Assembly (NCBI GenBank): GCA_008501765.1
Contig: QQUE01000001.1
Span: forward strand, 62,001 to 126,000
Direction of reading: 5' to 3'
DNA: 64,000 nt
Origin: Calditrichota bacterium
GTDB lineage: Bacteria > Zhuqueibacterota > Zhuqueibacteria > Zhuqueibacterales > Geothermadaptataceae
In this document: in pieces, positions 1 through 64,000 of the stretch
How the letters are laid out: each line of letters begins with the position of its first letter
Numbering within the stretch: position 1 is the first letter of the stretch
Notes under the pieces: model-generated
Told to the model about the DNA's origin: nothing
The model's input: only the letters and a program-made list of their open reading frames with translations
Database searches by the model: none
Made by a program: the position numbers and the translations under genes

Positions 1-1
1 T

Positions 2-1402
2 ACCGCCGGAATTTATTCTGAAATATCCAGCGCTTTATTAATAAGCAAAGAAATCTATCCAAAATTTTCTATCGGGGCAAAAGTCGCTTTGGATCACCGG
101 GGCTTTTCAAAGGATGAATTTAATATTGTCGATGAAGACGATCCACTCATAAATTCAGGATTAAGTGTAAACGCCTTAAATCTCGGCCTCGGTGCATATT
201 GGACACCCGGAAAATTTCGCCTGGGCATGGGTGTCGATCATTTAAATACGCCAAACGTAGGGCTCATTTCCACATCGGTTTACCCAAAAGAGGTTTCAGG
301 TGCCATCGGCTATCAGTTGGGCATGTTTACGCCGACATTACTCGTGCATGATAATGGCATCGAAATTAAATATGGATTTTCGGTCGCCTATGAGAAGTCG
401 AACATTGGTCGTCTGCGCCTTGGCTATGAACGCACAATGCCTGTCAAGATGGAAGCCAGTATCAATTTGACCAAAAAAAGCCAGTTGCATTATGGCATGG
501 ATTTTCCCAACGAGGGAACGAGCGGTGCTTCGTATGGAACGCAGGAATTTGTTTATTCACAAATCCTGGCAAAAAAGCCGGTTATCGGCCAACCTGAAAT
601 TTTATTCTCAACCAAAAAATTAGATATAATTTACGAAACCCAAGTTCGCGTTCTGGCACCAGATATTAAAGCTGCAGATCTGCAAAACTCGGGTGAACTC
701 ATGGGGCAATATTTCACCCCGATCGGCCACAAAGACGATTTGCTTTTTGTCAAAGCTGGCGCTCTCAGCCGGTTTGAAACTGATGAAATCAGGCAAAAAC
801 GGCACTTGCGGATCATCCGCAGCATTGGGCAAAATATTTACCAAAATCCGACATCCAAAGTTGTTATTTGGGCCGACAAACGAACTCTCGAAGACGCGAA
901 AGAAATTAAATATCTCCTTGAATCAAAAGCACGCCTCACCGCCGAAAATATTAATATTGCGAAGATAAAAAAACAAACAGCGTTTGATTTGGCAGGTTTT
1001 GAGCCCGGCCGCAAGATGGTAAAACGCAGCAAACCACGGCTGTCAAAAGAGCGCCTGCTGGTTCATTTTCGTGTTTCAAGTCGCACCCGCAAAACCAATG
1101 GCTGGCAATTTGTGATCAAAGATTCTTATGGAAAACCTGTGCGCATTTTTTCCGGCAAGGGTTCGTTGCCCAAATCTCTGGTTTGGGACTGGCAAGACAT
1201 GGACGGGCACACGGCAACGGCCGGCGTTTACACCGGATTTCTCACGGTGAAAGCAGACGGGAATGTCGAGAGGAATGCGCGTTCAGCCGATTTGCCTGTC
1301 TATAATATCAAGCGTACCGTAACGATGAAATTTAAAAGAGAAGCAGAAATAAATTTAACCAAAAAGCAAAATCAGGATTCTGAAATCCTTGATGCTGAGT
1401 AA
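2..1402 (+). CDS. PorP/SprF-like outer-membrane protein with C-terminal FlgD-like domain (5' partial)
   Basis: The reading frame is open from the first complete codon of the window, so the true start, signal peptide and first beta strands are missing; 466 residues are visible. The first ~170 residues, with repeated aromatic-Gly strands such as LGLGAYWTPGKFRLGMGVDH, look like the PorP/SprF family, outer-membrane proteins linked to type IX secretion and gliding in Bacteroidetes. A middle part (~275-330) with IWADKRTLEDAKEIKYLLES weakly recalls an OmpA-like peptidoglycan-binding fold. The last ~110 residues match a FlgD Ig-like module (VWDWQDMDG, AGVYTGFLTV), unusual for classical PorP/SprF. It heads the same-strand cluster running to 10502, and the next gene is an ExbB-type channel, which suggests an envelope complex. 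The family is supported by pattern only; the exact role is inferred. Confidence 0.75.
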   Translation, partial: TAGIYSEISSALLISKEIYPKFSIGAKVALDHRGFSKDEFNIVDEDDPLINSGLSVNALNLGLGAYWTPGKFRLGMGVDHLNTPNVGLISTSVYPKEVSGAIGYQLGMFTPTLLVHDNGIEIKYGFSVAYEKSNIGRLRLGYERTMPVKMEASINLTKKSQLHYGMDFPNEGTSGASYGTQEFVYSQILAKKPVIGQPEILFSTKKLDIIYETQVRVLAPDIKAADLQNSGELMGQYFTPIGHKDDLLFVKAGALSRFETDEIRQKRHLRIIRSIGQNIYQNPTSKVVIWADKRTLEDAKEIKYLLESKARLTAENINIAKIKKQTAFDLAGFEPGRKMVKRSKPRLSKERLLVHFRVSSRTRKTNGWQFVIKDSYGKPVRIFSGKGSLPKSLVWDWQDMDGHTATAGVYTGFLTVKADGNVERNARSADLPVYNIKRTVTMKFKREAEINLTKKQNQDSEILDAE

Positions 1403-1451
1403 ATCGAAATAAAAAGAATTTTGCAATAAGTGTAACCAAAGGAGTAACAAA

Positions 1452-2558
1452 GTGACTGCAATCAGGAAAAAGAACTCGAAGATGAATACTTATAAAATTA
1501 TGGCACTGCTTGTTTTTTGTGCCACTTTACTCTTTAGCGCCGAAGCATTTGCACAAAAAAGCAAAAATAAAAAGTCGAATGCAAAAGCACAGACCGAGCA
1601 AGTTACTCAGACCGCCGAAGAAAATCAAGCGTTGACGGCATGGGACATCCTGGAAATGACGAGCTGGCTATTTTGGCCTTTCGTTTTTGTAACCGGTGCC
1701 GGTGTGACTTTTATCTGTTACCGCGGATTGATCGAATATCAGGAAAAAACACGGTCGCAGTCTGTATTGCAGAAGAAAATTGAAGTGCGCGAATTACGCA
1801 GTTTGATTCGCACGATGCAAAAATCGCAGCCGAACCGGGCCTCCCGCTTGTTGCAGCAAATGGTTTCAACGTTTAATAAAACCAACCGTGCAGAACCAAT
1901 CAGTGCGGATGTAACCCAGTTTGTGAATTCTGAACGCGAGGCCTATGAAACATTTAACCGTGTGCTGGGCTTTTTGTCCGATACCGCTGGCGCATTGGGA
2001 CTCCTCGGAACTGTTTGGGGTATTTTCGAGACATTTCACGGCGGCAAACTGGATGGCCCGACAATTCTCATGGGGATGAGTATTTCGTTGGTAACAACCT
2101 TGGTGGGCTTGCTTATAAGTTTGGCGCTGAACTTTGGCGGCACAACTATATTTGCCATATTTAACCGCTATATGAATACCCTGTCTGTGCGTGCCGAAGA
2201 GCTGCGCCAGGCCTTGTTGTATCTTGAAACGCGCCCGAATAAAAGCCGCGCACAGGAGAATGGCAATGTTTCATCAGCGACAACCCCGGTGAAAATTCCG
2301 GCACCTGAAAGACGATCTTCCCGGCCTGTGGCGAGCAAACGAAGCTACTCGAACTCAAATGGTGCATCTGCTGCCCCTGAAAAACAAGCTCCACCGGTTC
2401 GGCGCGAGGTATCGAGACAGCAGGTAGAAGAAAAATCTGCACAGCCTGCGGTCACCGAAGTAACCGAAGATGAATTGCTGGCATCGCAGGAACAAAATAT
2501 GCCGGATGTCTTTGCACGGCAAAATCCTAAATATGATGATGAAGGAAATGTTTGGTGA
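1452..2558 (+). CDS. ExbB/TolQ/MotA-family proton channel subunit
   Basis: Predicted inner-membrane proton-conducting motor subunit of 368 residues. The GTG start at 1452 is preceded by AGGAG at a good distance; an ATG 10 codons later has a weaker site. A hydrophobic stretch at ~15-35 ends in AEAFAQ, like a cleavable signal, a second helix lies at ~66-90 (SWLFWPFVFVTGAGVTF), and the MotA/TolQ/ExbB domain occupies ~160-260 with GALGLLGTVWGIFETF and a long final helix LMGMSISLVTTLVGLL. The last ~100 residues are Pro/Ser/Ala-rich and probably cytoplasmic. Known ExbB-type proteins work with ExbD-type partners, and two of these lie downstream at 6463 and 6878. The two genes between them encode secreted proteins with T9SS-type tails, so this motor may serve secretion or surface movement rather than iron uptake (inference). 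Confidence 0.85.
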   Translation: MTAIRKKNSKMNTYKIMALLVFCATLLFSAEAFAQKSKNKKSNAKAQTEQVTQTAEENQALTAWDILEMTSWLFWPFVFVTGAGVTFICYRGLIEYQEKTRSQSVLQKKIEVRELRSLIRTMQKSQPNRASRLLQQMVSTFNKTNRAEPISADVTQFVNSEREAYETFNRVLGFLSDTAGALGLLGTVWGIFETFHGGKLDGPTILMGMSISLVTTLVGLLISLALNFGGTTIFAIFNRYMNTLSVRAEELRQALLYLETRPNKSRAQENGNVSSATTPVKIPAPERRSSRPVASKRSYSNSNGASAAPEKQAPPVRREVSRQQVEEKSAQPAVTEVTEDELLASQEQNMPDVFARQNPKYDDEGNVW

Positions 2559-2590
2559 TAAAGCTATTTAAAATAGCAAAGGTAAAAACT

Positions 2591-3433
2591 ATGAAATCGA
2601 ATCTTATAAATATCAGCCAACGTCAAGATTTTAAGCCCGCAAAAAACACGTGGCTTGCGATTTTGTCTGTAATCCTGCTCTGTAGTTTTTCTTCCCCGGT
2701 AAGTGCCTTCCAATTGCCGCCAAAATTATGGATCGCCGGCCCGGATACGGCGCTTGCTCCTGGAGCGGAGTTTACGCTGAATTTTAATATCGGATCCGGT
2801 TTCGATCCCGTGGAAGACCTGTTTGGGATAAGTTTTGAATTGCGCTATTCAACAAGTGAATATTTGGAATTTGTCGATCCCTTTGAAATCAATCCGGGCG
2901 ATTTTCTGCTGCCGGATGTTTATTTATTCATGCGCCACGAAAAAGAAAATAACATCGTTTATTTGGCCATTAGCCGCAAACGGGGCGCCCCCGAGCAATC
3001 CGGTGATGGCACTTTATTTTCATTGCCGTTTCGCATCGCAGAGTCGGCTCCGGAAAACTGGAAAGCCTGTTTTGTTGTATCGGGAATTTTTGCCAATGAC
3101 AGCGATGGAAATCAAGTGAAAGTTGATCAGGGCAGCCAATTTTGTATTCAAGTACGCGAACCCAATCTGGATGTTTTGCCAAATCCCTTTACGCCGAATG
3201 GCGACGGCAAAAACGATGATTTAGTATTTGAACGTGAGGGTGGTATCCCGGACATTTGGGAAATAACCATCATGGATCGGGCTGGCCGCATTATTCAAAA
3301 ACTGGAAAATGGCAAAGATCGCTGGAACGGCCGTGATTTTAACGGGGCGCCGGTTTTACCGGGAGCCTATTTATACATCATTCGCAATGGCAATGAAATT
3401 ATTCGGCGCGGATTGTTGGGGATAATTCGATAA
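2591..3433 (+). CDS. Secreted protein with cohesin-like domain and T9SS type-B sorting domain
   Basis: A 280-residue exported protein. The ATG at 2591 is chosen because AAAGG sits 8 bases upstream; the frame is also open back to TTG/GTG codons at 2552/2555 that overlap the previous stop. Residues ~17-40 form a signal peptide ending SPVSAF. Residues ~50-185 (PDTALAPGAEFTLNFNIG, FGISFELRYS) look like a cohesin/carbohydrate-binding type beta sandwich. The tail contains PNPFTPNGDGKNDDLVF, then ITIMDRAGRII and GAYLYIIRNG, the hallmark of the gliding-motility-associated C-terminal (CHU_C, T9SS type B) domain that in Bacteroidetes directs passage across the outer membrane. It lies between an ExbB-type gene and a second tailed protein, so it is a likely cargo or structural part of the same machine. 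No enzyme motif is visible. Confidence 0.75.
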   Translation: MKSNLINISQRQDFKPAKNTWLAILSVILLCSFSSPVSAFQLPPKLWIAGPDTALAPGAEFTLNFNIGSGFDPVEDLFGISFELRYSTSEYLEFVDPFEINPGDFLLPDVYLFMRHEKENNIVYLAISRKRGAPEQSGDGTLFSLPFRIAESAPENWKACFVVSGIFANDSDGNQVKVDQGSQFCIQVREPNLDVLPNPFTPNGDGKNDDLVFEREGGIPDIWEITIMDRAGRIIQKLENGKDRWNGRDFNGAPVLPGAYLYIIRNGNEIIRRGLLGIIR

Positions 3434-3524
3434 TGAAAAGGATTTTCGTGAAATTGATGCTGTACCTGGATTTGGATGAAAATTTGAATTCGTGTGAATT
3501 AAATACACGAAGGAGATTGATACG

Positions 3525-6365
3525 ATGAAATCGATTATAAATAGAATAATTAAAGTCACTGTGTTTTGCCTGTTAACGGCCATACTATCGACATTTTTTA
3601 GTTTATCAAATTTAGTAGCGCAAAATCCTTTAAATGTCGGCATTAACCGCATTGACGCTACTCAATTTCCTCTTATCGAATCTTACATGACTGTTCGCAA
3701 TACGGATGGCAATACGGTCGGTGGATTGACCGAAGATAATTTTGAAGTTTATGAAGATGGCACACGTGAATTACCAATTACTGTCGTTGAAATTACTGAT
3801 GATGCCGAAGGAGTCAGTGTTGTCCTGGTGATCGATCGCAGTACGAGCATGTTGGGATCGCGTATTTCAGATGCCAAGCTGGCTGCCCAGCATTTCGTTT
3901 CTTTAATGAATGACAAAGATCAGGCTGCCGTTGTCAGTTTTGCCAACACACCCCGCCTTGATATTACTTTTACGAGCGATAAAACTGCACTAAACAATGC
4001 CATTGATCAAATATTTGCCCAGGGTGGCACAGCGGTATATGACGCCCTCATTCGCGCCGTCGACGAAATTGAACCGGTTCAAGGCCGACGTGCGGTTATA
4101 TTGATGACTGACGGCGAAGACAAACACAGTATTCGAACACTGGATCAGTCCATCGCTCGAGCTGTCGAAGTCAATGTACCTGTTTATACGATTGGTCTTG
4201 ATGTCGGGAGCAACGAAAAAGTCGAACTTGGCAGAATCGCCGATGAAACGGGCGGGCAATTTTATGATAGCCCTAACTCAAGTGACCTGGCGACAATCTA
4301 TCAAATGATTTCAGAGTTGTTGCATCATTCTTACATCGTTTCCTACAACACACACAATCCGGCACGGGATGGCACCTTGCGCCATGTTGATATTATATCG
4401 AATCATTTGACCTCAACTGGTTCCGATACAGGAAGTTATCGTGCACCGTTGGATATCGCGCCATTTGTATTAACAACAGATGATGTGCCTGTACCCGGTC
4501 GTGAGTTCAAGCTCGATATTGAAGTCCCAACTGGCGGGAATCCAATTTTTAATATGCATAAACTAGATTTTCGCATTGGTTACGACCAGCAATTTATGAC
4601 TTTAGCAAATGGAGCCGGGAAAATTGGTGCGGGATCAATGTGGGGCAATCCCGATGAGTATACGCTTGACATTATACCCAATCAGGCTCAGGGATATATC
4701 GATATCACGATTGAAAAGAAATCCGGGCAGTTTCCGGTGAGTGGATTTGGTGACATCGGATTTATTACTTTTTTACTCAACACTCAGGTTCCGGATCAAC
4801 AGGTTCTTAATTTTAGATATCTGTCTCTTTCAGCCTACGATGAAAGCGGTACTTTGCTTACAACGGAAACGAACGATTTGACTGTGCAGGTGTTCGGCTA
4901 TTCAATCGTGGCCGTGGCCAGTGATGAAGTACCAAGTCCGGGCAAATCATTTACCGTTCTAATCAAAGTTCCGGACCATAGCCGGGATCTGCCTTATACG
5001 CGGGCTCTCAATTTTTCGCTGCATTATGACCCGACCTATTTGTATTTGTCAGAGCCGGTCAATTCGGCATTTCAGGCGGGCGGAATGTTGGGTAAATCGG
5101 GAGAATTTAACCTCAATCCCAATGTGAACCAGATCGCTGGTACGATTGATTTTGAATTGACAAAAAGTGCCAATTTTACCATGATGAGCGGCAAGGGAAT
5201 CTTTGTCCAGGTTACTTTTGATGTCGCCATGGTTTTACCGGATAGCACGCAACTGTCATTTACACTGCAAAATCTTGCTGGAACCGATGATTCGGGTTGG
5301 GAAATACCTCTGATTCCTGAAGATTTAACATTGACAAGCTACGGGTTAATCGTTTGGCCGGGTGACACCAATAATAATGGCAGCGTTGAACTGGCTGACG
5401 TCAATTTTCTTGGTGTAAATTGGGGCGTGACCGGCCCGGGTAGAAAAGACGAACCTGACGTGATGGCCTGGACAGCGCAGTTCAGCAAGCGCTATTCGGT
5501 TTATAACGCAGCCTTCGCCGATGCGGATGGCAGCAGTCAGGTTAATGAACGCGACCTGATTCCAATTGCGATAAATTGGGGCAAACGCCGTGATTCCCAA
5601 CATCAGGTTCTTGGCAAAACGCGGTTGACAAATATTCAAGGGAGCCCGGTGGGCGATATCGAAGTTTCAGTTCGCGAAGACGGCAATACCACCGGGGCCT
5701 ATCGTATGCTGATTCGATTGATCAGCCCAAATCCGGAAACGGTGCGCGGATTTACATTTAAGGTCAATCACAACACAAATGGCTTGAATTTACTAAGTGC
5801 TGTAGCTGGAAATTTGTGGGAAGAAGACCCGCTGGTGTTCTCATATTTTACCGCTAATCCGGAAGAGATTTCAGCCTGCATTATGTTGAAACCCGGTGCC
5901 GCAGATAATATTGAAGATGGTGTTCTGGCCGAAGTTTTGCTGATTGCGAGTCAAATGCCGGAACCGGAAGTCTTCGAGTTTAACCGTGTTGGATTAATTT
6001 CGGCTGATGGCGCTGTCACAGAAAAAGCGTGGATCAATACCAGCGCTGTGAATGAGAAGAGTGATTTACCCACAGAATTTGCGGTTAGCCCGGCGTATCC
6101 AAATCCGTTTAATCCGGAAACGCAAGTTCGGTTTTCGATGCCACTGGCTGGGGAAGTGACTTTTTCAATTTTTAATACCAGTGGACAATTGGTGCGCATT
6201 CACAATAAGTCAGTATCTCAGGCCGGCAGTTATATCTGGCGCTGGGATGGCAAAGATAATACTGGAAACAGCGTTGCCAGTGGTGCTTATTTCTGGCAGA
6301 TTATGGCGCAAATGCGCAACGGTGATCGAACTGTAAAAAACCAAAAAGTAACGTTGATGAAATAG
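3525..6365 (+). CDS. von Willebrand factor A protein with cohesin-like, dockerin-like and T9SS type-A sorting domains
   Basis: A 946-residue secreted protein; AAGGAGA lies 8 bases before the ATG and residues 1-33 form a signal peptide ending LVAQ. A VWA domain (~60-290) carries a complete MIDAS: D104-x-S106-x-S108 (IDRSTS), T169 (GGTAVYD) and D196 (MTDGED), so metal-dependent ligand binding is expected. Two cohesin-like beta-sandwich modules follow at ~325-450 and ~455-605 (both start VPxPGxxFxxxIxVP), then a dockerin-like pair of calcium loops at ~612 (GDTNNNGSVELADV) and ~664 (ADADGSSQVNERDL), a third sandwich at ~700-840, and a FlgD-like type-A sorting tail from ~855 (YPNPFNPETQVRF to the end). 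Having cohesin-like and dockerin-like parts in one chain allows self-assembly in principle. A surface adhesin or scaffold delivered by the neighbouring machine is the simplest reading. Confidence 0.85.
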   Translation: MKSIINRIIKVTVFCLLTAILSTFFSLSNLVAQNPLNVGINRIDATQFPLIESYMTVRNTDGNTVGGLTEDNFEVYEDGTRELPITVVEITDDAEGVSVVLVIDRSTSMLGSRISDAKLAAQHFVSLMNDKDQAAVVSFANTPRLDITFTSDKTALNNAIDQIFAQGGTAVYDALIRAVDEIEPVQGRRAVILMTDGEDKHSIRTLDQSIARAVEVNVPVYTIGLDVGSNEKVELGRIADETGGQFYDSPNSSDLATIYQMISELLHHSYIVSYNTHNPARDGTLRHVDIISNHLTSTGSDTGSYRAPLDIAPFVLTTDDVPVPGREFKLDIEVPTGGNPIFNMHKLDFRIGYDQQFMTLANGAGKIGAGSMWGNPDEYTLDIIPNQAQGYIDITIEKKSGQFPVSGFGDIGFITFLLNTQVPDQQVLNFRYLSLSAYDESGTLLTTETNDLTVQVFGYSIVAVASDEVPSPGKSFTVLIKVPDHSRDLPYTRALNFSLHYDPTYLYLSEPVNSAFQAGGMLGKSGEFNLNPNVNQIAGTIDFELTKSANFTMMSGKGIFVQVTFDVAMVLPDSTQLSFTLQNLAGTDDSGWEIPLIPEDLTLTSYGLIVWPGDTNNNGSVELADVNFLGVNWGVTGPGRKDEPDVMAWTAQFSKRYSVYNAAFADADGSSQVNERDLIPIAINWGKRRDSQHQVLGKTRLTNIQGSPVGDIEVSVREDGNTTGAYRMLIRLISPNPETVRGFTFKVNHNTNGLNLLSAVAGNLWEEDPLVFSYFTANPEEISACIMLKPGAADNIEDGVLAEVLLIASQMPEPEVFEFNRVGLISADGAVTEKAWINTSAVNEKSDLPTEFAVSPAYPNPFNPETQVRFSMPLAGEVTFSIFNTSGQLVRIHNKSVSQAGSYIWRWDGKDNTGNSVASGAYFWQIMAQMRNGDRTVKNQKVTLMK

Positions 6366-6462
6366 CCAATAGGGCATGCGTCTATTGGCAGATTTTAAAT
6401 AAAGTATTTTTGAGAACGATCCATTTCTCATTTAAATCAGGCAATAAAAGGAGTAAAGAAAT

Positions 6463-6867
6463 ATGGCTCAGGGAAGTTTAATGGTACGGATGATCGATGT
6501 GGTATTTATCCTTCTCTTCGGTTTTATCGCTGTTTCACAGATCAGCAAAGCTGAAGCCATCGAACCTTCAAAAAGTACCGAAGCGGAGGCAAAAGCTCCG
6601 GAAGGAGCCTACATCGCCATTATCAATGTGCGAAGCAATGGCGTTTACACGGCAGACGGTGGCGACACAATTTTAAGAAATACCAATGAAGTGCGTCGTT
6701 ATCTTTCTAATGAAATAAAAAAAGCAAAAGCCGATAAAAAACAACTGGGCGTGCGTATTCGCTCGTCCTGGGATGCTCCGGCAAGAAAGACGCTCGCCGT
6801 AGCCAAGGTCTGCCGCGGACTCGACATCCCCAAGGGATTGGACGTCGTTAAAATACGGCAATTTTAG
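6463..6867 (+). CDS. ExbD/TolR-like motor protein (first copy)
   Basis: A 134-residue protein with a strong AAAGGAG site upstream. A short cytoplasmic N-terminus leads into a single helix, VRMIDVVFILLFGFIAVSQI, in which the aspartate matches the conserved proton-relay Asp of ExbD/TolR proteins. An Ala/Glu/Lys-rich linker follows, then a ~85-residue periplasmic alpha/beta domain with ITVRSNG-like strands. The gene is followed 10 bases later by a second ExbD-like gene. Together with the ExbB-type channel at 1452 it should form a proton-motive-force-driven stator. Sequence similarity to standard ExbD is low outside the helix, so the exact subfamily is uncertain. Confidence 0.75.
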   Translation: MAQGSLMVRMIDVVFILLFGFIAVSQISKAEAIEPSKSTEAEAKAPEGAYIAIINVRSNGVYTADGGDTILRNTNEVRRYLSNEIKKAKADKKQLGVRIRSSWDAPARKTLAVAKVCRGLDIPKGLDVVKIRQF

Positions 6868-6877
6868 GAGCGAAGAT

Positions 6878-7273
6878 ATGGGAAACAGAACCATGATGAT
6901 GCGGCTCATCGATGTCGCATTGATAATATTACTCGGTTTTATTGCAATCAGCCGACTGAAAACCGAATATATCGAATTGCCTGCGGCCGGCAAAGCGCAG
7001 CCGCAAACAGATAAAGTTGCAACCGCTGTTCTGCATCTCTACAGCAATCACTTTGATTATGTGATCGATGGCAGAAAAAAACGCTCGAAATCGATTGCGG
7101 CGCTCGAGGGTGTGCTGCTGAGTTCGAAATCGAGTTTGTTGAACCGGAGAACGAAACTGGTTGTGAATATTGAACCTCATAAATCAAGTATTATGCAAAA
7201 CCTCGTCGATGTTTTGGATATCTGCCAACGCAATCAAATAGAAAAGAATTTTGATTATGACCGGATTAACTGA
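6878..7273 (+). CDS. ExbD/TolR-like motor protein (second copy)
   Basis: A 131-residue protein that starts 10 bases after the previous stop, with TAGGAG overlapping that stop. The transmembrane segment MMRLIDVALIILLGFIAISRL repeats the pattern of the preceding gene and again keeps the helix aspartate. The periplasmic part (~45-131) carries a similar order of strands and helices but little direct identity to the first copy, so this is an old duplication or a heteromeric pair. Paired ExbD-type genes with one ExbB also occur in known Ton- and Tol-type systems. Its last 17 bases overlap the next gene, so translational coupling is likely. Confidence 0.7.
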   Translation: MGNRTMMMRLIDVALIILLGFIAISRLKTEYIELPAAGKAQPQTDKVATAVLHLYSNHFDYVIDGRKKRSKSIAALEGVLLSSKSSLLNRRTKLVVNIEPHKSSIMQNLVDVLDICQRNQIEKNFDYDRIN

Positions 7274-8336
7274 GTATATACGGAATCGGGATAACCTGCT
7301 GCCTTTATCCATTTATATCGCAACTGGAATTTTATTGATTCTTTTTATTTTGCTGCATTTGTTTGGCTACGAGAAAACCAAAGAAATTACGCAACTCCAT
7401 AAAAAAATGGAAGTTCGTGAGCTGATGAAATTGAGCTTTAAGCCAAAAGCAAAGACCGCGAACCGCAAACGATCAAATATCGCCAAAAAAGCGCCGGACA
7501 AACCAAAAGCCAAAGTAAGTCCGCGGCAAAAAGTGGAAAGCAAGCCATTGGTGAAAGCGCCCGATGTACAGGAATTGATGAAAGGTTTGAACACAAAAAG
7601 CCTGATCAAGAAAAAGTCGGCTGTGCGGCGCACGGTGCAAACGGCCAATGTTTTGCCAAATATTGGTGTTTCATCCTCGAAACGGCGAACGAGTAAAAAT
7701 GTGCAAAAAGCAGATTTTAATGTTTCCTTCAGCTCAACGCCTTCGCAACGGCCAAGCGGACGCAGGGCAGCTGCCGGATCATCGCAAGGCCACGCCGTGG
7801 CTACAGGTTCAGTGAGCCGTGGTTCCACAACAGGAACTGACACCGGTGTTTCCGTTGCCGGCCGGGCTTCAACACGCACAACACGTGTCGCTGGCAGCGG
7901 GGCAGCGGGATCGACAATTTCACTGCCTTCCGCAGGTGATGGCGAAAGTGAAGCTTCCATCGATCTGCATGCGTTGATTGCATGGATGAAAAATCATCCG
8001 GGAAGCATCCCCAAGTTGGTGGCTTATGAAATGGGACACCGCGGCGGGGATTTATCCTCAGCAGTTAATTTTCAAATGGGTGGAAAAAAATATACTTTTT
8101 ATATCTCATGCAATGAAAAAGAGCTACTTTTGCGTGTCTGTCTCGTGGAAAGAAATACGTTTATCTTATTGAAAGATCAGGGCTTAACAGAAGAAAGTAA
8201 TTATTTAACCACGGGTGATGTTATCCGGGATGGCAGCAAAATTCAATCGCTGATCAGTGCACGGAAAGCACCGGGAAATAAAGCAAATGAATTTTATGGT
8301 CTCTTTTGGGCCTGGTGGCAGAATATCAGCAAATAG
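7257..8336 (+). CDS. TonB-like periplasm-spanning protein
   Basis: A 359-residue protein. The ATG at 7257 lies inside the end of the second ExbD-like gene; a TTG two codons earlier is the alternative. One N-terminal helix (~13-36, LLPLSIYIATGILLILFILLHLF) is followed by ~190 residues that are very rich in Lys, Pro, Arg, Ser, Thr and Gly and probably extend across the periplasm. The final ~120 residues (from SIDLHALIAWMKNHPGS) form a compact domain ending FWAWWQNISK. The layout (anchor, extended basic linker, small C-terminal domain) and the position next to ExbB/ExbD-type genes match TonB/TolA proteins, but the usual TonB C-terminal motif is not visible. The call therefore rests on architecture and context. 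Confidence 0.6.
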   Translation: MTGLTEYIRNRDNLLPLSIYIATGILLILFILLHLFGYEKTKEITQLHKKMEVRELMKLSFKPKAKTANRKRSNIAKKAPDKPKAKVSPRQKVESKPLVKAPDVQELMKGLNTKSLIKKKSAVRRTVQTANVLPNIGVSSSKRRTSKNVQKADFNVSFSSTPSQRPSGRRAAAGSSQGHAVATGSVSRGSTTGTDTGVSVAGRASTRTTRVAGSGAAGSTISLPSAGDGESEASIDLHALIAWMKNHPGSIPKLVAYEMGHRGGDLSSAVNFQMGGKKYTFYISCNEKELLLRVCLVERNTFILLKDQGLTEESNYLTTGDVIRDGSKIQSLISARKAPGNKANEFYGLFWAWWQNISK

Positions 8337-8377
8337 ATTTGGGAATTGGGTATCGAAAATAAGTTAAGGAGTTTGAG

Positions 8378-9871
8378 ATGGTAAAGGAATACCGGATCCT
8401 GCGAACAGTTGTATGGCTTTGTGCTTTTGCAATTTTGGCGGGATGTGCTTCATCCGGCGGCGGAAAAATGGCAAAGAGAAATAAACGGCGGCTGCCGCCC
8501 GGCCTCGATAGCACAACCGTCTGGCAATCGAGCCAGGTTGCGGATGCAAATTTTGTCTCCGCCAGACGCACAAGCGAAGCGGAAAAACATCAGGCGATCG
8601 CCAAACGAAATACAGCCGAAGTCGATGAATTTTGGGCTTTACTGGAAGGCAAGGTGAAAACCCAAAATCTCACAGCCACAGAAAAAAAACAATTCGACCG
8701 GGAATTTGCCAATGGGGCAAAAGCCCTCGAACGATGGAAAAAAATAACCAAAGACGGCCAGCAAAATCAGATGGGTGTGAAGGCGCAAAATGCATGCATC
8801 ACTGCACGAAAACATCTGGAACAGGCTGTGCAATTAAATCCGTTTGATAAAAATGCCCGCATGTTGTTAGCAGTAACTTACTACAATTTGCAGCATATTT
8901 TCGGTCAGCAGAATAATTATAAAAAAGCGGTTGATATACTCGAACGTTTGGTGCGGCTCGAAAAAGGAGAACCGGAACTATTCCGATCTCTCGCGGAAAA
9001 TTATATGGCGTTACAGAAATGGGACGCAGCAGCAACGCAATTTAAAAAAGCTGAATTTGTCTTGAAAAAAACATCTTTCTCAGCGCCACCGGATACCGCC
9101 AAACTGTTTTATTATGCTTACATGCAAGGTGATATGACCGCCCGAATGTACCAGGCCAGCGCGGCCGTCACATTATTCCGTAAAGCGAAAATGTATGCCC
9201 GCAGCGCCAATGAAAAAGACGATGTGGCGAATTATATCAAGTGGGTGAACTGGGATGAAGGCAATATCCGCAATTCCGAAGCTTGGGACAAAATTCTCGA
9301 TCTCGAACAAAAGAAACAATATGCCCAGGTCGATTTGGAAGCCACGCGCTTGATTCCTTTGCTGCGGACGAAGAAAGCAAAATTATCTGTCCATCACAAA
9401 CTGGCTGTGGCTGAGTTTGAATTCTTAAATAAAAAGCCGAAAGCAATCGAGCGCATGCGCCGGGTTTACGAATCTTTGAACAGGCAGGAAATAAAAACGC
9501 CTTCGGAAGAGGTGACTGCCTATTTGAATACTTATGGTGCGATGCTGTTCCGCTTTGGCGTCGAAGCGCGTGAGCGCCAGGACAATAAACTCGCTCTGGC
9601 CTATTTTACCAAAGCCACCGAATTTGAATGGGATCAGGTTTCCAAACCCAACTTTGAACTTGTAACACTGGTTTGGAATACACCAAATCAGGCGATAATT
9701 TATGGCGAAAATGCGATTCGGCTGGCAGCAGGGCTAACTGAATACGAAATGTGTCAGTTGATTTCGCTGATGGTTAAAGCCCATAAAAGTGCCGGTTTAT
9801 ACGACGAAGCGCGCACGTATTTTAATCAATGGAAGAATTGTCAGAAAGGACAAGCACACGATGCTGAATAG
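8378..9871 (+). CDS. TPR-repeat lipoprotein of the motor cluster
   Basis: A 497-residue predicted lipoprotein with AAGGAG before the ATG and a lipobox at the end of the signal peptide (FAILAGC, then ASSGGG). Helical TPR-type repeats are visible at ~140-260 (ARKHLEQAVQLNPFDKNARMLLAVTYYNL; YKKAVDILERLV; WDAAATQFKKAEFVL) and again near ~390-470. In Bacteroidetes T9SS the lipoprotein PorW/SprE is also a TPR protein that links the ring and the translocon; this gene could play a comparable part, but that is inference from context and not from a specific match. It overlaps the next gene by 11 bases. Confidence 0.7.
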   Translation: MVKEYRILRTVVWLCAFAILAGCASSGGGKMAKRNKRRLPPGLDSTTVWQSSQVADANFVSARRTSEAEKHQAIAKRNTAEVDEFWALLEGKVKTQNLTATEKKQFDREFANGAKALERWKKITKDGQQNQMGVKAQNACITARKHLEQAVQLNPFDKNARMLLAVTYYNLQHIFGQQNNYKKAVDILERLVRLEKGEPELFRSLAENYMALQKWDAAATQFKKAEFVLKKTSFSAPPDTAKLFYYAYMQGDMTARMYQASAAVTLFRKAKMYARSANEKDDVANYIKWVNWDEGNIRNSEAWDKILDLEQKKQYAQVDLEATRLIPLLRTKKAKLSVHHKLAVAEFEFLNKKPKAIERMRRVYESLNRQEIKTPSEEVTAYLNTYGAMLFRFGVEARERQDNKLALAYFTKATEFEWDQVSKPNFELVTLVWNTPNQAIIYGENAIRLAAGLTEYEMCQLISLMVKAHKSAGLYDEARTYFNQWKNCQKGQAHDAE

Positions 9872-10502
9872 AAAAATTTTGAGATATATTTTATCCGGTG
9901 CAATTGTCTTTTTTGTATTGCTGCCGGCGCTCACAGCGCAAAATGATCAGGTTGTTGTCGATCAATCCATCATGCAGTCGACAACCGTAAGTAACCGTCA
10001 ATTAATTAGCCTGTTCTCGGAAGATTTTATGATACCTGAGGAAGATATTTCCCGGCTCGTCATTTACGATCTCTCCGGCGATGGTTTTGGCGAAGGGGAT
10101 ATTGCGCGAACATTTCCCGGCGGCCGGTTTTATATGATTACGCCGAGCGCCCGTACGCAAAATATTATGAATAACTGGAGTTTCGGCGGCAATATTAAAT
10201 TTACCGCTAACTCCAACGATTCCCCGGAGCTTTTCGAAAACGCGCCCGATTCCGTGCGTGCCATGGGCGGAATTTTTGCTGCTCTTCTGCGCGGGATGCG
10301 CCGAAATTACAGTGGAGAACCGATCAAAATGCATCTCGAACAAGTAGATGGTGTCACCTCAATCGAAATGTGGGGATATTCACCCGAATTGATGCATTAT
10401 GTGCCACCACCAATCAATAAAGTGCCCGAAGAAATTCCGGTGATGAAACTAATTTATCTCGAAAAGACAGTTGTGGATTCTGTTTATTCCACGCCGCGCT
10501 AA
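9861..10502 (+). CDS. Exported protein of unknown function, last gene of the motor cluster
   Basis: A 213-residue protein; the ATG at 9861 lies within the end of the TPR lipoprotein gene with AGAAAGGA upstream, so the two are translationally coupled. A longer frame back to 9789 is just the overlap. A signal peptide is evident (ILSGAIVFFVLLPALTAQ). The mature part has an early segment SLFSEDFMIPEEDISRLVIYDLSGDG, a Gly-rich strand region, and a Pro-rich end. No family is recognised. Its position immediately before the terminator at 10530 shows it belongs to the cluster, probably as a periplasmic or outer-membrane part. Confidence 0.65.
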   Translation: MLNRKILRYILSGAIVFFVLLPALTAQNDQVVVDQSIMQSTTVSNRQLISLFSEDFMIPEEDISRLVIYDLSGDGFGEGDIARTFPGGRFYMITPSARTQNIMNNWSFGGNIKFTANSNDSPELFENAPDSVRAMGGIFAALLRGMRRNYSGEPIKMHLEQVDGVTSIEMWGYSPELMHYVPPPINKVPEEIPVMKLIYLEKTVVDSVYSTPR

Positions 10503-10529
10503 ATTTTTTCAGCTTGGCGTTACACTTGC

Positions 10530-10562
10530 AGCCTCAGCAATTTTTGTTGGGGCTTTTTTTTT
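10530..10562 (+). terminator. Rho-independent terminator closing the motor cluster
   Basis: The stem GCCTCAGCAA pairs with TTGTTGGGGC across a three-base TTT loop (10 pairs including two G-T pairs, extended by an A-T pair), followed by nine T residues. It starts 28 bases after the stop of the last cluster gene and supports a single transcription unit ending here. Confidence 0.9.
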
Positions 10563-10778
10563 ATTCGTCTTAGAATTTGACGCCATGATTCAACGTGCCT
10601 GCAAATCTTCTACAGCATTAGCCTGCTCAGCCAGCCTATAATTACAAGTATTTACAAATAATATGATGATATTTCTCATTAGATTTTGTAGATTTACAGC
10701 GCTGTGTTTTTCCAGTTGCCCTTTCTTGTCTCGAATAAATATATTGGAAAATCAACAATCTAAACAGGAACCATTCCC

Positions 10779-12161
10779 ATGAAATTATTCAGAATTTTGC
10801 TTGGAATCTTCTTGATTTTGCTGCTCGTCGCTTTTGTTTTTATCGAACCTGTTGATATTACACCTTATTTTGAAACCGGCTATTACAAAACAACCCGTGC
10901 CAAGCTGGATAGTTTAACGCAGGAAAGCAATCCATTGAACGGGGAGCTGCAGGTTGGTTTTTCCAAGGTAAATTTTACGCCGACATTTATTTTATCTGCT
11001 GAGCCGCAAAAATTAGGCGAATTTTCTGGTGTGCCGTTAGCCGGTTACGGAAACCGAGATGGGGCAATTGCCAAGCAGATTCACGATAGCCTTTTTGTGA
11101 AATGCGTTGCTCTGCGAGTCGAAAATAAAACAGTATTTTTAATTGCGCTCGATCTGTTGATTGTGCCGCAGGAAATCCGGGAAGCCGTCACCAGCCAATT
11201 ACAGGAATTCTTTGGCATCACGCGTGTGCAGCTTTATTTTTCCGCCACGCACACCCACTCGTCGCTTGGGGGCTGGGGGGAGGGGTTTGTTGCTGAATCA
11301 TTTTCTGGCCCATATGATTCGCGTGTCCGCGAGTGGATTACGGCACAAGTATTTTCTGCAGTGGCATCCGCAAAAGAAAATATAGCACCTGCCCGCTGGG
11401 GATTTGGTTCATTCAATGCGCCGAATTTCATTCGCAATCGCCTGGTTGGGAAAAAGGGCAGATTGAATGATGCATTTGATTTTCTCTACTTTGAAAAAGA
11501 ATCCGGGCAGAGAGGCATTGTCGGTTTTTATGGCGCGCATGCTACAGTGCTTTCCGGGAAAAACATGCAATGCAGCGCGGATTATCCCGGTTACTGGCAG
11601 CGGGCCATCGAAGCACAGCTACCCGGCAGCACCGCTTTATTTTTTGCCGGATCTGTGGGCAGCCACAGGCCGGGAGGGCAGGGAAAAGATTTTGCACGCG
11701 CAGAAAATATTGGGCTGGCGCTGGCAGATAGCGTATTATCCCATTTAGCAGAATTTTCAACCACACGCACAGTCACACTCTCGCCTTTGACCCTGCCGAT
11801 GTCTCTCCCGGAAAGTCAAATTCGACTGCTGGAAAACTGGCGATTGCGTCCGCTCTGGGGACAGAAACTCATGCCAATTCAACCTTCGGTTGATCTGCAA
11901 ATACTAAAAATGGATAATTTTATTCTCGCCACCACGCCTTGTGATTTCAGTGGCGAACTGGCGTTGCACATCCACGCCGCAATGCAGCAAAAAGGCCAAC
12001 ACACAACAATTTCCAGCTTCAATGGCGATTATGTGGGATATATCATTCCTGGAAAATACTACCATTTTCCCGAATACGAACCACGGCTGATGGGCTGGTT
12101 TGGGCCGTATTTGGGTGATTACACCACAGAAATGCTGCTGCGCATGATGGAAGGGTATTAA
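10779..12161 (+). CDS. Membrane-anchored neutral/alkaline ceramidase-like hydrolase
   Basis: A 460-residue protein with AGGAA before the ATG and one N-terminal helix (4-22) that leaves the rest outside the cytoplasm. The body resembles the N-terminal catalytic domain of the neutral/alkaline non-lysosomal ceramidase family: GFSKVNFTP near 65, PLAGYGNRDGAI near 90, the metal-binding stretch FSATHTHSSLGGWG near 160, FYGAHATVL near 250 and CSADYPGYWQRAIE soon after. Known enzymes hydrolyse the amide bond of ceramides using zinc. At 460 residues it is shorter than typical full-length neutral ceramidases, which also have a C-terminal Ig-like domain. Many bacterial members have unknown substrates, so sphingolipid use is only a possibility. 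Confidence 0.75.
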   Translation: MKLFRILLGIFLILLLVAFVFIEPVDITPYFETGYYKTTRAKLDSLTQESNPLNGELQVGFSKVNFTPTFILSAEPQKLGEFSGVPLAGYGNRDGAIAKQIHDSLFVKCVALRVENKTVFLIALDLLIVPQEIREAVTSQLQEFFGITRVQLYFSATHTHSSLGGWGEGFVAESFSGPYDSRVREWITAQVFSAVASAKENIAPARWGFGSFNAPNFIRNRLVGKKGRLNDAFDFLYFEKESGQRGIVGFYGAHATVLSGKNMQCSADYPGYWQRAIEAQLPGSTALFFAGSVGSHRPGGQGKDFARAENIGLALADSVLSHLAEFSTTRTVTLSPLTLPMSLPESQIRLLENWRLRPLWGQKLMPIQPSVDLQILKMDNFILATTPCDFSGELALHIHAAMQQKGQHTTISSFNGDYVGYIIPGKYYHFPEYEPRLMGWFGPYLGDYTTEMLLRMMEGY

Positions 12162-12163
12162 TT

Positions 12164-12184
12164 GTTGAAGGTTGAAAGTTGAAA
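12164..12184. repeat. Short heptamer run just after the ceramidase-like gene
   Basis: Three adjacent heptamers, GTTGAAG GTTGAAA GTTGAAA, start three bases after the stop codon. Related fragments lie beyond other stops: TTCAACTTTTCAAC at 18181-18194 and GTTGAATGTTTGAAT near 38730. Confidence 0.5.
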
Positions 12185-12233
12185 GGTAGGACCACGGATT
12201 GATTTGTATTTTCGGGATCTTTGCTGAGTGCAC

Positions 12234-12408
12234 TAATTAACGTGAGTTCGATATAAGAAGAATTGGGACAAAACGAATTAATTATAGGATATAGTCCGAA
12301 GGCGTCCCGCCGAGGATAACACACGAAACGCTCGGCGAGACGCCTTCGCTCTATTTTAATTTGCTTGGTAAAGAATGTTACAGCTTACATCGAACTCACA
12401 TTAATTAA
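12234..12408. mobile_element. MITE-like inverted-repeat element, copy 1
   Basis: A 160-bp element (12241-12400) with terminal inverted repeats: CGTGAGTTCGATATAAG at the left, and CTTACATCGAACTCACA, its near reverse complement, at the right. It is flanked by TAATTAA and TTAATTAA. The centre is a hairpin built from GAAGGCGTCCCGCCGAG and CTCGGCGAGACGCCTTC. A second copy at 61339-61499 in the opposite orientation is about 95% identical by eye. It encodes no protein, so it is probably a non-autonomous element moved by a transposase located elsewhere. Confidence 0.8.
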
Positions 12409-12560
12409 GTCCCGCAGCAATGTGTATCGGTTTTCCGGTAGTTCACATTGAATCCATCACCGCAAAAGCGATGGATTCAAATGCATAAATCATCGATTTA
12501 ATTTTCGCGATAAATGTGTTGAAAAATTATTGATTCACCTGCAGAATTTGGTACAGACAA

Positions 12561-14276
12561 CTAAAAATTGTGCAGCAAAATCATTTTCATCATTCGCTCT
12601 TCTGACCCTGATTTTAAACTGTAAAAATACACGCCCGCTGAAACACGGTTCCCGAGATCATCACGGCCGTCCCAGTTGACGAAATGCTGGCCCGCTGATT
12701 CGAATGTATTTTTCAGCAGGCGAATCCGTTGCCCGATTATGTTGTAAATCCCCAGTTTTGTTGATACGCCTTCCGGGAGATTATATTGAATAGTTGTATT
12801 TGAATGAAACGGATTTGGGTAGTTCTGCCGCAGGATTGTTTTTTCATCAAACTTAGTTAAATAATTATTAACATTGGCTGATAAGGCCAGCTCCGGGATG
12901 TTATCATCCAGCCACTCCAGGCGGGCTGTGAGCCAATTTTTTAAAAAGTCCACATCTTCTTCCCAGGTATCTCCGACAAATGCGTTCGGCCAGACATATT
13001 TCCCCAGAATAGGCCAGCGTTCAAAATTTCGTGCTTGTGCCTCCCGCAGTGTATCCGCCTTGCTATCGATATATTGCAATAATTTTTCGGTTTGCCAGGC
13101 ACCGGCGCGCAATTCCTGCCACCGATTAACGACTCTGTTGATAAACTCCGGCTCATGTACCAGGTATTCCCACCACAAGGGCTGCCACACACTTTGGCGT
13201 GCTTCCGCTGAATTGAGTGTATTGAGACCCCAATCCCAGATATATTCACCCCCAAAGAAATCAGCATTGCCAAAAGCGAGGTTGAAATCCCAGACGGGTG
13301 CCAAGGTGAGTTTTCCATTTTTGCTATCCCGGTCTTTGTACATGTACACACTCAATCTGTAGCTATCGATATTTTTCGTCAATTCGCTGATTAGGAAATA
13401 ATGGACGAATGAATCCAAATCGATGATCTGGGAATAATCCGCCGCCGAGGAATTGCAATTGGGAGTTGAGATCGATTTTTCAAACTGGTTGATAAAATTT
13501 TGGATATATTCTTTTTGTTCGGGAACAATTTCTGTGGGTTTTGGATAATGGTACTGGAATCGAATGTTATGACTTGATTGCCATGTCTCCACATGCTCAC
13601 CGCTCACATTGTCAATTTTGATGATGTATCCCCCGGTTAGGGCGTCCCCTGCAATATCGTCTGGCTCGAGTGGAGAGATATCAACACGGTTTTTATCGCG
13701 CTTTATTTTTTCGAGCAATACGTAAACGCCTTTGTAATCTTCATTTACAATTACTTCTACAAAAGCAGAACGGCTGGCGTACTCCTGTGTATCACGGGCT
13801 AATTTATAGGCCAATACATTTCGCATCAGGGATTTATCACTGTAGGGGTTATGCAGAATCCAGTCGTTTTCTGCCGGCATTCCGAGCAGCGGAACGTTGT
13901 AATTTTCACCCGATGTATCTTGTGTTTCAATGCGATATGGTTTTTTCGGGAAAGTAAGAGAAGTCGTTCCGCGCAGCTCAATTTCGATTCTGCCATTGTA
14001 ATGATTGCAGGAATCGGCGAGATAGTTTCGTTTGTCGTTTTCGTTACAAATAATACCCATGTCTGCAACGATGCGATTTTCATCCACTATTTCCCGGCCC
14101 TGGGTATCGATGATTAAAATGGGAAGATTTGAAGAGATGAAACCATTGTTGTTCTGTGAAATAGCCTGCGCTTGAATTTCTGCTACATTGGTCGCTATAA
14201 ATCCTATTAAGCATAAAATGCTGCATTTAAAAATATTAAAACCTGGTCTAAATCGGGGTCGTATTCTGTGAAACAT
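12561..14276 (-). CDS. Secreted CotH-family protein with T9SS type-A sorting domain
   Basis: A 571-residue protein with a basic start and a signal peptide ending EIQAQ. The CotH kinase-like region (~50-450) has RIEIELRGTTSLTFPKKPY near 95, LHNPYSDKSLMRNVLAYKLA near 140, KGVYVLLEKIKRDKNRV near 180 and the metal-binding style motif PVWDFNLAFGN near 320. CotH proteins in Bacillus spore coats phosphorylate proteins; many secreted bacterial relatives have unknown targets. The tail (~485-571) has NYPNPFHSNTTIQYNLP, GIYNIIGQRIRLL and AGVYFYSLKSG, a FlgD-like type-A sorting domain predicting T9SS export. The gene stands alone between two repeat-bearing gaps. The start has no strong ribosome site and is less certain than the body. 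Confidence 0.85.
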   Translation of the reverse strand: MFHRIRPRFRPGFNIFKCSILCLIGFIATNVAEIQAQAISQNNNGFISSNLPILIIDTQGREIVDENRIVADMGIICNENDKRNYLADSCNHYNGRIEIELRGTTSLTFPKKPYRIETQDTSGENYNVPLLGMPAENDWILHNPYSDKSLMRNVLAYKLARDTQEYASRSAFVEVIVNEDYKGVYVLLEKIKRDKNRVDISPLEPDDIAGDALTGGYIIKIDNVSGEHVETWQSSHNIRFQYHYPKPTEIVPEQKEYIQNFINQFEKSISTPNCNSSAADYSQIIDLDSFVHYFLISELTKNIDSYRLSVYMYKDRDSKNGKLTLAPVWDFNLAFGNADFFGGEYIWDWGLNTLNSAEARQSVWQPLWWEYLVHEPEFINRVVNRWQELRAGAWQTEKLLQYIDSKADTLREAQARNFERWPILGKYVWPNAFVGDTWEEDVDFLKNWLTARLEWLDDNIPELALSANVNNYLTKFDEKTILRQNYPNPFHSNTTIQYNLPEGVSTKLGIYNIIGQRIRLLKNTFESAGQHFVNWDGRDDLGNRVSAGVYFYSLKSGSEERMMKMILLHNF

Positions 14277-14488
14277 TCCGGAATCCGCAAGTATGGTTCA
14301 ATAATGTAACAAAAGTTGCGTTTAATTAAGGTTAGTTGCGATTTTGGAGGTTTGCAGAATTTAATTAGCAAGAAAATTTGGGGGGATGTATTAATAAAGG
14401 ACTTATACTTTTTGTAAGGAAATAATGAAGCCATTGAGATACTGAGATTTCAAAGCTTGTTGAAAAAAGCTGAATCTTTTTATCAATT

Positions 14489-14638
14489 TTAACCTGATCT
14501 ATTTATAAACTGATAAAAATGTGCCTGGCACTTCTACAAGTTATGAAAGCCCTTAAAAGCTACTTTGTTTAGTTAACTTTATAAAAATCAACGAAGTGCC
14601 AGGCACATCCACTGCACTTTATGAATAATTCAGGTTAA
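14489..14638. mobile_element. MITE-like element with TTAACCTGA termini and GTGCCTGGCAC hairpin
   Basis: The left end TTAACCTGATCTATTTATAAA and the right end TTTATGAATAATTCAGGTTAA are near-perfect inverted repeats. Inside, GTGCCTGGCACTTC (14521-14534) pairs with GAAGTGCCAGGCAC (14593-14606). The right-hand part recurs at 14811-14928 through a local tandem duplication, a weaker full copy lies at 54967-55083, and related ends are found at 53441-53644 and 28654-28670. Confidence 0.7.
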
Positions 14639-15100
14639 GTGAATTTCGATAAAAAATGTTTTCCTTGGTGCTCTCTGAGTCTCAATGGCTTCATTGTTGT
14701 GGGGTTTTATTCAAATCCGTTTGGATTTCGGGACTGTCAGCGCCAGACATCATCACACATTTCTTGAATGCCTTTTTCAGCTTGCCAGCCCAGTTCGGAT
14801 TTGGCTTTTTGTGCCTGGCACTTCTACAAGTTATAAAAGCTCTTAAAAGCTACTTTGTTTAGTTAAATTTATAAAAATCAACGAAGTGCCAGGCACATCC
14901 ACTGCACTTTATGAATAATTCAGGTTAAGTGAATTTCGATAAAAAATGTTTTCCTTGGTGCTCTCTGAGTCTCAATGGCTTCATTGTTGTGGGGTTTTAT
15001 GCAAATCCGTTTGGATTCAGGGACTGCCAGCGCCAGACATCATCACACATTTCTTGAATGCCTTTCTCAGCTTGCCAGTCCAGTTCAGATTTGGCTTTTA
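14521..15100. repeat. 290-bp tandem duplication including the 3' end of galE
   Basis: Bases 14521-14810 and 14811-15100 are two head-to-tail copies of one 290-bp unit that starts with GTGCCTGGCACTTC, with only scattered differences. The second copy contains the genuine end of galE; the first contains a detached copy of the same tail. The left joint coincides with the hairpin arm of the MITE-like element, which suggests replication slippage or repeat-driven recombination. Confidence 0.85.
14707..14809 (-). pseudogene. Detached galE 3'-end fragment
   Basis: Read on the minus strand, this segment encodes the last ~33 residues of GalE (KAKSELGWQAEKGIQEM, then CDDVWRWQSRNPNGFE and a stop), almost the same as the true gene's end. 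It has no start of its own and is a by-product of the tandem duplication. The few changes from the intact copy (Asp to Gly, Leu to Arg, Ala to Glu) fit decay without selection. Confidence 0.8.
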
Positions 15101-16007
15101 CAGCATTTGCATAACATTCAGCAATATCACCGGGGCGGCGGGCTACGATTTTATAGGGGATTTCGCGATTGGAAGCATGTTTAAAGGCAGAAATTATTTC
15201 CAGAACACTGTAGCCCTGCCCGGTTCCAAGGTTGTAGATATGAACTTTCGGCGCATCCGAAAATTTTTTCAGAGCACAAACATGGCCAATGGCCAAATCA
15301 ACAACGTGGATATAATCCCGTACGCCGGTGCCGTCGGTCGTTGGATAATCGTTGCCAAAAACAGAAAGTTGCGGAAGCCTGCCGCATGCAACCTGGGCGA
15401 TATATGGCATCAGGTTGTTAGGGATTCCGTTGGGATCTTCACCGATTTGTCCGCTTTTATGGGCGCCAACCGGATTGAAGTAACGCAATAAAACGATGTT
15501 CCAGCTCGGGTCTGAAATAAAAAGATCCTGCAGAATTTCTTCGATAATCAGTTTAGATCGACCGTAAGGATTGGTGGCAGAAAGCGGAAAATCTTCTAGA
15601 ATTGGTACCGAACGTGGATCACCATAAACAGTGGCTGATGAACTGAAAATTATGTTTTTAACATTTTTTTCCTGCATTACTTGACAGAGGGTGACGGTGC
15701 CGCTGACATTGTTTTCATAATATTTCAATGGTAGCGCAACGGATTCTCCCACAGCTTTTAATCCTGCGAAATGAATAACAGCCTCAATTTGATGGTTGTC
15801 AAAAATAGCTGTGATGCCGTTTTTATCCGTGAGATCGGTTTCATAAAAAGTCAAATCTTTGCCCGTGAGTTCCTGCACACGTTTTAATGATTCATATTTG
15901 CTGTTCGAAAGATTGTCCATAACAACGACTTTGTGGCCGCTATTGAGTAGTTCGATACAGGTATGGCTGCCGATATATCCTGCGCCGCCGGTGACTAATA
16001 TTTGCAT
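14997..16007 (-). CDS. galE: UDP-glucose 4-epimerase
   Basis: A 336-residue cytoplasmic enzyme that interconverts UDP-glucose and UDP-galactose for the Leloir pathway and surface polysaccharides. The NAD-binding GGAGYIG motif is at residues 7-13, the DNLSNS stretch follows strand 2, and the catalytic Ser and Tyr-x-x-x-Lys appear as FSSSATVYGDP near 123 and NPYGRSK near 148. The C-terminal region with ARRPGDIAECYA is typical. Length and motifs are normal for the family. The last 34 codons lie in a duplicated segment and a spare copy of that tail lies just downstream. The gene stands alone on its strand. Confidence 0.95.
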   Translation of the reverse strand: MQILVTGGAGYIGSHTCIELLNSGHKVVVMDNLSNSKYESLKRVQELTGKDLTFYETDLTDKNGITAIFDNHQIEAVIHFAGLKAVGESVALPLKYYENNVSGTVTLCQVMQEKNVKNIIFSSSATVYGDPRSVPILEDFPLSATNPYGRSKLIIEEILQDLFISDPSWNIVLLRYFNPVGAHKSGQIGEDPNGIPNNLMPYIAQVACGRLPQLSVFGNDYPTTDGTGVRDYIHVVDLAIGHVCALKKFSDAPKVHIYNLGTGQGYSVLEIISAFKHASNREIPYKIVARRPGDIAECYANAVKAKSELDWQAEKGIQEMCDDVWRWQSLNPNGFA

Positions 16008-16332
16008 TGCGATTCCATTTTCTATTCTGGTTAAAGGTTTGTTCGAATTTGTAAATTTTGCTGTATTTCAATGATTGGATGCCACTCAATTTTTACCTTC
16101 ACAGTATACAACAATTCCCATCTGGTGCTGATTTTTATTCGTAGGCAACTGTGTTTATGGCTTGCAGGATAGTAGAAAATCGGGTCATAAAATCAAGTGA
16201 AATTCTATACATAATTTTTGATTGCATCGATACGCGTCAGAATTTCGGACGAATAAGCAGGAAATTTTCAAAAAAATTTTAATTTGGAGTAAATCTGTGA
16301 ATGATTTGATTTATTAAAGTTTATTTGTTATT

Positions 16333-16428
16333 TTTTCACGTTTTCACGTTTTCACGTTTTCACGTTTTCACGTTTTCACGTTTTCACGTTTTCACGTTTT
16401 CACGTTTTCACGTTTTCACGTTTTCACG
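16333..16428. repeat. Perfect octamer tandem array (12 copies of TTTTCACG)
   Basis: Twelve uninterrupted copies of TTTTCACG end 22 bases before the ATG of the next gene. The unit length is not a multiple of three, so the array cannot be a stable part of a coding sequence. It lies in the 5' leader, where changes in copy number could alter the spacing between promoter and start. Confidence 0.9.
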
Positions 16429-16450
16429 TTTTTTAATCCCGAGGTATCGA

Positions 16451-18178
16451 ATGCACGGTGGTGATTTACTTGCGGAAGTATTGGTAGCACAAGGTGTTGA
16501 AACAGTATTTTGTCTCTCTGGCGGCCATATTTCTCCGATTTTAGTGGGGTGCAAATCTCGCCAAATTCGAGTCATCGATGTGCGTCATGAGGTGACAGCC
16601 GTATTCGCAGCGGATGCCACTTCCCGGCTTATGGGCACGCCCGGCGTTGCAGTTGTTACAGCCGGCCCCGGTTTGACAAATACCATCACTGCGGTTAAAA
16701 ACGCCCAATTGGCACAATCGCCGGTCGTAATTTTAGGTGGTGCAACGGCTACTGCTTTGAAAGGCAGAGGAGCACTGCAGGATATCGATCAAATGGCTTT
16801 ATTCAAACCGCACGTTAAATGGGCCAAAGCTGTGACAAAAGTAAAAGACCTGGCTCCAGCATTGGAAAACGCCTTTTTTAAAGCACAAAACGGCGTCCCG
16901 GGGCCGGTTTTTTTGGAATGCCCAATCGATCTTCTTTACGAAGAAAAACTGGTGCGTGATTTATACGGTACCAAATCGATGTCGGGAAAAAAATTAGTGA
17001 GCCGGCTGTTAAATTGGTATTTGCAGTGGCATGTGAAAAACCTTTTTGCTGCGGTCGATTGGAATTTTAAAGCCAGGAAGCAGGCTAGGACGGAAATGAG
17101 GCCCCAATCGTCATCGATCAAAAAGGCGCAAAAAAAATTAGCCGCTGCAAAAAAGCCGCTTTTACTTATCGGCAGTCAGGCATTGTTACAGGCAGAAAAA
17201 AAACAGCTCATCGCTGAAGCGGCAAATCAGATTGGCATTCCAGTTTATCTTTCCGGCATGGCCCGGGGGCTTCTTGGCCGCGAGAACGAATTGCACCTGC
17301 GCCACAAACGGCGCTTGGCGCTGAAAGATGCTGACCTTGTTATTCTCGCCGGCGTGCCCTGCGATTTTAGGCTGGATTACGGCCAGCATATTCGCCGAAG
17401 CAGTTATTTAATTTCGGCCAATCGCAGCCGGATTGATCTGCGCAAAAACAGGCGACCAAACCTTGGTATTCAATGTGATGCGGGAGAATTTTTATTAGAT
17501 TTGGCAAAGTTGGGAGTCAATTCTTCAGCTTGGGGAGACTGGCATGCCCAATTGAAAAAACAGGATGAACACCGCGAAAATGAAATTATTAAACAATCTG
17601 AAATCCAGACAGATTTGATCAATCCGCTTCTTTTATGCAAGGAAATTGAAAAACTGCTGGCACCTGAGAGTATAATTGTGGCCGATGGCGGAGATTTTGT
17701 CGGCACAGCATCTTATGTTTTACGGCCGCGAGGGCCGCTGACGTGGCTTGATCCGGGGGCGTTTGGCACTCTGGGAGTTGGGGCGGGTTTTGGCCTCGGT
17801 GCAAAACTGCAAAATCCGGATGCTGTCGTCTGGTTAATTTTTGGCGATGGATCGGTGGGCTACAGTTTATCGGAATTCGATACCTTCGTGCGTCACAAAA
17901 TTCCGGTAATCGCGGTGGTTGGCAACGACGCCAGTTGGGCGCAAATAGCCCGCGAACAAGTAGAAATGCTCGGCGACGATGTTGCAACCGTTTTAGCGCG
18001 AAGCGATTATCACAAGGTCGTCGAAGGATTCGGCGCCCGCGGATTTTTATTGAACAAAGCCTGGGAAATTCCGGATATTTTGCAGCAGGCACAGAAAGCA
18101 GCCACAGCAGGAAAACCCGTGCTCATCAATGTACACCTCAGCAAGTCGGACTTCCGCAAAGGATCGATTTCTGTTTAA
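16451..18178 (+). CDS. Thiamine-diphosphate-dependent enzyme, ILVBL/2-hydroxyacyl-CoA lyase-like
   Basis: A 575-residue cytoplasmic enzyme of the acetolactate-synthase fold. The ATG at 16451 has GAGGT five bases upstream; longer frames would run through the octamer array and are rejected. The N-terminal domain has the catalytic glutamate ([16 protein letters not shown]47). The C-terminal ThDP domain has [19 protein letters not shown] near 415, [18 protein letters not shown] near 440, and the ThDP/Mg motif from GDGSVGY (~464) to GNDASW (~491). From memory, the [22 protein letters not shown] and [12 protein letters not shown] stretches and the ending [10 protein letters not shown] closely resemble human ILVBL (HACL2), which cleaves 2-hydroxyacyl compounds. 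A lyase for 2-hydroxy acids or their CoA esters is therefore more likely than branched-chain amino-acid synthesis. No regulatory subunit gene is nearby. Confidence 0.85.
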
Positions 18179-18189
18179 TCTTCAACTTT

Positions 18190-19320
18190 TCAACTATTCC
18201 CTATCATCCAGTAAATTGCCGCACTTAGTCCGATGGCAACTGGCAAAGTCAAAAGCCAAGACAGCAAGATTGAATTGATCGTTCTGATATCCGCTTTTTT
18301 GTTGATTAATCCAATTCCAAAAATAGCACCCACTGAAACGTGTGTTGTCGAAACCGCTAATCCAAATTTACTGGCAAAGAGCACTAATAACCCGGTCACA
18401 AAATTGGCAGAAAATCCCTGGCCTTCGGTCATCGAAGTTATTTTTTCACTCATGGTTCGGGCCACTTTTGCCGCATTGAGCAATCCCCCGGCCGCCATTC
18501 CAAGTGCGATCGCCAGCAGGCCCCACTGAATATCAAAAAGTTGAATTGTCACAATTAATCCGACAATTTTAGGCGTGTCGTTCAACCCTCTGGCAAAGCT
18601 AACCAGTGCGCCACTGGCCATGTGCGCCCATTTGACCGCAGATTTAATTGAAAGTCCTTTTATTTGGGAGTTGAAATCCGGGAGGCAGGCGGATTCATTC
18701 GCTCGAATCCGCCACGGCAGGGCTTTTGTCGCGATGAAACTCACCGTATTCCGGGAAGTTAACCGAACTGGTTCAGCTCGTTCGATGCATAAACAAGCCT
18801 CGGGCGCCAGTTTCCAACGCCGCTTAAACCTGTGCAACGGGAAGTAGACTAACACACAAAGTATCACGGCTACAATTGGTCCCAGCACCAATGGCGTGAT
18901 AATTTTATCCGTTAAAATACTGAAATTTGCCTGCCCGTCCGTCGCGATGAGCCCGGCGCCGAGAAGCGCACCGGTGAGACTGTGGGTTGTAGAAATGGGG
19001 AAACCACTTAAAGTGGCGATTAAAACTGTGCCTGCCGCAGCGAGCCCCACTGTGAATAAAAATGCCGGCTCGATGGCGATTTCATCCGGAACCAACCCTT
19101 TGCCGGAGAAAATTTTTACCAATTCAGTACTAAAATAAATTGAAACAAGCGCGCCGGCAAAAGTGAGAATTGTTCCCAGATAAAGTGAATTTTTAAAATT
19201 GAGAGTTTTGCTACCATAGAGCGTTGCAACGCCTTTAAAATTATCGTTGGCGCCGTTTGTATAAGCTAAAAAGACAGCTGTAAAAAAAACGATAACAGAA
19301 AGAATCATATTAATTCCCAT
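18190..19320 (-). CDS. PiT-family inorganic phosphate transporter
   Basis: A 376-residue integral membrane protein with about ten hydrophobic helices. Both halves carry the PiT signature: TNGANDNFKGVATLYGSK near 20 and ARGLNDTPKIVGLIV near 245, the inverted duplicate. The family imports phosphate with protons or sodium ions, with low affinity. A hydrophilic loop at ~165-225 separates the halves. An in-frame ATG at 19308, with GGGA six bases before it, is an equally good start. It converges on the preceding gene with 11 bases between stops. No PhoU-like partner gene is adjacent. Confidence 0.9.
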   Translation of the reverse strand: MGINMILSVIVFFTAVFLAYTNGANDNFKGVATLYGSKTLNFKNSLYLGTILTFAGALVSIYFSTELVKIFSGKGLVPDEIAIEPAFLFTVGLAAAGTVLIATLSGFPISTTHSLTGALLGAGLIATDGQANFSILTDKIITPLVLGPIVAVILCVLVYFPLHRFKRRWKLAPEACLCIERAEPVRLTSRNTVSFIATKALPWRIRANESACLPDFNSQIKGLSIKSAVKWAHMASGALVSFARGLNDTPKIVGLIVTIQLFDIQWGLLAIALGMAAGGLLNAAKVARTMSEKITSMTEGQGFSANFVTGLLVLFASKFGLAVSTTHVSVGAIFGIGLINKKADIRTINSILLSWLLTLPVAIGLSAAIYWMIGNS

Positions 19321-19623
19321 TTTAGAAATTTAGCCGAAGTGGATTGCTGGGTGCAACATGGGAATTGATGCATTTATTTCCTGCCGGCGACTAAAAACAG
19401 TTGATCGCTTTATAAAATTCGGGACAAGTTCGCACATTTTCTGCTGATGTTCGTAAATTTTGAACAACAAATCTTCAAAAAAGAGAAGAAAATCAATACG
19501 AATCCTCGAAATTTCGCACTTAAATAAGCAAAGCTGTTTGCAAAAAGGACAGATGCAGGTATTAATTACATAATATTTGTAGATCAATATTTGTAAAACC
19601 CTCAAGTTCGTTTCGGAAAGGAA
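19321..19623. other. Intergenic region between divergent phosphate transporter and TPR genes
   Basis: A 303-base gap between two divergently read genes, so promoters for both should lie here. No hairpin, repeat or RNA gene was recognised. AAAGGA just before 19624 is the ribosome site of the TPR gene. Confidence 0.5.
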
Positions 19624-22509
19624 ATGATTGAGAAAATGAGATTGAAAATCAGCATCGTCTTATTAATAGCCATATTTGCTGGCGTCGATATGCAAGCACA
19701 GAAAAAGGCGCATCTCACCGGTGAGCAATTTATTCAGAAATATAAAACAGCCTTGCAAAACCGCGATGAGAATACGTTGCGGAATTTACTCAAAGATTAT
19801 TCATTCCAGGGTCGGATCGTTGCCAACCATTTACACTATAAAGGTGTTGAATCCCATCGCAATGGACTTGTTGAGCAAGCGATTAACGAGCTTGTGGATG
19901 CACAGGATTTGCTCGGTCGCCTTGGGGATGATATCCCACGCTTGGAAGCTTTGCACCTGCTTGGGGAAATTTGCCTGAAAAACAACCGTTTTCGACCTGC
20001 ATTGCGTTATTATGAGATCGGTTTCGATCTCGCCCGGCGACTTAAAAATATTCGTGAATTTATCCATTTTGGAGTGCAGGCAGCGACGATATTTCGACTG
20101 AACGGCAGTTATGACCAGGCGATGCCATTTCTTGAAGAAGCCTTGAAAATGGCTGAGGAGATGGGGTATCAGGCTGAACACGCCGCTCTGTTGAATAATA
20201 TCGGGTTATTGCATCTCGATTCCGGTAATTACAAAAAAGCATTGCGTTTTTTTGAAAATGCAATGAACTTATCTGTGGAATTGAACGACAAAACCAATGG
20301 CGGCCGGATATTGAAAAATCTTGGCCGGACTTATCATGAAATGGGCCGATATGAGGAAGCGCTCCGCTTTAATGCGCGTGCACTCAGTTTGCTGCAAGAT
20401 ACAGGCGATCGAGCTGGTGAAGCAGATGTGCGTTTTAATTTTGGGGATACTTATGAAATCACCGGAGACAAGCTCAATGCTTTAAACAGTTTCCACGAAA
20501 GCCTCGGAATTTATTACGAAGTTGTGGATAGCGCGAATGCCATCAACGCGCTGGGACGTATTGCCTATTTAAATTGGCCAAATACGACGTTTAAAGAATC
20601 GCTCACAAGTTTTGAGAAAAATTTAAGGAGCGCCCGGTCTGCCAATGATCATATTACTGAATTAATGCTGTTGAAAAATATGGGCGAGGTGCTCTATCAA
20701 TCCGGCCGTTATGCTGAAGCAATGGCAACCCTGGAGCGCGCGCGGAAATTGCTTGATTTCGATCCCAATCCGGAATATGAAAGGCATATCTATTCAACGG
20801 AAGGCCGAATACTCTATGAAATCGGCCGCTTTGATAATGCAAGCCTGATGTTAAAACAAGCTTTAAAACTGTCCCTGGCAACACACAATGACGCGGAAGA
20901 ATTAGCCGCATTAAATTTGACGGCCAAGATATTGTTTCAAAATGGCAAATTTAAAGATGCATTGGTCGTGCTGAAAAAATCACTGGCAACCAGCAAAGAC
21001 AAGGCGCTATACGGCTATGCGATTGAAGCCATCGTGATGATGCGGAAAATGTATATCATGCAGGCCGCCGAACAAAAACTGCTGGATTTACAAGTTGAAA
21101 TTGAAACATTGCAGGCCATGATGCAGCCGACCGATATCACGCCGATGGTGACGGAATTGATCGGTGATCTTTATTTTGATAAAGGCGATTTTGCAAATGC
21201 TACCCTCTATTATGATGAGACGTTATCGCATTATTTGCGCCATGACCGCAAAGCGATGACCGGTGGTGCTTATCTGAAAATTGCTCAAACTTTGGCTGCA
21301 AATTCGGATACGGCAAAAGCAATTTCTCATTTTGAGCAAGCCTTGGCAGCGGTACATTTTGTTGAAGACCTGGATGGCATTGCTGATGCACAATCCAGAT
21401 ACGGGCGTTATCGCATGAAAATCGGGCAATTTGCACAGGCAGATACACTTTTATCAAGGGCATTGCGATATATGCAAGCCTCCGGCAATCGTCTTGGCGG
21501 CATCGAATGTATGATTGCAATGGCTGAAGTCGAGCGGAAACGGGGCAATGCAAGCAAAGCCATGGCTGGGCTGAACCAAACGCTTAAACTGGCACGAAAT
21601 ATTGATGCAATTCACTACCGGATTGAAATTTTGAATTTGATGGCGGACATCAGCCTGGAAAACCGGAGCGAGAAGGGGGCGGTAAAAGCCTACCAGCATC
21701 TTTACCAAATTGGCGGGGATTATGGATTTCATAATGTTCAGGCTATCGCAGCCACAAAAATCGGCGATGTTGTGATCCGGCGCTCGAATTTAAAAAACGC
21801 AGTTCAGTACTACACCCGCGCTCTGGATATTTACAAACATGCGGATGCATCTGAAAGTTTTGCGCGCACAACAGCCGCCATCGGGATGATTTACAATCAG
21901 GGCGGGGAATACAAGTTAGCCGAAGAATCACTCAAAAGTGCGGTTGAACAATTCTACGACATGGGAAAACCGGAGCGCGCTGCTGACATTATGCTAAAAT
22001 TTGCTGAGGCCATGTATCTGCGAAATGCGTTTGATGAGTCTCTTGATCACGCCAAAAATGCAATGGTTGTTTTCGATGAGGTCGGGAATAATGCTGGCAA
22101 GGCCAGAGCTCTCGTTTCAGCGGCAAAAGCACAGATTAATATCAATCCGACGCCAGATATTTTACAAAGACTTGAGGAAGCATTTCAGTACTTTGTTTCT
22201 CTAAATGACGTGGCCGGAAAAGCGAGCGCCATGTTCCAAATTGGCGAATACTATAGTTCGATTAAAAATGTTGCCAAAGCTTTACGCGCTTACACAAATG
22301 CAGCGATGCTGGCGGAAAAGTCACATGAAAGCGATGTTTTATTAAATGCGCACATGCGCATAGGCATGCTGAACTATGCAAATAACCAATTGCAGAAATC
22401 TCTTCAGCATTATCAAGGCGCCCTTTTGCTTGCTCAGAATGCGGGGAATAGAAAAATTACCAAGCACATAAAAGATAAAATCAACCTTCTGAGCCAAAAA
22501 ATGAAATAG
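19624..22509 (+). CDS. Large periplasmic TPR-repeat protein
   Basis: A 961-residue protein with AAAGGA directly before the ATG and a signal peptide (IVLLIAIFAGVDMQAQ). Nearly the whole mature chain is tetratricopeptide repeats of the Tyr/Gly/Ala-spaced type, such as ALLNNIGLLHLDSGNYKKAL near 190, NLGRTYHEMGRYEEAL near 235 and AAIGMIYNQGGEYKLAEES near 750; more than 15 repeats can be counted. Such arrays act as protein-binding scaffolds; no kinase, regulator or enzyme domain is attached. The gene is monocistronic, with its own terminator 57 bases downstream. The interaction partner cannot be deduced. Confidence 0.85.
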   Translation: MIEKMRLKISIVLLIAIFAGVDMQAQKKAHLTGEQFIQKYKTALQNRDENTLRNLLKDYSFQGRIVANHLHYKGVESHRNGLVEQAINELVDAQDLLGRLGDDIPRLEALHLLGEICLKNNRFRPALRYYEIGFDLARRLKNIREFIHFGVQAATIFRLNGSYDQAMPFLEEALKMAEEMGYQAEHAALLNNIGLLHLDSGNYKKALRFFENAMNLSVELNDKTNGGRILKNLGRTYHEMGRYEEALRFNARALSLLQDTGDRAGEADVRFNFGDTYEITGDKLNALNSFHESLGIYYEVVDSANAINALGRIAYLNWPNTTFKESLTSFEKNLRSARSANDHITELMLLKNMGEVLYQSGRYAEAMATLERARKLLDFDPNPEYERHIYSTEGRILYEIGRFDNASLMLKQALKLSLATHNDAEELAALNLTAKILFQNGKFKDALVVLKKSLATSKDKALYGYAIEAIVMMRKMYIMQAAEQKLLDLQVEIETLQAMMQPTDITPMVTELIGDLYFDKGDFANATLYYDETLSHYLRHDRKAMTGGAYLKIAQTLAANSDTAKAISHFEQALAAVHFVEDLDGIADAQSRYGRYRMKIGQFAQADTLLSRALRYMQASGNRLGGIECMIAMAEVERKRGNASKAMAGLNQTLKLARNIDAIHYRIEILNLMADISLENRSEKGAVKAYQHLYQIGGDYGFHNVQAIAATKIGDVVIRRSNLKNAVQYYTRALDIYKHADASESFARTTAAIGMIYNQGGEYKLAEESLKSAVEQFYDMGKPERAADIMLKFAEAMYLRNAFDESLDHAKNAMVVFDEVGNNAGKARALVSAAKAQININPTPDILQRLEEAFQYFVSLNDVAGKASAMFQIGEYYSSIKNVAKALRAYTNAAMLAEKSHESDVLLNAHMRIGMLNYANNQLQKSLQHYQGALLLAQNAGNRKITKHIKDKINLLSQKMK

Positions 22510-22566
22510 GATATGTGCTGAAGAAATAACATCGTGAGACCGCGAGAAATCGGTAATTAACAAATT

Positions 22567-22596
22567 AAACACCCGTTATCAGGGTGTTTTTTTTTT
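22567..22596 (+). terminator. Rho-independent terminator after the TPR gene
   Basis: AAACACCC pairs with GGGTGTTT across the seven-base loop GTTATCA and runs into a T tract. It lies 57 bases after the stop. Confidence 0.85.
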
Positions 22597-23057
22597 GCGA
22601 TGCAAATTTTCCAAAGTAAAAACAAAACCTCTTTAAAAGCCACTGTTGTCGGACTGATTATTCACGTACAATTTCACACCCCGGGAAGCTGAAAATCCCG
22701 CCGGGAGATTTGATCCGGCGACCTGGATTATGAAATTGCTAACGAAGCCAAGTCTTATCGTAACTTACCCTTGGTTTTAAACCCTGCCAGAAAAAACAAC
22801 CTACCGCTTAAAATGTCATGAACTGGGCAAATCTGCAAGCACAAACGGAAGGCCGTGTCGCATGAAAATATTTCATCGTGCGAGAATTGGCAGGCTTCGA
22901 TTTATTTATAATTTTAGCTGGTGAAAATTTGTGAATTTCGGGACTGATAATTATTTGGGAATTCGCTAAACAAATTTGTAATATTAAAGTATACGATTGT
23001 CAACACCCCGCATGAAGATGCTTTGATCATAAAAAATTATTCTTTATGGAGTAAGTC
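22597..23057. other. Intergenic region without recognised features
   Basis: About 460 bases with no open frame of note and no tRNA-like fold. A GC-rich patch at ~22680-22725 (CCCGGGAAGCTG, then CCCGCCGGGAG) can form local hairpins but matches no riboswitch I know. The end, TATGGAGTAAGTC, is the ribosome site of the following gene. Confidence 0.4.
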
Positions 23058-23726
23058 ATGAATTTTGCTGAAGCACTTTCCTTTACTTTTGAGGACAGCG
23101 ACTGGTTGAAAAAAATGGCCATTGGCGGCGCTTTAAACTTTGCCGGATGGTTTATGGGGCTGTTCTTTATCACGGGCATTTTTACCCTGGGCTATTTTGT
23201 TCTCATAATTTCAAATGTATATAAAAATAATAAACCGGAATTGCCTGGTTGGAACGAGATATCCGCGATTTTCGTTGATGGCCTGGTAGGCGGTATCGTC
23301 ATGCTGCTCTATTTTCTCATGGTCGCGATCATTATTACACCGATAATTATTGACCTTGCGATGAACGATTCAATGAGCGATCTCAGTCAGGGTTTAACCA
23401 TTGCATCCGTCGCTGTGCTTGGCGTAATCGTATTATCTGTTTTATCCAACCTCGGTTTGATCGTCTGGGCAACATCCAAAAATTTTGTGTTAGCGATAAA
23501 CCCAATTGCTGTTTTGAAGCTTACGCATAATTACCTCGGTGCATTGATTGGAATTCTTGTCTTCACATTTATTCTGAATTCCATCTTGTTTTTTGGGGGA
23601 TTAGCGATTGTCTCACCTTTTTTTCTTTTTTGGGGCGCTGCCGTTCAGGCCCATTTATTCGGTCAAGTTGCGCGTGAATGTTTCTCAGAATCAGCACCAA
23701 TTGCAAATGCGGTGGCTGCAGAGTAA
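23058..23726 (+). CDS. DUF4013-type membrane protein
   Basis: A 222-residue integral membrane protein with a TGGAG site upstream. The opening FAEALSFTFEDSDWLKKMAIGGALNF and the LPGWNEISAIFVDGL stretch near 70 are typical of DUF4013 proteins, a bacterial and archaeal membrane family without assigned function. About five hydrophobic helices are visible. The stop is 20 bases before the PDZ-GAF-phosphatase gene, so the two are probably co-transcribed and may act together. Confidence 0.75.
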   Translation: MNFAEALSFTFEDSDWLKKMAIGGALNFAGWFMGLFFITGIFTLGYFVLIISNVYKNNKPELPGWNEISAIFVDGLVGGIVMLLYFLMVAIIITPIIIDLAMNDSMSDLSQGLTIASVAVLGVIVLSVLSNLGLIVWATSKNFVLAINPIAVLKLTHNYLGALIGILVFTFILNSILFFGGLAIVSPFFLFWGAAVQAHLFGQVARECFSESAPIANAVAAE

Positions 23727-23746
23727 AATAGGACGTCCCGGAAAGA

Positions 23747-26254
23747 ATGAGTTATAAAATCAATTTTGGCAAAATTAGCCTGCTCCTGTTTTTAGGATTG
23801 ATCGTTTTTTTCTATATCATAACAACCACGTTGAGTGATATTTATTATGTAATCACCAATCCTGTCGCTGGATTTTCACCAGGCTACCACCAGGAAACAG
23901 AGAAAATAGTTGTTGAAAAAATTGTTCCCAACGGCCCGGCGGCCCGTGCGGGTTTGCGCGTCGGCGATATTATTTTGCAGCTCAATAATCAGAACCTTGA
24001 CCAGCGCAAATTTCAAAAATCGATATTTGAAAATATTGAAGTTGGGGATGCCGTGCAAATGTCAATTTTACGGCAAAAAACCGTTCACCACATCGATTTT
24101 AAAGTCCAGCGCCATTTGCTTGTTTATACGAAAACCGTTTTGTTACAACTCTTACCCGGTCTGGTTTTTTGTTATGCACTCTGCCTGATTGGTACTTTTG
24201 TCTTTTTGCAGCAAATCCAACAACCAACCGCGCATGTTTTTTATTTGATGTTATTAGCGTGGTCAATGGCGATGATGCATTTCGTCTTTTCTCTTGGAAA
24301 TCCCAATACACTTTTTCCGGAGTGGACGAACTGGCTCATCCGTCCGTCCTTGCCAATCGCTGCCGGGCTCATGCTGCATTTCTATTTCATTTTTCCGGTT
24401 CCCAAAACCCTTTTTCTAAAATTTAGACCACCTATTCTTTTCGCCGCCTACAGTCCGGCCATCATTTTAATTCTGTCGCAAGTATACATGGTTATCGATA
24501 CACCGCTGAGCTCGGCCAAATATTATTATGTGTGGATGTTGAGCTTGATTCCGGTATTTGTCGCAGCTATTTTAGCACTCATTCATTCAATTTGGAGAGC
24601 GCCGACACCCCACGCCCGGCGGCAGGCGCAAATTGTGACCATCGGCACGGTTGTGGGATTGGGAATTCCCGCATGCATGTTCTTCTTTTTCAGATATTTC
24701 TATCTGCCGATATATTTGTTAACAATTATTTGGCCGGTCTCACTGGCCTACGCTATTGTCAAGCACCGGTTTATGAATATTGATGTGATAATTCGGCGCG
24801 GTGTGGCCTACGCTGTAATGTCCGGATTTGTGATCGCAGCCTACTTTATTCTGGTCGTTGTCATCGGGCAAATATTTGTTATCCTCGCCGGGACGGAAAG
24901 CCAGTTTGTGACAATCGTTGCGACATTGATGATCGCTTTGGCTTTTAATCCGGTACGGCAACGGGTTAAAATATTTATCGATAAACGAATCTACCCGGAA
25001 AAATACAATTATCGTGAGTCGGTTCGAAAATTTAGCCACCAATTGGTGAATGTTATCGACTTGCAGAAACTGCTCAACCTACTGGTCGAATTTCTTTCAA
25101 CCAATATTGGAATCAGCCCCATCGTACTTATTTGGAATAATCCACACGAAAAAACATTTTTTATCCGTGATACCGTTGGTCTCGATATTCCATATTCAAA
25201 GTTTTTACCCGGAAATGGTGTCGTCGTTTCTCAATTAAGCCAACAAAAACAGTTGGTGGATTTATCAGCATTAAAAAGAAAACATAGTATTGTATCTCGT
25301 GAAGAGCTGGAATTTTGGGAGGCATTGAAAGCAGAAATTGTGCTGCCCTTGCATTCGCGAAAAGGATTGGTGGGGGCGCTGGCGTTGGGACCGAAAAATG
25401 AAAAAGATCCGTATTACGACGAAGATATTCAGTTGTTGGAAACGTTGAGTGATCAAATACAAATCGCTGTTGAAAATGCTTTTCTCACCGATGATTTACG
25501 GGAGCAGGAACGGTTGCGAAAGGAACTGGAAGTAGCCCGCAAAATCCAGTTGAGCCTGTTGCCGCAGCGGGATCCTGAAATCGATGGCCTTGATATCAGC
25601 GGCATCTCAATTCCGGCGATGGAAGTTGGTGGCGATTATTATGACTATCTCAATTTCAGCGATGGCCGTTTTGGCGTCGTAATCGGCGATGTCAGCGGAA
25701 AGGGAACCTCCGCTGCCCTTTATATGTCGCAACTGAAGGGCATGCTAAAAGCATTGGCGCGGCACAATCACTCGCTTTCGCACATAACAACCGAACTGAA
25801 TTTGCTGACCTACAATAATCTCGATTCCAAGGCTTTTATCACGCTGATGCTGGCCTCTTTTGATACAAACAAAGGTGTGATGCATCTCGTTCGTGCTGGG
25901 CATTTGCCGCTGTTGCATTATTCTGCTAAAAAGGGGCGGACAGCGATCATAACACCGGCGGGCATCGGCGTCGGCCTGGATTCGGGGCCTATTTTTCTCG
26001 AAGAAATTGAAGAAGTCAAAATTAAATTTGCTGCCGGGGATGTTTTCGTGTTTTTAACTGACGGGATAACAGAAGCGATGAATGGGCAGGAAGAAGAATT
26101 TGATTTGAATTCAATTCAAACACTACTGGAAGATAAAGCACATGCTTCGGCGCGTATTTGCCGGGATAGAATTATTCACGATGTACGAAAATTTTCTAAT
26201 AATAACGCCCAAATGGATGATATGACGTTGGTCGTTGTTCGCATTCCGGAATGA
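23747..26254 (+). CDS. Membrane signalling phosphatase: PDZ, membrane helices, GAF and PP2C (SpoIIE/RsbU type)
   Basis: An 835-residue protein with GGAAAGA before the ATG. Order: N-terminal helix (~8-30); a PDZ domain (~45-120) with the ligand-groove motif VPNGPAARAGLRVGDIILQL; about eight helices (~128-400); a GAF domain (~430-590); and a PP2C-type phosphatase (~605-835) with ARKIQLSLLP, VGGDYYDYLNF, VIGDVSGKGTSAALYM and a late DDMTLVVVR, the acidic metal-binding positions of the RsbU/SpoIIE family. Such phosphatases dephosphorylate anti-sigma-factor antagonists in partner-switching pathways. The PDZ should face the periplasm and could read envelope state. No anti-sigma factor gene is adjacent. 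Confidence 0.9.
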   Translation: MSYKINFGKISLLLFLGLIVFFYIITTTLSDIYYVITNPVAGFSPGYHQETEKIVVEKIVPNGPAARAGLRVGDIILQLNNQNLDQRKFQKSIFENIEVGDAVQMSILRQKTVHHIDFKVQRHLLVYTKTVLLQLLPGLVFCYALCLIGTFVFLQQIQQPTAHVFYLMLLAWSMAMMHFVFSLGNPNTLFPEWTNWLIRPSLPIAAGLMLHFYFIFPVPKTLFLKFRPPILFAAYSPAIILILSQVYMVIDTPLSSAKYYYVWMLSLIPVFVAAILALIHSIWRAPTPHARRQAQIVTIGTVVGLGIPACMFFFFRYFYLPIYLLTIIWPVSLAYAIVKHRFMNIDVIIRRGVAYAVMSGFVIAAYFILVVVIGQIFVILAGTESQFVTIVATLMIALAFNPVRQRVKIFIDKRIYPEKYNYRESVRKFSHQLVNVIDLQKLLNLLVEFLSTNIGISPIVLIWNNPHEKTFFIRDTVGLDIPYSKFLPGNGVVVSQLSQQKQLVDLSALKRKHSIVSREELEFWEALKAEIVLPLHSRKGLVGALALGPKNEKDPYYDEDIQLLETLSDQIQIAVENAFLTDDLREQERLRKELEVARKIQLSLLPQRDPEIDGLDISGISIPAMEVGGDYYDYLNFSDGRFGVVIGDVSGKGTSAALYMSQLKGMLKALARHNHSLSHITTELNLLTYNNLDSKAFITLMLASFDTNKGVMHLVRAGHLPLLHYSAKKGRTAIITPAGIGVGLDSGPIFLEEIEEVKIKFAAGDVFVFLTDGITEAMNGQEEEFDLNSIQTLLEDKAHASARICRDRIIHDVRKFSNNNAQMDDMTLVVVRIPE

Positions 26255-26267
26255 TATTTACACTTAA

Positions 26268-27908
26268 TTATCGCTTCAGCTTTCCAAACACCCGCATCAC
26301 CGAAACCGCTTCTTCAATCTTGAACAAATTTCCCATTAGCAGAAAGACAATACCACTCAATCCCAATGTAAAACTTAAGTGTAAAAGTTGCATCAACATA
26401 CCGCCGGTATTAAAATAGGCAACCAAAAAAGCGTATACATAATACAACGTAAAAGCAAAAATTACACAGCAGGACAGGAGTTTTGGCAAAAATGGCCCTG
26501 ATTTTTCCAGACCGAGGTGCCCGGTTTTTTTTCGCAGGAAAAAGATGAGCAGGAGAAAATTTAAGCTTTGCGTAATTCCGGTAGATAAAGCCAGCGACCA
26601 GTGCGTTTGAAAAATATGATAAACGAAAATATAATTGAGCCCAATATTCAGGCTGACTGTTACGGCGCTGATTATCATCGGTGTGCGTGTGTCTTTGAAT
26701 GCGTAAAACCCATCTGTGGTGATTTTAGCGGCTGAATAACCGGCGATGGCCAGCGCATAAAAAAACAAGGCACGTGCTGTTTGAGCTGTGTCGGCTGGCC
26801 CGGTTTTGCCACCTTCAAAAATTAATCTGCAAATTGGTTCGGCAAGAATCATCAAAACCAGCATCGCAGGAATTGTAAGAAAAAAGGATAATCGCAGGGC
26901 GCGTTGCAATCCGTCTCTGAATCCCGCGATATTGTTTTCAGCTACAAGCCGGGCAAAATTCGGCAGTGCAACAGTTGAAATTGCAACCCCGAAAACACCG
27001 AGTGGCAAGTGCATCAAACGAAACGCACGGTTGAGCCAGGTCATCCAGCCGACACCGGTTGAGGCAAATATTGAATTGATAAATATTCCAATCGTAAATG
27101 CAGCGGTACCTAAAATTGCGGGCCCCATGAGAAGCATAACCTGGCGAACTCGCTCATCGCGCAGTGAGAAAGAAAATCGAAACCGGAATCCGGTTTTGAA
27201 CAGGCTTGGCAACTGCACAACGAATTGCATAATTCCGCCTGCAAGCACACCCAAAGCCAGTCCGGTCGAAGGGTGCAACTGGAAATTTGGTCCCCAATAA
27301 TAACCCGCTATCCCGCCTAAAATGGTGCCAATATTAAAAAATGCCGAAGCCAGCGCCGGGATGCCAAATATTTTTTTTGTATTGAGAATTCCCATAACAA
27401 TGGCTGCAAATGAGACCAGCATGAGAAATGGAAACATAATTCGGGCGAGAAAGATTGTCAGCTCACCTTTTGTTGTAAATCCGTAGTGTTCCACCGGATT
27501 GAGCGGTATGGCAAAGCCGTCACCGGGCAACATGGTTTGCACGATAAAAGGTGTACCCCAAATTCCTGCAGCAGTGATAATGCTCAAAACCAGCGCGGTC
27601 AATATAAAAACACGGTTTGCCAATAAATTGGCAGCGCTTGCCCCTTCTTTTGCCTCGGTATCTGTGAACGTGGTAATGAATGCTTTACTCAGCGCACCCT
27701 CTGCAAATAATTCCCGAATGAGATTCGGAATTCGGAACGCGGCTGTAAATGCATCGGCGCCGACGGCTGCCGTAAAATAATGGGCGATCACTTTTTCCCG
27801 CACGAGGCCAAGCAGCCGCGATGCCATAATGGCGAGGCTAACAATACTTGCTGAACGACCCAGGCTTTTGCCGGTTTCAGGATTTTGAGACGACTGCTTT
27901 TCGAGCAT
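26268..27908 (-). CDS. murJ: Lipid II flippase of the MurJ/MviN family
   Basis: A 546-residue polytopic membrane protein with about 14 helices. The N-terminus has the family motif MASRLLGLVREKVIAHYF and RIPNLIRELFAEGALSKAFI, placing the conserved arginines and acidic residue near the first helices, as in MurJ. MurJ flips the peptidoglycan precursor lipid II across the inner membrane. The ATG at 27908 is preferred over a GTG five codons earlier; neither has a strong ribosome site. The gene is convergent with the phosphatase gene (13 bases between stops). Confidence 0.93.
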   Translation of the reverse strand: MLEKQSSQNPETGKSLGRSASIVSLAIMASRLLGLVREKVIAHYFTAAVGADAFTAAFRIPNLIRELFAEGALSKAFITTFTDTEAKEGASAANLLANRVFILTALVLSIITAAGIWGTPFIVQTMLPGDGFAIPLNPVEHYGFTTKGELTIFLARIMFPFLMLVSFAAIVMGILNTKKIFGIPALASAFFNIGTILGGIAGYYWGPNFQLHPSTGLALGVLAGGIMQFVVQLPSLFKTGFRFRFSFSLRDERVRQVMLLMGPAILGTAAFTIGIFINSIFASTGVGWMTWLNRAFRLMHLPLGVFGVAISTVALPNFARLVAENNIAGFRDGLQRALRLSFFLTIPAMLVLMILAEPICRLIFEGGKTGPADTAQTARALFFYALAIAGYSAAKITTDGFYAFKDTRTPMIISAVTVSLNIGLNYIFVYHIFQTHWSLALSTGITQSLNFLLLIFFLRKKTGHLGLEKSGPFLPKLLSCCVIFAFTLYYVYAFLVAYFNTGGMLMQLLHLSFTLGLSGIVFLLMGNLFKIEEAVSVMRVFGKLKR

Positions 27909-28065
27909 AAAGATTATTTTCACACTTTGAATGATTTGAATAGAAAACTATAATCTGCATAATTCAAAAGCAAACTCCCGCAAAACCGCGGCACACGCCG
28001 AGTTTTTTAATTAATTATACCCGTTGTTCAGAATTCATTCTGAATAGCCACAGGACGACGTTTTC

Positions 28066-28101
28066 TCGTCATTCTGTCATGCTTTTAGACGGAATCCATA
28101 G
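28066..28101. repeat. REP-like hairpin 1
   Basis: The sequence TCGTCATTCTGTC-ATGCTTTTA-GACGGAATCCA forms a stem of about eight pairs with an ATGCTTTTA loop. Two relatives with the same loop lie at 28508-28538 and, inverted, at 28553-28586. Confidence 0.7.
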
Positions 28102-28152
28102 TTTTACAGTCTAAATCTCATTTGGATTCCCGCTAAAATCGTGCGCATGCGC

Positions 28153-28350
28153 GTCAAGTTAAGAAAACTGAGATTGTGGATAACTCGGGTTCGCTGTAAA
28201 CATCCCTCTGGTTTGTGCTCTGGACGAGCACAAACCCGTCTCCCTTCAAAGGGAGATTTTTAAGTCCGCCTTTGAAGGGGGATTGAGCGGGATGTCCGTG
28301 ATTAGCCTCAAAAAAAGCAGTTATCCACAATTTGAATTCCTTAACTTGAC
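28153..28350. mobile_element. 198-bp MITE-like element
   Basis: The ends are inverted repeats of ~32 bases: the left begins GTCAAGTTAAG and runs to ATTGTGGATAACT; the right runs from AGTTATCCACAAT to CTTAACTTGAC. Inside lies a perfect hairpin, GTTTGTGCTC-TGGAC-GAGCACAAAC, and the palindromic patch CTCCCTTCAAAGGGAG. The flanks share GCTAAAATCRTGCG, left at ~28133 and right at ~28360. No coding sequence is present. Confidence 0.65.
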
Positions 28351-28507
28351 GCCGGTGCGCTAAAATCATGCGGAGCCGAAAGCCGGCGCCAGCAAAATGA
28401 CGAAAATGAGAAATAAATAGAAGGATTTGCCAACTAAACTGGAAAAACGTTCTATTCTGCACAACGGGTTAAACTATATCGATTTGAATAAGTATTGTTC
28501 GAAGTTC

Positions 28508-28538
28508 GTCATACCCGAATGCTTTGATCGGGTATCCA
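28508..28538. repeat. REP-like hairpin 2
   Basis: CGTCATACCCGA-ATGCTTTGA-TCGGGTATCCA: an eight-pair stem with almost the same loop as hairpin 1. Confidence 0.65.
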
Positions 28539-28552
28539 CAAATAATTCATGC

Positions 28553-28586
28553 ATCGATTCCATCTAAAAGCATGGCGGAATGACGA
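28553..28586. repeat. REP-like hairpin 3 (inverted)
   Basis: ATTCCATC-TAAAAGCAT-GGCGGAATGACG is the reverse complement of hairpin 1 with few changes, so hairpins 1 and 3 bracket the 198-bp element as a large inverted pair. Confidence 0.65.
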
Positions 28587-28653
28587 ATCGATGATTTTTA
28601 ATAAGACAGTTTTTTGCAAATTAGTATATATCTTTTCGCTGCAGCCCGGCATG

Positions 28654-28670
28654 AGAATTATTCAGGTTAA
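28654..28670. repeat. Solo terminal repeat GAATTATTCAGGTTAA
   Basis: This matches the right end of the TTAACCTGA element family seen at 14489-14638 and 53441-53644, but no matching left end was found nearby; it is probably a remnant. Confidence 0.5.
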
Positions 28671-28764
28671 GGAATAAATATAGATTAATTTTAGTGAATT
28701 CCAATTTTTATATCCCGGGATTTGTCACGCTGGCGGATTGTTGAAGTGCTATTTTTTGCAGGAA

Positions 28765-29754
28765 CTATTTAGAATCTGCTTGCAATACTCCCTCGCTTAT
28801 AAAAAGATATGCCAATTGGCGCGCATAAATTTTCGCTGCATCTTCGTAAATATGTAGTTGATCAACAAAGTTAACCGCTACCGGATTAATCGATGACACG
28901 TCGACATATTTAACGCGATTTTGTGCAGCGCATCTGGCCATAATTATTTCAAAATTATCCAATTGTGCCTGGGGAATGCGCGTAATTTCTGCCGGTTCTG
29001 ATAATCCATTGATTAAAATCAGGGAGACATCCCGTTCGCTGAGCCAGTCGATTAAATCGAACAATGCAGCCGCAACCGGGCCATCGGGCTCGATGCGGTA
29101 ATCGGTTTGCCAGCGCCGCCGTTGTAGATTGGGCAGGGGAGTGAAACCCTGCGAACCAACATCAACGGCGTCGAACTGCCATCCTTTTTTCGGCCAGGCT
29201 TTTAATTCTTTTCGAAATCCAAAGAGCCAGAAATGGCTGAGAAAATCGACTGTTGCGGCGGCAAATGCGGGTTGTTCGAATGAGGCCGCGTACGCCTGTG
29301 TGCGCTCGCGAACAGCGATATTTGCTGAGTTGAGATCGTTCGGCGCCACAACCAGTACAGCAGTTTTAGCCTGTTTTTGCGGCCAGTAAAGATGTTTCAT
29401 CGCGGCAGCGACGCCAACAAAATCCGGCCCGGCGATGCCAGCATTAAATGAACTATTTTTGATGCCGTAATTTTCGAGAACCTCGTCAAACGCTTTTGGC
29501 GGGATGTTGACGCAGGAAATGGATGTTCCGATAAAATAGATGTCGATTTTTTCCAACTTGTGTAGCTTGGCATTTTGCAACCGTATTGTGTGGTTGTACC
29601 ATGATCCAGTCGGAATTTGACCAGCCGGAACCGTGAGTCGTATAGCCAATTCACAGAGCAACAGCCCTGCAATGGTCAATTTAGCAGCTTGAGTAAAAAG
29701 ACCTTTTCGCGGGATTTGCAGCGTTTCAAAATTGAAAATAGATGAACGGGACAT
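28765..29754 (-). CDS. SGNH-hydrolase-like partner of the MBOAT acyltransferase
   Basis: A 329-residue protein. The ATG at 29754 is preceded by GGTGGA and lies inside the end of the MBOAT gene, so translation is coupled; an upstream TTG is less likely. An N-terminal helix (~22-42) anchors it with the body outside the cytoplasm. FIGTSISCVNIP near 75 resembles the GDS-type nucleophile block of SGNH enzymes, ND in VVAPNDLNSA the third block, and VDQLHIYEDA near 305 the D-x-x-H block. Such proteins next to MBOAT genes, as with AlgJ/AlgX and AlgI, transfer acetyl groups to extracellular polysaccharide. The substrate here is unknown. Confidence 0.7.
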   Translation of the reverse strand: MSRSSIFNFETLQIPRKGLFTQAAKLTIAGLLLCELAIRLTVPAGQIPTGSWYNHTIRLQNAKLHKLEKIDIYFIGTSISCVNIPPKAFDEVLENYGIKNSSFNAGIAGPDFVGVAAAMKHLYWPQKQAKTAVLVVAPNDLNSANIAVRERTQAYAASFEQPAFAAATVDFLSHFWLFGFRKELKAWPKKGWQFDAVDVGSQGFTPLPNLQRRRWQTDYRIEPDGPVAAALFDLIDWLSERDVSLILINGLSEPAEITRIPQAQLDNFEIIMARCAAQNRVKYVDVSSINPVAVNFVDQLHIYEDAAKIYARQLAYLFISEGVLQADSK

Positions 29755-31141
29755 CGTTTCCACCAAGAATTATTATTGCGATAATCATAGCCATGTAATA
29801 AAAAGCTCGCGCCGGAATTGGCAGTCGGGTTACGGATAAAACATCAAAACTGCGGGATTGCAGCCACTCCAGCGGCGCCAAAAGCGCTATGAGAAAAAAT
29901 GGCAATTTGAGATACGATAGCTGGAATCCGCCATGCCAGTTTATCAGACCGCTCAGGTAATTCCACGCGGTGGCAAAATCCGGAGAGCGAAAAAATATCC
30001 AGGCCAGCGCAACGAGATGAAATGTGATGAATACATTTAAAATCGTTAAAAATGGATGTTTATTCTTCTGTTTGACTGATTCGGCAACTGATCGTATTTC
30101 GGTAAATTTTTTGTGCGCGGCGAGAAATAATCCATGCAAACCACCCCAGACGACGAATGTCCAGTTTGCGCCATGCCAGAGCCCGCCGATAAGCATTGTC
30201 AGCAATAGATTTCTGTAAGTTTTTACGGTGCCAAATTTATTTCCACCCAAAGGAATGTAGAGGTAATCGCGCAGCCACTGTGAAAGAGAAATATGCCAGC
30301 GCCGCCAGAAATCAGTGATATTTGCTGATAAATACGGCGTCTGAAAATTTTCGCTCAGCTCAATGCCGATGAGTTTGCTCACCCCGCGGGCGATCGAGCT
30401 GTATCCGGAAAAATCGCAGTAGATTTGTAAAGAAAACAGATAGAGCCCTTTGAGCAAAATCGTTGACGTTTGGGCCTGCGGATTGGAAAATATTTCATCG
30501 ACCAGCGGTGCTGCTGCATCGGCGATGGCAATTTTTTTAAATAGTCCGATAAGAATGAGCAGAATCCCGGCTTGAAATTGTTCCTGTGAAACGATGCGCT
30601 TATTCTCAATTTGTGGTAAAAGTGATTTTGCCCTCTCGATTGGCCCGGCAACGAGTTGGGGGAAGTAGGTCACATACAGTGCAAAATTTATAAAATTAGT
30701 CACAGGTTTTTGCTTGTTACGATAAATATCTATCGTGTAAGATAACGTTTGAAAAGTATAGAAAGATATGCCGACGGGCGGTAAAAGTCGCATGGCAGGT
30801 GTGTTAAAATTCAGTCCAAAACTGTCTCCAAGCGCTGCGAAGCTATCCACAAAAAAATTGAAATATTTAAACAGCCCCAATGCTCCAAGATTCATAAACA
30901 AGCTGGCATACAGCCCCCGGCGGCGTTTTTTAGCTTCCTTCGTTTTATGAATAAATAATCCGGCAAAATAATCGACCAGGGTACTTGCCAAAATCAGTGA
31001 TAAAAATCGCCAATCCCACCAGCCATAAAAAAAATAGCTTGCAGCGAGAAGCCAGATATTTTGGGCCTGCCGGTTCAAAATATAATAAATCAGGAGCACA
31101 GAGGGCAGAAAATACAGAAATTCCCAGGAATTAAACCACAT
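29726..31141 (-). CDS. MBOAT-family O-acyltransferase (AlgI/DltB type)
   Basis: A 471-residue membrane protein with about ten helices. The opening FNSWEFLYFLPSVLLIYY, the PPVGISFYTFQTLSYTIDIYR segment near 120, YFPQLVAGPIERA near 160 and FWRRWHISLSQWLRDYLYIPLGG near 285 are diagnostic for the AlgI-like branch, and the catalytic histidine is in LIGGLWHGANWT near 325. These enzymes pass acyl groups across the inner membrane for polymer acetylation. It forms a two-gene unit with the overlapping SGNH-like gene. The polymer is not known; no polysaccharide synthesis cluster is adjacent. Confidence 0.92.
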   Translation of the reverse strand: MWFNSWEFLYFLPSVLLIYYILNRQAQNIWLLAASYFFYGWWDWRFLSLILASTLVDYFAGLFIHKTKEAKKRRRGLYASLFMNLGALGLFKYFNFFVDSFAALGDSFGLNFNTPAMRLLPPVGISFYTFQTLSYTIDIYRNKQKPVTNFINFALYVTYFPQLVAGPIERAKSLLPQIENKRIVSQEQFQAGILLILIGLFKKIAIADAAAPLVDEIFSNPQAQTSTILLKGLYLFSLQIYCDFSGYSSIARGVSKLIGIELSENFQTPYLSANITDFWRRWHISLSQWLRDYLYIPLGGNKFGTVKTYRNLLLTMLIGGLWHGANWTFVVWGGLHGLFLAAHKKFTEIRSVAESVKQKNKHPFLTILNVFITFHLVALAWIFFRSPDFATAWNYLSGLINWHGGFQLSYLKLPFFLIALLAPLEWLQSRSFDVLSVTRLPIPARAFYYMAMIIAIIILGGNDVPFIYFQF

Positions 31142-31373
31142 AAAATCTTCGCATAAATTTGTAAAAAACTGAATTCACACAGGCACAAATTGTCTAAGTT
31201 TTTATATTACGGGCACCCGGATAGCTACGCGGATGTTTCGACTGCCTGTTTTCTGTCTTGCATATTTTGTGCAATTCAACTATCGTGCTGTGTCAGGCGA
31301 ATTGATTGCGTCAGTAATTTCTTTTTGCCAGATGCTAAAAACGAATTTAATCATTTATTGCGAATAAAAATCA

Positions 31374-32084
31374 ATGAAACCAACACTTTATTTAATCCCC
31401 ACACCGTTAGGCAGTGATCAATTTGATACTGTTTTTCCACGTTATAATTTGAAAATAATTAACCGGATTGATTATTTTATTGTTGAAAATGCCCGTACAA
31501 TTCGACGTTTTTTTAGCAAATTGCGTATCGACAAAAAGATCGCAGATCTTCATTTTGTCGAGCTGAATAAACATACGGATGATTTGGATCTGGATGGATT
31601 TCTTGCGCCTTTGGAGCGCGGTGAACATCTTGGCCTGCTTTCGGATGCAGGTATTCCGGCTGTGGCGGATCCCGGAGCAGAAATTGTAAAACGAGCGCAT
31701 AAAAAGGGATTTCAAGTCGTCCCGCTAATTGGGCCTTCTTCCATTTTATTGGCGCTCATGGCCTCTGGTTTAAACGGCCAAAACTTTGCATTTAACGGCT
31801 ATTTGCCGGTGCAAAAAGACGACCGCGCTTCAAAGTTGAAGTTTTATGAAAATCGATCGCGGCAGGAAAAACAGACACAAATATTTATTGAAACACCGTA
31901 TCGCAATCAGAAATTATTTGAGGATTTGCTGCGAATTTGCTCGCCGCAAACCCGATTGTGCCTGGCGATCGATTTAACATTGGAATCGCAAGTGATCAAT
32001 ACACAGTCAATTGCGGATTGGCGGCAAAAAACAATTCCTGCTCTGCATAAAAAACCGGCTATCTTTTTATTTCTCGCCGGATGA
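31374..32084 (+). CDS. RsmI-like SAM-dependent methyltransferase (tetrapyrrole methylase fold)
   Basis: A 236-residue protein. TLYLIPTPLGSD at the start, LLSDAGIPAVADPGAEIVKRAH near 95 and VVPLIGPSSILLALMASGLNGQNFAFNGYLP near 120 match the RsmI/tetrapyrrole-methylase superfamily, whose typical member 2'-O-methylates C1402 of 16S rRNA. This variant, of the Bacteroidetes type, ends after ~235 residues, lacking the RsmI C-terminal extension, so the exact target is uncertain. No good ribosome site precedes the ATG. An Smr-domain gene follows 21 bases later. Confidence 0.8.
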   Translation: MKPTLYLIPTPLGSDQFDTVFPRYNLKIINRIDYFIVENARTIRRFFSKLRIDKKIADLHFVELNKHTDDLDLDGFLAPLERGEHLGLLSDAGIPAVADPGAEIVKRAHKKGFQVVPLIGPSSILLALMASGLNGQNFAFNGYLPVQKDDRASKLKFYENRSRQEKQTQIFIETPYRNQKLFEDLLRICSPQTRLCLAIDLTLESQVINTQSIADWRQKTIPALHKKPAIFLFLAG

Positions 32085-32105
32085 GAGAACAGGAGACATA
32101 TTTGA

Positions 32106-32405
32106 ATGCGAAAGAAAAAAACTGAAATTCCCGAGGAGCTGAGAAATCCTGTCCAGGTTGAAGACTTTCTCGATTTGCATGGTTTTTTCCCGGAGCAAAT
32201 TGCAGAAGTTGTGCAGGAATTCATTAATTATGCGGTTGAGAAAAAATACCCGAAAGTGACTATTGTCCACGGAAAAGGGAAGAGCAAACTGAAATGGGAA
32301 GTGCACCGAATTCTGCGGGAGATGCCGGCAGTGCTGCATTTTTCGGACGCTGCGCCTCAAGCGGGTGGGTGGGGCCGCACAGTCGTCGATTTAAAATTGG
32401 AATAA
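32106..32405 (+). CDS. Small Smr-domain protein
   Basis: A 99-residue protein that is almost entirely a stand-alone Smr domain: DLHGFFPEQIAEVVQEFI near 23 supplies the DLHG motif and VTIVHGKGKSKLKWEVHRIL near 52 the HGxG motif. Smr domains, as in MutS2 C-termini, have nicking nuclease or RNA cleavage activity. It is probably cytoplasmic and co-transcribed with the methyltransferase gene 21 bases upstream. Confidence 0.85.
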   Translation: MRKKKTEIPEELRNPVQVEDFLDLHGFFPEQIAEVVQEFINYAVEKKYPKVTIVHGKGKSKLKWEVHRILREMPAVLHFSDAAPQAGGWGRTVVDLKLE

Positions 32406-32632
32406 CAGGATGACATTTCCGAAGTCCCGGAAAATCAATGAAAATGTTTTTGCCCGACCAACAGGAACTATTTCAATGCTCGGTTGAATAAAATTTTCAG
32501 CCCGATATTTCGCTTCTGTTATCATTTCGTTACATTTTTCTTGTGTTTCCATAAATAATTTTATTATTTGGGTAGGATTGACATCAGAGCATGGGCAGCA
32601 GCGATTTATTTTTATCCAACGGAGGAGAAGAA

Positions 32633-32803
32633 ATGAAAGTTAATGCACCCACAAAAAATGTATGGTTTGTCGCAGTAATTCTTGGTGTTCTCGGCGTTAT
32701 TGCTCAATTTGTTGCCATTCCATTTGTAAGTGTTTACGCTTTTTGGGTTGTGGTCGTCGGATTTGTTCTGCTTGTTCTGAGTACTGTTCTAAAAGGATTC
32801 TAA
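32633..32803 (+). CDS. 56-residue two-helix membrane protein
   Basis: Start at the ATG with CGGAGGAG upstream, an unusually strong site; a frame back to 32591 is an artefact. The product has a short polar N-terminus and two hydrophobic helices (NVWFVAVILGVLGVIAQFVAI and SVYAFWVVVVGFVLLVLSTVL). It has its own terminator 56 bases downstream and appears to be an independent, well-translated gene. No family is recognised. Confidence 0.7.
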   Translation: MKVNAPTKNVWFVAVILGVLGVIAQFVAIPFVSVYAFWVVVVGFVLLVLSTVLKGF

Positions 32804-32858
32804 GGTACGGACAAACCGAAATTAAAAAGCATGTATCTGTGCTTGTTTTGAATTTTAT

Positions 32859-32892
32859 AAACCCATCCATATTTATGGTTGGGTTTTTTTTT
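32859..32892 (+). terminator. Rho-independent terminator after the small membrane protein
   Basis: AAACCCATCC pairs with GGTTGGGTTT (one mismatch) across ATATTTAT and continues into a T run. Confidence 0.8.
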
Positions 32893-32934
32893 AAAGCTCT
32901 TTACTTAGACCTCTATTTGAGTTCAAGTCAATCT

Positions 32935-33384
32935 TCACCCGTGGTGTTTTTCTAAAAATTTATGTAATGCGTTGGCGAATGATTCGCGGTCTTTCAGGCC
33001 ATAGGCAGGCGGCCCGCCAGTTTCGACACCGCTCAATCGCAGGTCTTCCATAAAGTTTCGAACCGATAAAATTTGCCGAATATTTTCTTTATCATAAAAT
33101 TCCCCACGGGGATTGATTGCAAATGCCTTTTTGTCGATTACAGCCGCGGCCAATGGTAAATCAGCCGTAATGACGAGGTCGCCTATCGTGGCATTTTCAC
33201 TAATATAATTATCAGCGACGTCTGCTCCGGCAGGCACTTGTACAGATTTGATGAACGGCGATCGCGGTGTTCGCAATCGTTGGTTCGCTACAAGAATTAG
33301 CTCGGTTTTTGCCCGTTCGGCAGCGCGGTAAAGAATTGTTTTGGCAGGGGATGGGCAGGCGTCGGCGTCAACCCAGATGACCAT
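32935..33384 (-). CDS. YaiI/YqxD (DUF188) family protein
   Basis: A 149-residue cytoplasmic protein. [23 protein letters not shown] at the start, [29 protein letters not shown] near 70 and the C-terminal stretch with [18 protein letters not shown] are diagnostic for the YaiI family, a PIN-like fold whose function is not settled. Length is standard. Confidence 0.92.
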
Positions 33385-33446
33385 ATTTAAACCTCAATTA
33401 TTCCATGTATTTATAGAAAATAAAATGAACAAAAATCTCTGAGTGA

Positions 33447-34688
33447 TTACGGTACGGTAGCGATGTAAAACCGGCTCTCTTTTTTTGCAATCACCTGCAC
33501 ATTTTGTAAGCAGGCTGGAATTAAAACAGATTGACCCTTATGATAAACTTCCGAACTTGTGTCAAACATAAGCTCAATTTTTCCGGCCAATACCAATATA
33601 ATTCCGGGTTTTCCAGAATCCAGGAGCTCGTTATCTCCATTCTGCAGATGATATTTGTGCAAAATAAATTCTTTGGCTTCAGTTTCATAAGTTGTTTTGC
33701 GTTCCTTTCCAATGCCGCCGATGATGGAAACTGCCCCTGATTCATATGTGAGAATTTCGTGCAGTATATTTTTATCTTGAAATTTGGAAGTAAAACCAGC
33801 ACGAACGACATTGTCAGAATTTGCCATACATTCGATTACTGTGCCGCTGAGATAAGCATGGGGGATGCCTGCTTTAATGAAAACGGCCTCCCCTGGTTGG
33901 AGATTTATCAAGTTAAGAAAAAACAATGAGAAAAGCCCGGTGTCAGGCGCTCGATATTTACCGTACATTGCAAGAAAAAGTGCTTCCACCGGGCTGTGTT
34001 TTGGCGCAGTTTGCAGGCGGTCTTTTAATTTTTCGATGGCAACTTTGAGGGCATCCGCCGCCTCTTGCGATCGATGCATAAAGTGACTGAAAAATGTTTT
34101 TAAATTTGCCTGTTTTTCCGCGATTGTTGCGCTCGAACTGGTTTGTATTTTTGCGACAATTTCCGGGTCACAAATTTCTGCAATTTCCGGATAATTTGTA
34201 AAGACTTCCACCAACTCACGGCTGGATTTGAATCCGACAAGTGCCTGAAATTGGTCGAGCGCGATTGCGATCTCTGGTTTGTGATTATCGTCCGGATAAT
34301 GTTGCGGCGCCGTCGCGTGTAATTTCTCCGCCTGAGATTTATCGGGATGGGCCTGAATGGACAGCGGCTGCCCCACGGATAGAATTTTTAAAAGAAATGG
34401 CAAGCGATTTTTAAATTCTTGCGCCAGTTTTTTTCCTAAAAAAAAATCAGGATACTGATCGATTAGCTGGTCGAGCCGATGATATTCCCCGGCAATTAAT
34501 AGGGCAGATGGGGCAGTTGGATGGGCCCCCATCCACAGTTCGGCGTAGGGTTTGCCTGGTTCAGGTTGCTCGCCAATTAATTGCGGGATAATCGCATTTT
34601 CATCGCGCGTACCCCACGGATAATTTTGGATGGAATTGCGCATTAAATATGGTTTGGTTTGCAATGCCGGCGGTTTTTTTTCTACCAT
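33447..34688 (-). CDS. manA: Mannose-6-phosphate isomerase, class I
   Basis: A 413-residue zinc enzyme interconverting fructose-6-phosphate and mannose-6-phosphate, supplying mannose for glycans. NSIQNYPWGTRDE near 18 and ELWMGAHPTAPS near 50 are typical. Zinc ligands are visible as Gln and His in PLSIQAHPDKSQ near 110, Glu in NHKPEIAIAL near 135 and His in AGIPHAYLSGTVIE near 275. Length matches class I enzymes. No ribosome site stands out. A glycosyltransferase two genes upstream is consistent with envelope sugar metabolism but not proof of a link. Confidence 0.92.
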   Translation of the reverse strand: MVEKKPPALQTKPYLMRNSIQNYPWGTRDENAIIPQLIGEQPEPGKPYAELWMGAHPTAPSALLIAGEYHRLDQLIDQYPDFFLGKKLAQEFKNRLPFLLKILSVGQPLSIQAHPDKSQAEKLHATAPQHYPDDNHKPEIAIALDQFQALVGFKSSRELVEVFTNYPEIAEICDPEIVAKIQTSSSATIAEKQANLKTFFSHFMHRSQEAADALKVAIEKLKDRLQTAPKHSPVEALFLAMYGKYRAPDTGLFSLFFLNLINLQPGEAVFIKAGIPHAYLSGTVIECMANSDNVVRAGFTSKFQDKNILHEILTYESGAVSIIGGIGKERKTTYETEAKEFILHKYHLQNGDNELLDSGKPGIILVLAGKIELMFDTSSEVYHKGQSVLIPACLQNVQVIAKKESRFYIATVP

Positions 34689-34778
34689 TAAGTACTCTGT
34701 TTAGTATTTCGTTGGTGATGATCGTTGTCAGGGACAATAAAGTGCCGGGTGGTATTAATCTGAAAAATTAGTCCGTAC

Positions 34779-36668
34779 TTAATTTTCCCCGGCAATCGCT
34801 TCCAATGTTTCCCAGCGCTGGTATTTTTCAGCCAGCCCGTTCTCGATGGTTTGCAGCCGCAATTTCACTTTCGCAACGGCGTCCCCGTTTTCTTTGTAGA
34901 AATCCGGATTGCCTAATTGATCGAAAAGTTCTGCCTGCTCAGATTCCAGGTTTTCAATTTCCTGCGGCAAATTGTGCAGCTCTTTTTTTTCATTAAACGA
35001 TATTTTTCGCGGCCGTTCTTTGACTGGTTTTTTCTGTTTCTTTCCAACTTTACCTGCTGGAACCGACATTTCTATTTTACGATGGCGCAGGTAATCATCG
35101 TATCCACCGACATACTCCTTGACACGGGCGTCGCCCTCAAAAGCTATTGTGCTCGTAACAACATTATTTAGAAAAGCACGGTCGTGGCTCACCAGTAAAA
35201 TCGTTCCGGAAAATTCGACCAACAGGCTCTCTAATAATTCCAAAGTTTCGGCATCGAGGTCGTTTGTCGGTTCGTCGAGCACCAAAACATTGGCAGTGCG
35301 CGTGAAAAGTTTGGCTAACAGCACCCGGTTCCGTTCACCGCCGGAGAGAACTTTGACGGGCACCCGGCAGCGTTCGGGCGCGAAGAGGAAATCCTGTAAA
35401 TAGGTGATAATGTGCTTTTTTACACCATTGGTTTCCAGTGTGTCACGTCCTTCGCCCACGTTTTCAATGATTGATTTCTCGTCGTCAAGCTGATCACGAA
35501 GTTGATCAAAATAGGCAACCTGTAGCCGAGTACCGTATTTGATTGTGCCCGATTGTGGTTTTAAATCCCCCAAAAGTGTTTTTAGCAATGTTGATTTTCC
35601 AACACCGTTGGGGCCGATTATCCCGATTTTATCACCGCGCAAAATTATGGTTGAGAAATTTTTAAAGATGCGTTCATTGCCATAAGAAAACGAAATGTCT
35701 TCTGTTTCCAAAACCAGGCGTCCAGAGCGCTCGGCTTCCTGAATTTTTATGGCAGCGGCACCATCGCGTTGGAGCCTGTTGTGCCGTTGTTCGCGCATTT
35801 TTTTCAGGGCTCGCACACGGCCTTCGTTGCGTGTTCTGCGGGCTTTTATTCCTTTACGCACCCAGGTCTCTTCCTGCGCTAATTTTTTATCGAAGCGGGC
35901 ATGGTTTTCGGCTTCTGCTTCCATAAGTGCTTCTTTTCGTTGCAGATACGTTGGATAGTCACAGGCCCAGTTGTGCAGTTTTAATAGATCCAGTTCAATT
36001 ATTCGTGTCGCCAGTTTTTGCAGGAATTCCCGATCGTGGGTGACAAAAATCAATGTGCCACCGTAGCGTAAAAGGAAATCTTCAAGCCAGGCAATTGCAT
36101 CGATATCCAAATGATTGGTCGGTTCGTCGAGCAAAAGAATATCCGGTTGCTGCACCAGGCCTTTGGCCAGCAAAGTGCGTCGTTTTAAACCGGCGGACAG
36201 TGTATTGAACTCAATATCTGCATCCAGCTTCATGTGCGATAAAACCGTTTCCACTTTTTGATGGATTTGCCAACCGCCCGCATGCTCCAATTCATCCTGC
36301 AGGCGGCTAAGTTTATTGAGGGAATGTTCTGAATATTCTTTTGCCAATTGCAGGCTGATATCGTGGTATTGATGCAGTAAATTACCAATTTTCCCCAATC
36401 CTTCGGCCACAATATCGAAAACGGAACCAGGAATGTGCTGTGGTACTTCCTGCGGCAAATATGAAACACGCAATCCTTGCTGGCGATGAATGGCACCGCT
36501 ATCGGCCTGTTCGTCTCCGTTTATGAGTTTCATTAAAGTCGATTTGCCGGTGCCGTTGCGTCCGAGCAAACTCACACGTTCACCCGGTTGAATTTGCAGG
36601 TTCAAATTTTCGAAAAGAATTTTACCGCCGTAGGCGAATTTTATATCCTGTAAACTGATTAAGGCCAT
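34779..36668 (-). CDS. ABC-F family ATPase, Uup-like
   Basis: A 629-residue cytoplasmic protein with two ATP-binding cassettes and no membrane helices. Walker A motifs GRNGTGKST near 37 and GPNGVGKST near 350; Walker B/signature parts ILLLDEPTNHLD near 187 and LSGGERNRVLLAKLF then VLVLDEPTNDLD near 465. The linker between the domains is strongly basic and the last ~90 residues form a coiled coil (EKKELHNLPQEIENLESEQ), as in Uup. ABC-F proteins act on ribosomes or, for Uup, influence DNA transposon excision. The 112-base gap upstream is mostly an octamer array. Confidence 0.92.
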   Translation of the reverse strand: MALISLQDIKFAYGGKILFENLNLQIQPGERVSLLGRNGTGKSTLMKLINGDEQADSGAIHRQQGLRVSYLPQEVPQHIPGSVFDIVAEGLGKIGNLLHQYHDISLQLAKEYSEHSLNKLSRLQDELEHAGGWQIHQKVETVLSHMKLDADIEFNTLSAGLKRRTLLAKGLVQQPDILLLDEPTNHLDIDAIAWLEDFLLRYGGTLIFVTHDREFLQKLATRIIELDLLKLHNWACDYPTYLQRKEALMEAEAENHARFDKKLAQEETWVRKGIKARRTRNEGRVRALKKMREQRHNRLQRDGAAAIKIQEAERSGRLVLETEDISFSYGNERIFKNFSTIILRGDKIGIIGPNGVGKSTLLKTLLGDLKPQSGTIKYGTRLQVAYFDQLRDQLDDEKSIIENVGEGRDTLETNGVKKHIITYLQDFLFAPERCRVPVKVLSGGERNRVLLAKLFTRTANVLVLDEPTNDLDAETLELLESLLVEFSGTILLVSHDRAFLNNVVTSTIAFEGDARVKEYVGGYDDYLRHRKIEMSVPAGKVGKKQKKPVKERPRKISFNEKKELHNLPQEIENLESEQAELFDQLGNPDFYKENGDAVAKVKLRLQTIENGLAEKYQRWETLEAIAGEN

Positions 36669-36704
36669 TTTTTATGGTTGAAAGTTAAATGTTAAAGATT
36701 GATG

Positions 36705-36780
36705 TTCAAACGTTCAAACGTTCAAACGTTCAAACGTTCAAACGTTCAAACGTTCTAACGTTCTAACGTTCTAACGTTCT
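36705..36780. repeat. Octamer tandem array (6x TTCAAACG, 3x TTCTAACG)
   Basis: Nine consecutive octamers and a partial tenth fill the gap between the glycosyltransferase stop codon (36781-36783) and the ABC-F gene. Six are TTCAAACG and three are TTCTAACG, so a point mutation has itself been amplified. The unit length equals that of the array at 16333. Confidence 0.9.
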
Positions 36781-37773
36781 TCATGCCAAAAACCAAAAGT
36801 GCTCGCCTTCGACAAATGCCTGTTCCAATAAATAGTGCCGAATTTCGGCCCGCGCTCCTTTGGTGCCAACGCAGCAGAGAATGAGTTCGCTGTTTTGGGG
36901 AATATCTTCGGGTGCGATAATTGGTTTATTCAGGTATTTTTGACCGATCTTTTTCGGACTGATATCGATGAAAGCTCTGGGCAGGTAGCCTTGGTTTTTA
37001 AGCGAACGCGCATGGATTTTGCCATCGCGCCCGACGCCCCAAAATAGAAAATTGCGCTTCTTCTCCAACAGATTTTTTATGACGAAGTACAATTTCAGCT
37101 CGCGGAAAGCTGCCGGTCGATAAGCTGCATTCAACCGTGACAGTTTATCCGGGTGCTCGCGCCAGTGAAACTGAACATCCGGGACTTTGGCAAAATTCCC
37201 GCCCGCGGAATACAAGCGCAGCAGTAGATCGTAATCCTCAGGAAAATCGCCCTTTCGGTAACCGCCGATCTGCCGCAGTGGCTCAGCCCGCATAATTAGC
37301 GTCGGATGCAGGATGGGCATTTCAACGTACATATTGTTTATTATTTCAGTTGTTGTAACGATACTATTGAGCCAATTCACATAATAACGCATGCCTTCTG
37401 CCACATTTTCTTGCGGAAATATCGCGACACCGCACCCCACCGCTGCGAGCGAACAATTGGATTCCAGCAGGGCCATTTGTTTCTCGAAGCGCTGTGGGAG
37501 AGAAATATCGTCCGCGTCCATGCGCGCAACGAAATCTCCGGCGGCTGAGTTCAATCCATTATTTAGTGCAGACACAATACCGGCATGCGCTTGTCTTATA
37601 ATCTTTACACGCTCATCAGAAAATGAAGATATAATTTCTTGAGTTCGATCTGTGGAGCCATCGTCTATGACGATGAGTTCAAAGTCCGAAAATGATTGGT
37701 TTAATATGCTATTAATCGCTGAAGAAATGGTATTTTCTGCATTGTAAACAGGAAGGATGACTGAGAGTTTCAT
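36781..37773 (-). CDS. Family-2 glycosyltransferase with C-terminal Rossmann-like domain
   Basis: A 330-residue protein. The GT-A domain (1-~225) has VILPVYNAENTISSAINSIL at the start, VIDDGSTDRTQEI near 35 and the metal-binding DxD in VARMDADDISLPQRF near 86; FPEDYDLLLRLYSAGG near 180 carries the catalytic acidic pair. The last ~90 residues (NFLFWGVGRDGKIHARSL and on) look like a small nucleotide-binding domain found attached to some surface glycosyltransferases. It probably builds a surface glycan; donor and acceptor are unknown. There is no membrane segment. The octamer array begins directly at its stop codon. Confidence 0.85.
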   Translation of the reverse strand: MKLSVILPVYNAENTISSAINSILNQSFSDFELIVIDDGSTDRTQEIISSFSDERVKIIRQAHAGIVSALNNGLNSAAGDFVARMDADDISLPQRFEKQMALLESNCSLAAVGCGVAIFPQENVAEGMRYYVNWLNSIVTTTEIINNMYVEMPILHPTLIMRAEPLRQIGGYRKGDFPEDYDLLLRLYSAGGNFAKVPDVQFHWREHPDKLSRLNAAYRPAAFRELKLYFVIKNLLEKKRNFLFWGVGRDGKIHARSLKNQGYLPRAFIDISPKKIGQKYLNKPIIAPEDIPQNSELILCCVGTKGARAEIRHYLLEQAFVEGEHFWFLA

Positions 37774-37974
37774 GTATAAATATTTGCAGAATTATTTTGG
37801 CAGTTCAAGGGATTGCGTTACTGAAATTGTTACTCAGAAGCTCTTATTTTTTAATTAAATATAAACAAATAAGCCACACAGTCAAGGAGGCACTTCATCA
37901 GTTATTTAAATAATGAAAACAAGAACACGGAAATTGAGAGGCAATTTTTTACTCTTCGATTGCTCTGCGCAAGT

Positions 37975-38712
37975 TTACCAACCCAACTTTTTTCGTAACG
38001 CTTTTCCCGCAGTTCGACTCACGGAAAGTTTTGAGTTTTTGTTATCGGCAGTAGTAATTTCGTAGCCGCCACTGTTATCTGCCTCGATTTTGCGAACATA
38101 GTTCAGATTGACGATTGACGAGCGGTGAATACGGAAGAATTTTTCCGGATCAAGTCTTGTTTCCAGTTGCGACAGCGTGTTGTTGAGCAGATAACGCTGG
38201 TTTTCCAGACAGGCGTAAACGAATTTACTTTCACTGATAAAATAGACGATTTCGTCTTCGGAAAACATGAATATTTTATCGCCGATGCGGGAGGCAAAAC
38301 GGGTGAGATAGGATGCCGGTGGCTGCCAATGGGCGAGTAAGTTATTAATGGCCGCGGGTGCATTTTCATTTTCCCGAACGCGCGAAATGGCTTCTTCAAG
38401 CCGCGATTGTGAATAGGGTTTGAGCAAGAAATCCACGGCACGTAGTTCGAAGGCCTGAACAGCATATTGATCGTAAGCGGTTGTAAATATGACTGCAGGT
38501 TTGGTTTTTATCAATTGTAAAACATCCAGTCCCGACATGTCGGTGAGATGGATATCGAGCAAGAGAAGTTCGGGTTTGATGGCATCAATCTCAATGATTG
38601 CTTTTTTGCCACTGGCGCTGTGGCCAATAATTTCGATGTCAGTAATTTCTTGCAGCATGCTTTGCAAGCGTTGCAACGCCGGTTCTTCATCTTCGATTAC
38701 ATACGTTTTCAT
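37975..38712 (-). CDS. LytTR-type response regulator
   Basis: A 245-residue DNA-binding regulator. The receiver domain (1-~120) has DEEPALQRL, the phospho-acceptor aspartate in ELLLLDIHLTDMSGLDV near 54, the TTAYDQYAVQAF stretch and lysine in FLLKPYS near 100. The LytTR domain (~145-245) has FMFSEDEIVYFISESKFVYAC and FFRIHRSSIVNLNYVRKIE, the beta-fold that binds DNA direct repeats. The partner kinase lies 48 bases upstream, in the same unit as the bactofilin-like gene. Confidence 0.92.
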   Translation of the reverse strand: MKTYVIEDEEPALQRLQSMLQEITDIEIIGHSASGKKAIIEIDAIKPELLLLDIHLTDMSGLDVLQLIKTKPAVIFTTAYDQYAVQAFELRAVDFLLKPYSQSRLEEAISRVRENENAPAAINNLLAHWQPPASYLTRFASRIGDKIFMFSEDEIVYFISESKFVYACLENQRYLLNNTLSQLETRLDPEKFFRIHRSSIVNLNYVRKIEADNSGGYEITTADNKNSKLSVSRTAGKALRKKLGW

Positions 38713-38760
38713 AGTTTACAATTTCAAGTTGAATGTTTGAATGTCTCAGTATTCCAGTAT

Positions 38761-39852
38761 TTAAACTGGTACTCGAATTTTAACAGTCGTACCCTTGCGC
38801 CAAATTGAATCGAAATGCACCAGATCTTTTTTATGATAGAACAGGACAAGCCGCTCGGACAAATTGGCCAAAGCATGGCCTGGTTTTATAAATTTATTTT
38901 TCATGACTGGTGCAAGTCCCTGCCCATTGTCCTTAATTTTGAAAATGAGATTTTTGCTCTCCAATATAATTATTATATCAATTTTGAGCATCACATTTTG
39001 GTCTTGCCAGCCATGACGAATTGAATTTTCGATCAGCGGCTGCAAAATAAAAGCAGGAACAAGCCGGGATTCATCGTTGGTTTTTTGCTGCCATTCGATC
39101 GAAAGTTTATCCGGGAAACGTGCTTGTAAAAGTTTCAGATACCCCTGGGTAAAATTGATTTCTTCCTTGAGTGTTACTTTTTCTGCTGCTGAATTTTTAA
39201 AAACATAGCGCAAAAGATCGCTCAATTGGACCAGCAATTGTTCTGCTTTTTCGGCATCCGCTTTGACGAGACTGGTTATTGTATTTAATGTATTAAAAAG
39301 AAAATGCGGATCCATCTGTGCCCGCAATGCAGTAAGTTCAGCTTGCTCACGGGCCCTGCTGTGGCGTGCTTCCTGCCACCGTATTTGAACCCAGCTACCC
39401 AGAATACTCGCCAGGCTGAAGAGCAGCATGATTGCCATAAATGTCCAAACAGACTGTTGCACTGCCGGGTGAACAAATCGCGAAAATTCTATTTCCTGCC
39501 CTGGATTTTGGATGAAATCACTCAATGAAATCCAGAAAAATTCATAGACTCCGCCGATAGAAAATAAGGAGTCGTGCAAAATTTGTGCTTTGATGAATAG
39601 TCCGAAGAGAAACGCGGCGATTAGAGCAATTGCATAAAAAATTGCCCGGAGAAACCATTGTTGATGCAGATTAAATACACGCAGTTTATCACCAAGTAGT
39701 TGGTGCATTCCTGCTACAAAAATCACCAATAAAAACGCGTGAATAAATCCGATTATCCCGGCTATGGACAGGGTATTTAATTGTGATAAGTTGAGAAATG
39801 TAAAAATGACGCCACCGATCAGGGTGGCGCCAAGAAGCATAATTATTTTTTT
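38761..39852 (-). CDS. LytS-like membrane histidine kinase
   Basis: A ~364-residue sensor kinase. Four N-terminal helices (~5-160) precede a His_kinase/HATPase pair: the phospho-acceptor histidine in ALRAQMDPHFLFNTLNTITSL near 195, the N box in QPLIENSIRHGW near 280 and the ATP-lid motif FKIKDNGQGLAP near 315. Its ATG, at the immediate end of the preceding gene, overlaps that stop by four bases (ATGA; start at 39855), so the kinase is translationally coupled to the bactofilin-like gene and probably senses the same membrane condition. It lacks any extracellular sensor domain. Confidence 0.9.
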   Translation of the reverse strand, partial: KKIIMLLGATLIGGVIFTFLNLSQLNTLSIAGIIGFIHAFLLVIFVAGMHQLLGDKLRVFNLHQQWFLRAIFYAIALIAAFLFGLFIKAQILHDSLFSIGGVYEFFWISLSDFIQNPGQEIEFSRFVHPAVQQSVWTFMAIMLLFSLASILGSWVQIRWQEARHSRAREQAELTALRAQMDPHFLFNTLNTITSLVKADAEKAEQLLVQLSDLLRYVFKNSAAEKVTLKEEINFTQGYLKLLQARFPDKLSIEWQQKTNDESRLVPAFILQPLIENSIRHGWQDQNVMLKIDIIIILESKNLIFKIKDNGQGLAPVMKNKFIKPGHALANLSERLVLFYHKKDLVHFDSIWRKGTTVKIRVPV

Positions 39853-40982
39853 CATTTAGCGGTTTCTAAATCTTTGTTTTTATAGTTATTCCAAATGAAA
39901 TACAGGAAACTTCCCATTCCAAAACTGACCACAATTAACGAGATGAGCACACCGATGTACGGGATATGTTTCAAAAGGGCCAGGAGAAATACACCGAGGA
40001 TTAACGCCCAAACAAGGGATGACTTGTTGCCGTTTTTACTAGCGCGGTTCAAAATTTGAACGCCAAGAAACAAGCCGCTGATAATACCGGCGAGATACAA
40101 TAGCATAAGATAAAATGCCAGAACGAATAATGCTATGGGAATCGACAGCACCATCACTGCGAGAATAACGATAACCACCGGAGTTGCTACCAGCGCGAGA
40201 AAACCCAAGCCCAGGCTTTGCAGCACATTTTGTTCAGCAAAACCGATCTGGTCTTTTGCAAAATCTTTGAATATCAGGACGTAGCACAGACCCAAAAGAA
40301 CGGCTGCGAGAAATGTGAACACAAACTTAAAAAACATGCCCGCGTAATGGCGTTCACCATAGGTGATGATCGCATTGGCTGGCACATTTTCAATCTCTTT
40401 TCCCTCCATCCAATAGGGAAGTTTGAACTCTATTTCACCACCGGCTTCAAAGTTCGGGCCGAATTCAATTTTTTCGGAACCCCACTCGATCGAGCCGCCG
40501 ACTTCGCCATCAAAAAAAGCAACGCCGCTGCCACCTTTCAGGTTGCCCTCAATGGTGCCGCCTTCGAAGAGTAAATTTCCGGTGCCGACAAAAACATTGC
40601 CCCGAATATAGGCTTTTTCTGTGATCCGGACCGTGCCGCCACCGACAAAAACATCGTCAGCAATTTCACTATCGATTAAAACTGTTTCGCCACCTCCGAA
40701 GAGCATTCCGTTGACAGTACCACGAATTGTTAAATTTTTTGCGGCGGCAAAGAGATCGTCTCCGACATCCCCTTTAACGGTGACATTTTCTCCGGCAGCG
40801 AACAGATCACCGAGCAGGACGCCTTCAAGAAGTACATTTCTGGCTGCGACCATCAAATCTTTGCTGGTCGTGTCCCCGGCAGCAATATGCACCGTTCGTC
40901 CACCTTTGTAATCCGAAGCATGGACATGGACGGCTGCGGCTAATAAAAGCATAATTCCAACAAATAATACGATACGTTTCAT
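39852..40982 (-). CDS. Exported bactofilin-like beta-helix protein with membrane domain
   Basis: A 376-residue protein. The ATG at 40982 has GGAGAA upstream; a TTG two codons earlier is rejected. After a signal peptide (ending VHVHAS) comes a right-handed beta-helix (~25-170) with hexad-like repeats such as LLEGVLLGDLFAAGENVTVKG and NVFVGTGNLLFEGGTIEGNL, like polymer-forming bactofilin domains, but exported. The second half has about five helices (from ~210). Proteins of this layout are seen in several phyla without assigned function. It is the first gene of the unit with LytS/LytR-type genes, so a sensor or target role in envelope signalling is plausible. Confidence 0.8.
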   Translation of the reverse strand: MKRIVLFVGIMLLLAAAVHVHASDYKGGRTVHIAAGDTTSKDLMVAARNVLLEGVLLGDLFAAGENVTVKGDVGDDLFAAAKNLTIRGTVNGMLFGGGETVLIDSEIADDVFVGGGTVRITEKAYIRGNVFVGTGNLLFEGGTIEGNLKGGSGVAFFDGEVGGSIEWGSEKIEFGPNFEAGGEIEFKLPYWMEGKEIENVPANAIITYGERHYAGMFFKFVFTFLAAVLLGLCYVLIFKDFAKDQIGFAEQNVLQSLGLGFLALVATPVVIVILAVMVLSIPIALFVLAFYLMLLYLAGIISGLFLGVQILNRASKNGNKSSLVWALILGVFLLALLKHIPYIGVLISLIVVSFGMGSFLYFIWNNYKNKDLETAK

Positions 40983-41210
40983 GATCAATTCTCCTATTAG
41001 ATTATGGATGTTTTGATCAGATAATACGCAAACTGATTTTATTGTTCAGCTTGTTGCGGATGAATGGGAGGATAATCAGGATGAGTGGTGAAATAACGGG
41101 ATGGATGGATTAAGGTATATTTCGTACTCCTCATCGTATTCGTAATCGGAGTTATTTTTTCGTCGTTAAGCACCGAAATAGAAGTTGGATGTTTTATTTC
41201 ACCGTTGAAT

Positions 41211-41645
41211 TTAGCGCTCACAATATTTTTTTACATCATCCAAATTTTTAGCGACGCCTTTACGAAAGAGACCTTTCATCAACGGATTCAGTAATTTTGA
41301 TAATAATTTATGCGCTTTGGCGTCCATCGTCACCTTGAGAACTGTGTTTCCATTCTCCTGCTTTACCTCAAACAATGTATCCCACACCGTGCCGTGGCTG
41401 TCGGCCACCATGCGCACATGATCGTTTTTCACAAATTCTGTGATTTCCAGTTCAGTGACCATTTTCTTTTTGTTTGTAATTCGCGTCTCACTAAATCGCA
41501 TGCCCAGGCCTGATTTGATTTCAGACAGAATCTCAAAATCAACGATTTCCGGCACGGCTTTGGAAAAATTTGTGATATTGGAGATTGTGTTGAATACATT
41601 TTCAACTGTCGACTCGATTTTTCGGATTATAGATATGCGGACCAT
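41211..41645 (-). CDS. SRPBCC/polyketide-cyclase-like protein
   Basis: A 144-residue cytoplasmic protein with the START-like pattern: STVENVFNTISNITNFSKAVPEI at the start, strands in the middle (MVTELEITEFVKNDHVRMVAD; NTVLKVTMDAKA) and a long final helix. It resembles coenzyme-Q-binding or polyketide-cyclase-type SRPBCC proteins, which bind hydrophobic ligands. No partner gene is coupled to it. The ligand is unknown. Confidence 0.75.
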   Translation of the reverse strand: MVRISIIRKIESTVENVFNTISNITNFSKAVPEIVDFEILSEIKSGLGMRFSETRITNKKKMVTELEITEFVKNDHVRMVADSHGTVWDTLFEVKQENGNTVLKVTMDAKAHKLLSKLLNPLMKGLFRKGVAKNLDDVKKYCER

Positions 41646-41720
41646 AAATTTGCCATATCTGGTTTGTCAAGTGGAGTGAAGTTGGCCACAATTTGTTCTG
41701 CAACTTTTCAGTGTATTGCT

Positions 41721-44700
41721 TTAATTCTCTATTATTTGCACCCGGTAAAATATTTTATACATCACCGGCACAAAGAGCAGAGTAATCACAGTCGCGAAAA
41801 ATAGGCCGAAAATGATGCCGATGGCCATCGGGCGCCACATATCGCCGCCACCAAACCACAGGGGCAGCATCCCGAACGAGGTTGTAAAAGTGGTTAGCAG
41901 TATCGGACGGAAACGCTCATTTGCTGCCTGAATAATCGCTTTGTACGGCGTATGACCGTGGTGGCTTTGCTCCAACTCGATACGATCGATGAGCACAATG
42001 GCATTGTTAATTATGATTCCCGCCAGAGAGATTAAACCGAGGAATGCAGTAAAACTGAAATAGGATTGGGCGAGCAACAAACCACCCACGAGACCGATGA
42101 GTCCGAATGGGATTGTACTTAAAATAATCGTTGTTTTACGCACAGAGTTAAACTGGATAATGAGCAATAAGACAATGATAAAAAATGAGATAGGCAGTTT
42201 GGCAATCACAGCGCCAACAGCCTCGGATCGGCTTTCACTATCGCCGCCAAACTCGTAAGTATAGCCAACAGGCCAATTTTTACTTTGTTCCTGAAGCCAG
42301 GGAGAAATCTCATTGATTATGGCAACAGCTGTTACATCACTTTCGATTTGGCTTTCAACAGTAATCGTCCTTTGCAAATCACGCCGTAAAATCTTGGCAA
42401 ACTGCCATTCCGGGATGATGCTGGCTACTTGACCGAGGGGCATACTTTTACCCGAGTTCTGTGAAAAAATAGTCAGGGACTCAATATTGTCATAGCTGAT
42501 CTGGCTGCTGCCCTTGGCGCGCATTTCGATGGGAAAAGTATTTTCATTTTCCCTGTATTCACCGACACGGAAACCGGATAAAACCGTGTTTAATGAGATG
42601 GCGATATCATTATTTGTCAAGCCGGAGCGGCTCAGTTTTGACTGATGAATTTTAACATAGAATTTTTTGATTTTCGGCCCCCAATTATCATCGACATTTT
42701 TTGTTCCACGCATGCTATTGAGCCGTTTTTTGATCTGCCCGGAAATTGTAAATAATTTTTCCGGATCATCACCGGAAAGCCGAATTTCAATTGGAATGGT
42801 GGAGCCGCCGCTTGTACCAAGTTTTTTTACTACTACATTGGCATCGTGGAGATTGTTGAAACAAAACCTGTCCAGTTTGTCCATTACTAAATTATTATCT
42901 TTATTGGAAGTTGTATTGATGAGTAAATGGGCATAGCCGGAGTTTTGTTCCTCGGGCATATAGCCGAGATCGTAAGCATTGGGCCCAACACCAATAAATG
43001 AGGACCAGTTTATGATGCCACGGGGCCTATGCTTGTTTACCTGCAAGCTGTCCTGAATAAATTGTTCAACCAGTGTTACATTTTGTTCGGTGGTTTCTAT
43101 GCGGCTGCCAAGGGGCAAATTTATATCCATTGTTACCAGGCTACGGTCGCTATCTGGCATAAAAATGACAGGTAAATAACCAAAACCAAAGAGTGAAACA
43201 ATAAATAATATGACCACTGTGAGTATGACCAGAAATGGTTTTTTCAGCGAAGCGATGATGAGTTTGTTGTAATAAATATTCCATTTATCAAAAACAGATT
43301 GTTTTTTCTCTTTTTTAACTTTGATAAGCACCATTGCAAAGAGTGGAACAATTGCTAAAGCGACCACCCATGAGGATAAAAGAGCCAGAGTAATAACTGA
43401 AAAAAGTTGCCCCATCATTTCGCCCATTACGGATTCCGAAAGGTAAAAAGAAAGGAAGGCTGCCGAGGTTGTCAGTGTGGAAATGAGCAAAGGCACCATT
43501 AATTCTTTGCCTGTGGCAATGGCTGCATCGGTTTTTGTATCGCCCCGTTCGAGGCGTACCATGTACGATTCTGCTATGACAATTGCGTTGTCGACCAACA
43601 TCCCCAGTGCCATTATAAGCGCAGCAAGGGATACTTTGTTGAGGCCAATAACGAAATAGCTCATTAAAAGGAAGGTGGTGATAATGGTTGTTGGAATTAA
43701 AATAGCCACTACTATCCCGGTTCGAAATCCAAGAAATACGAACATGACCACCAGCACGATTAGCAAACTTTGCAGCACATTGGAGACGAAATTGTTAACA
43801 CTGCTTTCAACGTAATAATCCTGTGAACTGGTGCGGATCGCTTCCAGCCCGACAGGCAGTGATTTATTGTACTGAACAAGCAGTTCGTCTACTTCCTGGC
43901 CGAGTTTGATGATATTGGCTTCATCTTTTAGTGAAATGTAGAGAAACAGGGCGTCGTGGCCGTTCAGTTTTGCGATGGATTTTCGGGGGGATATGTAATC
44001 ACGGTAGACATTTGAAATGTTGCTCAGTGCCACAGTTTCGCCACTGTTGCCAACTGGAACAAGGATATTTTCTATATCATTTACCGTTTCAAAGTTGCCG
44101 GATGGTTCGAGAATTATTCGTTCTTTTCCAAGGTTCACTTGCCCGGCGGAATTGATAATGTTGTGGCTATTGATAATTCCTTTTAGCTTGCTGCTCGAAA
44201 GCCCGTGTTTCGCAAGCTCAGCTTCATCGAAATCGACAAAGATTGTTTCATCGATGACGCCACCCAACTCTACTTTGGCGGCGTCATCAAGAAGAATTAT
44301 TTTATTGCGTAGATCTTCGGCGTAATCTTTTATTTCGCTGTAACTAAAACCATCGGATTTAAAAGCGAGAAAAATTCCGAAAACATCACCAATTCCCTCA
44401 TCTTTTACATTGGGTTTTGTAACACCAGATGGGAATCCGGTTATGCCGTCTACTTTCCGTCGTAGCCGATCCCAAATTGGCTGAAGTTCATCTTTTGGTA
44501 CATCTTCTTTCAGGGCAACTTTCACGATGGACACCCCGGTGCGGGATGTGCTGGTTATATTTTTAATCTGCGGAATTTCCTGCGCTACTTTTTCAATTTT
44601 ATCGGTGACCAAAGATTCAATTCGTTCCGGGCTTGCGCCGGGGAAATTGGTAACAATACTCACTACGCGGATCGTAAATGGTGGCATGCTATCTCTGGGG

Positions 44701-44795
44701 AGGTCGCCGTATGAGGCGAGGCCGATCACCAGAACGATGAGCAACAAAATGTAAGTTACACGGTTATTTTTTATTGCAATTTCTGTGATATTCAT
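41721..44795 (-). CDS. RND-family efflux pump inner-membrane transporter
   Basis: A 1024-residue transporter with the standard 12-helix layout and two large periplasmic loops. The start NITEIAIKNNRVTYILLLIVLVIG and PRDSMPPFTIRVVSIVTNFPGASPE near 40 are typical of the HAE1/MdtB-like group. Proton-relay residues are indicated by ALGMLVDNAIVIAESY near 400, and the second half by LISLAGIIINNAIVLIDR near 935. It exports drugs or small molecules with proton antiport. It is the last of three genes (outer-membrane fusion protein, adaptor, pump) read in one direction with gaps of 210 and 158 bases. Confidence 0.93.
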   Translation of the reverse strand: MNITEIAIKNNRVTYILLLIVLVIGLASYGDLPRDSMPPFTIRVVSIVTNFPGASPERIESLVTDKIEKVAQEIPQIKNITSTSRTGVSIVKVALKEDVPKDELQPIWDRLRRKVDGITGFPSGVTKPNVKDEGIGDVFGIFLAFKSDGFSYSEIKDYAEDLRNKIILLDDAAKVELGGVIDETIFVDFDEAELAKHGLSSSKLKGIINSHNIINSAGQVNLGKERIILEPSGNFETVNDIENILVPVGNSGETVALSNISNVYRDYISPRKSIAKLNGHDALFLYISLKDEANIIKLGQEVDELLVQYNKSLPVGLEAIRTSSQDYYVESSVNNFVSNVLQSLLIVLVVMFVFLGFRTGIVVAILIPTTIITTFLLMSYFVIGLNKVSLAALIMALGMLVDNAIVIAESYMVRLERGDTKTDAAIATGKELMVPLLISTLTTSAAFLSFYLSESVMGEMMGQLFSVITLALLSSWVVALAIVPLFAMVLIKVKKEKKQSVFDKWNIYYNKLIIASLKKPFLVILTVVILFIVSLFGFGYLPVIFMPDSDRSLVTMDINLPLGSRIETTEQNVTLVEQFIQDSLQVNKHRPRGIINWSSFIGVGPNAYDLGYMPEEQNSGYAHLLINTTSNKDNNLVMDKLDRFCFNNLHDANVVVKKLGTSGGSTIPIEIRLSGDDPEKLFTISGQIKKRLNSMRGTKNVDDNWGPKIKKFYVKIHQSKLSRSGLTNNDIAISLNTVLSGFRVGEYRENENTFPIEMRAKGSSQISYDNIESLTIFSQNSGKSMPLGQVASIIPEWQFAKILRRDLQRTITVESQIESDVTAVAIINEISPWLQEQSKNWPVGYTYEFGGDSESRSEAVGAVIAKLPISFFIIVLLLIIQFNSVRKTTIILSTIPFGLIGLVGGLLLAQSYFSFTAFLGLISLAGIIINNAIVLIDRIELEQSHHGHTPYKAIIQAANERFRPILLTTFTTSFGMLPLWFGGGDMWRPMAIGIIFGLFFATVITLLFVPVMYKIFYRVQIIEN

Positions 44796-44953
44796 CTGCG
44801 ATTTCCATTTGATTTTTTATGGCCTTAGCATATTTCCGATTAATAAAAATATGGCGATTTCGCCACCGGATAATCCTGAAATTGTCCTGGCGAACTCAGC
44901 ATCCTGCGTGGCTTATGCGTAGATCATGTTCGATATTTTCAGCACATTAAAAT

Positions 44954-46042
44954 TTAATGGTGCAGCAATTTGACTTCCATGCCGTCATATAGCCGGCGTA
45001 GACCTGCCGTCGCGACATAATCGCCTTCCCGGATGCCACTTATCACTACGAAGCCTTCGTTTTTCAGCGCACCGGTTTCTATCATTGTTTTTGTGGCGCT
45101 GTAAGTGTTTTTTTGCAATGGTTTAAGCACAAACACGAATGTACCCTCATGATCCTGCCCAACAGCCGAAACCGGAACAGAGAGTGTGGATCTTTCTTCC
45201 CTGTCGCCAAACGTAAAAGTGACTTCTACCGGCATGCCCGGCCGCATCTGTTTGGAAATTTCGGTAAGTTTGAGGACAACGGGGGACGTTGCCGTATAGG
45301 CTGAAGCGAACCCAACTTCACTGACAACGCCTTTAAATTTTTGTTCCGCGATGCCGGTAAATCGGACTTCTGCTTCGTCACCATTGGTAATTTTCGAAAT
45401 ATAATTCTCGGTTACACCTACATTGACTTCAATGTCGTTCTGGTTTGAGTTGATGATAATTAACGGACTACCGGCAGCGGCAAATTCGTTGATCTCGCCA
45501 CTCACCATCGAAACAACACCATCAGTGGGGGCGATGATTTTTGCATAATCCAATTGCGAACCCTGAAGTTCAAGCGTTTTTTTTGCATTTTGATAGGCAG
45601 CTTGCGCCGCTGAATAGTTGTTTCTTGCTTGCTCATAGTCGTTCAGCGAAGCGCTATTGCCTTGGTATAATTCCCGGATTCTGTCAAAGCTCGATTTGGC
45701 TGTTTCAACCTGGGATTGTGCGCTTTGCAGGGATGCTGTAGCTTTCTGCAGATTTAATTTTAAATCATTGAGATCGAGCATCGCCAAAAGCTGCCCTTTT
45801 TTAACATGGTCACCAACTTTGACTTCCAGTTTCACGATTAATCCGCTTGTGCGAAAGCTCAATTTTGTTTCTGCTCCGGATTGCGAGGTGCCATTGAAAG
45901 ACTTGATAATCGCTCCACCAAGCTGCTCGACGGCTGCATATTTCACAGGCTTAATGACTTTTTTCTCTGCCTGTTTTTCTCCACCACAGCGGATAAATAA
46001 TAGTGAAAGAATTAATCCCAAATAAAATGCTCTTGTTTGCAT
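44954..46042 (-). CDS. RND efflux periplasmic adaptor lipoprotein
   Basis: A 362-residue membrane-fusion protein. The ATG at 46042 has AAGGA at a good distance; an earlier ATG six codons upstream does not. A lipobox (LSLLFIRC, then GGEKQ) predicts a lipid anchor. Lipoyl/barrel-hybrid segments appear as RTSGLIVKLEVKVGDHVKKGQLLAMLD near 60 and DGVVSMVSGEINEFAAAGSPL near 180, with an ~80-residue helical hairpin between. It bridges the pump gene downstream and the outer-membrane gene upstream. Confidence 0.92.
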   Translation of the reverse strand: MQTRAFYLGLILSLLFIRCGGEKQAEKKVIKPVKYAAVEQLGGAIIKSFNGTSQSGAETKLSFRTSGLIVKLEVKVGDHVKKGQLLAMLDLNDLKLNLQKATASLQSAQSQVETAKSSFDRIRELYQGNSASLNDYEQARNNYSAAQAAYQNAKKTLELQGSQLDYAKIIAPTDGVVSMVSGEINEFAAAGSPLIIINSNQNDIEVNVGVTENYISKITNGDEAEVRFTGIAEQKFKGVVSEVGFASAYTATSPVVLKLTEISKQMRPGMPVEVTFTFGDREERSTLSVPVSAVGQDHEGTFVFVLKPLQKNTYSATKTMIETGALKNEGFVVISGIREGDYVATAGLRRLYDGMEVKLLHH

Positions 46043-46252
46043 AATAGTATCCTTCGTCATTCTTCGACCAGGTTTATTGGCGTAGAATTTTTTAATTGGT
46101 GAAAACCTGGATATCCTTGATTGTATAAAACTGACAGCATCGAAAAAATGTAATAATCGGACGATTCACCGTCTGTTGCTACAAAAGTAAAACGCGTTTT
46201 GCCACTAAACTTTCGGGCTGCGTTGTCTCAGTCTCATGCTAAGTGGCAAATA

Positions 46253-48613
46253 TTATTTCCTTCTATTTTCTAACACAAAACGATTTAATCTCCGTTTAAA
46301 TTCATTTTTTTCTTCTTCGGAGCTGAGAATATGCAAATATCCGACACCACCTTCGAGCTCTAAAAAAGCGAGCAGATAATTGTAAACCGAATTTGAATGG
46401 GCTAATTTGGCCCGTATTGAGGCTTGTTGTGCATCCAGCAATGCGATTATGGACGTGGCTCCCTGACGATAGGCATTCTGGACGAGTTCGAGGTTTTTCC
46501 CGGCATTTGTTGCTGACTTCTCGGAAAATTCAATGTTTGTCGATGCTATTAATAAATTAATGGCTTTTGATTTTATGTTTAATGCAATTGAATTGTCAAT
46601 ATCCTGTATCTGTGTTTTCAATTGTTTTCGTTGAATTTGGTTGGTCTGAACATCGATGCGTTTGCGATTCCTATCAAACAGGGGGAAGGAAAGATTGAGC
46701 CCAATATTCCAGCGTGTATCAGTGTAGGATTGGCCTGGCAAAGGTTCGGAAGCTTTACCGCCACGCCAAAAGGTTTCATCGCTCTGTGCCTGCAAAGCAA
46801 GTGCCGGTATAAAGTAAGCGCGTTTGTTCATCGTCAGTTGACGCTCAACGGCTTTTAAATTGGCGATCAAGCGATTTTTGGAAGGATAAACGCGCAATGC
46901 CTCCTCGATTAGGAAATTGGTGATTAAGCGCAGATCGTTGGGATTTTTAATAAATTTACCAAAATTGCTCGACGAAAAATCGAGAAAAACTTCATCGCCA
47001 ATATCGGTATCTTTTATATCAAAAGGCTCGGGCAACGTATTGTTGAGCCCATGATTTAACACAAATTTTGCCAGCATGAAATTTGACTGCGCCTCGATAA
47101 GCGATTGACTGCTGTTGGCGACTTCACTTTCCCACCGATAGACATCGGCGTTACTGGCGGCTCCAACGTTGACCCTTAATTGGGCCAGTTCAAGGTTTTT
47201 TCGTGATAGCGTCAGATTTTCACGCTGAATGGCAACATTTGTTTTCGCCTGCAGAATTGAAAAATAAGCTGAATAGCTATCCAGCGTGACATCGATAATT
47301 TCTTGTTCTGTGGCATATTCTTGGGCCTTGGCCAGCCATTTTTGTATCCTGATATTGGCGATGGCCGGCTCTGAATAAATCAGTTGCTGTACTGCAACAC
47401 TGCCCAACAAAGTTTGTTCAGCCTGCCCAAGAGCCGGATTAACTCTGTTCTCGTCAATCAGGCTTGCTGATGCTGAGATATCGGCTGCAGGTAAAAAATT
47501 GGAGTAAGCAGATCGGATATCCTGCTGACTGAGAGCTATATCGTCATTGCTTATTTTTATTTGCAGATTTTCTTGCATGGATTTCTGAATTATTTCCTGT
47601 ACTGAAAAAGCGGGCACAATTTCCAATGAATCGCTTTTGATGATAGTGGCGGTGAATAGTACCTTAAATGGCGGTGTAAAATTGATTTTTCGCGCCGTCG
47701 ATTGATTATATTGCAACTCCTGTTTTTGATTTATCGCAACTTTCATCTGTGAAAGTTTTTCGCCATTCATAGCGCCATCAGCCATCACTGCTACTTTTCG
47801 AACGACTTGCTCTAAACTGTTTTCGGAAGAAATACTTGCCAGAATTCCCAGATTGGTGTGAAAGCCACTCAAGGAAAATGATGGCAGTTTTTTAGCCACT
47901 AAATAGTCGGCAATCTGTTTTATTTTCCCGTGCGGTAATTCGTAACTGATGGCCAGATAAACCGCATCTGTTGTCTCAGGCATTTGTGCCAATGAGTGAG
48001 AAATATCTTCACCAATCAACACGGGAGTTATCGCTATCCCCAGGTTCGTTGTTAACCGTTCGAGCTTGCGTTCTCTTTTGCTGATGTCAAATGCACCTGC
48101 CATCTTTTCGTCTACTAAAATAGCCAGATTCTTAAATTCATGAATTTCATAAAATGACCTGAGCTCGGTATTGAGATTTTTTGAATTCAAAACATATGAG
48201 AAGTTATGAACACCCGAAGTGCCATTCTCAGTGAATGGCATGGTTTGTACATCGGTATCATAAATGCCAAGGGCAATTGTTGGTTTGCTATATTTATCAA
48301 CCGAAACAACACCTTTTGAGCTCACTCCACCGAGAATAATTATGAGGTCGCATCGTTGCACGAGCGAAATATAATGCTGTTTTGCCAATGCGGGGTCCCA
48401 TTTTGATGATAAAAGATTTTTCGATGCAAGATTTACCTGCCAGGTCGAACCGAGTGTTTTTTGAATTTCTGAGATGATAACAGGTTTAATTTTTACTAGC
48501 CGCTCGTCATCTAATGAAAAATCAGCAATTATACCAAGGGATAACTCTTGTGCAAATAAATCTTGCCCGATTGGGCTGAGGCATAGGAGGAATGCAATAA
48601 AACATCGTTTCAT
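46253..48613 (-). CDS. TolC-family outer-membrane efflux protein fused to an N-terminal periplasmic binding-protein-like domain
   Basis: A 786-residue protein; the ATG at 48613 has GGTGG upstream and residues 1-23 form a signal peptide ending LFAQ. Residues ~25-330 look like a two-lobed periplasmic binding protein of the ABC TrpX/type-1 kind: LGIIADFSLDDERLVKIK, CDLIIILGGVSSKGVVSV, FKNLAILVDEK, TDAVYLAISYELPHG and KLPSFSLSGFHTNLG are arranged as alternating strands and helices. Residues ~355-780 form the TolC-type outer-membrane factor, with VQEIIQKSMQENLQIKISNDDI and the helical repeats NLTLSRKNLELAQLRVNVGAAS and NLELVQNAYRQGATSIIALLDAQ. TolC proteins are normally ~450 residues, so the extra domain is the oddity. 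It is the first gene of the efflux operon. Confidence 0.85.
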   Translation of the reverse strand: MKRCFIAFLLCLSPIGQDLFAQELSLGIIADFSLDDERLVKIKPVIISEIQKTLGSTWQVNLASKNLLSSKWDPALAKQHYISLVQRCDLIIILGGVSSKGVVSVDKYSKPTIALGIYDTDVQTMPFTENGTSGVHNFSYVLNSKNLNTELRSFYEIHEFKNLAILVDEKMAGAFDISKRERKLERLTTNLGIAITPVLIGEDISHSLAQMPETTDAVYLAISYELPHGKIKQIADYLVAKKLPSFSLSGFHTNLGILASISSENSLEQVVRKVAVMADGAMNGEKLSQMKVAINQKQELQYNQSTARKINFTPPFKVLFTATIIKSDSLEIVPAFSVQEIIQKSMQENLQIKISNDDIALSQQDIRSAYSNFLPAADISASASLIDENRVNPALGQAEQTLLGSVAVQQLIYSEPAIANIRIQKWLAKAQEYATEQEIIDVTLDSYSAYFSILQAKTNVAIQRENLTLSRKNLELAQLRVNVGAASNADVYRWESEVANSSQSLIEAQSNFMLAKFVLNHGLNNTLPEPFDIKDTDIGDEVFLDFSSSNFGKFIKNPNDLRLITNFLIEEALRVYPSKNRLIANLKAVERQLTMNKRAYFIPALALQAQSDETFWRGGKASEPLPGQSYTDTRWNIGLNLSFPLFDRNRKRIDVQTNQIQRKQLKTQIQDIDNSIALNIKSKAINLLIASTNIEFSEKSATNAGKNLELVQNAYRQGATSIIALLDAQQASIRAKLAHSNSVYNYLLAFLELEGGVGYLHILSSEEEKNEFKRRLNRFVLENRRK

Positions 48614-48891
48614 ATGAACCACCCGGTTATTTTCTTTTATGAAAATTGTAGTAAAATTTTGCGATTATTGGTAACCCCTGCATGGTATCAAATTGACAAA
48701 TTTATACTGTAAAATAATTGGATTTTCAAGTAAAAATTATATGTATGTACGATGCCTAACATATAGAAACGGCAAGAAAAAGGCAAGAGTTTTCAAACAG
48801 CAAAGAACGACTTACAGGCTATGAAATGGTAAATGAGAATCGATCGATTCTGGCGGCTGTTGTATTTAAAATCTCCCTGTCCCTGTGATAC

Positions 48892-49683
48892 TTAATGCGC
48901 TGCCTGCGGAAAACTGAGGATGTCCAACCGTTCTGGATTCTCAAAAATCGAAGCCGGCAGTTCATCGAACACAGCGATGTCGGTGTGGTCCCGCTTGCCC
49001 CGATTTGATGAGAGGTAAATTTTGCCGTACTTCTGCCAGTCGAGCCAGGGGGTGGTAAAACGCGCTTTTGTGTCAGTCGATTTTGAAAAATAGGACCATT
49101 GTTCAACGCGTTTATTTTCTTTGTTTACATAAACTTCGTACTTGTTTTCAGGTGTTACACCCACATTGGTAAAAGTTAACTGCAAGACATCGGCTATCGC
49201 ACCGGAATCCATCTCTCTCTCACCGAGGTATTTTAGAGTAACCCCTCTGTCTTTCAATTTGTAAGGCATAACCAGCCAGTAAGAATCATTAATCCAGACG
49301 TGGTAGCCTTCCTCAACATATTTGGCCACGGAATCCGGGTACGTCACTTCCTGGTCAAATTCCCACAAACGCCCTTTTTGGGTGTGAACATTCATCACTA
49401 CAGTATGCTTGCCACTTTCGATGCGAATAGTGCCGGTGAATTTATCCCAGATATGCAAACGCCTGCCGAAAAATTTCCACGTAATATAGCGCGTATTGTC
49501 CCAATTTTCACGGCCACCCAGAGCCTGCATGACTTCATCTGCGATGGCGATTGCTTTTGGATCTGAACCTGCGGCATTAAAACTTTGTTCGATGGGCGTA
49601 TCTTTATTGGGCTGGCAGGAAAAAAGAAATCCGGGTAGGAAGACTAAAAGAATGATGGGTGACAGCACTTTTTTTTGTTTCAC
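48892..49683 (-). CDS. Lipoprotein of unknown function (DUF6503-like)
   Basis: A 263-residue predicted lipoprotein: GTG start with GAGGG eight bases upstream, and a lipobox (FLPGFLFSC, then QPNK). IADEVMQALGGRENWDNTRYITWKFFGRR near 45 and HTVVMNVHTQKGRLW near 95, then repeated strand pairs, recall the Bacteroidetes outer-membrane-lipoprotein-sorting or DUF6503-type beta fold, from memory. The gene is monocistronic. A 16-bp perfect palindrome, AGAATCGATCGATTCT, lies at 48836-48851 beyond its end. Confidence 0.65.
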   Translation of the reverse strand: MKQKKVLSPIILLVFLPGFLFSCQPNKDTPIEQSFNAAGSDPKAIAIADEVMQALGGRENWDNTRYITWKFFGRRLHIWDKFTGTIRIESGKHTVVMNVHTQKGRLWEFDQEVTYPDSVAKYVEEGYHVWINDSYWLVMPYKLKDRGVTLKYLGEREMDSGAIADVLQLTFTNVGVTPENKYEVYVNKENKRVEQWSYFSKSTDTKARFTTPWLDWQKYGKIYLSSNRGKRDHTDIAVFDELPASIFENPERLDILSFPQAAH

Positions 49684-49751
49684 GATTTTACCCTCAATAA
49701 ATTATCTGGCCGGTTGGTCTTCGGGTTTATTTATGCAATAAGAGTTGGAGC

Positions 49752-52700
49752 TCAAAACAAGCTCAACTGATTTTCATCATGACCGCGTTTTTTACGGCGT
49801 TTGGGAATTTTACCCGCTTTTTCGTATGCTTTGAGCTGTTCTTCAATATCAGCGATATACGGCGAAGCTGCTAATTCCAGCGACTTGCCAAAAATCATGC
49901 GTTTCTTTGCCCGGATGAGAAAAAGCTGGTTTTTCGCCCGCGTCATGCCGACATAAAAAAGCCGCCGTTCTTCGGCTGCATCGCCGTGCATGTTTTCGAG
50001 GTCGAGTGGCAGCAACTTTTCTTCGCAGCCGATGATGAAAACAACCGGAAATTCCAGGCCTTTTGCTGCGTGCAGTGTCAGCAACGAAACCCGTTCGCTT
50101 TGTCCCTCGATGGCATCTTCGTTGCGTTGTAACATCAGATAATCAACAAAATCGCCAAAGGCGTTGCGGTTGCGCGCAATGCGCAGCAACCGTTCCCAAT
50201 AGGCGGTCAATTCTTGGTTGCCGGTAAATTTTTCCTGCCAGCTTTTCAGCACTAAAATATGCTGCAGCGCCGAAATGAGCCCATCTTTTTCGAGTTTGGT
50301 GTGTAGCCCGGTGAGTTCTGCAATAAATCCATTTAGTTTTTCACCCGATTGTGATGATGCGGCAAAAGATTCAATATCTTCTTTTTTTATGAGATTGCGG
50401 TTCGGTGCAATCTGCTCCCCAAAGGATTTAATCGCCTGCGCGCCAACACCTTTGACCACAAATCGCAACAAATTGCTTGCAGAATCGAAACTGACAGCAC
50501 GGTTGTTTGCCAATCGCAGCATTGTCAGAATTTCCATGACCCCGCTACAGGCGAGGAGTGGTTTTTCACCAGCGGTTTGGTAGGGAATTCCACTGCGTTC
50601 AAAAGCTTCTTCCAACGCGGCTTTTTGCGCATGCAGCCGGTAGAGCACGGCGATTTCACCAAAACTGCGTTCAGCCTCGGCGTCGCTGTCAGCGCGACCG
50701 GAATCGTGGGAAAACATGCTGGTGCCACCAACCATTTTTTCGATCTGATGCACGACGTATTCGGCTTCGGCTTTTTCGGTCGCTGTTTCGTGGATCGTCA
50801 GGCGGCCCTGGGTATAAATTTTAGCGGTGAGCGGTGGCACATCCAGATTTTTTTCTTTTTCCATCACCTGACAGGATGCCGACAGAATTTTTGCAGCCGA
50901 ACGGTAATTTTCTGAAAGTTCGAGGATGCGCGCATTGGCAAAGTCCTGCTCAAAACTTTTGAAGTATTCCACCCGGGCACCACGAAATCCATAAATCGCC
51001 TGGTTGGGATCGCCGATCGCGGTCAGGTGAACACCGTTTTGTACCAGTTCCTGTAAAAGTGCATGTTGCACCGGGTTGATATCCTGATATTCATCAACAA
51101 AAATATAGCGATAGGCAGCGCGGGTAATTTCCAGCAGGTTTTGGTTCGATCGCAAAAGTTGGAGTGTTTCAAATAGCAAATCATCGAAATCGATCAGACC
51201 ATGCGCGCGCAATAATTCATCGTACTGCTGCACAATTTCCAGCGTATTTTGCGTGTCGCCCTGCGCTTTCCACAGGCTGATTTCGTCGCGGCGATTTTGC
51301 CGTTCCGCTGCCGAAAGATCGTGCCAACTGTGTTTGCAAATCGAATCAATTTCCTCCGCCGTCGCCACGGTGAAATTTTCCGGCAGATCGGTTTCCGTGC
51401 GATACTGCCGTAAAAAATGCAGGCAAAAACTATGGAAAGTGCCGATCGTCATGCTGTCGACTTCTTCGGGCATGCGGTGGCGCAAGCGCTCTTTCATTTC
51501 ATCTGCAGCCCGATTGGTAAAAGTCAGCGCGAGAATATCTTCCTCGGCAGCAAAACATTGAGTGACATGGGCAATCCGGTGGGTGAGGGTGTGCGTTTTT
51601 CCTGTGCCCGGCCCGGCGATGATGAGCAAATGGCCGCCCATGTGGGTAACGGCGCGCCATTGTGCTGCGTTCAAATCCTCTGGCAAGCGGGCGCCAAGCT
51701 GCAAATCCGTGACTTCCGGTGTGTGCAAAGGCCGTGATGCACCTTCCGATTCACGGATATGATTCAGGTTGTGTTTATTTTGGTCGTATGATTCTTGATG
51801 AAATTGATAGAGATAGTTTCTCACCGTGCCTGTCTCCTCAGATTTTTCGCTATTTTCTGGCTGAAGTTCTTTTTTAGTATCTGTGTTTTTTGCCGGAATT
51901 TCGTCCCTTATTTGCTTTTTTTTTGAATCTGGTTTTGCCTCCGCCTGCCCGGTAAAAATCGAAGTCTGCCGGGCAATATCCTTGCGTTCATCTGCAGTGA
52001 AAATTTTGACAACACCAAATTCACCGTCATAGCCCGCGGCAATATTTACTTCGCCTTTGCGCATACGGCGAATGCCTTCGCTGACTACCGGGCCGCCGGC
52101 GCTAGCAATGTCCTCCAACGGGGCATCCTGCAAAATATACATTTCATTGCCGATTTTGGCGAGCATGCGATCGAAAATTGCCTGGACTGTTTTGGTGTTC
52201 GGGCCTTTTTGTACCGCTTCGCCAATGATTTCTGGCAGTGGAATTAAACTAAAATAGGGCCGAGCCCGCGGCGCTTTTATGCCTTCTTCCCGGTCGGCCA
52301 ATTCTTCGACCCGTGACATGACACCAACGACGACAGGTTTGCCGCATTGCGGACATAAACCCTTATTTTTAATCGTTTCCTTCGGATGCAGTCTCACTTC
52401 GCACTTGCGGTGGCCATCGAAATGATATTTGCCCTCCTCAGGAAAAAATTCCAAGGTGGAAACCAATCCTTTATTTGCAGGATTTTTTAAAGCATCGTAA
52501 ATAGAATAATAAGAAAGATCGGTTTCGTAAACTGTGGCTTCACGTCCCAGTTTTTGCGGACTGTGCGCATCCGAATTGGAAATCAGAATGTAAGGATCGA
52601 GCTGGCTCAAACGCCAGTTCATAACGGGATCGGAAGAAAGGCCGGTTTCAGCGGCAAAAATATGCGACGTCAGATCGCCGAAACAATCCGACATGCGGTC

Positions 52701-53237
52701 AAATCCGCCTTTTGAGCCCAGGGCAGAAAACCACGGTGTCCAGATGTGGGAGGGAACAAGATAAGCAAAATCGTCCGCTTCGAGCGTGATTTCCAATAAA
52801 TCACGCGAATCGAGGCCGAGAATTGGTCGGCCATCGGAGTGAATGTTGCCGATGGCATCGAGTTTGGCTTGAATTTTTTCAGCGGCTTCAAAATGGGGGG
52901 CAAACAAAATATTATGAATTTTTCGGACTTTATCCAGCCGCTTGTAAATATTGGAAATCTCAACACTGAGCATAAAACGAACGGGAGCTGCGCAGGCTGC
53001 AGGGACTTCTGATTGTGTCGACTGCAGAAATTCATCCTTGAGTTTGAAAAGCCCGTCTTCTGCCGGTTCCAGTTTTTCCTGCAACTCTTTCAGCCAGCCG
53101 GGGTGCACAAAATCGCCGGTGCCGACGATATGGATACCTTTTAGTTGAGCCCATTTGGCCATGTGCTCAAGGTTGAGATTTTTGCTCGTGGCACGAGAAT
53201 AATAGGAATGGACATGCAGGTCAGCAATTATTTTCAT
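49752..53237 (-). CDS. Endonuclease-Q-like (PHP/TIGR00375) nuclease fused to a UvrD/PcrA-type helicase
   Basis: A 1161-residue DNA-repair-type fusion. The start is the ATG at 53237, where family similarity begins; a TTG 12 codons earlier is rejected. Residues 1-~425 match endonuclease Q / TIGR00375: the PHP metal motif D6-L-H8-V-H10, RATSKNLNLEHMAKWAQLKGI, D42 and H45, D223-x-H225, and a zinc site C279, H284, C295, C298. Archaeal EndoQ cuts DNA 5' of deaminated bases. After a low-complexity linker (~430-505) comes a superfamily-1 helicase: Walker A GPGTGKT at 542-548, DEYQD at 715-719, GDPNQAIYGFRG near 742, LTLHAAKGLEFPVV and RRLFYVGMTRAKNQLFL towards the end. Coupling lesion incision to unwinding in one chain is the natural inference. 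Confidence 0.88.
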   Translation of the reverse strand: MKIIADLHVHSYYSRATSKNLNLEHMAKWAQLKGIHIVGTGDFVHPGWLKELQEKLEPAEDGLFKLKDEFLQSTQSEVPAACAAPVRFMLSVEISNIYKRLDKVRKIHNILFAPHFEAAEKIQAKLDAIGNIHSDGRPILGLDSRDLLEITLEADDFAYLVPSHIWTPWFSALGSKGGFDRMSDCFGDLTSHIFAAETGLSSDPVMNWRLSQLDPYILISNSDAHSPQKLGREATVYETDLSYYSIYDALKNPANKGLVSTLEFFPEEGKYHFDGHRKCEVRLHPKETIKNKGLCPQCGKPVVVGVMSRVEELADREEGIKAPRARPYFSLIPLPEIIGEAVQKGPNTKTVQAIFDRMLAKIGNEMYILQDAPLEDIASAGGPVVSEGIRRMRKGEVNIAAGYDGEFGVVKIFTADERKDIARQTSIFTGQAEAKPDSKKKQIRDEIPAKNTDTKKELQPENSEKSEETGTVRNYLYQFHQESYDQNKHNLNHIRESEGASRPLHTPEVTDLQLGARLPEDLNAAQWRAVTHMGGHLLIIAGPGTGKTHTLTHRIAHVTQCFAAEEDILALTFTNRAADEMKERLRHRMPEEVDSMTIGTFHSFCLHFLRQYRTETDLPENFTVATAEEIDSICKHSWHDLSAAERQNRRDEISLWKAQGDTQNTLEIVQQYDELLRAHGLIDFDDLLFETLQLLRSNQNLLEITRAAYRYIFVDEYQDINPVQHALLQELVQNGVHLTAIGDPNQAIYGFRGARVEYFKSFEQDFANARILELSENYRSAAKILSASCQVMEKEKNLDVPPLTAKIYTQGRLTIHETATEKAEAEYVVHQIEKMVGGTSMFSHDSGRADSDAEAERSFGEIAVLYRLHAQKAALEEAFERSGIPYQTAGEKPLLACSGVMEILTMLRLANNRAVSFDSASNLLRFVVKGVGAQAIKSFGEQIAPNRNLIKKEDIESFAASSQSGEKLNGFIAELTGLHTKLEKDGLISALQHILVLKSWQEKFTGNQELTAYWERLLRIARNRNAFGDFVDYLMLQRNEDAIEGQSERVSLLTLHAAKGLEFPVVFIIGCEEKLLPLDLENMHGDAAEERRLFYVGMTRAKNQLFLIRAKKRMIFGKSLELAASPYIADIEEQLKAYEKAGKIPKRRKKRGHDENQLSLF

Positions 53238-53440
53238 ACGAAATCGGTTTGTGAAAGAGGTTAACCGAATCAAAAAAACTGTCGGGATAAAAGTGATTTT
53301 AACTGCTTGCTTTTATTTACATTATTCTGTGAAAATAGACTACAAATTGTGGAGCTAAATTGCAAGCAGAAAGTCGTTTAACGGGAGGGATTGCGATAAT
53401 TTTTTATCTGAAATTTGAAATAATTGGGAAGAAACTAGAA

Positions 53441-53644
53441 TTAACCTAAATTATTCATAAATTTTTAAAAGAACATACTTAACATACTTATAATTATACT
53501 GTTGAATGGAGATTGATGAAAAAATAAAAATTTATTAAAAAAGCACCACACGCAGAGTCGCAGAGCTCGCAGAGTTTTGTTTTTTATATATTTAAATCTT
53601 TTCTTTGCGGGCCTGTGACTCTGCGAGAGAATTATTCAGGTTAA
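53441..53644. mobile_element. MITE-like element with TTAACCTGA-type ends and CGCAGAG core
   Basis: The ends TTAACCTAAATTATTCATAA (left) and GAATTATTCAGGTTAA (right) are inverted repeats of the family seen at 14489-14638. The interior differs: CGCAGAGTCGCAGAG near 53555 is answered by CTGTGACTCTGCGAG near 53612, forming a weak long hairpin. The rest of the gap (53238-53440) shows nothing else. Confidence 0.6.
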
Positions 53645-53697
53645 ATTAGTTCTCTTCCTGCCAGACCGAGTACAAGCTGGCAGGAAGAATTCATAAA

Positions 53698-54951
53698 TTA
53701 TTTTTGTGCAGAAGCTTTATGGAGCAAATTTTCCATTTCAGCTTTCATATTGGGGTTGGACCACGGAAATAAGTTTTCCGGCAATTTTTTATTCATAAAA
53801 TCCAGCGTTTTCGTCACTTCAGCGGATCGGCCGGTCGCAGAATAATGATCGGCCAGGCTCAAAAACCCCGACCGGTAATTGCCGAACATGGAGTGCAGTT
53901 CCTTGACATATTGAAAATGTTTGTCCTCGACCCCGGTATAGGTATAAACATCAAAACAGTTTTTTTGCAGCTTTTCCTGCGCTGGTTCTTGCATCCGATC
54001 GCTAAAACGAAAAACCAGCCCCTCGTAGCTCAAATAATCGTTTAAATTTATTTTGTTGATTTCTGCAACAGTCGCTGAAAAATAAACCGGCCGCTGCCAA
54101 TTATTGGCTTTGAGAATGTGCATGACCATCAAATCCTGAACGCGCACTCCTTTGTCTGCAATGGTCGGAGCAAGCGACCAGTGCACTGGATTTTCATTGC
54201 CCGGCTGTGCGGCAATTTCGACAGTTTGTGTGGCCCATTTCTGCGCCTTCAGGTTTTCAATTTTTTCATCATCAAATTCTATGGCCAGGGGATTGGTTCC
54301 AAAGGGGTAGGTGTTTTTAAGCTGCTTGATATACCAGGGTACATTCAACAAACTCAAATTAACCACAGTAATATCACGGCGGTAACTGTCGACCAGTTGT
54401 AGATACCACATTGGATAAGTGTCGTTATCACCGTTGGTAAAAAGAATGGCGTTGGGCTCACAACTCGCCATAATATTTTTGTTGTATTCCATGATTGCCG
54501 GATAAAAACCGCCCTCATCACGCCCGCGTTTAAATGCTATTACAGCATTGTCGATATCTCCGGATTCGACGTAGGCCATGCCGGTAGCGCCCCAAATGCT
54601 CTGAATTTTTGAATAGGGCCCGACAACGAAAGTTTGTCCCTCATAATTTGGAGAAAGTGCGATTGTTTTACGGAAGTGGGCGCTGGCTTTTTCTCCTAAT
54701 TTTAGATTGAGTTTGTTGATATGGCCGCCATCGGCGAATTGCATTTGACGATAGGCCTGACCGAGAAAATAATGCAGCTCGGCATCTTCCGGCGCACTTT
54801 GCAATGCTTTTTCAAGTAATGTGACCGCCTGCCGGTAATCATTGTTTTCTAAAGCAGATAAGGCTTGGTTTTTGATATCATGCGGGGGAGTCGCTGTACA
54901 CGCCAATAAGAAAAGTTGGCCCGCTATCAGAAAGGCAGTGATGAATTTCAT
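53698..54951 (-). CDS. TPR lipoprotein with DUF2723-tail-like domain
   Basis: A 417-residue predicted lipoprotein with AAAGGA upstream and a lipobox (GQLFLLAC, then TATPP). TPR repeats occupy ~28-150 (ALENNDYRQAVTLLEKALQSAPEDAELHYFLGQAY). The following part, with NAILFTNGDNDTYPMWYLQLVDSYRRDITVVNLSLLNVPWYIKQL near 170, strongly recalls the soluble C-terminal part of DUF2723 membrane proteins of Bacteroidetes, where it follows membrane helices of a mannosyltransferase-like kind. Here it stands alone on a lipoprotein. Function is not known; an envelope glycan or protein-modification link is inference. Confidence 0.7.
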   Translation of the reverse strand: MKFITAFLIAGQLFLLACTATPPHDIKNQALSALENNDYRQAVTLLEKALQSAPEDAELHYFLGQAYRQMQFADGGHINKLNLKLGEKASAHFRKTIALSPNYEGQTFVVGPYSKIQSIWGATGMAYVESGDIDNAVIAFKRGRDEGGFYPAIMEYNKNIMASCEPNAILFTNGDNDTYPMWYLQLVDSYRRDITVVNLSLLNVPWYIKQLKNTYPFGTNPLAIEFDDEKIENLKAQKWATQTVEIAAQPGNENPVHWSLAPTIADKGVRVQDLMVMHILKANNWQRPVYFSATVAEINKINLNDYLSYEGLVFRFSDRMQEPAQEKLQKNCFDVYTYTGVEDKHFQYVKELHSMFGNYRSGFLSLADHYSATGRSAEVTKTLDFMNKKLPENLFPWSNPNMKAEMENLLHKASAQK

Positions 54952-54966
54952 AACATTTCCTTTCGC

Positions 54967-55083
54967 TTAACTTGCTTAATTCATAAAGCACAACTGATGT
55001 GCCTGGCACTTGCTTGATATTATTAAAAGACTTGAATAAGTGTCGGGCGCATTTTTGCCTGTTCATGAATTGTTCAGATTGAA
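54967..55083. mobile_element. Degenerate copy of the TTAACCTGA/GTGCCTGGCAC element
   Basis: Left TTAACTTGCTTAATTCATAAA and right TTCATGAATTGTTCAGATTGAA are decayed inverted ends. Inside, GTGCCTGGCACTT (54999-55011) faces AAGTGTCGGGCGC (55038-55050). The layout equals the element at 14489 but with more mutations. The rest of this gap (to 55445) shows nothing I recognise. Confidence 0.6.
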
Positions 55084-55445
55084 TAGAATTATTTTATAAA
55101 TCACGTCAAAATTATAGCTGCTTCATAAATATATTTTCGTCGCCAATAGAGTTTCAATCGATCAGAGCAATTAGAATTATAAACGTTATCCGGAATTCGA
55201 GCGCGACGCCGTAACTATTAGAAGGATCGATTCACTAAAAAGTTTTTGATTGAGTGTGCCATAATTTGAAGTGTAACCGGATATTTGATCAGAGCCGAGA
55301 TTATGTACTGAAATTAAAGAATTAATTTTGTTCAGTGCAATGAAAATGCAACGATTATATTTCCGAAACTGGCGATCTGGATTTGAGTTGAATAAATACG
55401 ATTTTTAGCCTGAAATTTGATTGATGAAATGGTTTCAGCAAGCTG

Positions 55446-56480
55446 TTATGTCGATAAAATAATTTCTTTCCCGGATTTTGACGCCTGATAAATCGCCAGT
55501 ATAACTTGCAGCGCTTTTCGTCCCTCGCGGCCGTCCACTACTGGAGCGCGATTCTCAAGAATGGCATCGATCATATCATCAATTTGTGCCATGTGCCCCG
55601 CGATGGGGATAACCAGCGGGTCAGAAGCTCCGCTTTTATTATTTTTCACCCCTTTTATATTCGACTTTTCACCTGCAATATCCCATCTCGTGATTACGCC
55701 GCCCTCGAGTACGGCGGTGCCTTTTTCCCCGTGGATTTCCAACCGTTCCGGGTAGCCCGGGTAGATGGAAGTGCTGCCTTCGATAAGGCCGAGGGCGCCA
55801 TTTTTAAATTGCAGGACCGCGAGCCCGAGATCTTCGCCCTCAATTTTATGGGTACGTGTGGCTATTTTCCCATAAACTGATCGCACGGGACCCATCACCG
55901 TCAGCAGCAAATCGATGGTGTGAATACTCTGATTGATCAATGCGGCACCGCCATCCCCAGCGAGAGTGCCGCGCCAGTCGGCTGCATCGTAATATTCCTG
56001 CGGCCGGAACCATTTGATATAAGCACTGCCGAGTACCGGTTTGCCCAATTTTCCGGAGGTAAATGCTTGTTTGATTTTAATAAAATCGGGATTAAAACGG
56101 TTTTGGAAAATGCAGGTTAATTTGACCCCGGCTTTTTCGCAGGCGGCGATCATTTCATCGCAGCGCTCGAGGCTGATTTCCAGCGGTTTTTCGACAATCA
56201 CATGTTTTCCTGCGCGGGCAGCGACGAGCGCTGGTTGCAAATGGTAGCCGCTGGCCGTGCAAATACACACTACATCAATATCATCACGCTGCAGCATTTT
56301 TTCGAAATTCGAGTAATAATCAGCGCCAAATTCTGCAGCAGCAAGCCGGGCTTTTTCCGCGTTGCGGCTGGAAATTGCTAACAGGCGGGCACGCGGCAGA
56401 TTATTTATACTTTTTGCATGGAAGGCAGCGATCGCGCCCATTCCGATTATGCCAAATCCAAGGCCTGTCTCTGATTTCAA
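55446..56480 (-). CDS. Gfo/Idh/MocA-family NAD(P)-dependent oxidoreductase
   Basis: A 344-residue enzyme with a TTG start and a strong AAGGAGA site nine bases before it. The Rossmann motif GFGIIGMGAIAAFHAKSI is near 8, ICTASGYHLQPALVAARAGKHVIVEKPLEIS near 73 holds the conserved Glu-Lys-Pro, and the C-terminal substrate domain contains GDGGAALINQSIHTIDLLL near 175 with the His-x-x-Asp pattern. Relatives oxidise or reduce sugars, inositols and their derivatives. The gene is isolated; the substrate cannot be told. Confidence 0.9.
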   Translation of the reverse strand: MKSETGLGFGIIGMGAIAAFHAKSINNLPRARLLAISSRNAEKARLAAAEFGADYYSNFEKMLQRDDIDVVCICTASGYHLQPALVAARAGKHVIVEKPLEISLERCDEMIAACEKAGVKLTCIFQNRFNPDFIKIKQAFTSGKLGKPVLGSAYIKWFRPQEYYDAADWRGTLAGDGGAALINQSIHTIDLLLTVMGPVRSVYGKIATRTHKIEGEDLGLAVLQFKNGALGLIEGSTSIYPGYPERLEIHGEKGTAVLEGGVITRWDIAGEKSNIKGVKNNKSGASDPLVIPIAGHMAQIDDMIDAILENRAPVVDGREGRKALQVILAIYQASKSGKEIILST

Positions 56481-56618
56481 GAAATATCTCCTTGAGTTAG
56501 TCGCGTTCGCTCATTTGTGGTTTTATCGAACGGATTTGGCATAAGCCGCACCAAAACTTACTATAATTTACCGTTTTTTATTGCACTTCCAAATGCCGAA
56601 CTACCCGACTCCAAAAGC

Positions 56619-56658
56619 AGCGCCTTAGTTGTCGGACTTGATACACGCATTAGGCGTA
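56619..56658. repeat. Imperfect inverted repeat downstream of the SnoaL-like gene (attC-like?)
   Basis: GCGCCTTAGTTGTCGGACTT and ATACACGCATTAGGCGTAAG form a weak hairpin with CGCCT and AGGCG at the tips, the general form of an integron attC site, 4-43 bases after the stop codon. The conserved GTTRRRY/RYYYAAC boxes are not perfect. Confidence 0.3.
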
Positions 56659-56661
56659 AGT

Positions 56662-57093
56662 TTATTCTCCCGGTCCAACAACCTTGACCGCACCGATTTC
56701 AAGCAATGGACCTAACATATTCGCTGCTCCCCCATGTTCCACAATTAGTCCATCGACAACCTTGTCGACGTTCACACCTGTGAAAACCACTGGCTTGCCT
56801 GTCGGTTTAATCCCGAGCCATTCTCCTTTGTGAATCCCGGTTGTGGTGATACAAGAAACTACCCATACATCCTCAGAGATCTGATGCTCTATTGAAATAT
56901 TGAGATCATGATAAGTTTGACGAACGCCAATAATATGGGATTTTGCTCCTTCAATACCTGAGGGATATCTCTTTCCGTCAAAAACTTCAGTGTATTCTTC
57001 TGAAATGAATTCTTGAATTCTATCCGTATTTCCCGTACTCACAACTTCTTCATAAAAGCGACGAACAATATCTTTGTTAATCTCTGTTGACAT
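56662..57093 (-). CDS. SnoaL-like ester cyclase/NTF2-fold protein
   Basis: A 143-residue protein with an ideal AGGAGGG site seven bases before the ATG. NKDIVRRFYEEVVSTGNTDRIQEFISEEYTEVFDG near 5, the GAKSHIIGVRQTYHDLNISIEHQISED stretch near 50 and GEWLGIKPTGKPVVFTGVNVDKVVDGLIVEHGG near 92 match the SnoaL-like polyketide-cyclase family, a cone-shaped fold with varied enzyme roles. Its start overlaps the end of the upstream gene by 17 bases. Imperfect inverted repeats with GCCTAAC/TAGGCG motifs bracket it (56621-56656 and 57121-57166), so it may have arrived as a cassette. Confidence 0.8.
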   Translation of the reverse strand: MSTEINKDIVRRFYEEVVSTGNTDRIQEFISEEYTEVFDGKRYPSGIEGAKSHIIGVRQTYHDLNISIEHQISEDVWVVSCITTTGIHKGEWLGIKPTGKPVVFTGVNVDKVVDGLIVEHGGAANMLGPLLEIGAVKVVGPGE

Positions 57094-57835
57094 GAGAGTT
57101 CCCTCCTGATATCAATATGCGCCTAACCGAATTATGAGTTGGATTTAAAAAATTAGCGTTGTCTGCCGTATCCGGCCGGCTTGGGGTGAAACCTACAATC
57201 TCCGAGTACGCGGAAGCATTGATTGAAGTGATGGAGACCACACGGTAATTGTAAGTTGTATCATACTGGGTGAAGGAATCAAAAAACTCATTTTTGGATC
57301 TGCCTGGTTGACCGATTACTTCGAACGATCCGGAAGCAGTTTGTTTTTCAACGCGGGTCCAAATCGCGAAAAAGGCGTTATTTTTCCATGTCAATTTGAT
57401 GAGCCGTTTTCCAACCATAGACAATTCCAGATTTGATGGCGCGGGGAAAGGCAATATAAAATCTCTTGTTACTGTCTCGCTAATATTCTGATCCGCCATA
57501 GCAGTGAAACCATAGGTGTATGCAACATCTGTTTCTACCCCGGAATAGTCAATAAAACCGGTTTTATATGCATTTACGCTATCCAGAACAGTATATTCAG
57601 CCTCGGAATTTTTTTTGCGTTTGATTTCATAAAAACTGGCAAGGCTGGCCGGCGCCCAATCGATAACTATTTTATTATCTTTTACAGCACGGATGTTAAT
57701 AGCAGCCGGAGGAGCAATTTCATATTCGGGATCGACCGGATTTTTATAATCATATTTTTTGCAACCAGTTCCTAATATGAAAAGCAGGATCGAGGCGCTA
57801 AAGGTGTATTTTATGCTTAATAAATATTTTTGCAT
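57077..57835 (-). CDS. Fibronectin-type-III lipoprotein
   Basis: A 252-residue predicted lipoprotein with a lipobox (LLFILGTGC, then KKYDYKNPVDPE). Two fibronectin-III-like beta modules follow, at ~38-125 (APPAAINIRAVKDNKIVIDWAPASLASFYEIKRK) and ~128-220 (PAPSNLELSMVGKRLIKLTWKNN). The last ~25 residues, from NANFLNPTHN, do not look like part of the fold and are encoded across the GTTAGGCG boundary and the start of the next gene, so the natural C-terminus may have been replaced by an insertion. It is probably surface- or periplasm-exposed and binding-type; no enzyme motif is visible. Confidence 0.7.
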   Translation of the reverse strand: MQKYLLSIKYTFSASILLFILGTGCKKYDYKNPVDPEYEIAPPAAINIRAVKDNKIVIDWAPASLASFYEIKRKKNSEAEYTVLDSVNAYKTGFIDYSGVETDVAYTYGFTAMADQNISETVTRDFILPFPAPSNLELSMVGKRLIKLTWKNNAFFAIWTRVEKQTASGSFEVIGQPGRSKNEFFDSFTQYDTTYNYRVVSITSINASAYSEIVGFTPSRPDTADNANFLNPTHNSVRRILISGGNSHVNRD

Positions 57836-58037
57836 TGCTTTGTTCTTATTTTAACCTGCGAACGATCATTTGTAATTAGGGAAATTTTTGGCAAAAAATA
57901 GTGTAAAAAAGTTCGTGGAAAAATGCAAGTTTAACATGGGCCAACGAATTACTGTGGTGGGAAAAATGAGTTGATCAGCACACCCAGCCGCTTTTCTGAT
58001 GTCTGCCGATTAACTCAGTTATTAGAAGTCGTAGGAT

Positions 58038-59477
58038 TCACAATCCTTTTGATTTCAATACCATTAACTTTTCAACCTGCATATCGCGCATGGTGTATTT
58101 GATGCCACCGATTCCGTAACCCGACTGCTTTGCCCCGGCGAATGGCATCCAGTCGACGCGGAAAGCAGTGTGTTCATTGATCATTACAGCCGCGGCATCG
58201 AGGCGGTTGTAGCAGTACATTGCAGTGTCGATATCCTGTGAAAATACGGCCGCTTGAAAGGCAAACGGCAGGCTATTGGCACGCTCGATGGCATCGTCAA
58301 TATCACTATACGGGTAGATGCAAATAACCGGCCCGAAAATTTCCATCGTGCTTACTTTGGCGTTGGCGGGCGGGTCATAAAGTACCGTTGTTTCGTAACA
58401 CGATTCGGAAATGCGTTTTCCCCCGCATTTTAGTTGTGCTCCGGCATCGACGGCTTCCGATACCCATTTTTCTACCCGGTCGACTTCGCTGTGGCGGATG
58501 AGCGGCCCAATTTCGGTTTGACTGGAAGTTGGATCACCGACAATCATTTTTTTTGCGGCTGCGGTGAGTTTCTGTGTTAATTCTTCGGCAATCGATTCGT
58601 GGGCAAAGATGCGCTGCACAGAGACACAAACCTGCCCGGCATGATAAAAACCTCCCTTGGCCAATGGTGTAATCGCGGCGTCAATATCGGCTTTTTCATC
58701 CACGATGACCGGTGCTGCTCCGCCATGTTCCAGCGCGCAGCGTGCTCCGGGGGCCAGTTTCGATTTTAACATCCACCCGACTTTTGCGCTGCCAATAAAA
58801 CTGAGAAAACCGACACGGCTGTCCGTTACTAATTTTTCTGCCAAGGCAAGATCGTTGACTACCATCGCCTGGCACCATGCATCCGGAAGCCCGGCTTCTC
58901 GCAGAATTTCGACAAAACTCAGGCAGGAAAGTGGCGTTGCTTCTGCCGGTTTCACAATCACCGGGCATCCTGCGGCGATGGCTGGCCCAACCTGGTGCAC
59001 AATAAGATTGAGCGGGTGATTGAATGCGCTTAAGGCGACGACCACACCGATGGGTTCGTGGCGGGTAAAGGCTAATTTTCCGGTTGAAGCGGCGTTGAGA
59101 TTCATCGGAATTTCGCGCCCGGCATCGGTGCGCAATGTTTCGACACAACTTTTCACGCTGTCGATGGCACGGGCAATTTCCACTTGCGAATCCTGCAGAG
59201 GTTTGCCGCCTTCGCGGGCTGCTTCCAATGCCAGTTCTTCAGCACGATTTTGCATAAGTGCCGCAGTCTTTGTCAACACTTCGATTCGTTTGGAGGGATG
59301 CAACCATCCGGCGCGACTTTTGTACAAAGCATAGGCTGTTTTCAGGGCCAGGTCTACGGCGGCGCTATCCGCAGCTTCAACTTCGGCGATTAGTGAATTA
59401 TCGTAGGGCGCGAAAACCTGCAGGGAACCATCCGATGTTGTAACACCGGGAATCATCAATGGGTATTTTTGTGCCAT
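58038..59477 (-). CDS. NAD(P)-dependent aldehyde dehydrogenase
   Basis: A 479-residue enzyme. The ATG at 59477 has AAGGA six bases upstream; the TTG nine codons earlier is rejected. The active-site nucleophile is the Cys in GGFYHAGQVCVSVQRIF near 280 and the general base is the Glu in CALEHGGAAPVIVDE near 247; FNHPLNLIVHQVGPAIAAGCPVIVKPAEATPLS near 155 binds cofactor. GPVICIYPYSD and FAGAKQSGYGIGGIKYTMRDM complete the family pattern. It oxidises an aldehyde to an acid. It lies 40 bases downstream of the acetolactate-synthase-like gene, so the aldehyde may be the product of that enzyme. Confidence 0.92.
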   Translation of the reverse strand: MAQKYPLMIPGVTTSDGSLQVFAPYDNSLIAEVEAADSAAVDLALKTAYALYKSRAGWLHPSKRIEVLTKTAALMQNRAEELALEAAREGGKPLQDSQVEIARAIDSVKSCVETLRTDAGREIPMNLNAASTGKLAFTRHEPIGVVVALSAFNHPLNLIVHQVGPAIAAGCPVIVKPAEATPLSCLSFVEILREAGLPDAWCQAMVVNDLALAEKLVTDSRVGFLSFIGSAKVGWMLKSKLAPGARCALEHGGAAPVIVDEKADIDAAITPLAKGGFYHAGQVCVSVQRIFAHESIAEELTQKLTAAAKKMIVGDPTSSQTEIGPLIRHSEVDRVEKWVSEAVDAGAQLKCGGKRISESCYETTVLYDPPANAKVSTMEIFGPVICIYPYSDIDDAIERANSLPFAFQAAVFSQDIDTAMYCYNRLDAAAVMINEHTAFRVDWMPFAGAKQSGYGIGGIKYTMRDMQVEKLMVLKSKGL

Positions 59478-59517
59478 TATAGTCCTTAAATTAAAAGTTT
59501 TCAATAATCCACATTTA

Positions 59518-61158
59518 TTAAATTAACCGTGCAATTCTTTTAATTTCCTTGTTCAATATTTCATCATTTTGCGAATAATCAATCGGGCAATCGATGACAT
59601 GAACGCCGGATTCGTTTTGGCAGCTTTGCATTGTTGGTACCAAATCATCGGCCTTTTCTATTCGATGGCCGTGGGCGCCATAACTTTCAGCATATTTAAC
59701 AAAATCAGGATTGCCGTAATCGAGTCCGAAATTTTCAAATCCCATGCCCGCCTGTTTCCATTTTATCATGCCATAGGCATCGTCGCGCAGGATGAGAACG
59801 GTGAAATTCATTTTTAAGCGCACCGCGGTCTCCAATTCCTGCGAATTCATCATAAATCCACCATCACCGCAAATCGCCATAACCTTGCGCTGTGGATAGA
59901 CTAAATGGGCTGCCATTGCCGATGGCAATCCGGCGCCCATGGATGCCAAAGCATTGTCGAGAAGCACTGTGTTGGGCTGGTAGGCGAGATAATTCCGGGC
60001 GAACCAGATTTTATAGATGCCGTTATCAAGTGCAATAATCCCATCCGAAGGCATGACTTTGCGAACATCGCTCACCAGCCTGGGGGGACAAATGGGAAAG
60101 CCGGAATCAGTTATGCAAATTTTCATAAAAGCGTCAACATGCTCTTTTATTTTCATAAAACGTGAGAAGTCCCAACTATCCTGCTTGCTCAAGCCCTCTT
60201 TGATTTGCCAAATACTATTGGCAATATCGCCGACAACTTCCAGCTGGGGGAAATAAACCGGATCGACAATGGCTGAAGAGAAATTGATATGAATGACCTG
60301 AAAACCATCTCGTTCCATAAAAAACGGTGGTTTTTCAACCACATCATGGCCCACATTGACTATTAAATCCGAGCTTTCAATGGCACGGTGAAGAAGATCA
60401 TTCGCCGAAAGAGCCGCGTTGCCGAGGAAGAGCGGATGCCGTTCATCGACCAATCCCTTGCCCATCTGTGTGCTGAAAAATGGCATCCCGGTTTTGTCGA
60501 TGAATTCATTCAGCATTTTTGAAGTTGTCTTGCGGTTGGCCCCGGCTCCGATGAGCAACAAAGGATGTTTCGCGCTTTCAATCATCTCAATAGCTTGTTT
60601 GATCGCCTTTTCTTCAGCAATGGGTCGGCGGACTCTGCTTTTGGGAATTAAGCCTGCCGACGTCTCTTCGATGGCGATATCCTCCGGGAATTCCAGGTGC
60701 CCTGCACCGGGGCGTTCCTCCTCGATGAGCCGAAATACCTCCCGCACCCGGGAAGGAATATTGTCACCGCTGACAATCTGATCGGTGAATTTTGTCAGAG
60801 GCCGCATCATATCAACGACTTCGACAATTTGAAAAAGTCCCTGCTTGCTGCTTTTTATGGGTTTTTGGCCGGTGATCATCAGCAGTGGCATGGCGCCGAG
60901 TTGAGCATAAGCTGCGGGTGTAACCATATTTGTGGCGCCGGGGCCAAGGGTCGCCATACAAACGCCAGCCTTGCCAGTCAAACGACCGTAGGTGGCAGCC
61001 ATAAATCCCGCCCCCTGTTCGTGGCGATTGAGAATAAGTTTGATGCTGGAATTTTTTAACGAGTTGAGCATATCAAGGTTTTCTTCACCTGGAACGGCGA
61101 ATATGTATTCAACACCCTCGGCTTCAAGGGCTTTTACGAATAAATCGGAGGCTTTCAT
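59518..61158 (-). CDS. Acetolactate-synthase-like thiamine-diphosphate enzyme
   Basis: A 546-residue enzyme; the ATG at 61158 has AAGGA nine bases upstream, and the longer frame to 61233 is rejected. The catalytic glutamate is E47 in LILNRHEQGAGFMAATYGRL, GPGATNMVTPAAYAQLGAMPLLMITGQ follows, and the ThDP/Mg motif runs from AICGDGGFMMNSQELETA near 430 to LRDDAYGMIKWKQAGMGF near 460. In many relatives this last block begins with Asn-Asp, while here it is Arg-Asp-Asp, which may shift cofactor or substrate handling. It condenses or decarboxylates 2-oxo acids. No small regulatory subunit is present, and the next gene is an aldehyde dehydrogenase, so a degradative role is more likely than valine/isoleucine synthesis. 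Confidence 0.88.
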   Translation of the reverse strand: MKASDLFVKALEAEGVEYIFAVPGEENLDMLNSLKNSSIKLILNRHEQGAGFMAATYGRLTGKAGVCMATLGPGATNMVTPAAYAQLGAMPLLMITGQKPIKSSKQGLFQIVEVVDMMRPLTKFTDQIVSGDNIPSRVREVFRLIEEERPGAGHLEFPEDIAIEETSAGLIPKSRVRRPIAEEKAIKQAIEMIESAKHPLLLIGAGANRKTTSKMLNEFIDKTGMPFFSTQMGKGLVDERHPLFLGNAALSANDLLHRAIESSDLIVNVGHDVVEKPPFFMERDGFQVIHINFSSAIVDPVYFPQLEVVGDIANSIWQIKEGLSKQDSWDFSRFMKIKEHVDAFMKICITDSGFPICPPRLVSDVRKVMPSDGIIALDNGIYKIWFARNYLAYQPNTVLLDNALASMGAGLPSAMAAHLVYPQRKVMAICGDGGFMMNSQELETAVRLKMNFTVLILRDDAYGMIKWKQAGMGFENFGLDYGNPDFVKYAESYGAHGHRIEKADDLVPTMQSCQNESGVHVIDCPIDYSQNDEILNKEIKRIARLI

Positions 61159-61329
61159 TGTGTTATCCTTACCTGTATAAAAAAAGTAGTGGTCAAATGA
61201 TGGTAATTTTTTTACCTGGTTCACCATCTTCAACTGATCTGTTGCCCAATAAATTCCGGGAATCCTGTTTACAATGGCTCAGGAATAAATGTACTGTTCA
61301 TGGCTGTCCCGCCGTAATTACCCGTGAAC

Positions 61330-61508
61330 TTAAGTTAACGTGAGTTCGATGTAAGCTGTAACATTCTTTACCAAGCATAACTAAAATAGAGCGAAGGCGT
61401 CTCGCCGAGCATTTCGTGCGTTATCCTCGGCGGGACGCCTTCGGACTAGATTCTATAATTAATTCGTTTTGTCCCAATTCTTCTTATATCAAACTCACGT
61501 TAAGTTAA
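61330..61508. mobile_element. MITE-like inverted-repeat element, copy 2
   Basis: The 161-bp body (61339-61499) starts CGTGAGTTCGATGTAAG and ends CTTATATCAAACTCACG. Exact 9-bp direct repeats TTAAGTTAA flank it (61330-61338 and 61500-61508), as expected for a target-site duplication. The sequence is the reverse complement of the element at 12241-12400 with about eight differences, including the central GAAGGCGTC hairpin. Confidence 0.85.
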
Positions 61509-62306
61509 TACCACCATTATAAATTGCAATGGGGATATTGTCATTTATTAGCCCGTTGAGCATAATTAGCACTTTTCACAAATATTTAAATATTCAGCCA
61601 CAATTGTAACCACAGTTTGCGTTTTTTGCAATACCGGGATCTCCCTGAATCTGACCTAAATATCAGGAGATTCCGCTATTTCACCCGGTGAAAACAGGAA
61701 TGACAAGCAGGAGAATATTTGCTTATTTTGTGTGAGCATTTAATTTTGCCCCACGGGTTAATTTATTAACATAATTTCATTTACAAAGTAAGATTATTGT
61801 GGCAAAAATGGGATTTAAATGTATCTTAGGCTATTATCACGTTTTTGAGCCTGGATTAATCTGATAATTCCACTTCCACTCGAATCGGTGCAACTATCGA
61901 GTTCCATTTCCTCTGCGTTGACTTTCTTTGCCGATCTAAAGCCATCTCTCTTTCTTTCTAAGATCAAATCCAATTTTGGGAACAAAACACTTGGTTGGCG
62001 CTCGCTTATTTTACCCAGCTGCAAATTGATGATGTAAACATCTGCGGTATTCATTTATTGAATTCTGTTGAAATTGGCTGGTTTATTTCGCAACCGGGAT
62101 TATCACCTCAAGAAAACCACTACTTCCACAATTCAAATAAAATACATAATCATATTTGAAGTCCACATTTATGCAGTCGGGAAATTCAACCATTTGTTTT
62201 TCTAATCAGGTGTGTTTTTCCCTGGTTGAGATACACAATTCACAATGGATTGACGGAATAATCTTCCGTGAAATTGTTTAAATCATTAATACAGAGGAGT
62301 TGAATT
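61509..62306. other. Long AT-rich intergenic region
   Basis: About 800 bases with no convincing gene except a possible small frame at 61815-62054. A hairpin of ATCTCCCTGA with TCAGGAGAT lies at ~61638-61668 without a T tail. The promoter of the beta-helix lipoprotein gene should lie near the end, just before GAGGAG at 62294. Confidence 0.4.
61815..62054 (-). CDS. Possible small hypothetical protein
   Basis: A 79-residue frame (starting MNTADVYIINLQLGKISE) in a long gap. It has no ribosome site, no membrane segment and no recognisable motif. It is kept only because it is the longest frame in this interval; chance is the main alternative. Confidence 0.2.
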   Translation of the reverse strand: MNTADVYIINLQLGKISERQPSVLFPKLDLILERKRDGFRSAKKVNAEEMELDSCTDSSGSGIIRLIQAQKRDNSLRYI

Positions 62307-63338
62307 ATGAAACACTTATGTATTCTTGTTTTGTCTCTTCTTTTGCTGGTTTCATTTGGATGTGATAACAGCAAAAATCCAACAGTTCCTGCTGAAAATG
62401 CTGCAGCTACGGTGGAAAATGAGTTGCAGGCTCTCTCCGTTTTTGATCAGTCATCAAACCAGATGGCAGTCAACCTGAATGATGCGGAATTCATCATGGA
62501 ATTACAGTCTCAATTTGTGGCCCAGCGGGATGAATTACTCGCCAAATTTGCAGCAGATACTCCAGACAAAAAGAAAAATGATGCTGTGGCCGGCCTGACA
62601 ATTCATGTGCCCGAAGATTTTCTGACGATTGCCGATGCTGTAACTGCCGCACCTCCATTTACAAAAATTCAGATAAGCGGAGGTAACTACTCAGGTTATG
62701 TTGTTGTCGATGATTCAAAAGTCGGCCTGGAAATTACAGGTGAAGGCACTGTTAATTTTTCCAGCGGCATGTATGTCACCGCAAACAATGTAAAAATTCA
62801 TAACATTAATTTTGCCACTTCCGGCCCTGATTTAGTGATCGACGAGGCCAGCGGTGTTCAGGTGAAAGATTGTAATTTTAGTGGGGCTGCTGACTTGATC
62901 ATGTCCGGTGCAACCAATTGCAATATCAAGCATAACTATGTTACAGATGATGGCACAATTCTGCTTGGATTCTTCAGCGCACCTTGTACCAGAAATGTTA
63001 TCGATGAAAATACCGGCACCGGCATCACGTATCTCGGTGGTGTGTATGTTGGTGCTTCCAGCTACTACAATGCTGTAAAAAGTAATTACTGCATTAATAA
63101 TAGTGGCGTGTTTGTTACGGTTAATGGCATCACACTCGATGACGGCGCTTATTTAAACCTGCTCGAAGATAATGTCTGCAATTCAAATACCGGTGTTGGT
63201 ATTTATCTCGCCCCAACGACCCACCATAATGTTGTAAAGAAAAACACGGTCCGCTGTAATGATTATCTCGGTGATGATATCAATATTCTGGATTCGGGGA
63301 CGAGCAACACGGTTATTAAAAACAATACCGGCTGCTGA
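62307..63338 (+). CDS. Beta-helix lipoprotein (NosD/right-handed parallel helix type)
   Basis: A 343-residue predicted lipoprotein with GAGGAG before the ATG and a lipobox (LLLLVSFGC, then DNSKNP). A helical, charged spacer (~30-95) leads to a right-handed beta helix (~100-343): IHVPEDFLTIADAVTAAPPFTKIQISGG opens it, and coils with recurring Asn ladders follow (NVKIHNINFATSG; GVQVKDCNFSGAA; NLLEDNVCNSNTGVGIYL; NVVKKNTVRCNDY). Such folds bind or modify carbohydrates, but no pectate-lyase-type active site is evident. It is followed by its own terminator, so it is monocistronic. Confidence 0.85.
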   Translation: MKHLCILVLSLLLLVSFGCDNSKNPTVPAENAAATVENELQALSVFDQSSNQMAVNLNDAEFIMELQSQFVAQRDELLAKFAADTPDKKKNDAVAGLTIHVPEDFLTIADAVTAAPPFTKIQISGGNYSGYVVVDDSKVGLEITGEGTVNFSSGMYVTANNVKIHNINFATSGPDLVIDEASGVQVKDCNFSGAADLIMSGATNCNIKHNYVTDDGTILLGFFSAPCTRNVIDENTGTGITYLGGVYVGASSYYNAVKSNYCINNSGVFVTVNGITLDDGAYLNLLEDNVCNSNTGVGIYLAPTTHHNVVKKNTVRCNDYLGDDINILDSGTSNTVIKNNTGC

Positions 63339-63378
63339 TGTGTGATTAATTCGATTATTTTATAATAAGCGAGCAATG

Positions 63379-63414
63379 GCCCGGGGTTGTGTCAAAAACT
63401 CCGGGCTTCTTTTT
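63379..63414 (+). terminator. Rho-independent terminator after the beta-helix lipoprotein
   Basis: GCCCGGGG pairs with CTCCGGGC (one G-T pair) across a 12-base loop and ends in TTCTTTTT. Confidence 0.8.
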
Positions 63415-63607
63415 GCCCATTTTGAATATATTTTTCGCTTTTATTATTTTTATCCCCTAAAATCAATGCTGCTTACAATTTTAATCGATGGAACTTTGTA
63501 TTTTGAAAAGAGGATAGTAAATCTTATTTTTATGATAAATTTTGATCGGGCCAATTGTGATCACGGTTCGAGAAGACCTTGTTGTAAATTCGAAAGTGGG
63601 AGTGAAA

Positions 63608-64000
63608 ATGCGAAAAAGTGTAGCTATTTACTGGAACCTGAGTCTTGCTTTTCATTTGTTTTTATTGTTTTTTACCCGGTTCTCGGACGCTGCTTTTGGC
63701 CAAACCTCTACTGTAAAAACGCAACCGAATATTCTCTATATTATGTCCGACGATCACGCGCGGCAAGCAATCAGCAGTTACGATCAGTCTCTCATAAACA
63801 CACCCAATATTGACCGGCTGGCGGACGAGGGTGTTCGATTTACTAACAGCTTTGTTACCAATTCCATCTGCGCGCCCAGTCGTGCTGTCCTGTTAACGGG
63901 AAAATACAGCCATCAAAATGGACTGCGCGATAACCGTGATACCTTCGACGGTGCGCAGCAAACGCTGCCCAAATTGATGCGAAAAGCCGGCTATCAGACC
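63608..64000 (+). CDS. Sulfatase (3' partial)
   Basis: The first 131 residues of a sulfatase; the frame is open at the window's end. The ATG at 63608 has GGGAG five bases before it (a GTG two codons upstream is possible), and residues 1-32 form a signal peptide. Metal-binding aspartates D48 and D49 appear in [15 protein letters not shown], and the formylglycine motif C88-x-P-x-R in [20 protein letters not shown], so the enzyme needs a formylglycine-generating partner. It should remove sulfate from an external carbohydrate or aryl ester. Confidence 0.9.

Follow-up and report, generated by a model that had tools for sequence, protein, structure and literature searches.

The window, by which we mean the whole analysed stretch of 64,000 nucleotides from a Calditrichota bacterium, opens with genes of an ExbB/ExbD-type motor placed among genes linked to the T9SS, which raises the question of what this motor drives. 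T9SS secretion and gliding have been described as GldLM-powered traits of Bacteroidota (e.g., PMC9389320, PMC7463736), and an earlier note on this DNA suggested that ExbB, ExbD and TonB-like parts take the place of GldL-GldM here. Positions 1-10564 form a single plus-strand gene unit that comprises carrier, motor and cargos and ends at a terminator. The order is as follows:

1..1402, plus strand: PorP/SprF-like outer-membrane carrier, 3' part (PF11751, TIGR03519, full ORF, alignment A5)
1482..2558, plus strand: ExbB/TolQ-like proton channel subunit, 358 aa (PF01618, DTAGALGLLGTVWG core, tree)
2591..3433, plus strand: exported type-B (CHU_C) T9SS sorting-domain protein with a weak cohesin-like domain (TIGR04131, PF13585)
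3525..6365, plus strand: exported type-A T9SS-tail protein with VWA, cohesin and dockerin-like repeat (PF00092, PF00963, PF13860, TIGR04183)
6463..6867, plus strand: ExbD-like subunit 1, 134 aa, membrane Asp present (PF02472, RMIDVVFILLFGF)
6878..7273, plus strand: ExbD-like subunit 2, 131 aa, membrane Asp present (PF02472, RLIDVALIILLGF)
7257..8336, plus strand: TonB-shaped arm (AF2 model with secondary structure, alignment A2)
8378..9871, plus strand: TPR lipoprotein, 497 aa (TPR_19, lipobox LAGC, alignment A3)
9861..10502, plus strand: Sec213, a conserved exported protein of 213 aa that closes the module (alignment A1, AF2)
10530..10564, plus strand: terminator-like hairpin with an 11-pair stem and a T tract (sequence)

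All the parts named in the earlier note were present, and the hairpin at 10530-10554, followed by eight T, closes the unit. The PorP/SprF-like barrel was confirmed by a PF11751 match of 34 bits (E 2.9e-8; cut-off 22.3 bits), while TIGR03519 gave 50.7 bits (E 1.8e-13), under its cut-off of 90.55. The ORF of this carrier begins upstream of the window, at about C18:61537 on the contig, and measures up to 621 aa when complete. The proton channel matched MotA_ExbB (PF01618, 46.5 bits), and the two ExbD-like subunits matched PF02472 with 32.5 and 38.9 bits, respectively; the membrane Asp claimed for both was conserved in every aligned module homologue. The TPR lipoprotein matched TPR_19 (E 1.3e-7), and the Cys of its lipobox was invariant in the alignment. 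Sec213 was absent from the parts list of the note. No GldL or GldM match from NCBIfam was obtained among the motor subunits of the operon, which matched MotA_ExbB and ExbD instead.

The claim of two secreted proteins with T9SS sorting tails also held, as both tails scored over the cut-off. The type-B protein reached 39.2 bits with TIGR04131 (cut-off 35) and E 1.3e-12 with PF13585, and the type-A protein reached 25.8 bits with TIGR04183 (cut-off 23). The latter contains a dockerin-like DTNNNGSVELAD motif that was found in relatives too, with no Pfam dockerin match. The type-B protein, which is encoded two genes downstream of the PorP gene, is probably the cargo of the PorP carrier, and the VWA/cohesin protein is probably a second cargo.

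The TonB-like linker of the earlier note stood in shape and not in relationship. In the AF2 model the arm has an N-terminal TM helix, a disordered linker of ~180 aa and a C-terminal alpha/beta domain. Searches against Pfam, NCBIfam and PDB sequences gave no match, the TonB C-terminal domain included, and the SxxxH (SHLS) motif of TonB/TolA was absent from the membrane helix core in 21 arm homologues. Two misplaced SxxxH matches were seen among the arms, one at the helix end (L060, chance) and one before the helix (L066). Pfam detected no VWA domain in the arm; that of the operon belongs to the separate exported T9SS cargo. A structure-based search, which the note had recommended for each product, was run on Sec213 and the arm and gave no reliable fold match for either. 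The end domain of the arm had no confident PDB match (Foldseek best E 0.14), and its best VIA hit was an unrelated protein with Z 5.0 (rmsd 3.8, 93 aligned). For Sec213 (AF2 pLDDT 77.5; family with no Pfam or NCBIfam match) the best values were E 0.31 with Foldseek and Z 4.1 with VIA (rmsd 4.0, 63 aligned), again to an unrelated protein.

These data bear on whether the locus is an ordinary Ton nutrient-uptake system that lies beside T9SS genes by chance. ExbB and ExbD are indeed members of the Ton/Tol superfamily. However, annotation of the window operon gave no TonB-dependent receptor, the pairing that the note had named as the sign of nutrient uptake, and the missing TonB C-terminal domain and SxxxH motif of the arm, together with the tight linkage to PorP described below, make this explanation very improbable. 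The module ExbBs formed one tree group, with support of 100/100, to which six further ExbBs encoded in the same genome did not belong. Further ExbB/ExbD loci exist in the home genome, one of them with a short TonB-like protein (C8:1252k), and a separate cluster elsewhere in it has an FHA/TonB arm (L050), a motor that occurs class-wide.

The conservation of gene order in relatives, which the note had set as a check, was clearly seen. The non-cargo order PorP-ExbB-ExbD-ExbD-arm-TPR-Sec213 was retained in 25 further loci, from KSB1/Calditrichota-type MAGs plus two "Bacteroidetes" MAGs, even at protein identities that were frequently 20-35%; the cluster is therefore far beyond chance. The module occurs twice in the home genome, and the arm gene was found in 28 of the 60 class genomes. 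No description of the cluster was found in literature naming PorP/SprF together with ExbB/ExbD. A match in the Poribacteria literature was discarded, since SPRF there is a freezing method and the ExbD locus there is a microcompartment region.

We then compared the module with the known T9SS components. The SprA translocon was found in the home genome (TIGR04189, 737.8 bits, G000:C8:599590-603990) and in 60/60 class genomes. As the arm occurs in 28 of these, secretion in the other 32 is independent of the module. GldM was detected in 0/60 class genomes with TIGR03517 and likewise in 0/60 with a divergent GldM profile. TIGR03517 did match in two Bacteroidetes MAGs that hold the module, so that the module is an add-on there; in one of the two, genes arranged as a GldK-GldL-GldM-like operon were seen. 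For GldL, TIGR03513 matched in 0/13, but this profile failed likewise on the GldL-like gene that L146 carries between its GldK-like and GldM genes, and is therefore worthless as a negative. KSB1 may have a divergent GldLM. These results do not support a replacement of GldL-GldM in general secretion.

Occurrence of the motor goes with the PorP carrier and not with the SprA secretion pore. Among PorP proteins of 540-699 aa, 40/46 adjoin an arm gene, compared with 0/33 of those outside this range; the forms of ~340 aa and of at least 700 aa have no adjoining motor gene. The long PorP was found in 26/28 arm genomes vs 2/32 arm-less class genomes (p=2e-12), and type-B domains above the cut-off in 17/28 vs 0/32. 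Both PorPs of the home genome, the only two it has, lie inside its two module loci, as do its only two type-B cargos. A nearby PorP match was absent at 11/51 arm places, many of which are on short contigs. The extra length is a C-terminal region of ~280 aa past the barrel that finishes in an Ig/FlgD-like domain (A5), and a PDB profile search showed a resemblance between the C-terminal end of this extension and the Ig domain at the C-terminus of PorU (E 0.0084). An OmpA-like domain had been suspected by eye in the extension, and the PDB profile search returned chance matches only.

Thus, of the alternative powered secretion or movement machine that had been proposed, a powered T9SS-linked ExbB/ExbD envelope machine was retained, with a narrower scope that tracks the extended PorP and its type-B cargo. 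We propose a proton-driven envelope machine devoted to a single PorP-type carrier and the surface protein it bears, with a probability of about 0.55. The sequence gives its parts, their order and a tight tie to the extended PorP and type-B cargo; we infer physical contact, force direction and purpose. An ExbB pentamer around two different ExbD subunits would use the proton gradient and act on the arm, whose long flexible linker would let it span the periplasm. The C-terminal domain of the arm would grip an outer-membrane assembly of the PorP C-terminal extension, the TPR lipoprotein and Sec213; as neither the end domain nor Sec213 could be assigned to a fold, the arm-PorP contact is a guess. 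PorP/SprF proteins are cognate type-B shuttles (PMC12618676), and the PorP here would likewise receive its type-B cargo from SprA and hold it at the surface, like its Bacteroidota counterparts. By pulling, the motor would free the carrier-cargo complex from SprA, or would act later, moving the displayed protein or putting it under tension. Counting against this machine, PorP/SprF carriers of Bacteroidota function without their own motor; the arm places with no PorP match close by and the motorless PorP forms of ~340 aa and of at least 700 aa weigh in the same direction.

If the pull served release, the motor would power the detachment of the PorP-cargo complex from SprA, and would do so for the type-B cargo only. 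The undetected GldM in the 60 SprA-bearing class genomes and the motor owned by almost every extended PorP agree with such a role, and the johnsoniae evidence in PMC10994853 was counted in its favor. We nevertheless regard it as unlikely, since PorPs of other lengths in the same genomes are motorless, two MAGs possess GldM plus the module, and the 32 module-less genomes need a general SprA motor anyway.

It is similarly doubtful that the motor drags a PorP-adhesin complex along or around the cell, in gliding or swarming with an Agl-Glt-style motor and an SprF/SprB-like outcome. SprF bears the gliding adhesin SprB and ties it to a motor-driven track (PMC12635249). Agl-Glt/Nfs motors, with one AglR, two ExbD-like proteins and a TonB-like GltG, shift surface cargo (PMC3858216, PMC3169522). 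The cargos are adhesin-like, with FG-GAP, Ig, CARDB and VWA domains, and the coexisting GldM in two MAGs argues for a post-secretion job. On the other hand, the cluster encodes no track protein (GldJ/GldK), the conserved C-terminal Cys-X-Cys of SprF was found in none of the 22 module PorPs, and the home type-B cargo, at 280 aa counted from its ATG, is small beside the giant gliding adhesins.

A Tol-Pal/PorE-like machine that anchors PorP and its surface protein at the cell wall or the site of division, with no transport, is quite improbable. In P. gingivalis, PorP is bound by PorE, a TPR lipoprotein whose end binds peptidoglycan (PMC9143113), and the module likewise pairs PorP with a TPR lipoprotein. 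However, Pfam detected neither TolB nor a Pal/OmpA-like domain in the operon proteins, the PorP extension gave no such domain in PDB profiles, and a static tether needs no motor.

The proposed machine shares features with four known systems. As in the PorP/SprF shuttles (Flavobacterium sprB-sprF; Porphyromonas PorE-PorP-PG1035), a PorP/SprF carrier gene lies beside a type-B CTD cargo, export via SprA is expected, and the TPR lipoprotein recalls PorE; but at 560-680 aa the PorP here has about double the length, is devoid of the conserved twin-Cys tail of SprF, and comes with an ExbB/ExbD motor and arm of its own encoded alongside. With GldLM/PorLM it has in common a proton-driven motor in the inner membrane whose genes are linked to those of T9SS components, whereas its parts are of the MotA/ExbB and ExbD families, its arm linker is flexible in place of the rigid shaft of GldM, and it tracks PorP rather than SprA. 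By description, Myxococcus Agl-Glt/Nfs also has one ExbB-like subunit, two ExbD-like ones, a transducer of TonB-like shape and TPR proteins, and surface cargo is moved by its outer-membrane part, such movement being a proposal for the module. The module differs in having PorP and T9SS cargo in place of the Glt outer-membrane parts, and an arm that lacks both an FHA domain and an end domain of TonB type. The vWA force transducers (Mol Biol Evol 2025, PMC12204202) likewise have TPR, one TolQ-like and two different TolR-like proteins, and an arm with a TM helix, linker and non-TonB end domain; the module arm, in contrast, does not end in a vWA domain and has no SHLS motif, and the link to PorP/T9SS is not described in that paper.

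In uncultured KSB1-type bacteria, the almost constant joint encoding of the carrier of large secreted surface proteins and its own motor suggests an undescribed route of inner-membrane energy to surface proteins. We tentatively suggest, at somewhat less than even odds, that each extended PorP has its own proton-driven ExbB/ExbD1/ExbD2 motor with a new arm type, and that this machine, with no need of GldLM, extracts one surface protein or moves it, as an undescribed class of T9SS energisation. In contrast to the GldLM-powered Bacteroidota traits, SprA-bearing KSB1-type bacteria in which GldM is undetected carry carrier-specific ExbB/ExbD motors. If this is true, T9SS carriers could be energised by a second motor family, a compact seven-gene system would be available for how inner-membrane energy reaches single outer-membrane carriers, and the ExbBD/TolQR/AglRQS/GldLM group would gain a transducer with a new end domain.

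The window spans C18:62001-126000 of the home genome (5.9 Mb, completeness 98.9%), and its initial 10.5 kb was a single plus-strand gene run. The genes of this run for a PorP carrier, ExbB, two ExbDs, a TonB-shaped arm, a TPR lipoprotein and a small exported protein of 213 aa (Sec213) are referred to as the module, and cargo genes are interspersed among them.

Genes of the run (all on the + strand)
start outside the window, +, PorP/SprF-like protein, ORF of at most 621 aa
1482-2558, +, ExbB
2591-3433, +, type-B T9SS cargo
3525-6365, +, VWA/cohesin type-A cargo
6463-6867, +, ExbD1
6878-7273, +, ExbD2
7257-8336, +, TonB-shaped arm
8378-9871, +, TPR lipoprotein
9861-10502, +, Sec213, small exported protein
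10530-10554, +, terminator-like hairpin

The ceramidase-like gene that comes next, past the terminator, was excluded from the module. In the VWA cargo, a cohesin domain is accompanied by a dockerin-like motif of the calcium-repeat type (DTNNNGSVELAD), and the neighbouring protein has a weak cohesin-like domain; these domains hint at cohesin-dockerin assembly at the surface.

Elsewhere in the window, a perfect 8-bp tandem array (TTTTCACG, 12.5 copies, 16333-16432) lies at the 5' end of a thiamine-diphosphate-enzyme-like ORF and is possibly a phase-variable tract or a mis-called start. Another 8-bp array (GTTCAAAC, 9.5 copies, 36704-36779) is flanked by ABC-F ATPase and glycosyltransferase genes, and a 290-bp unit holding TGTGCCTGGCACTT palindromes is present twice at 14520-15099 (96% matches), running into the 3'-terminal part of a galE-like gene. 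By eye, the long N-terminal region of a UvrD-type helicase (49752-53273) looks PHP/endonuclease-Q-like, and an N-terminal region of a TolC-type outer-membrane efflux protein (46253-48622), which adjoins RND and adaptor genes, looks periplasmic-binding-protein-like.

The ExbB was used as a query against 60 class genomes (KSB1-type) and the neighbourhoods were annotated; all evidence is comparative sequence analysis, mostly of MAGs. The seven non-cargo genes kept an identical order class-wide, with protein identities falling as low as 20-35%. Named relatives of the home genome are chiefly candidate division KSB1 and Calditrichota/Caldithrix MAGs. A TPR-family search of named genomes added further loci, including some in two MAGs named Bacteroidetes. 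The cluster described in the earlier note proved to be conserved in relatives: after removal of duplicates, the complete order PorP-ExbB-ExbD1-ExbD2-arm-TPR-Sec213 was found at 25 loci besides the window, and 5 more carry the six core genes, with PorP at another site or not detected. Most remaining loci look truncated, several at contig ends. A second copy occurs in the home genome (C14:744-756k), with PorP in last position. The cargo genes, which vary, occupy the ExbB-ExbD1 interval or precede PorP, and encode adhesin-like proteins with FG-GAP/Ig-like/CARDB domains and a CHU_C/type-B tail.

In the aligned members, the membrane Asp was kept in both ExbDs and the ExbB core was of the GALGLLGTVWG type. 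The module ExbBs formed one group (support 100/100) separate from six other home-genome ExbBs, in a tree whose long branches make deeper placement unsure. In the arm, a TM helix is followed by ~180 disordered residues and then by an alpha/beta end domain in which the motif FY..F..WW is invariant; family profiles and a motif check detected neither a TonB domain nor an SHLS motif in the arm. The disordered linker would fit pulling better than torque transmission. Fold searches recognised no fold in Sec213 or the arm end domain. The PorP carriers have ~280 additional C-terminal residues and lack the SprF-type twin-Cys tail.

SprA was present in 60/60 class genomes and the arm in 28. Long PorPs (540 aa or more) occurred in 26/28 arm genomes versus 2/32 others (Fisher p=2e-12, which overstates independence because the genomes are related), and type-B sorting domains over the curated cut-off in 17/28 versus 0/32. 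An arm gene lay within 15 kb of 40/46 PorPs of 540-699 aa, but of 0/22 shorter and 0/11 longer ones. The only two PorP_SprF and two type-B matches of the home genome are divided one of each per module. These results indicate that the motor goes with extended PorP and the cargo of this carrier, and not with T9SS secretion in general. In genomes G032, G033, G038, G022, G048, G014, G009, G007, G013 and G046, PorP_SprF proteins of 700-950 aa were never beside an arm, and a form of ~340 aa is likewise without a motor; PorP thus falls into distinct length classes with different partners.

The earlier note had proposed that ExbB/ExbD/TonB-type parts stand in place of GldL-GldM; as a replacement in general secretion, this is not supported. 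GldM was detected in 0/60 class genomes, both by TIGR03517 and by a divergent profile built from the two Bacteroidetes MAGs. In these two MAGs, TIGR03517 picked up a GldM-like gene below its cut-off, and a GldK-GldL-GldM-like operon was readable in one. A GldL profile gave no hits, but it equally missed the GldL-like gene of this operon, so the GldL result carries no information. Both also carry the full module, which indicates that it is an add-on there. SprA in the 32 arm-less KSB1-type genomes must be powered by something other than the module. A cluster unrelated to the module, L050 (G000:C8:116000-132000 in the home genome), has the Agl-Glt core-like order TPR-TPR-ExbB-ExbD-ExbD-FHA/TonB. 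Matches to the FHA/TonB protein of L050 occur in 60/60 class genomes, a spread equal to that of SprA, with some matches restricted to the C-terminal part; by correlation only, L050 could be a general energiser of the T9SS or a core envelope machine.

Type-B cargo of Bacteroidota is shuttled by cognate PorP/SprF proteins (PMC12618676, PMC9143113), the step that needs energy is the one in which SprA lets go of the carrier-substrate complex (PMC10994853), and SprF is tied to a moving track (PMC12635249). In the simplest reading, with contacts and function predicted, the module's own motor would apply force directly to one PorP-cargo complex. This force may act after secretion, in movement, as favoured by the coexistence of the module with GldM, or may serve release of the complex, a reading in line with GldM being undetectable in KSB1.

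The layout of one TolQ, two TolR, a TPR protein and an arm is common to the module, Agl-Glt/Nfs (PMC3858216, PMC3169522) and the vWA transducers of a 2025 study (PMC12204202). However, the arm end domains of these systems are unlike that of the module, neither is reported alongside PorP, and our literature search found no paper describing this cluster. Therefore, the module would be a PMF-driven envelope machine of a kind already known, with a new client.
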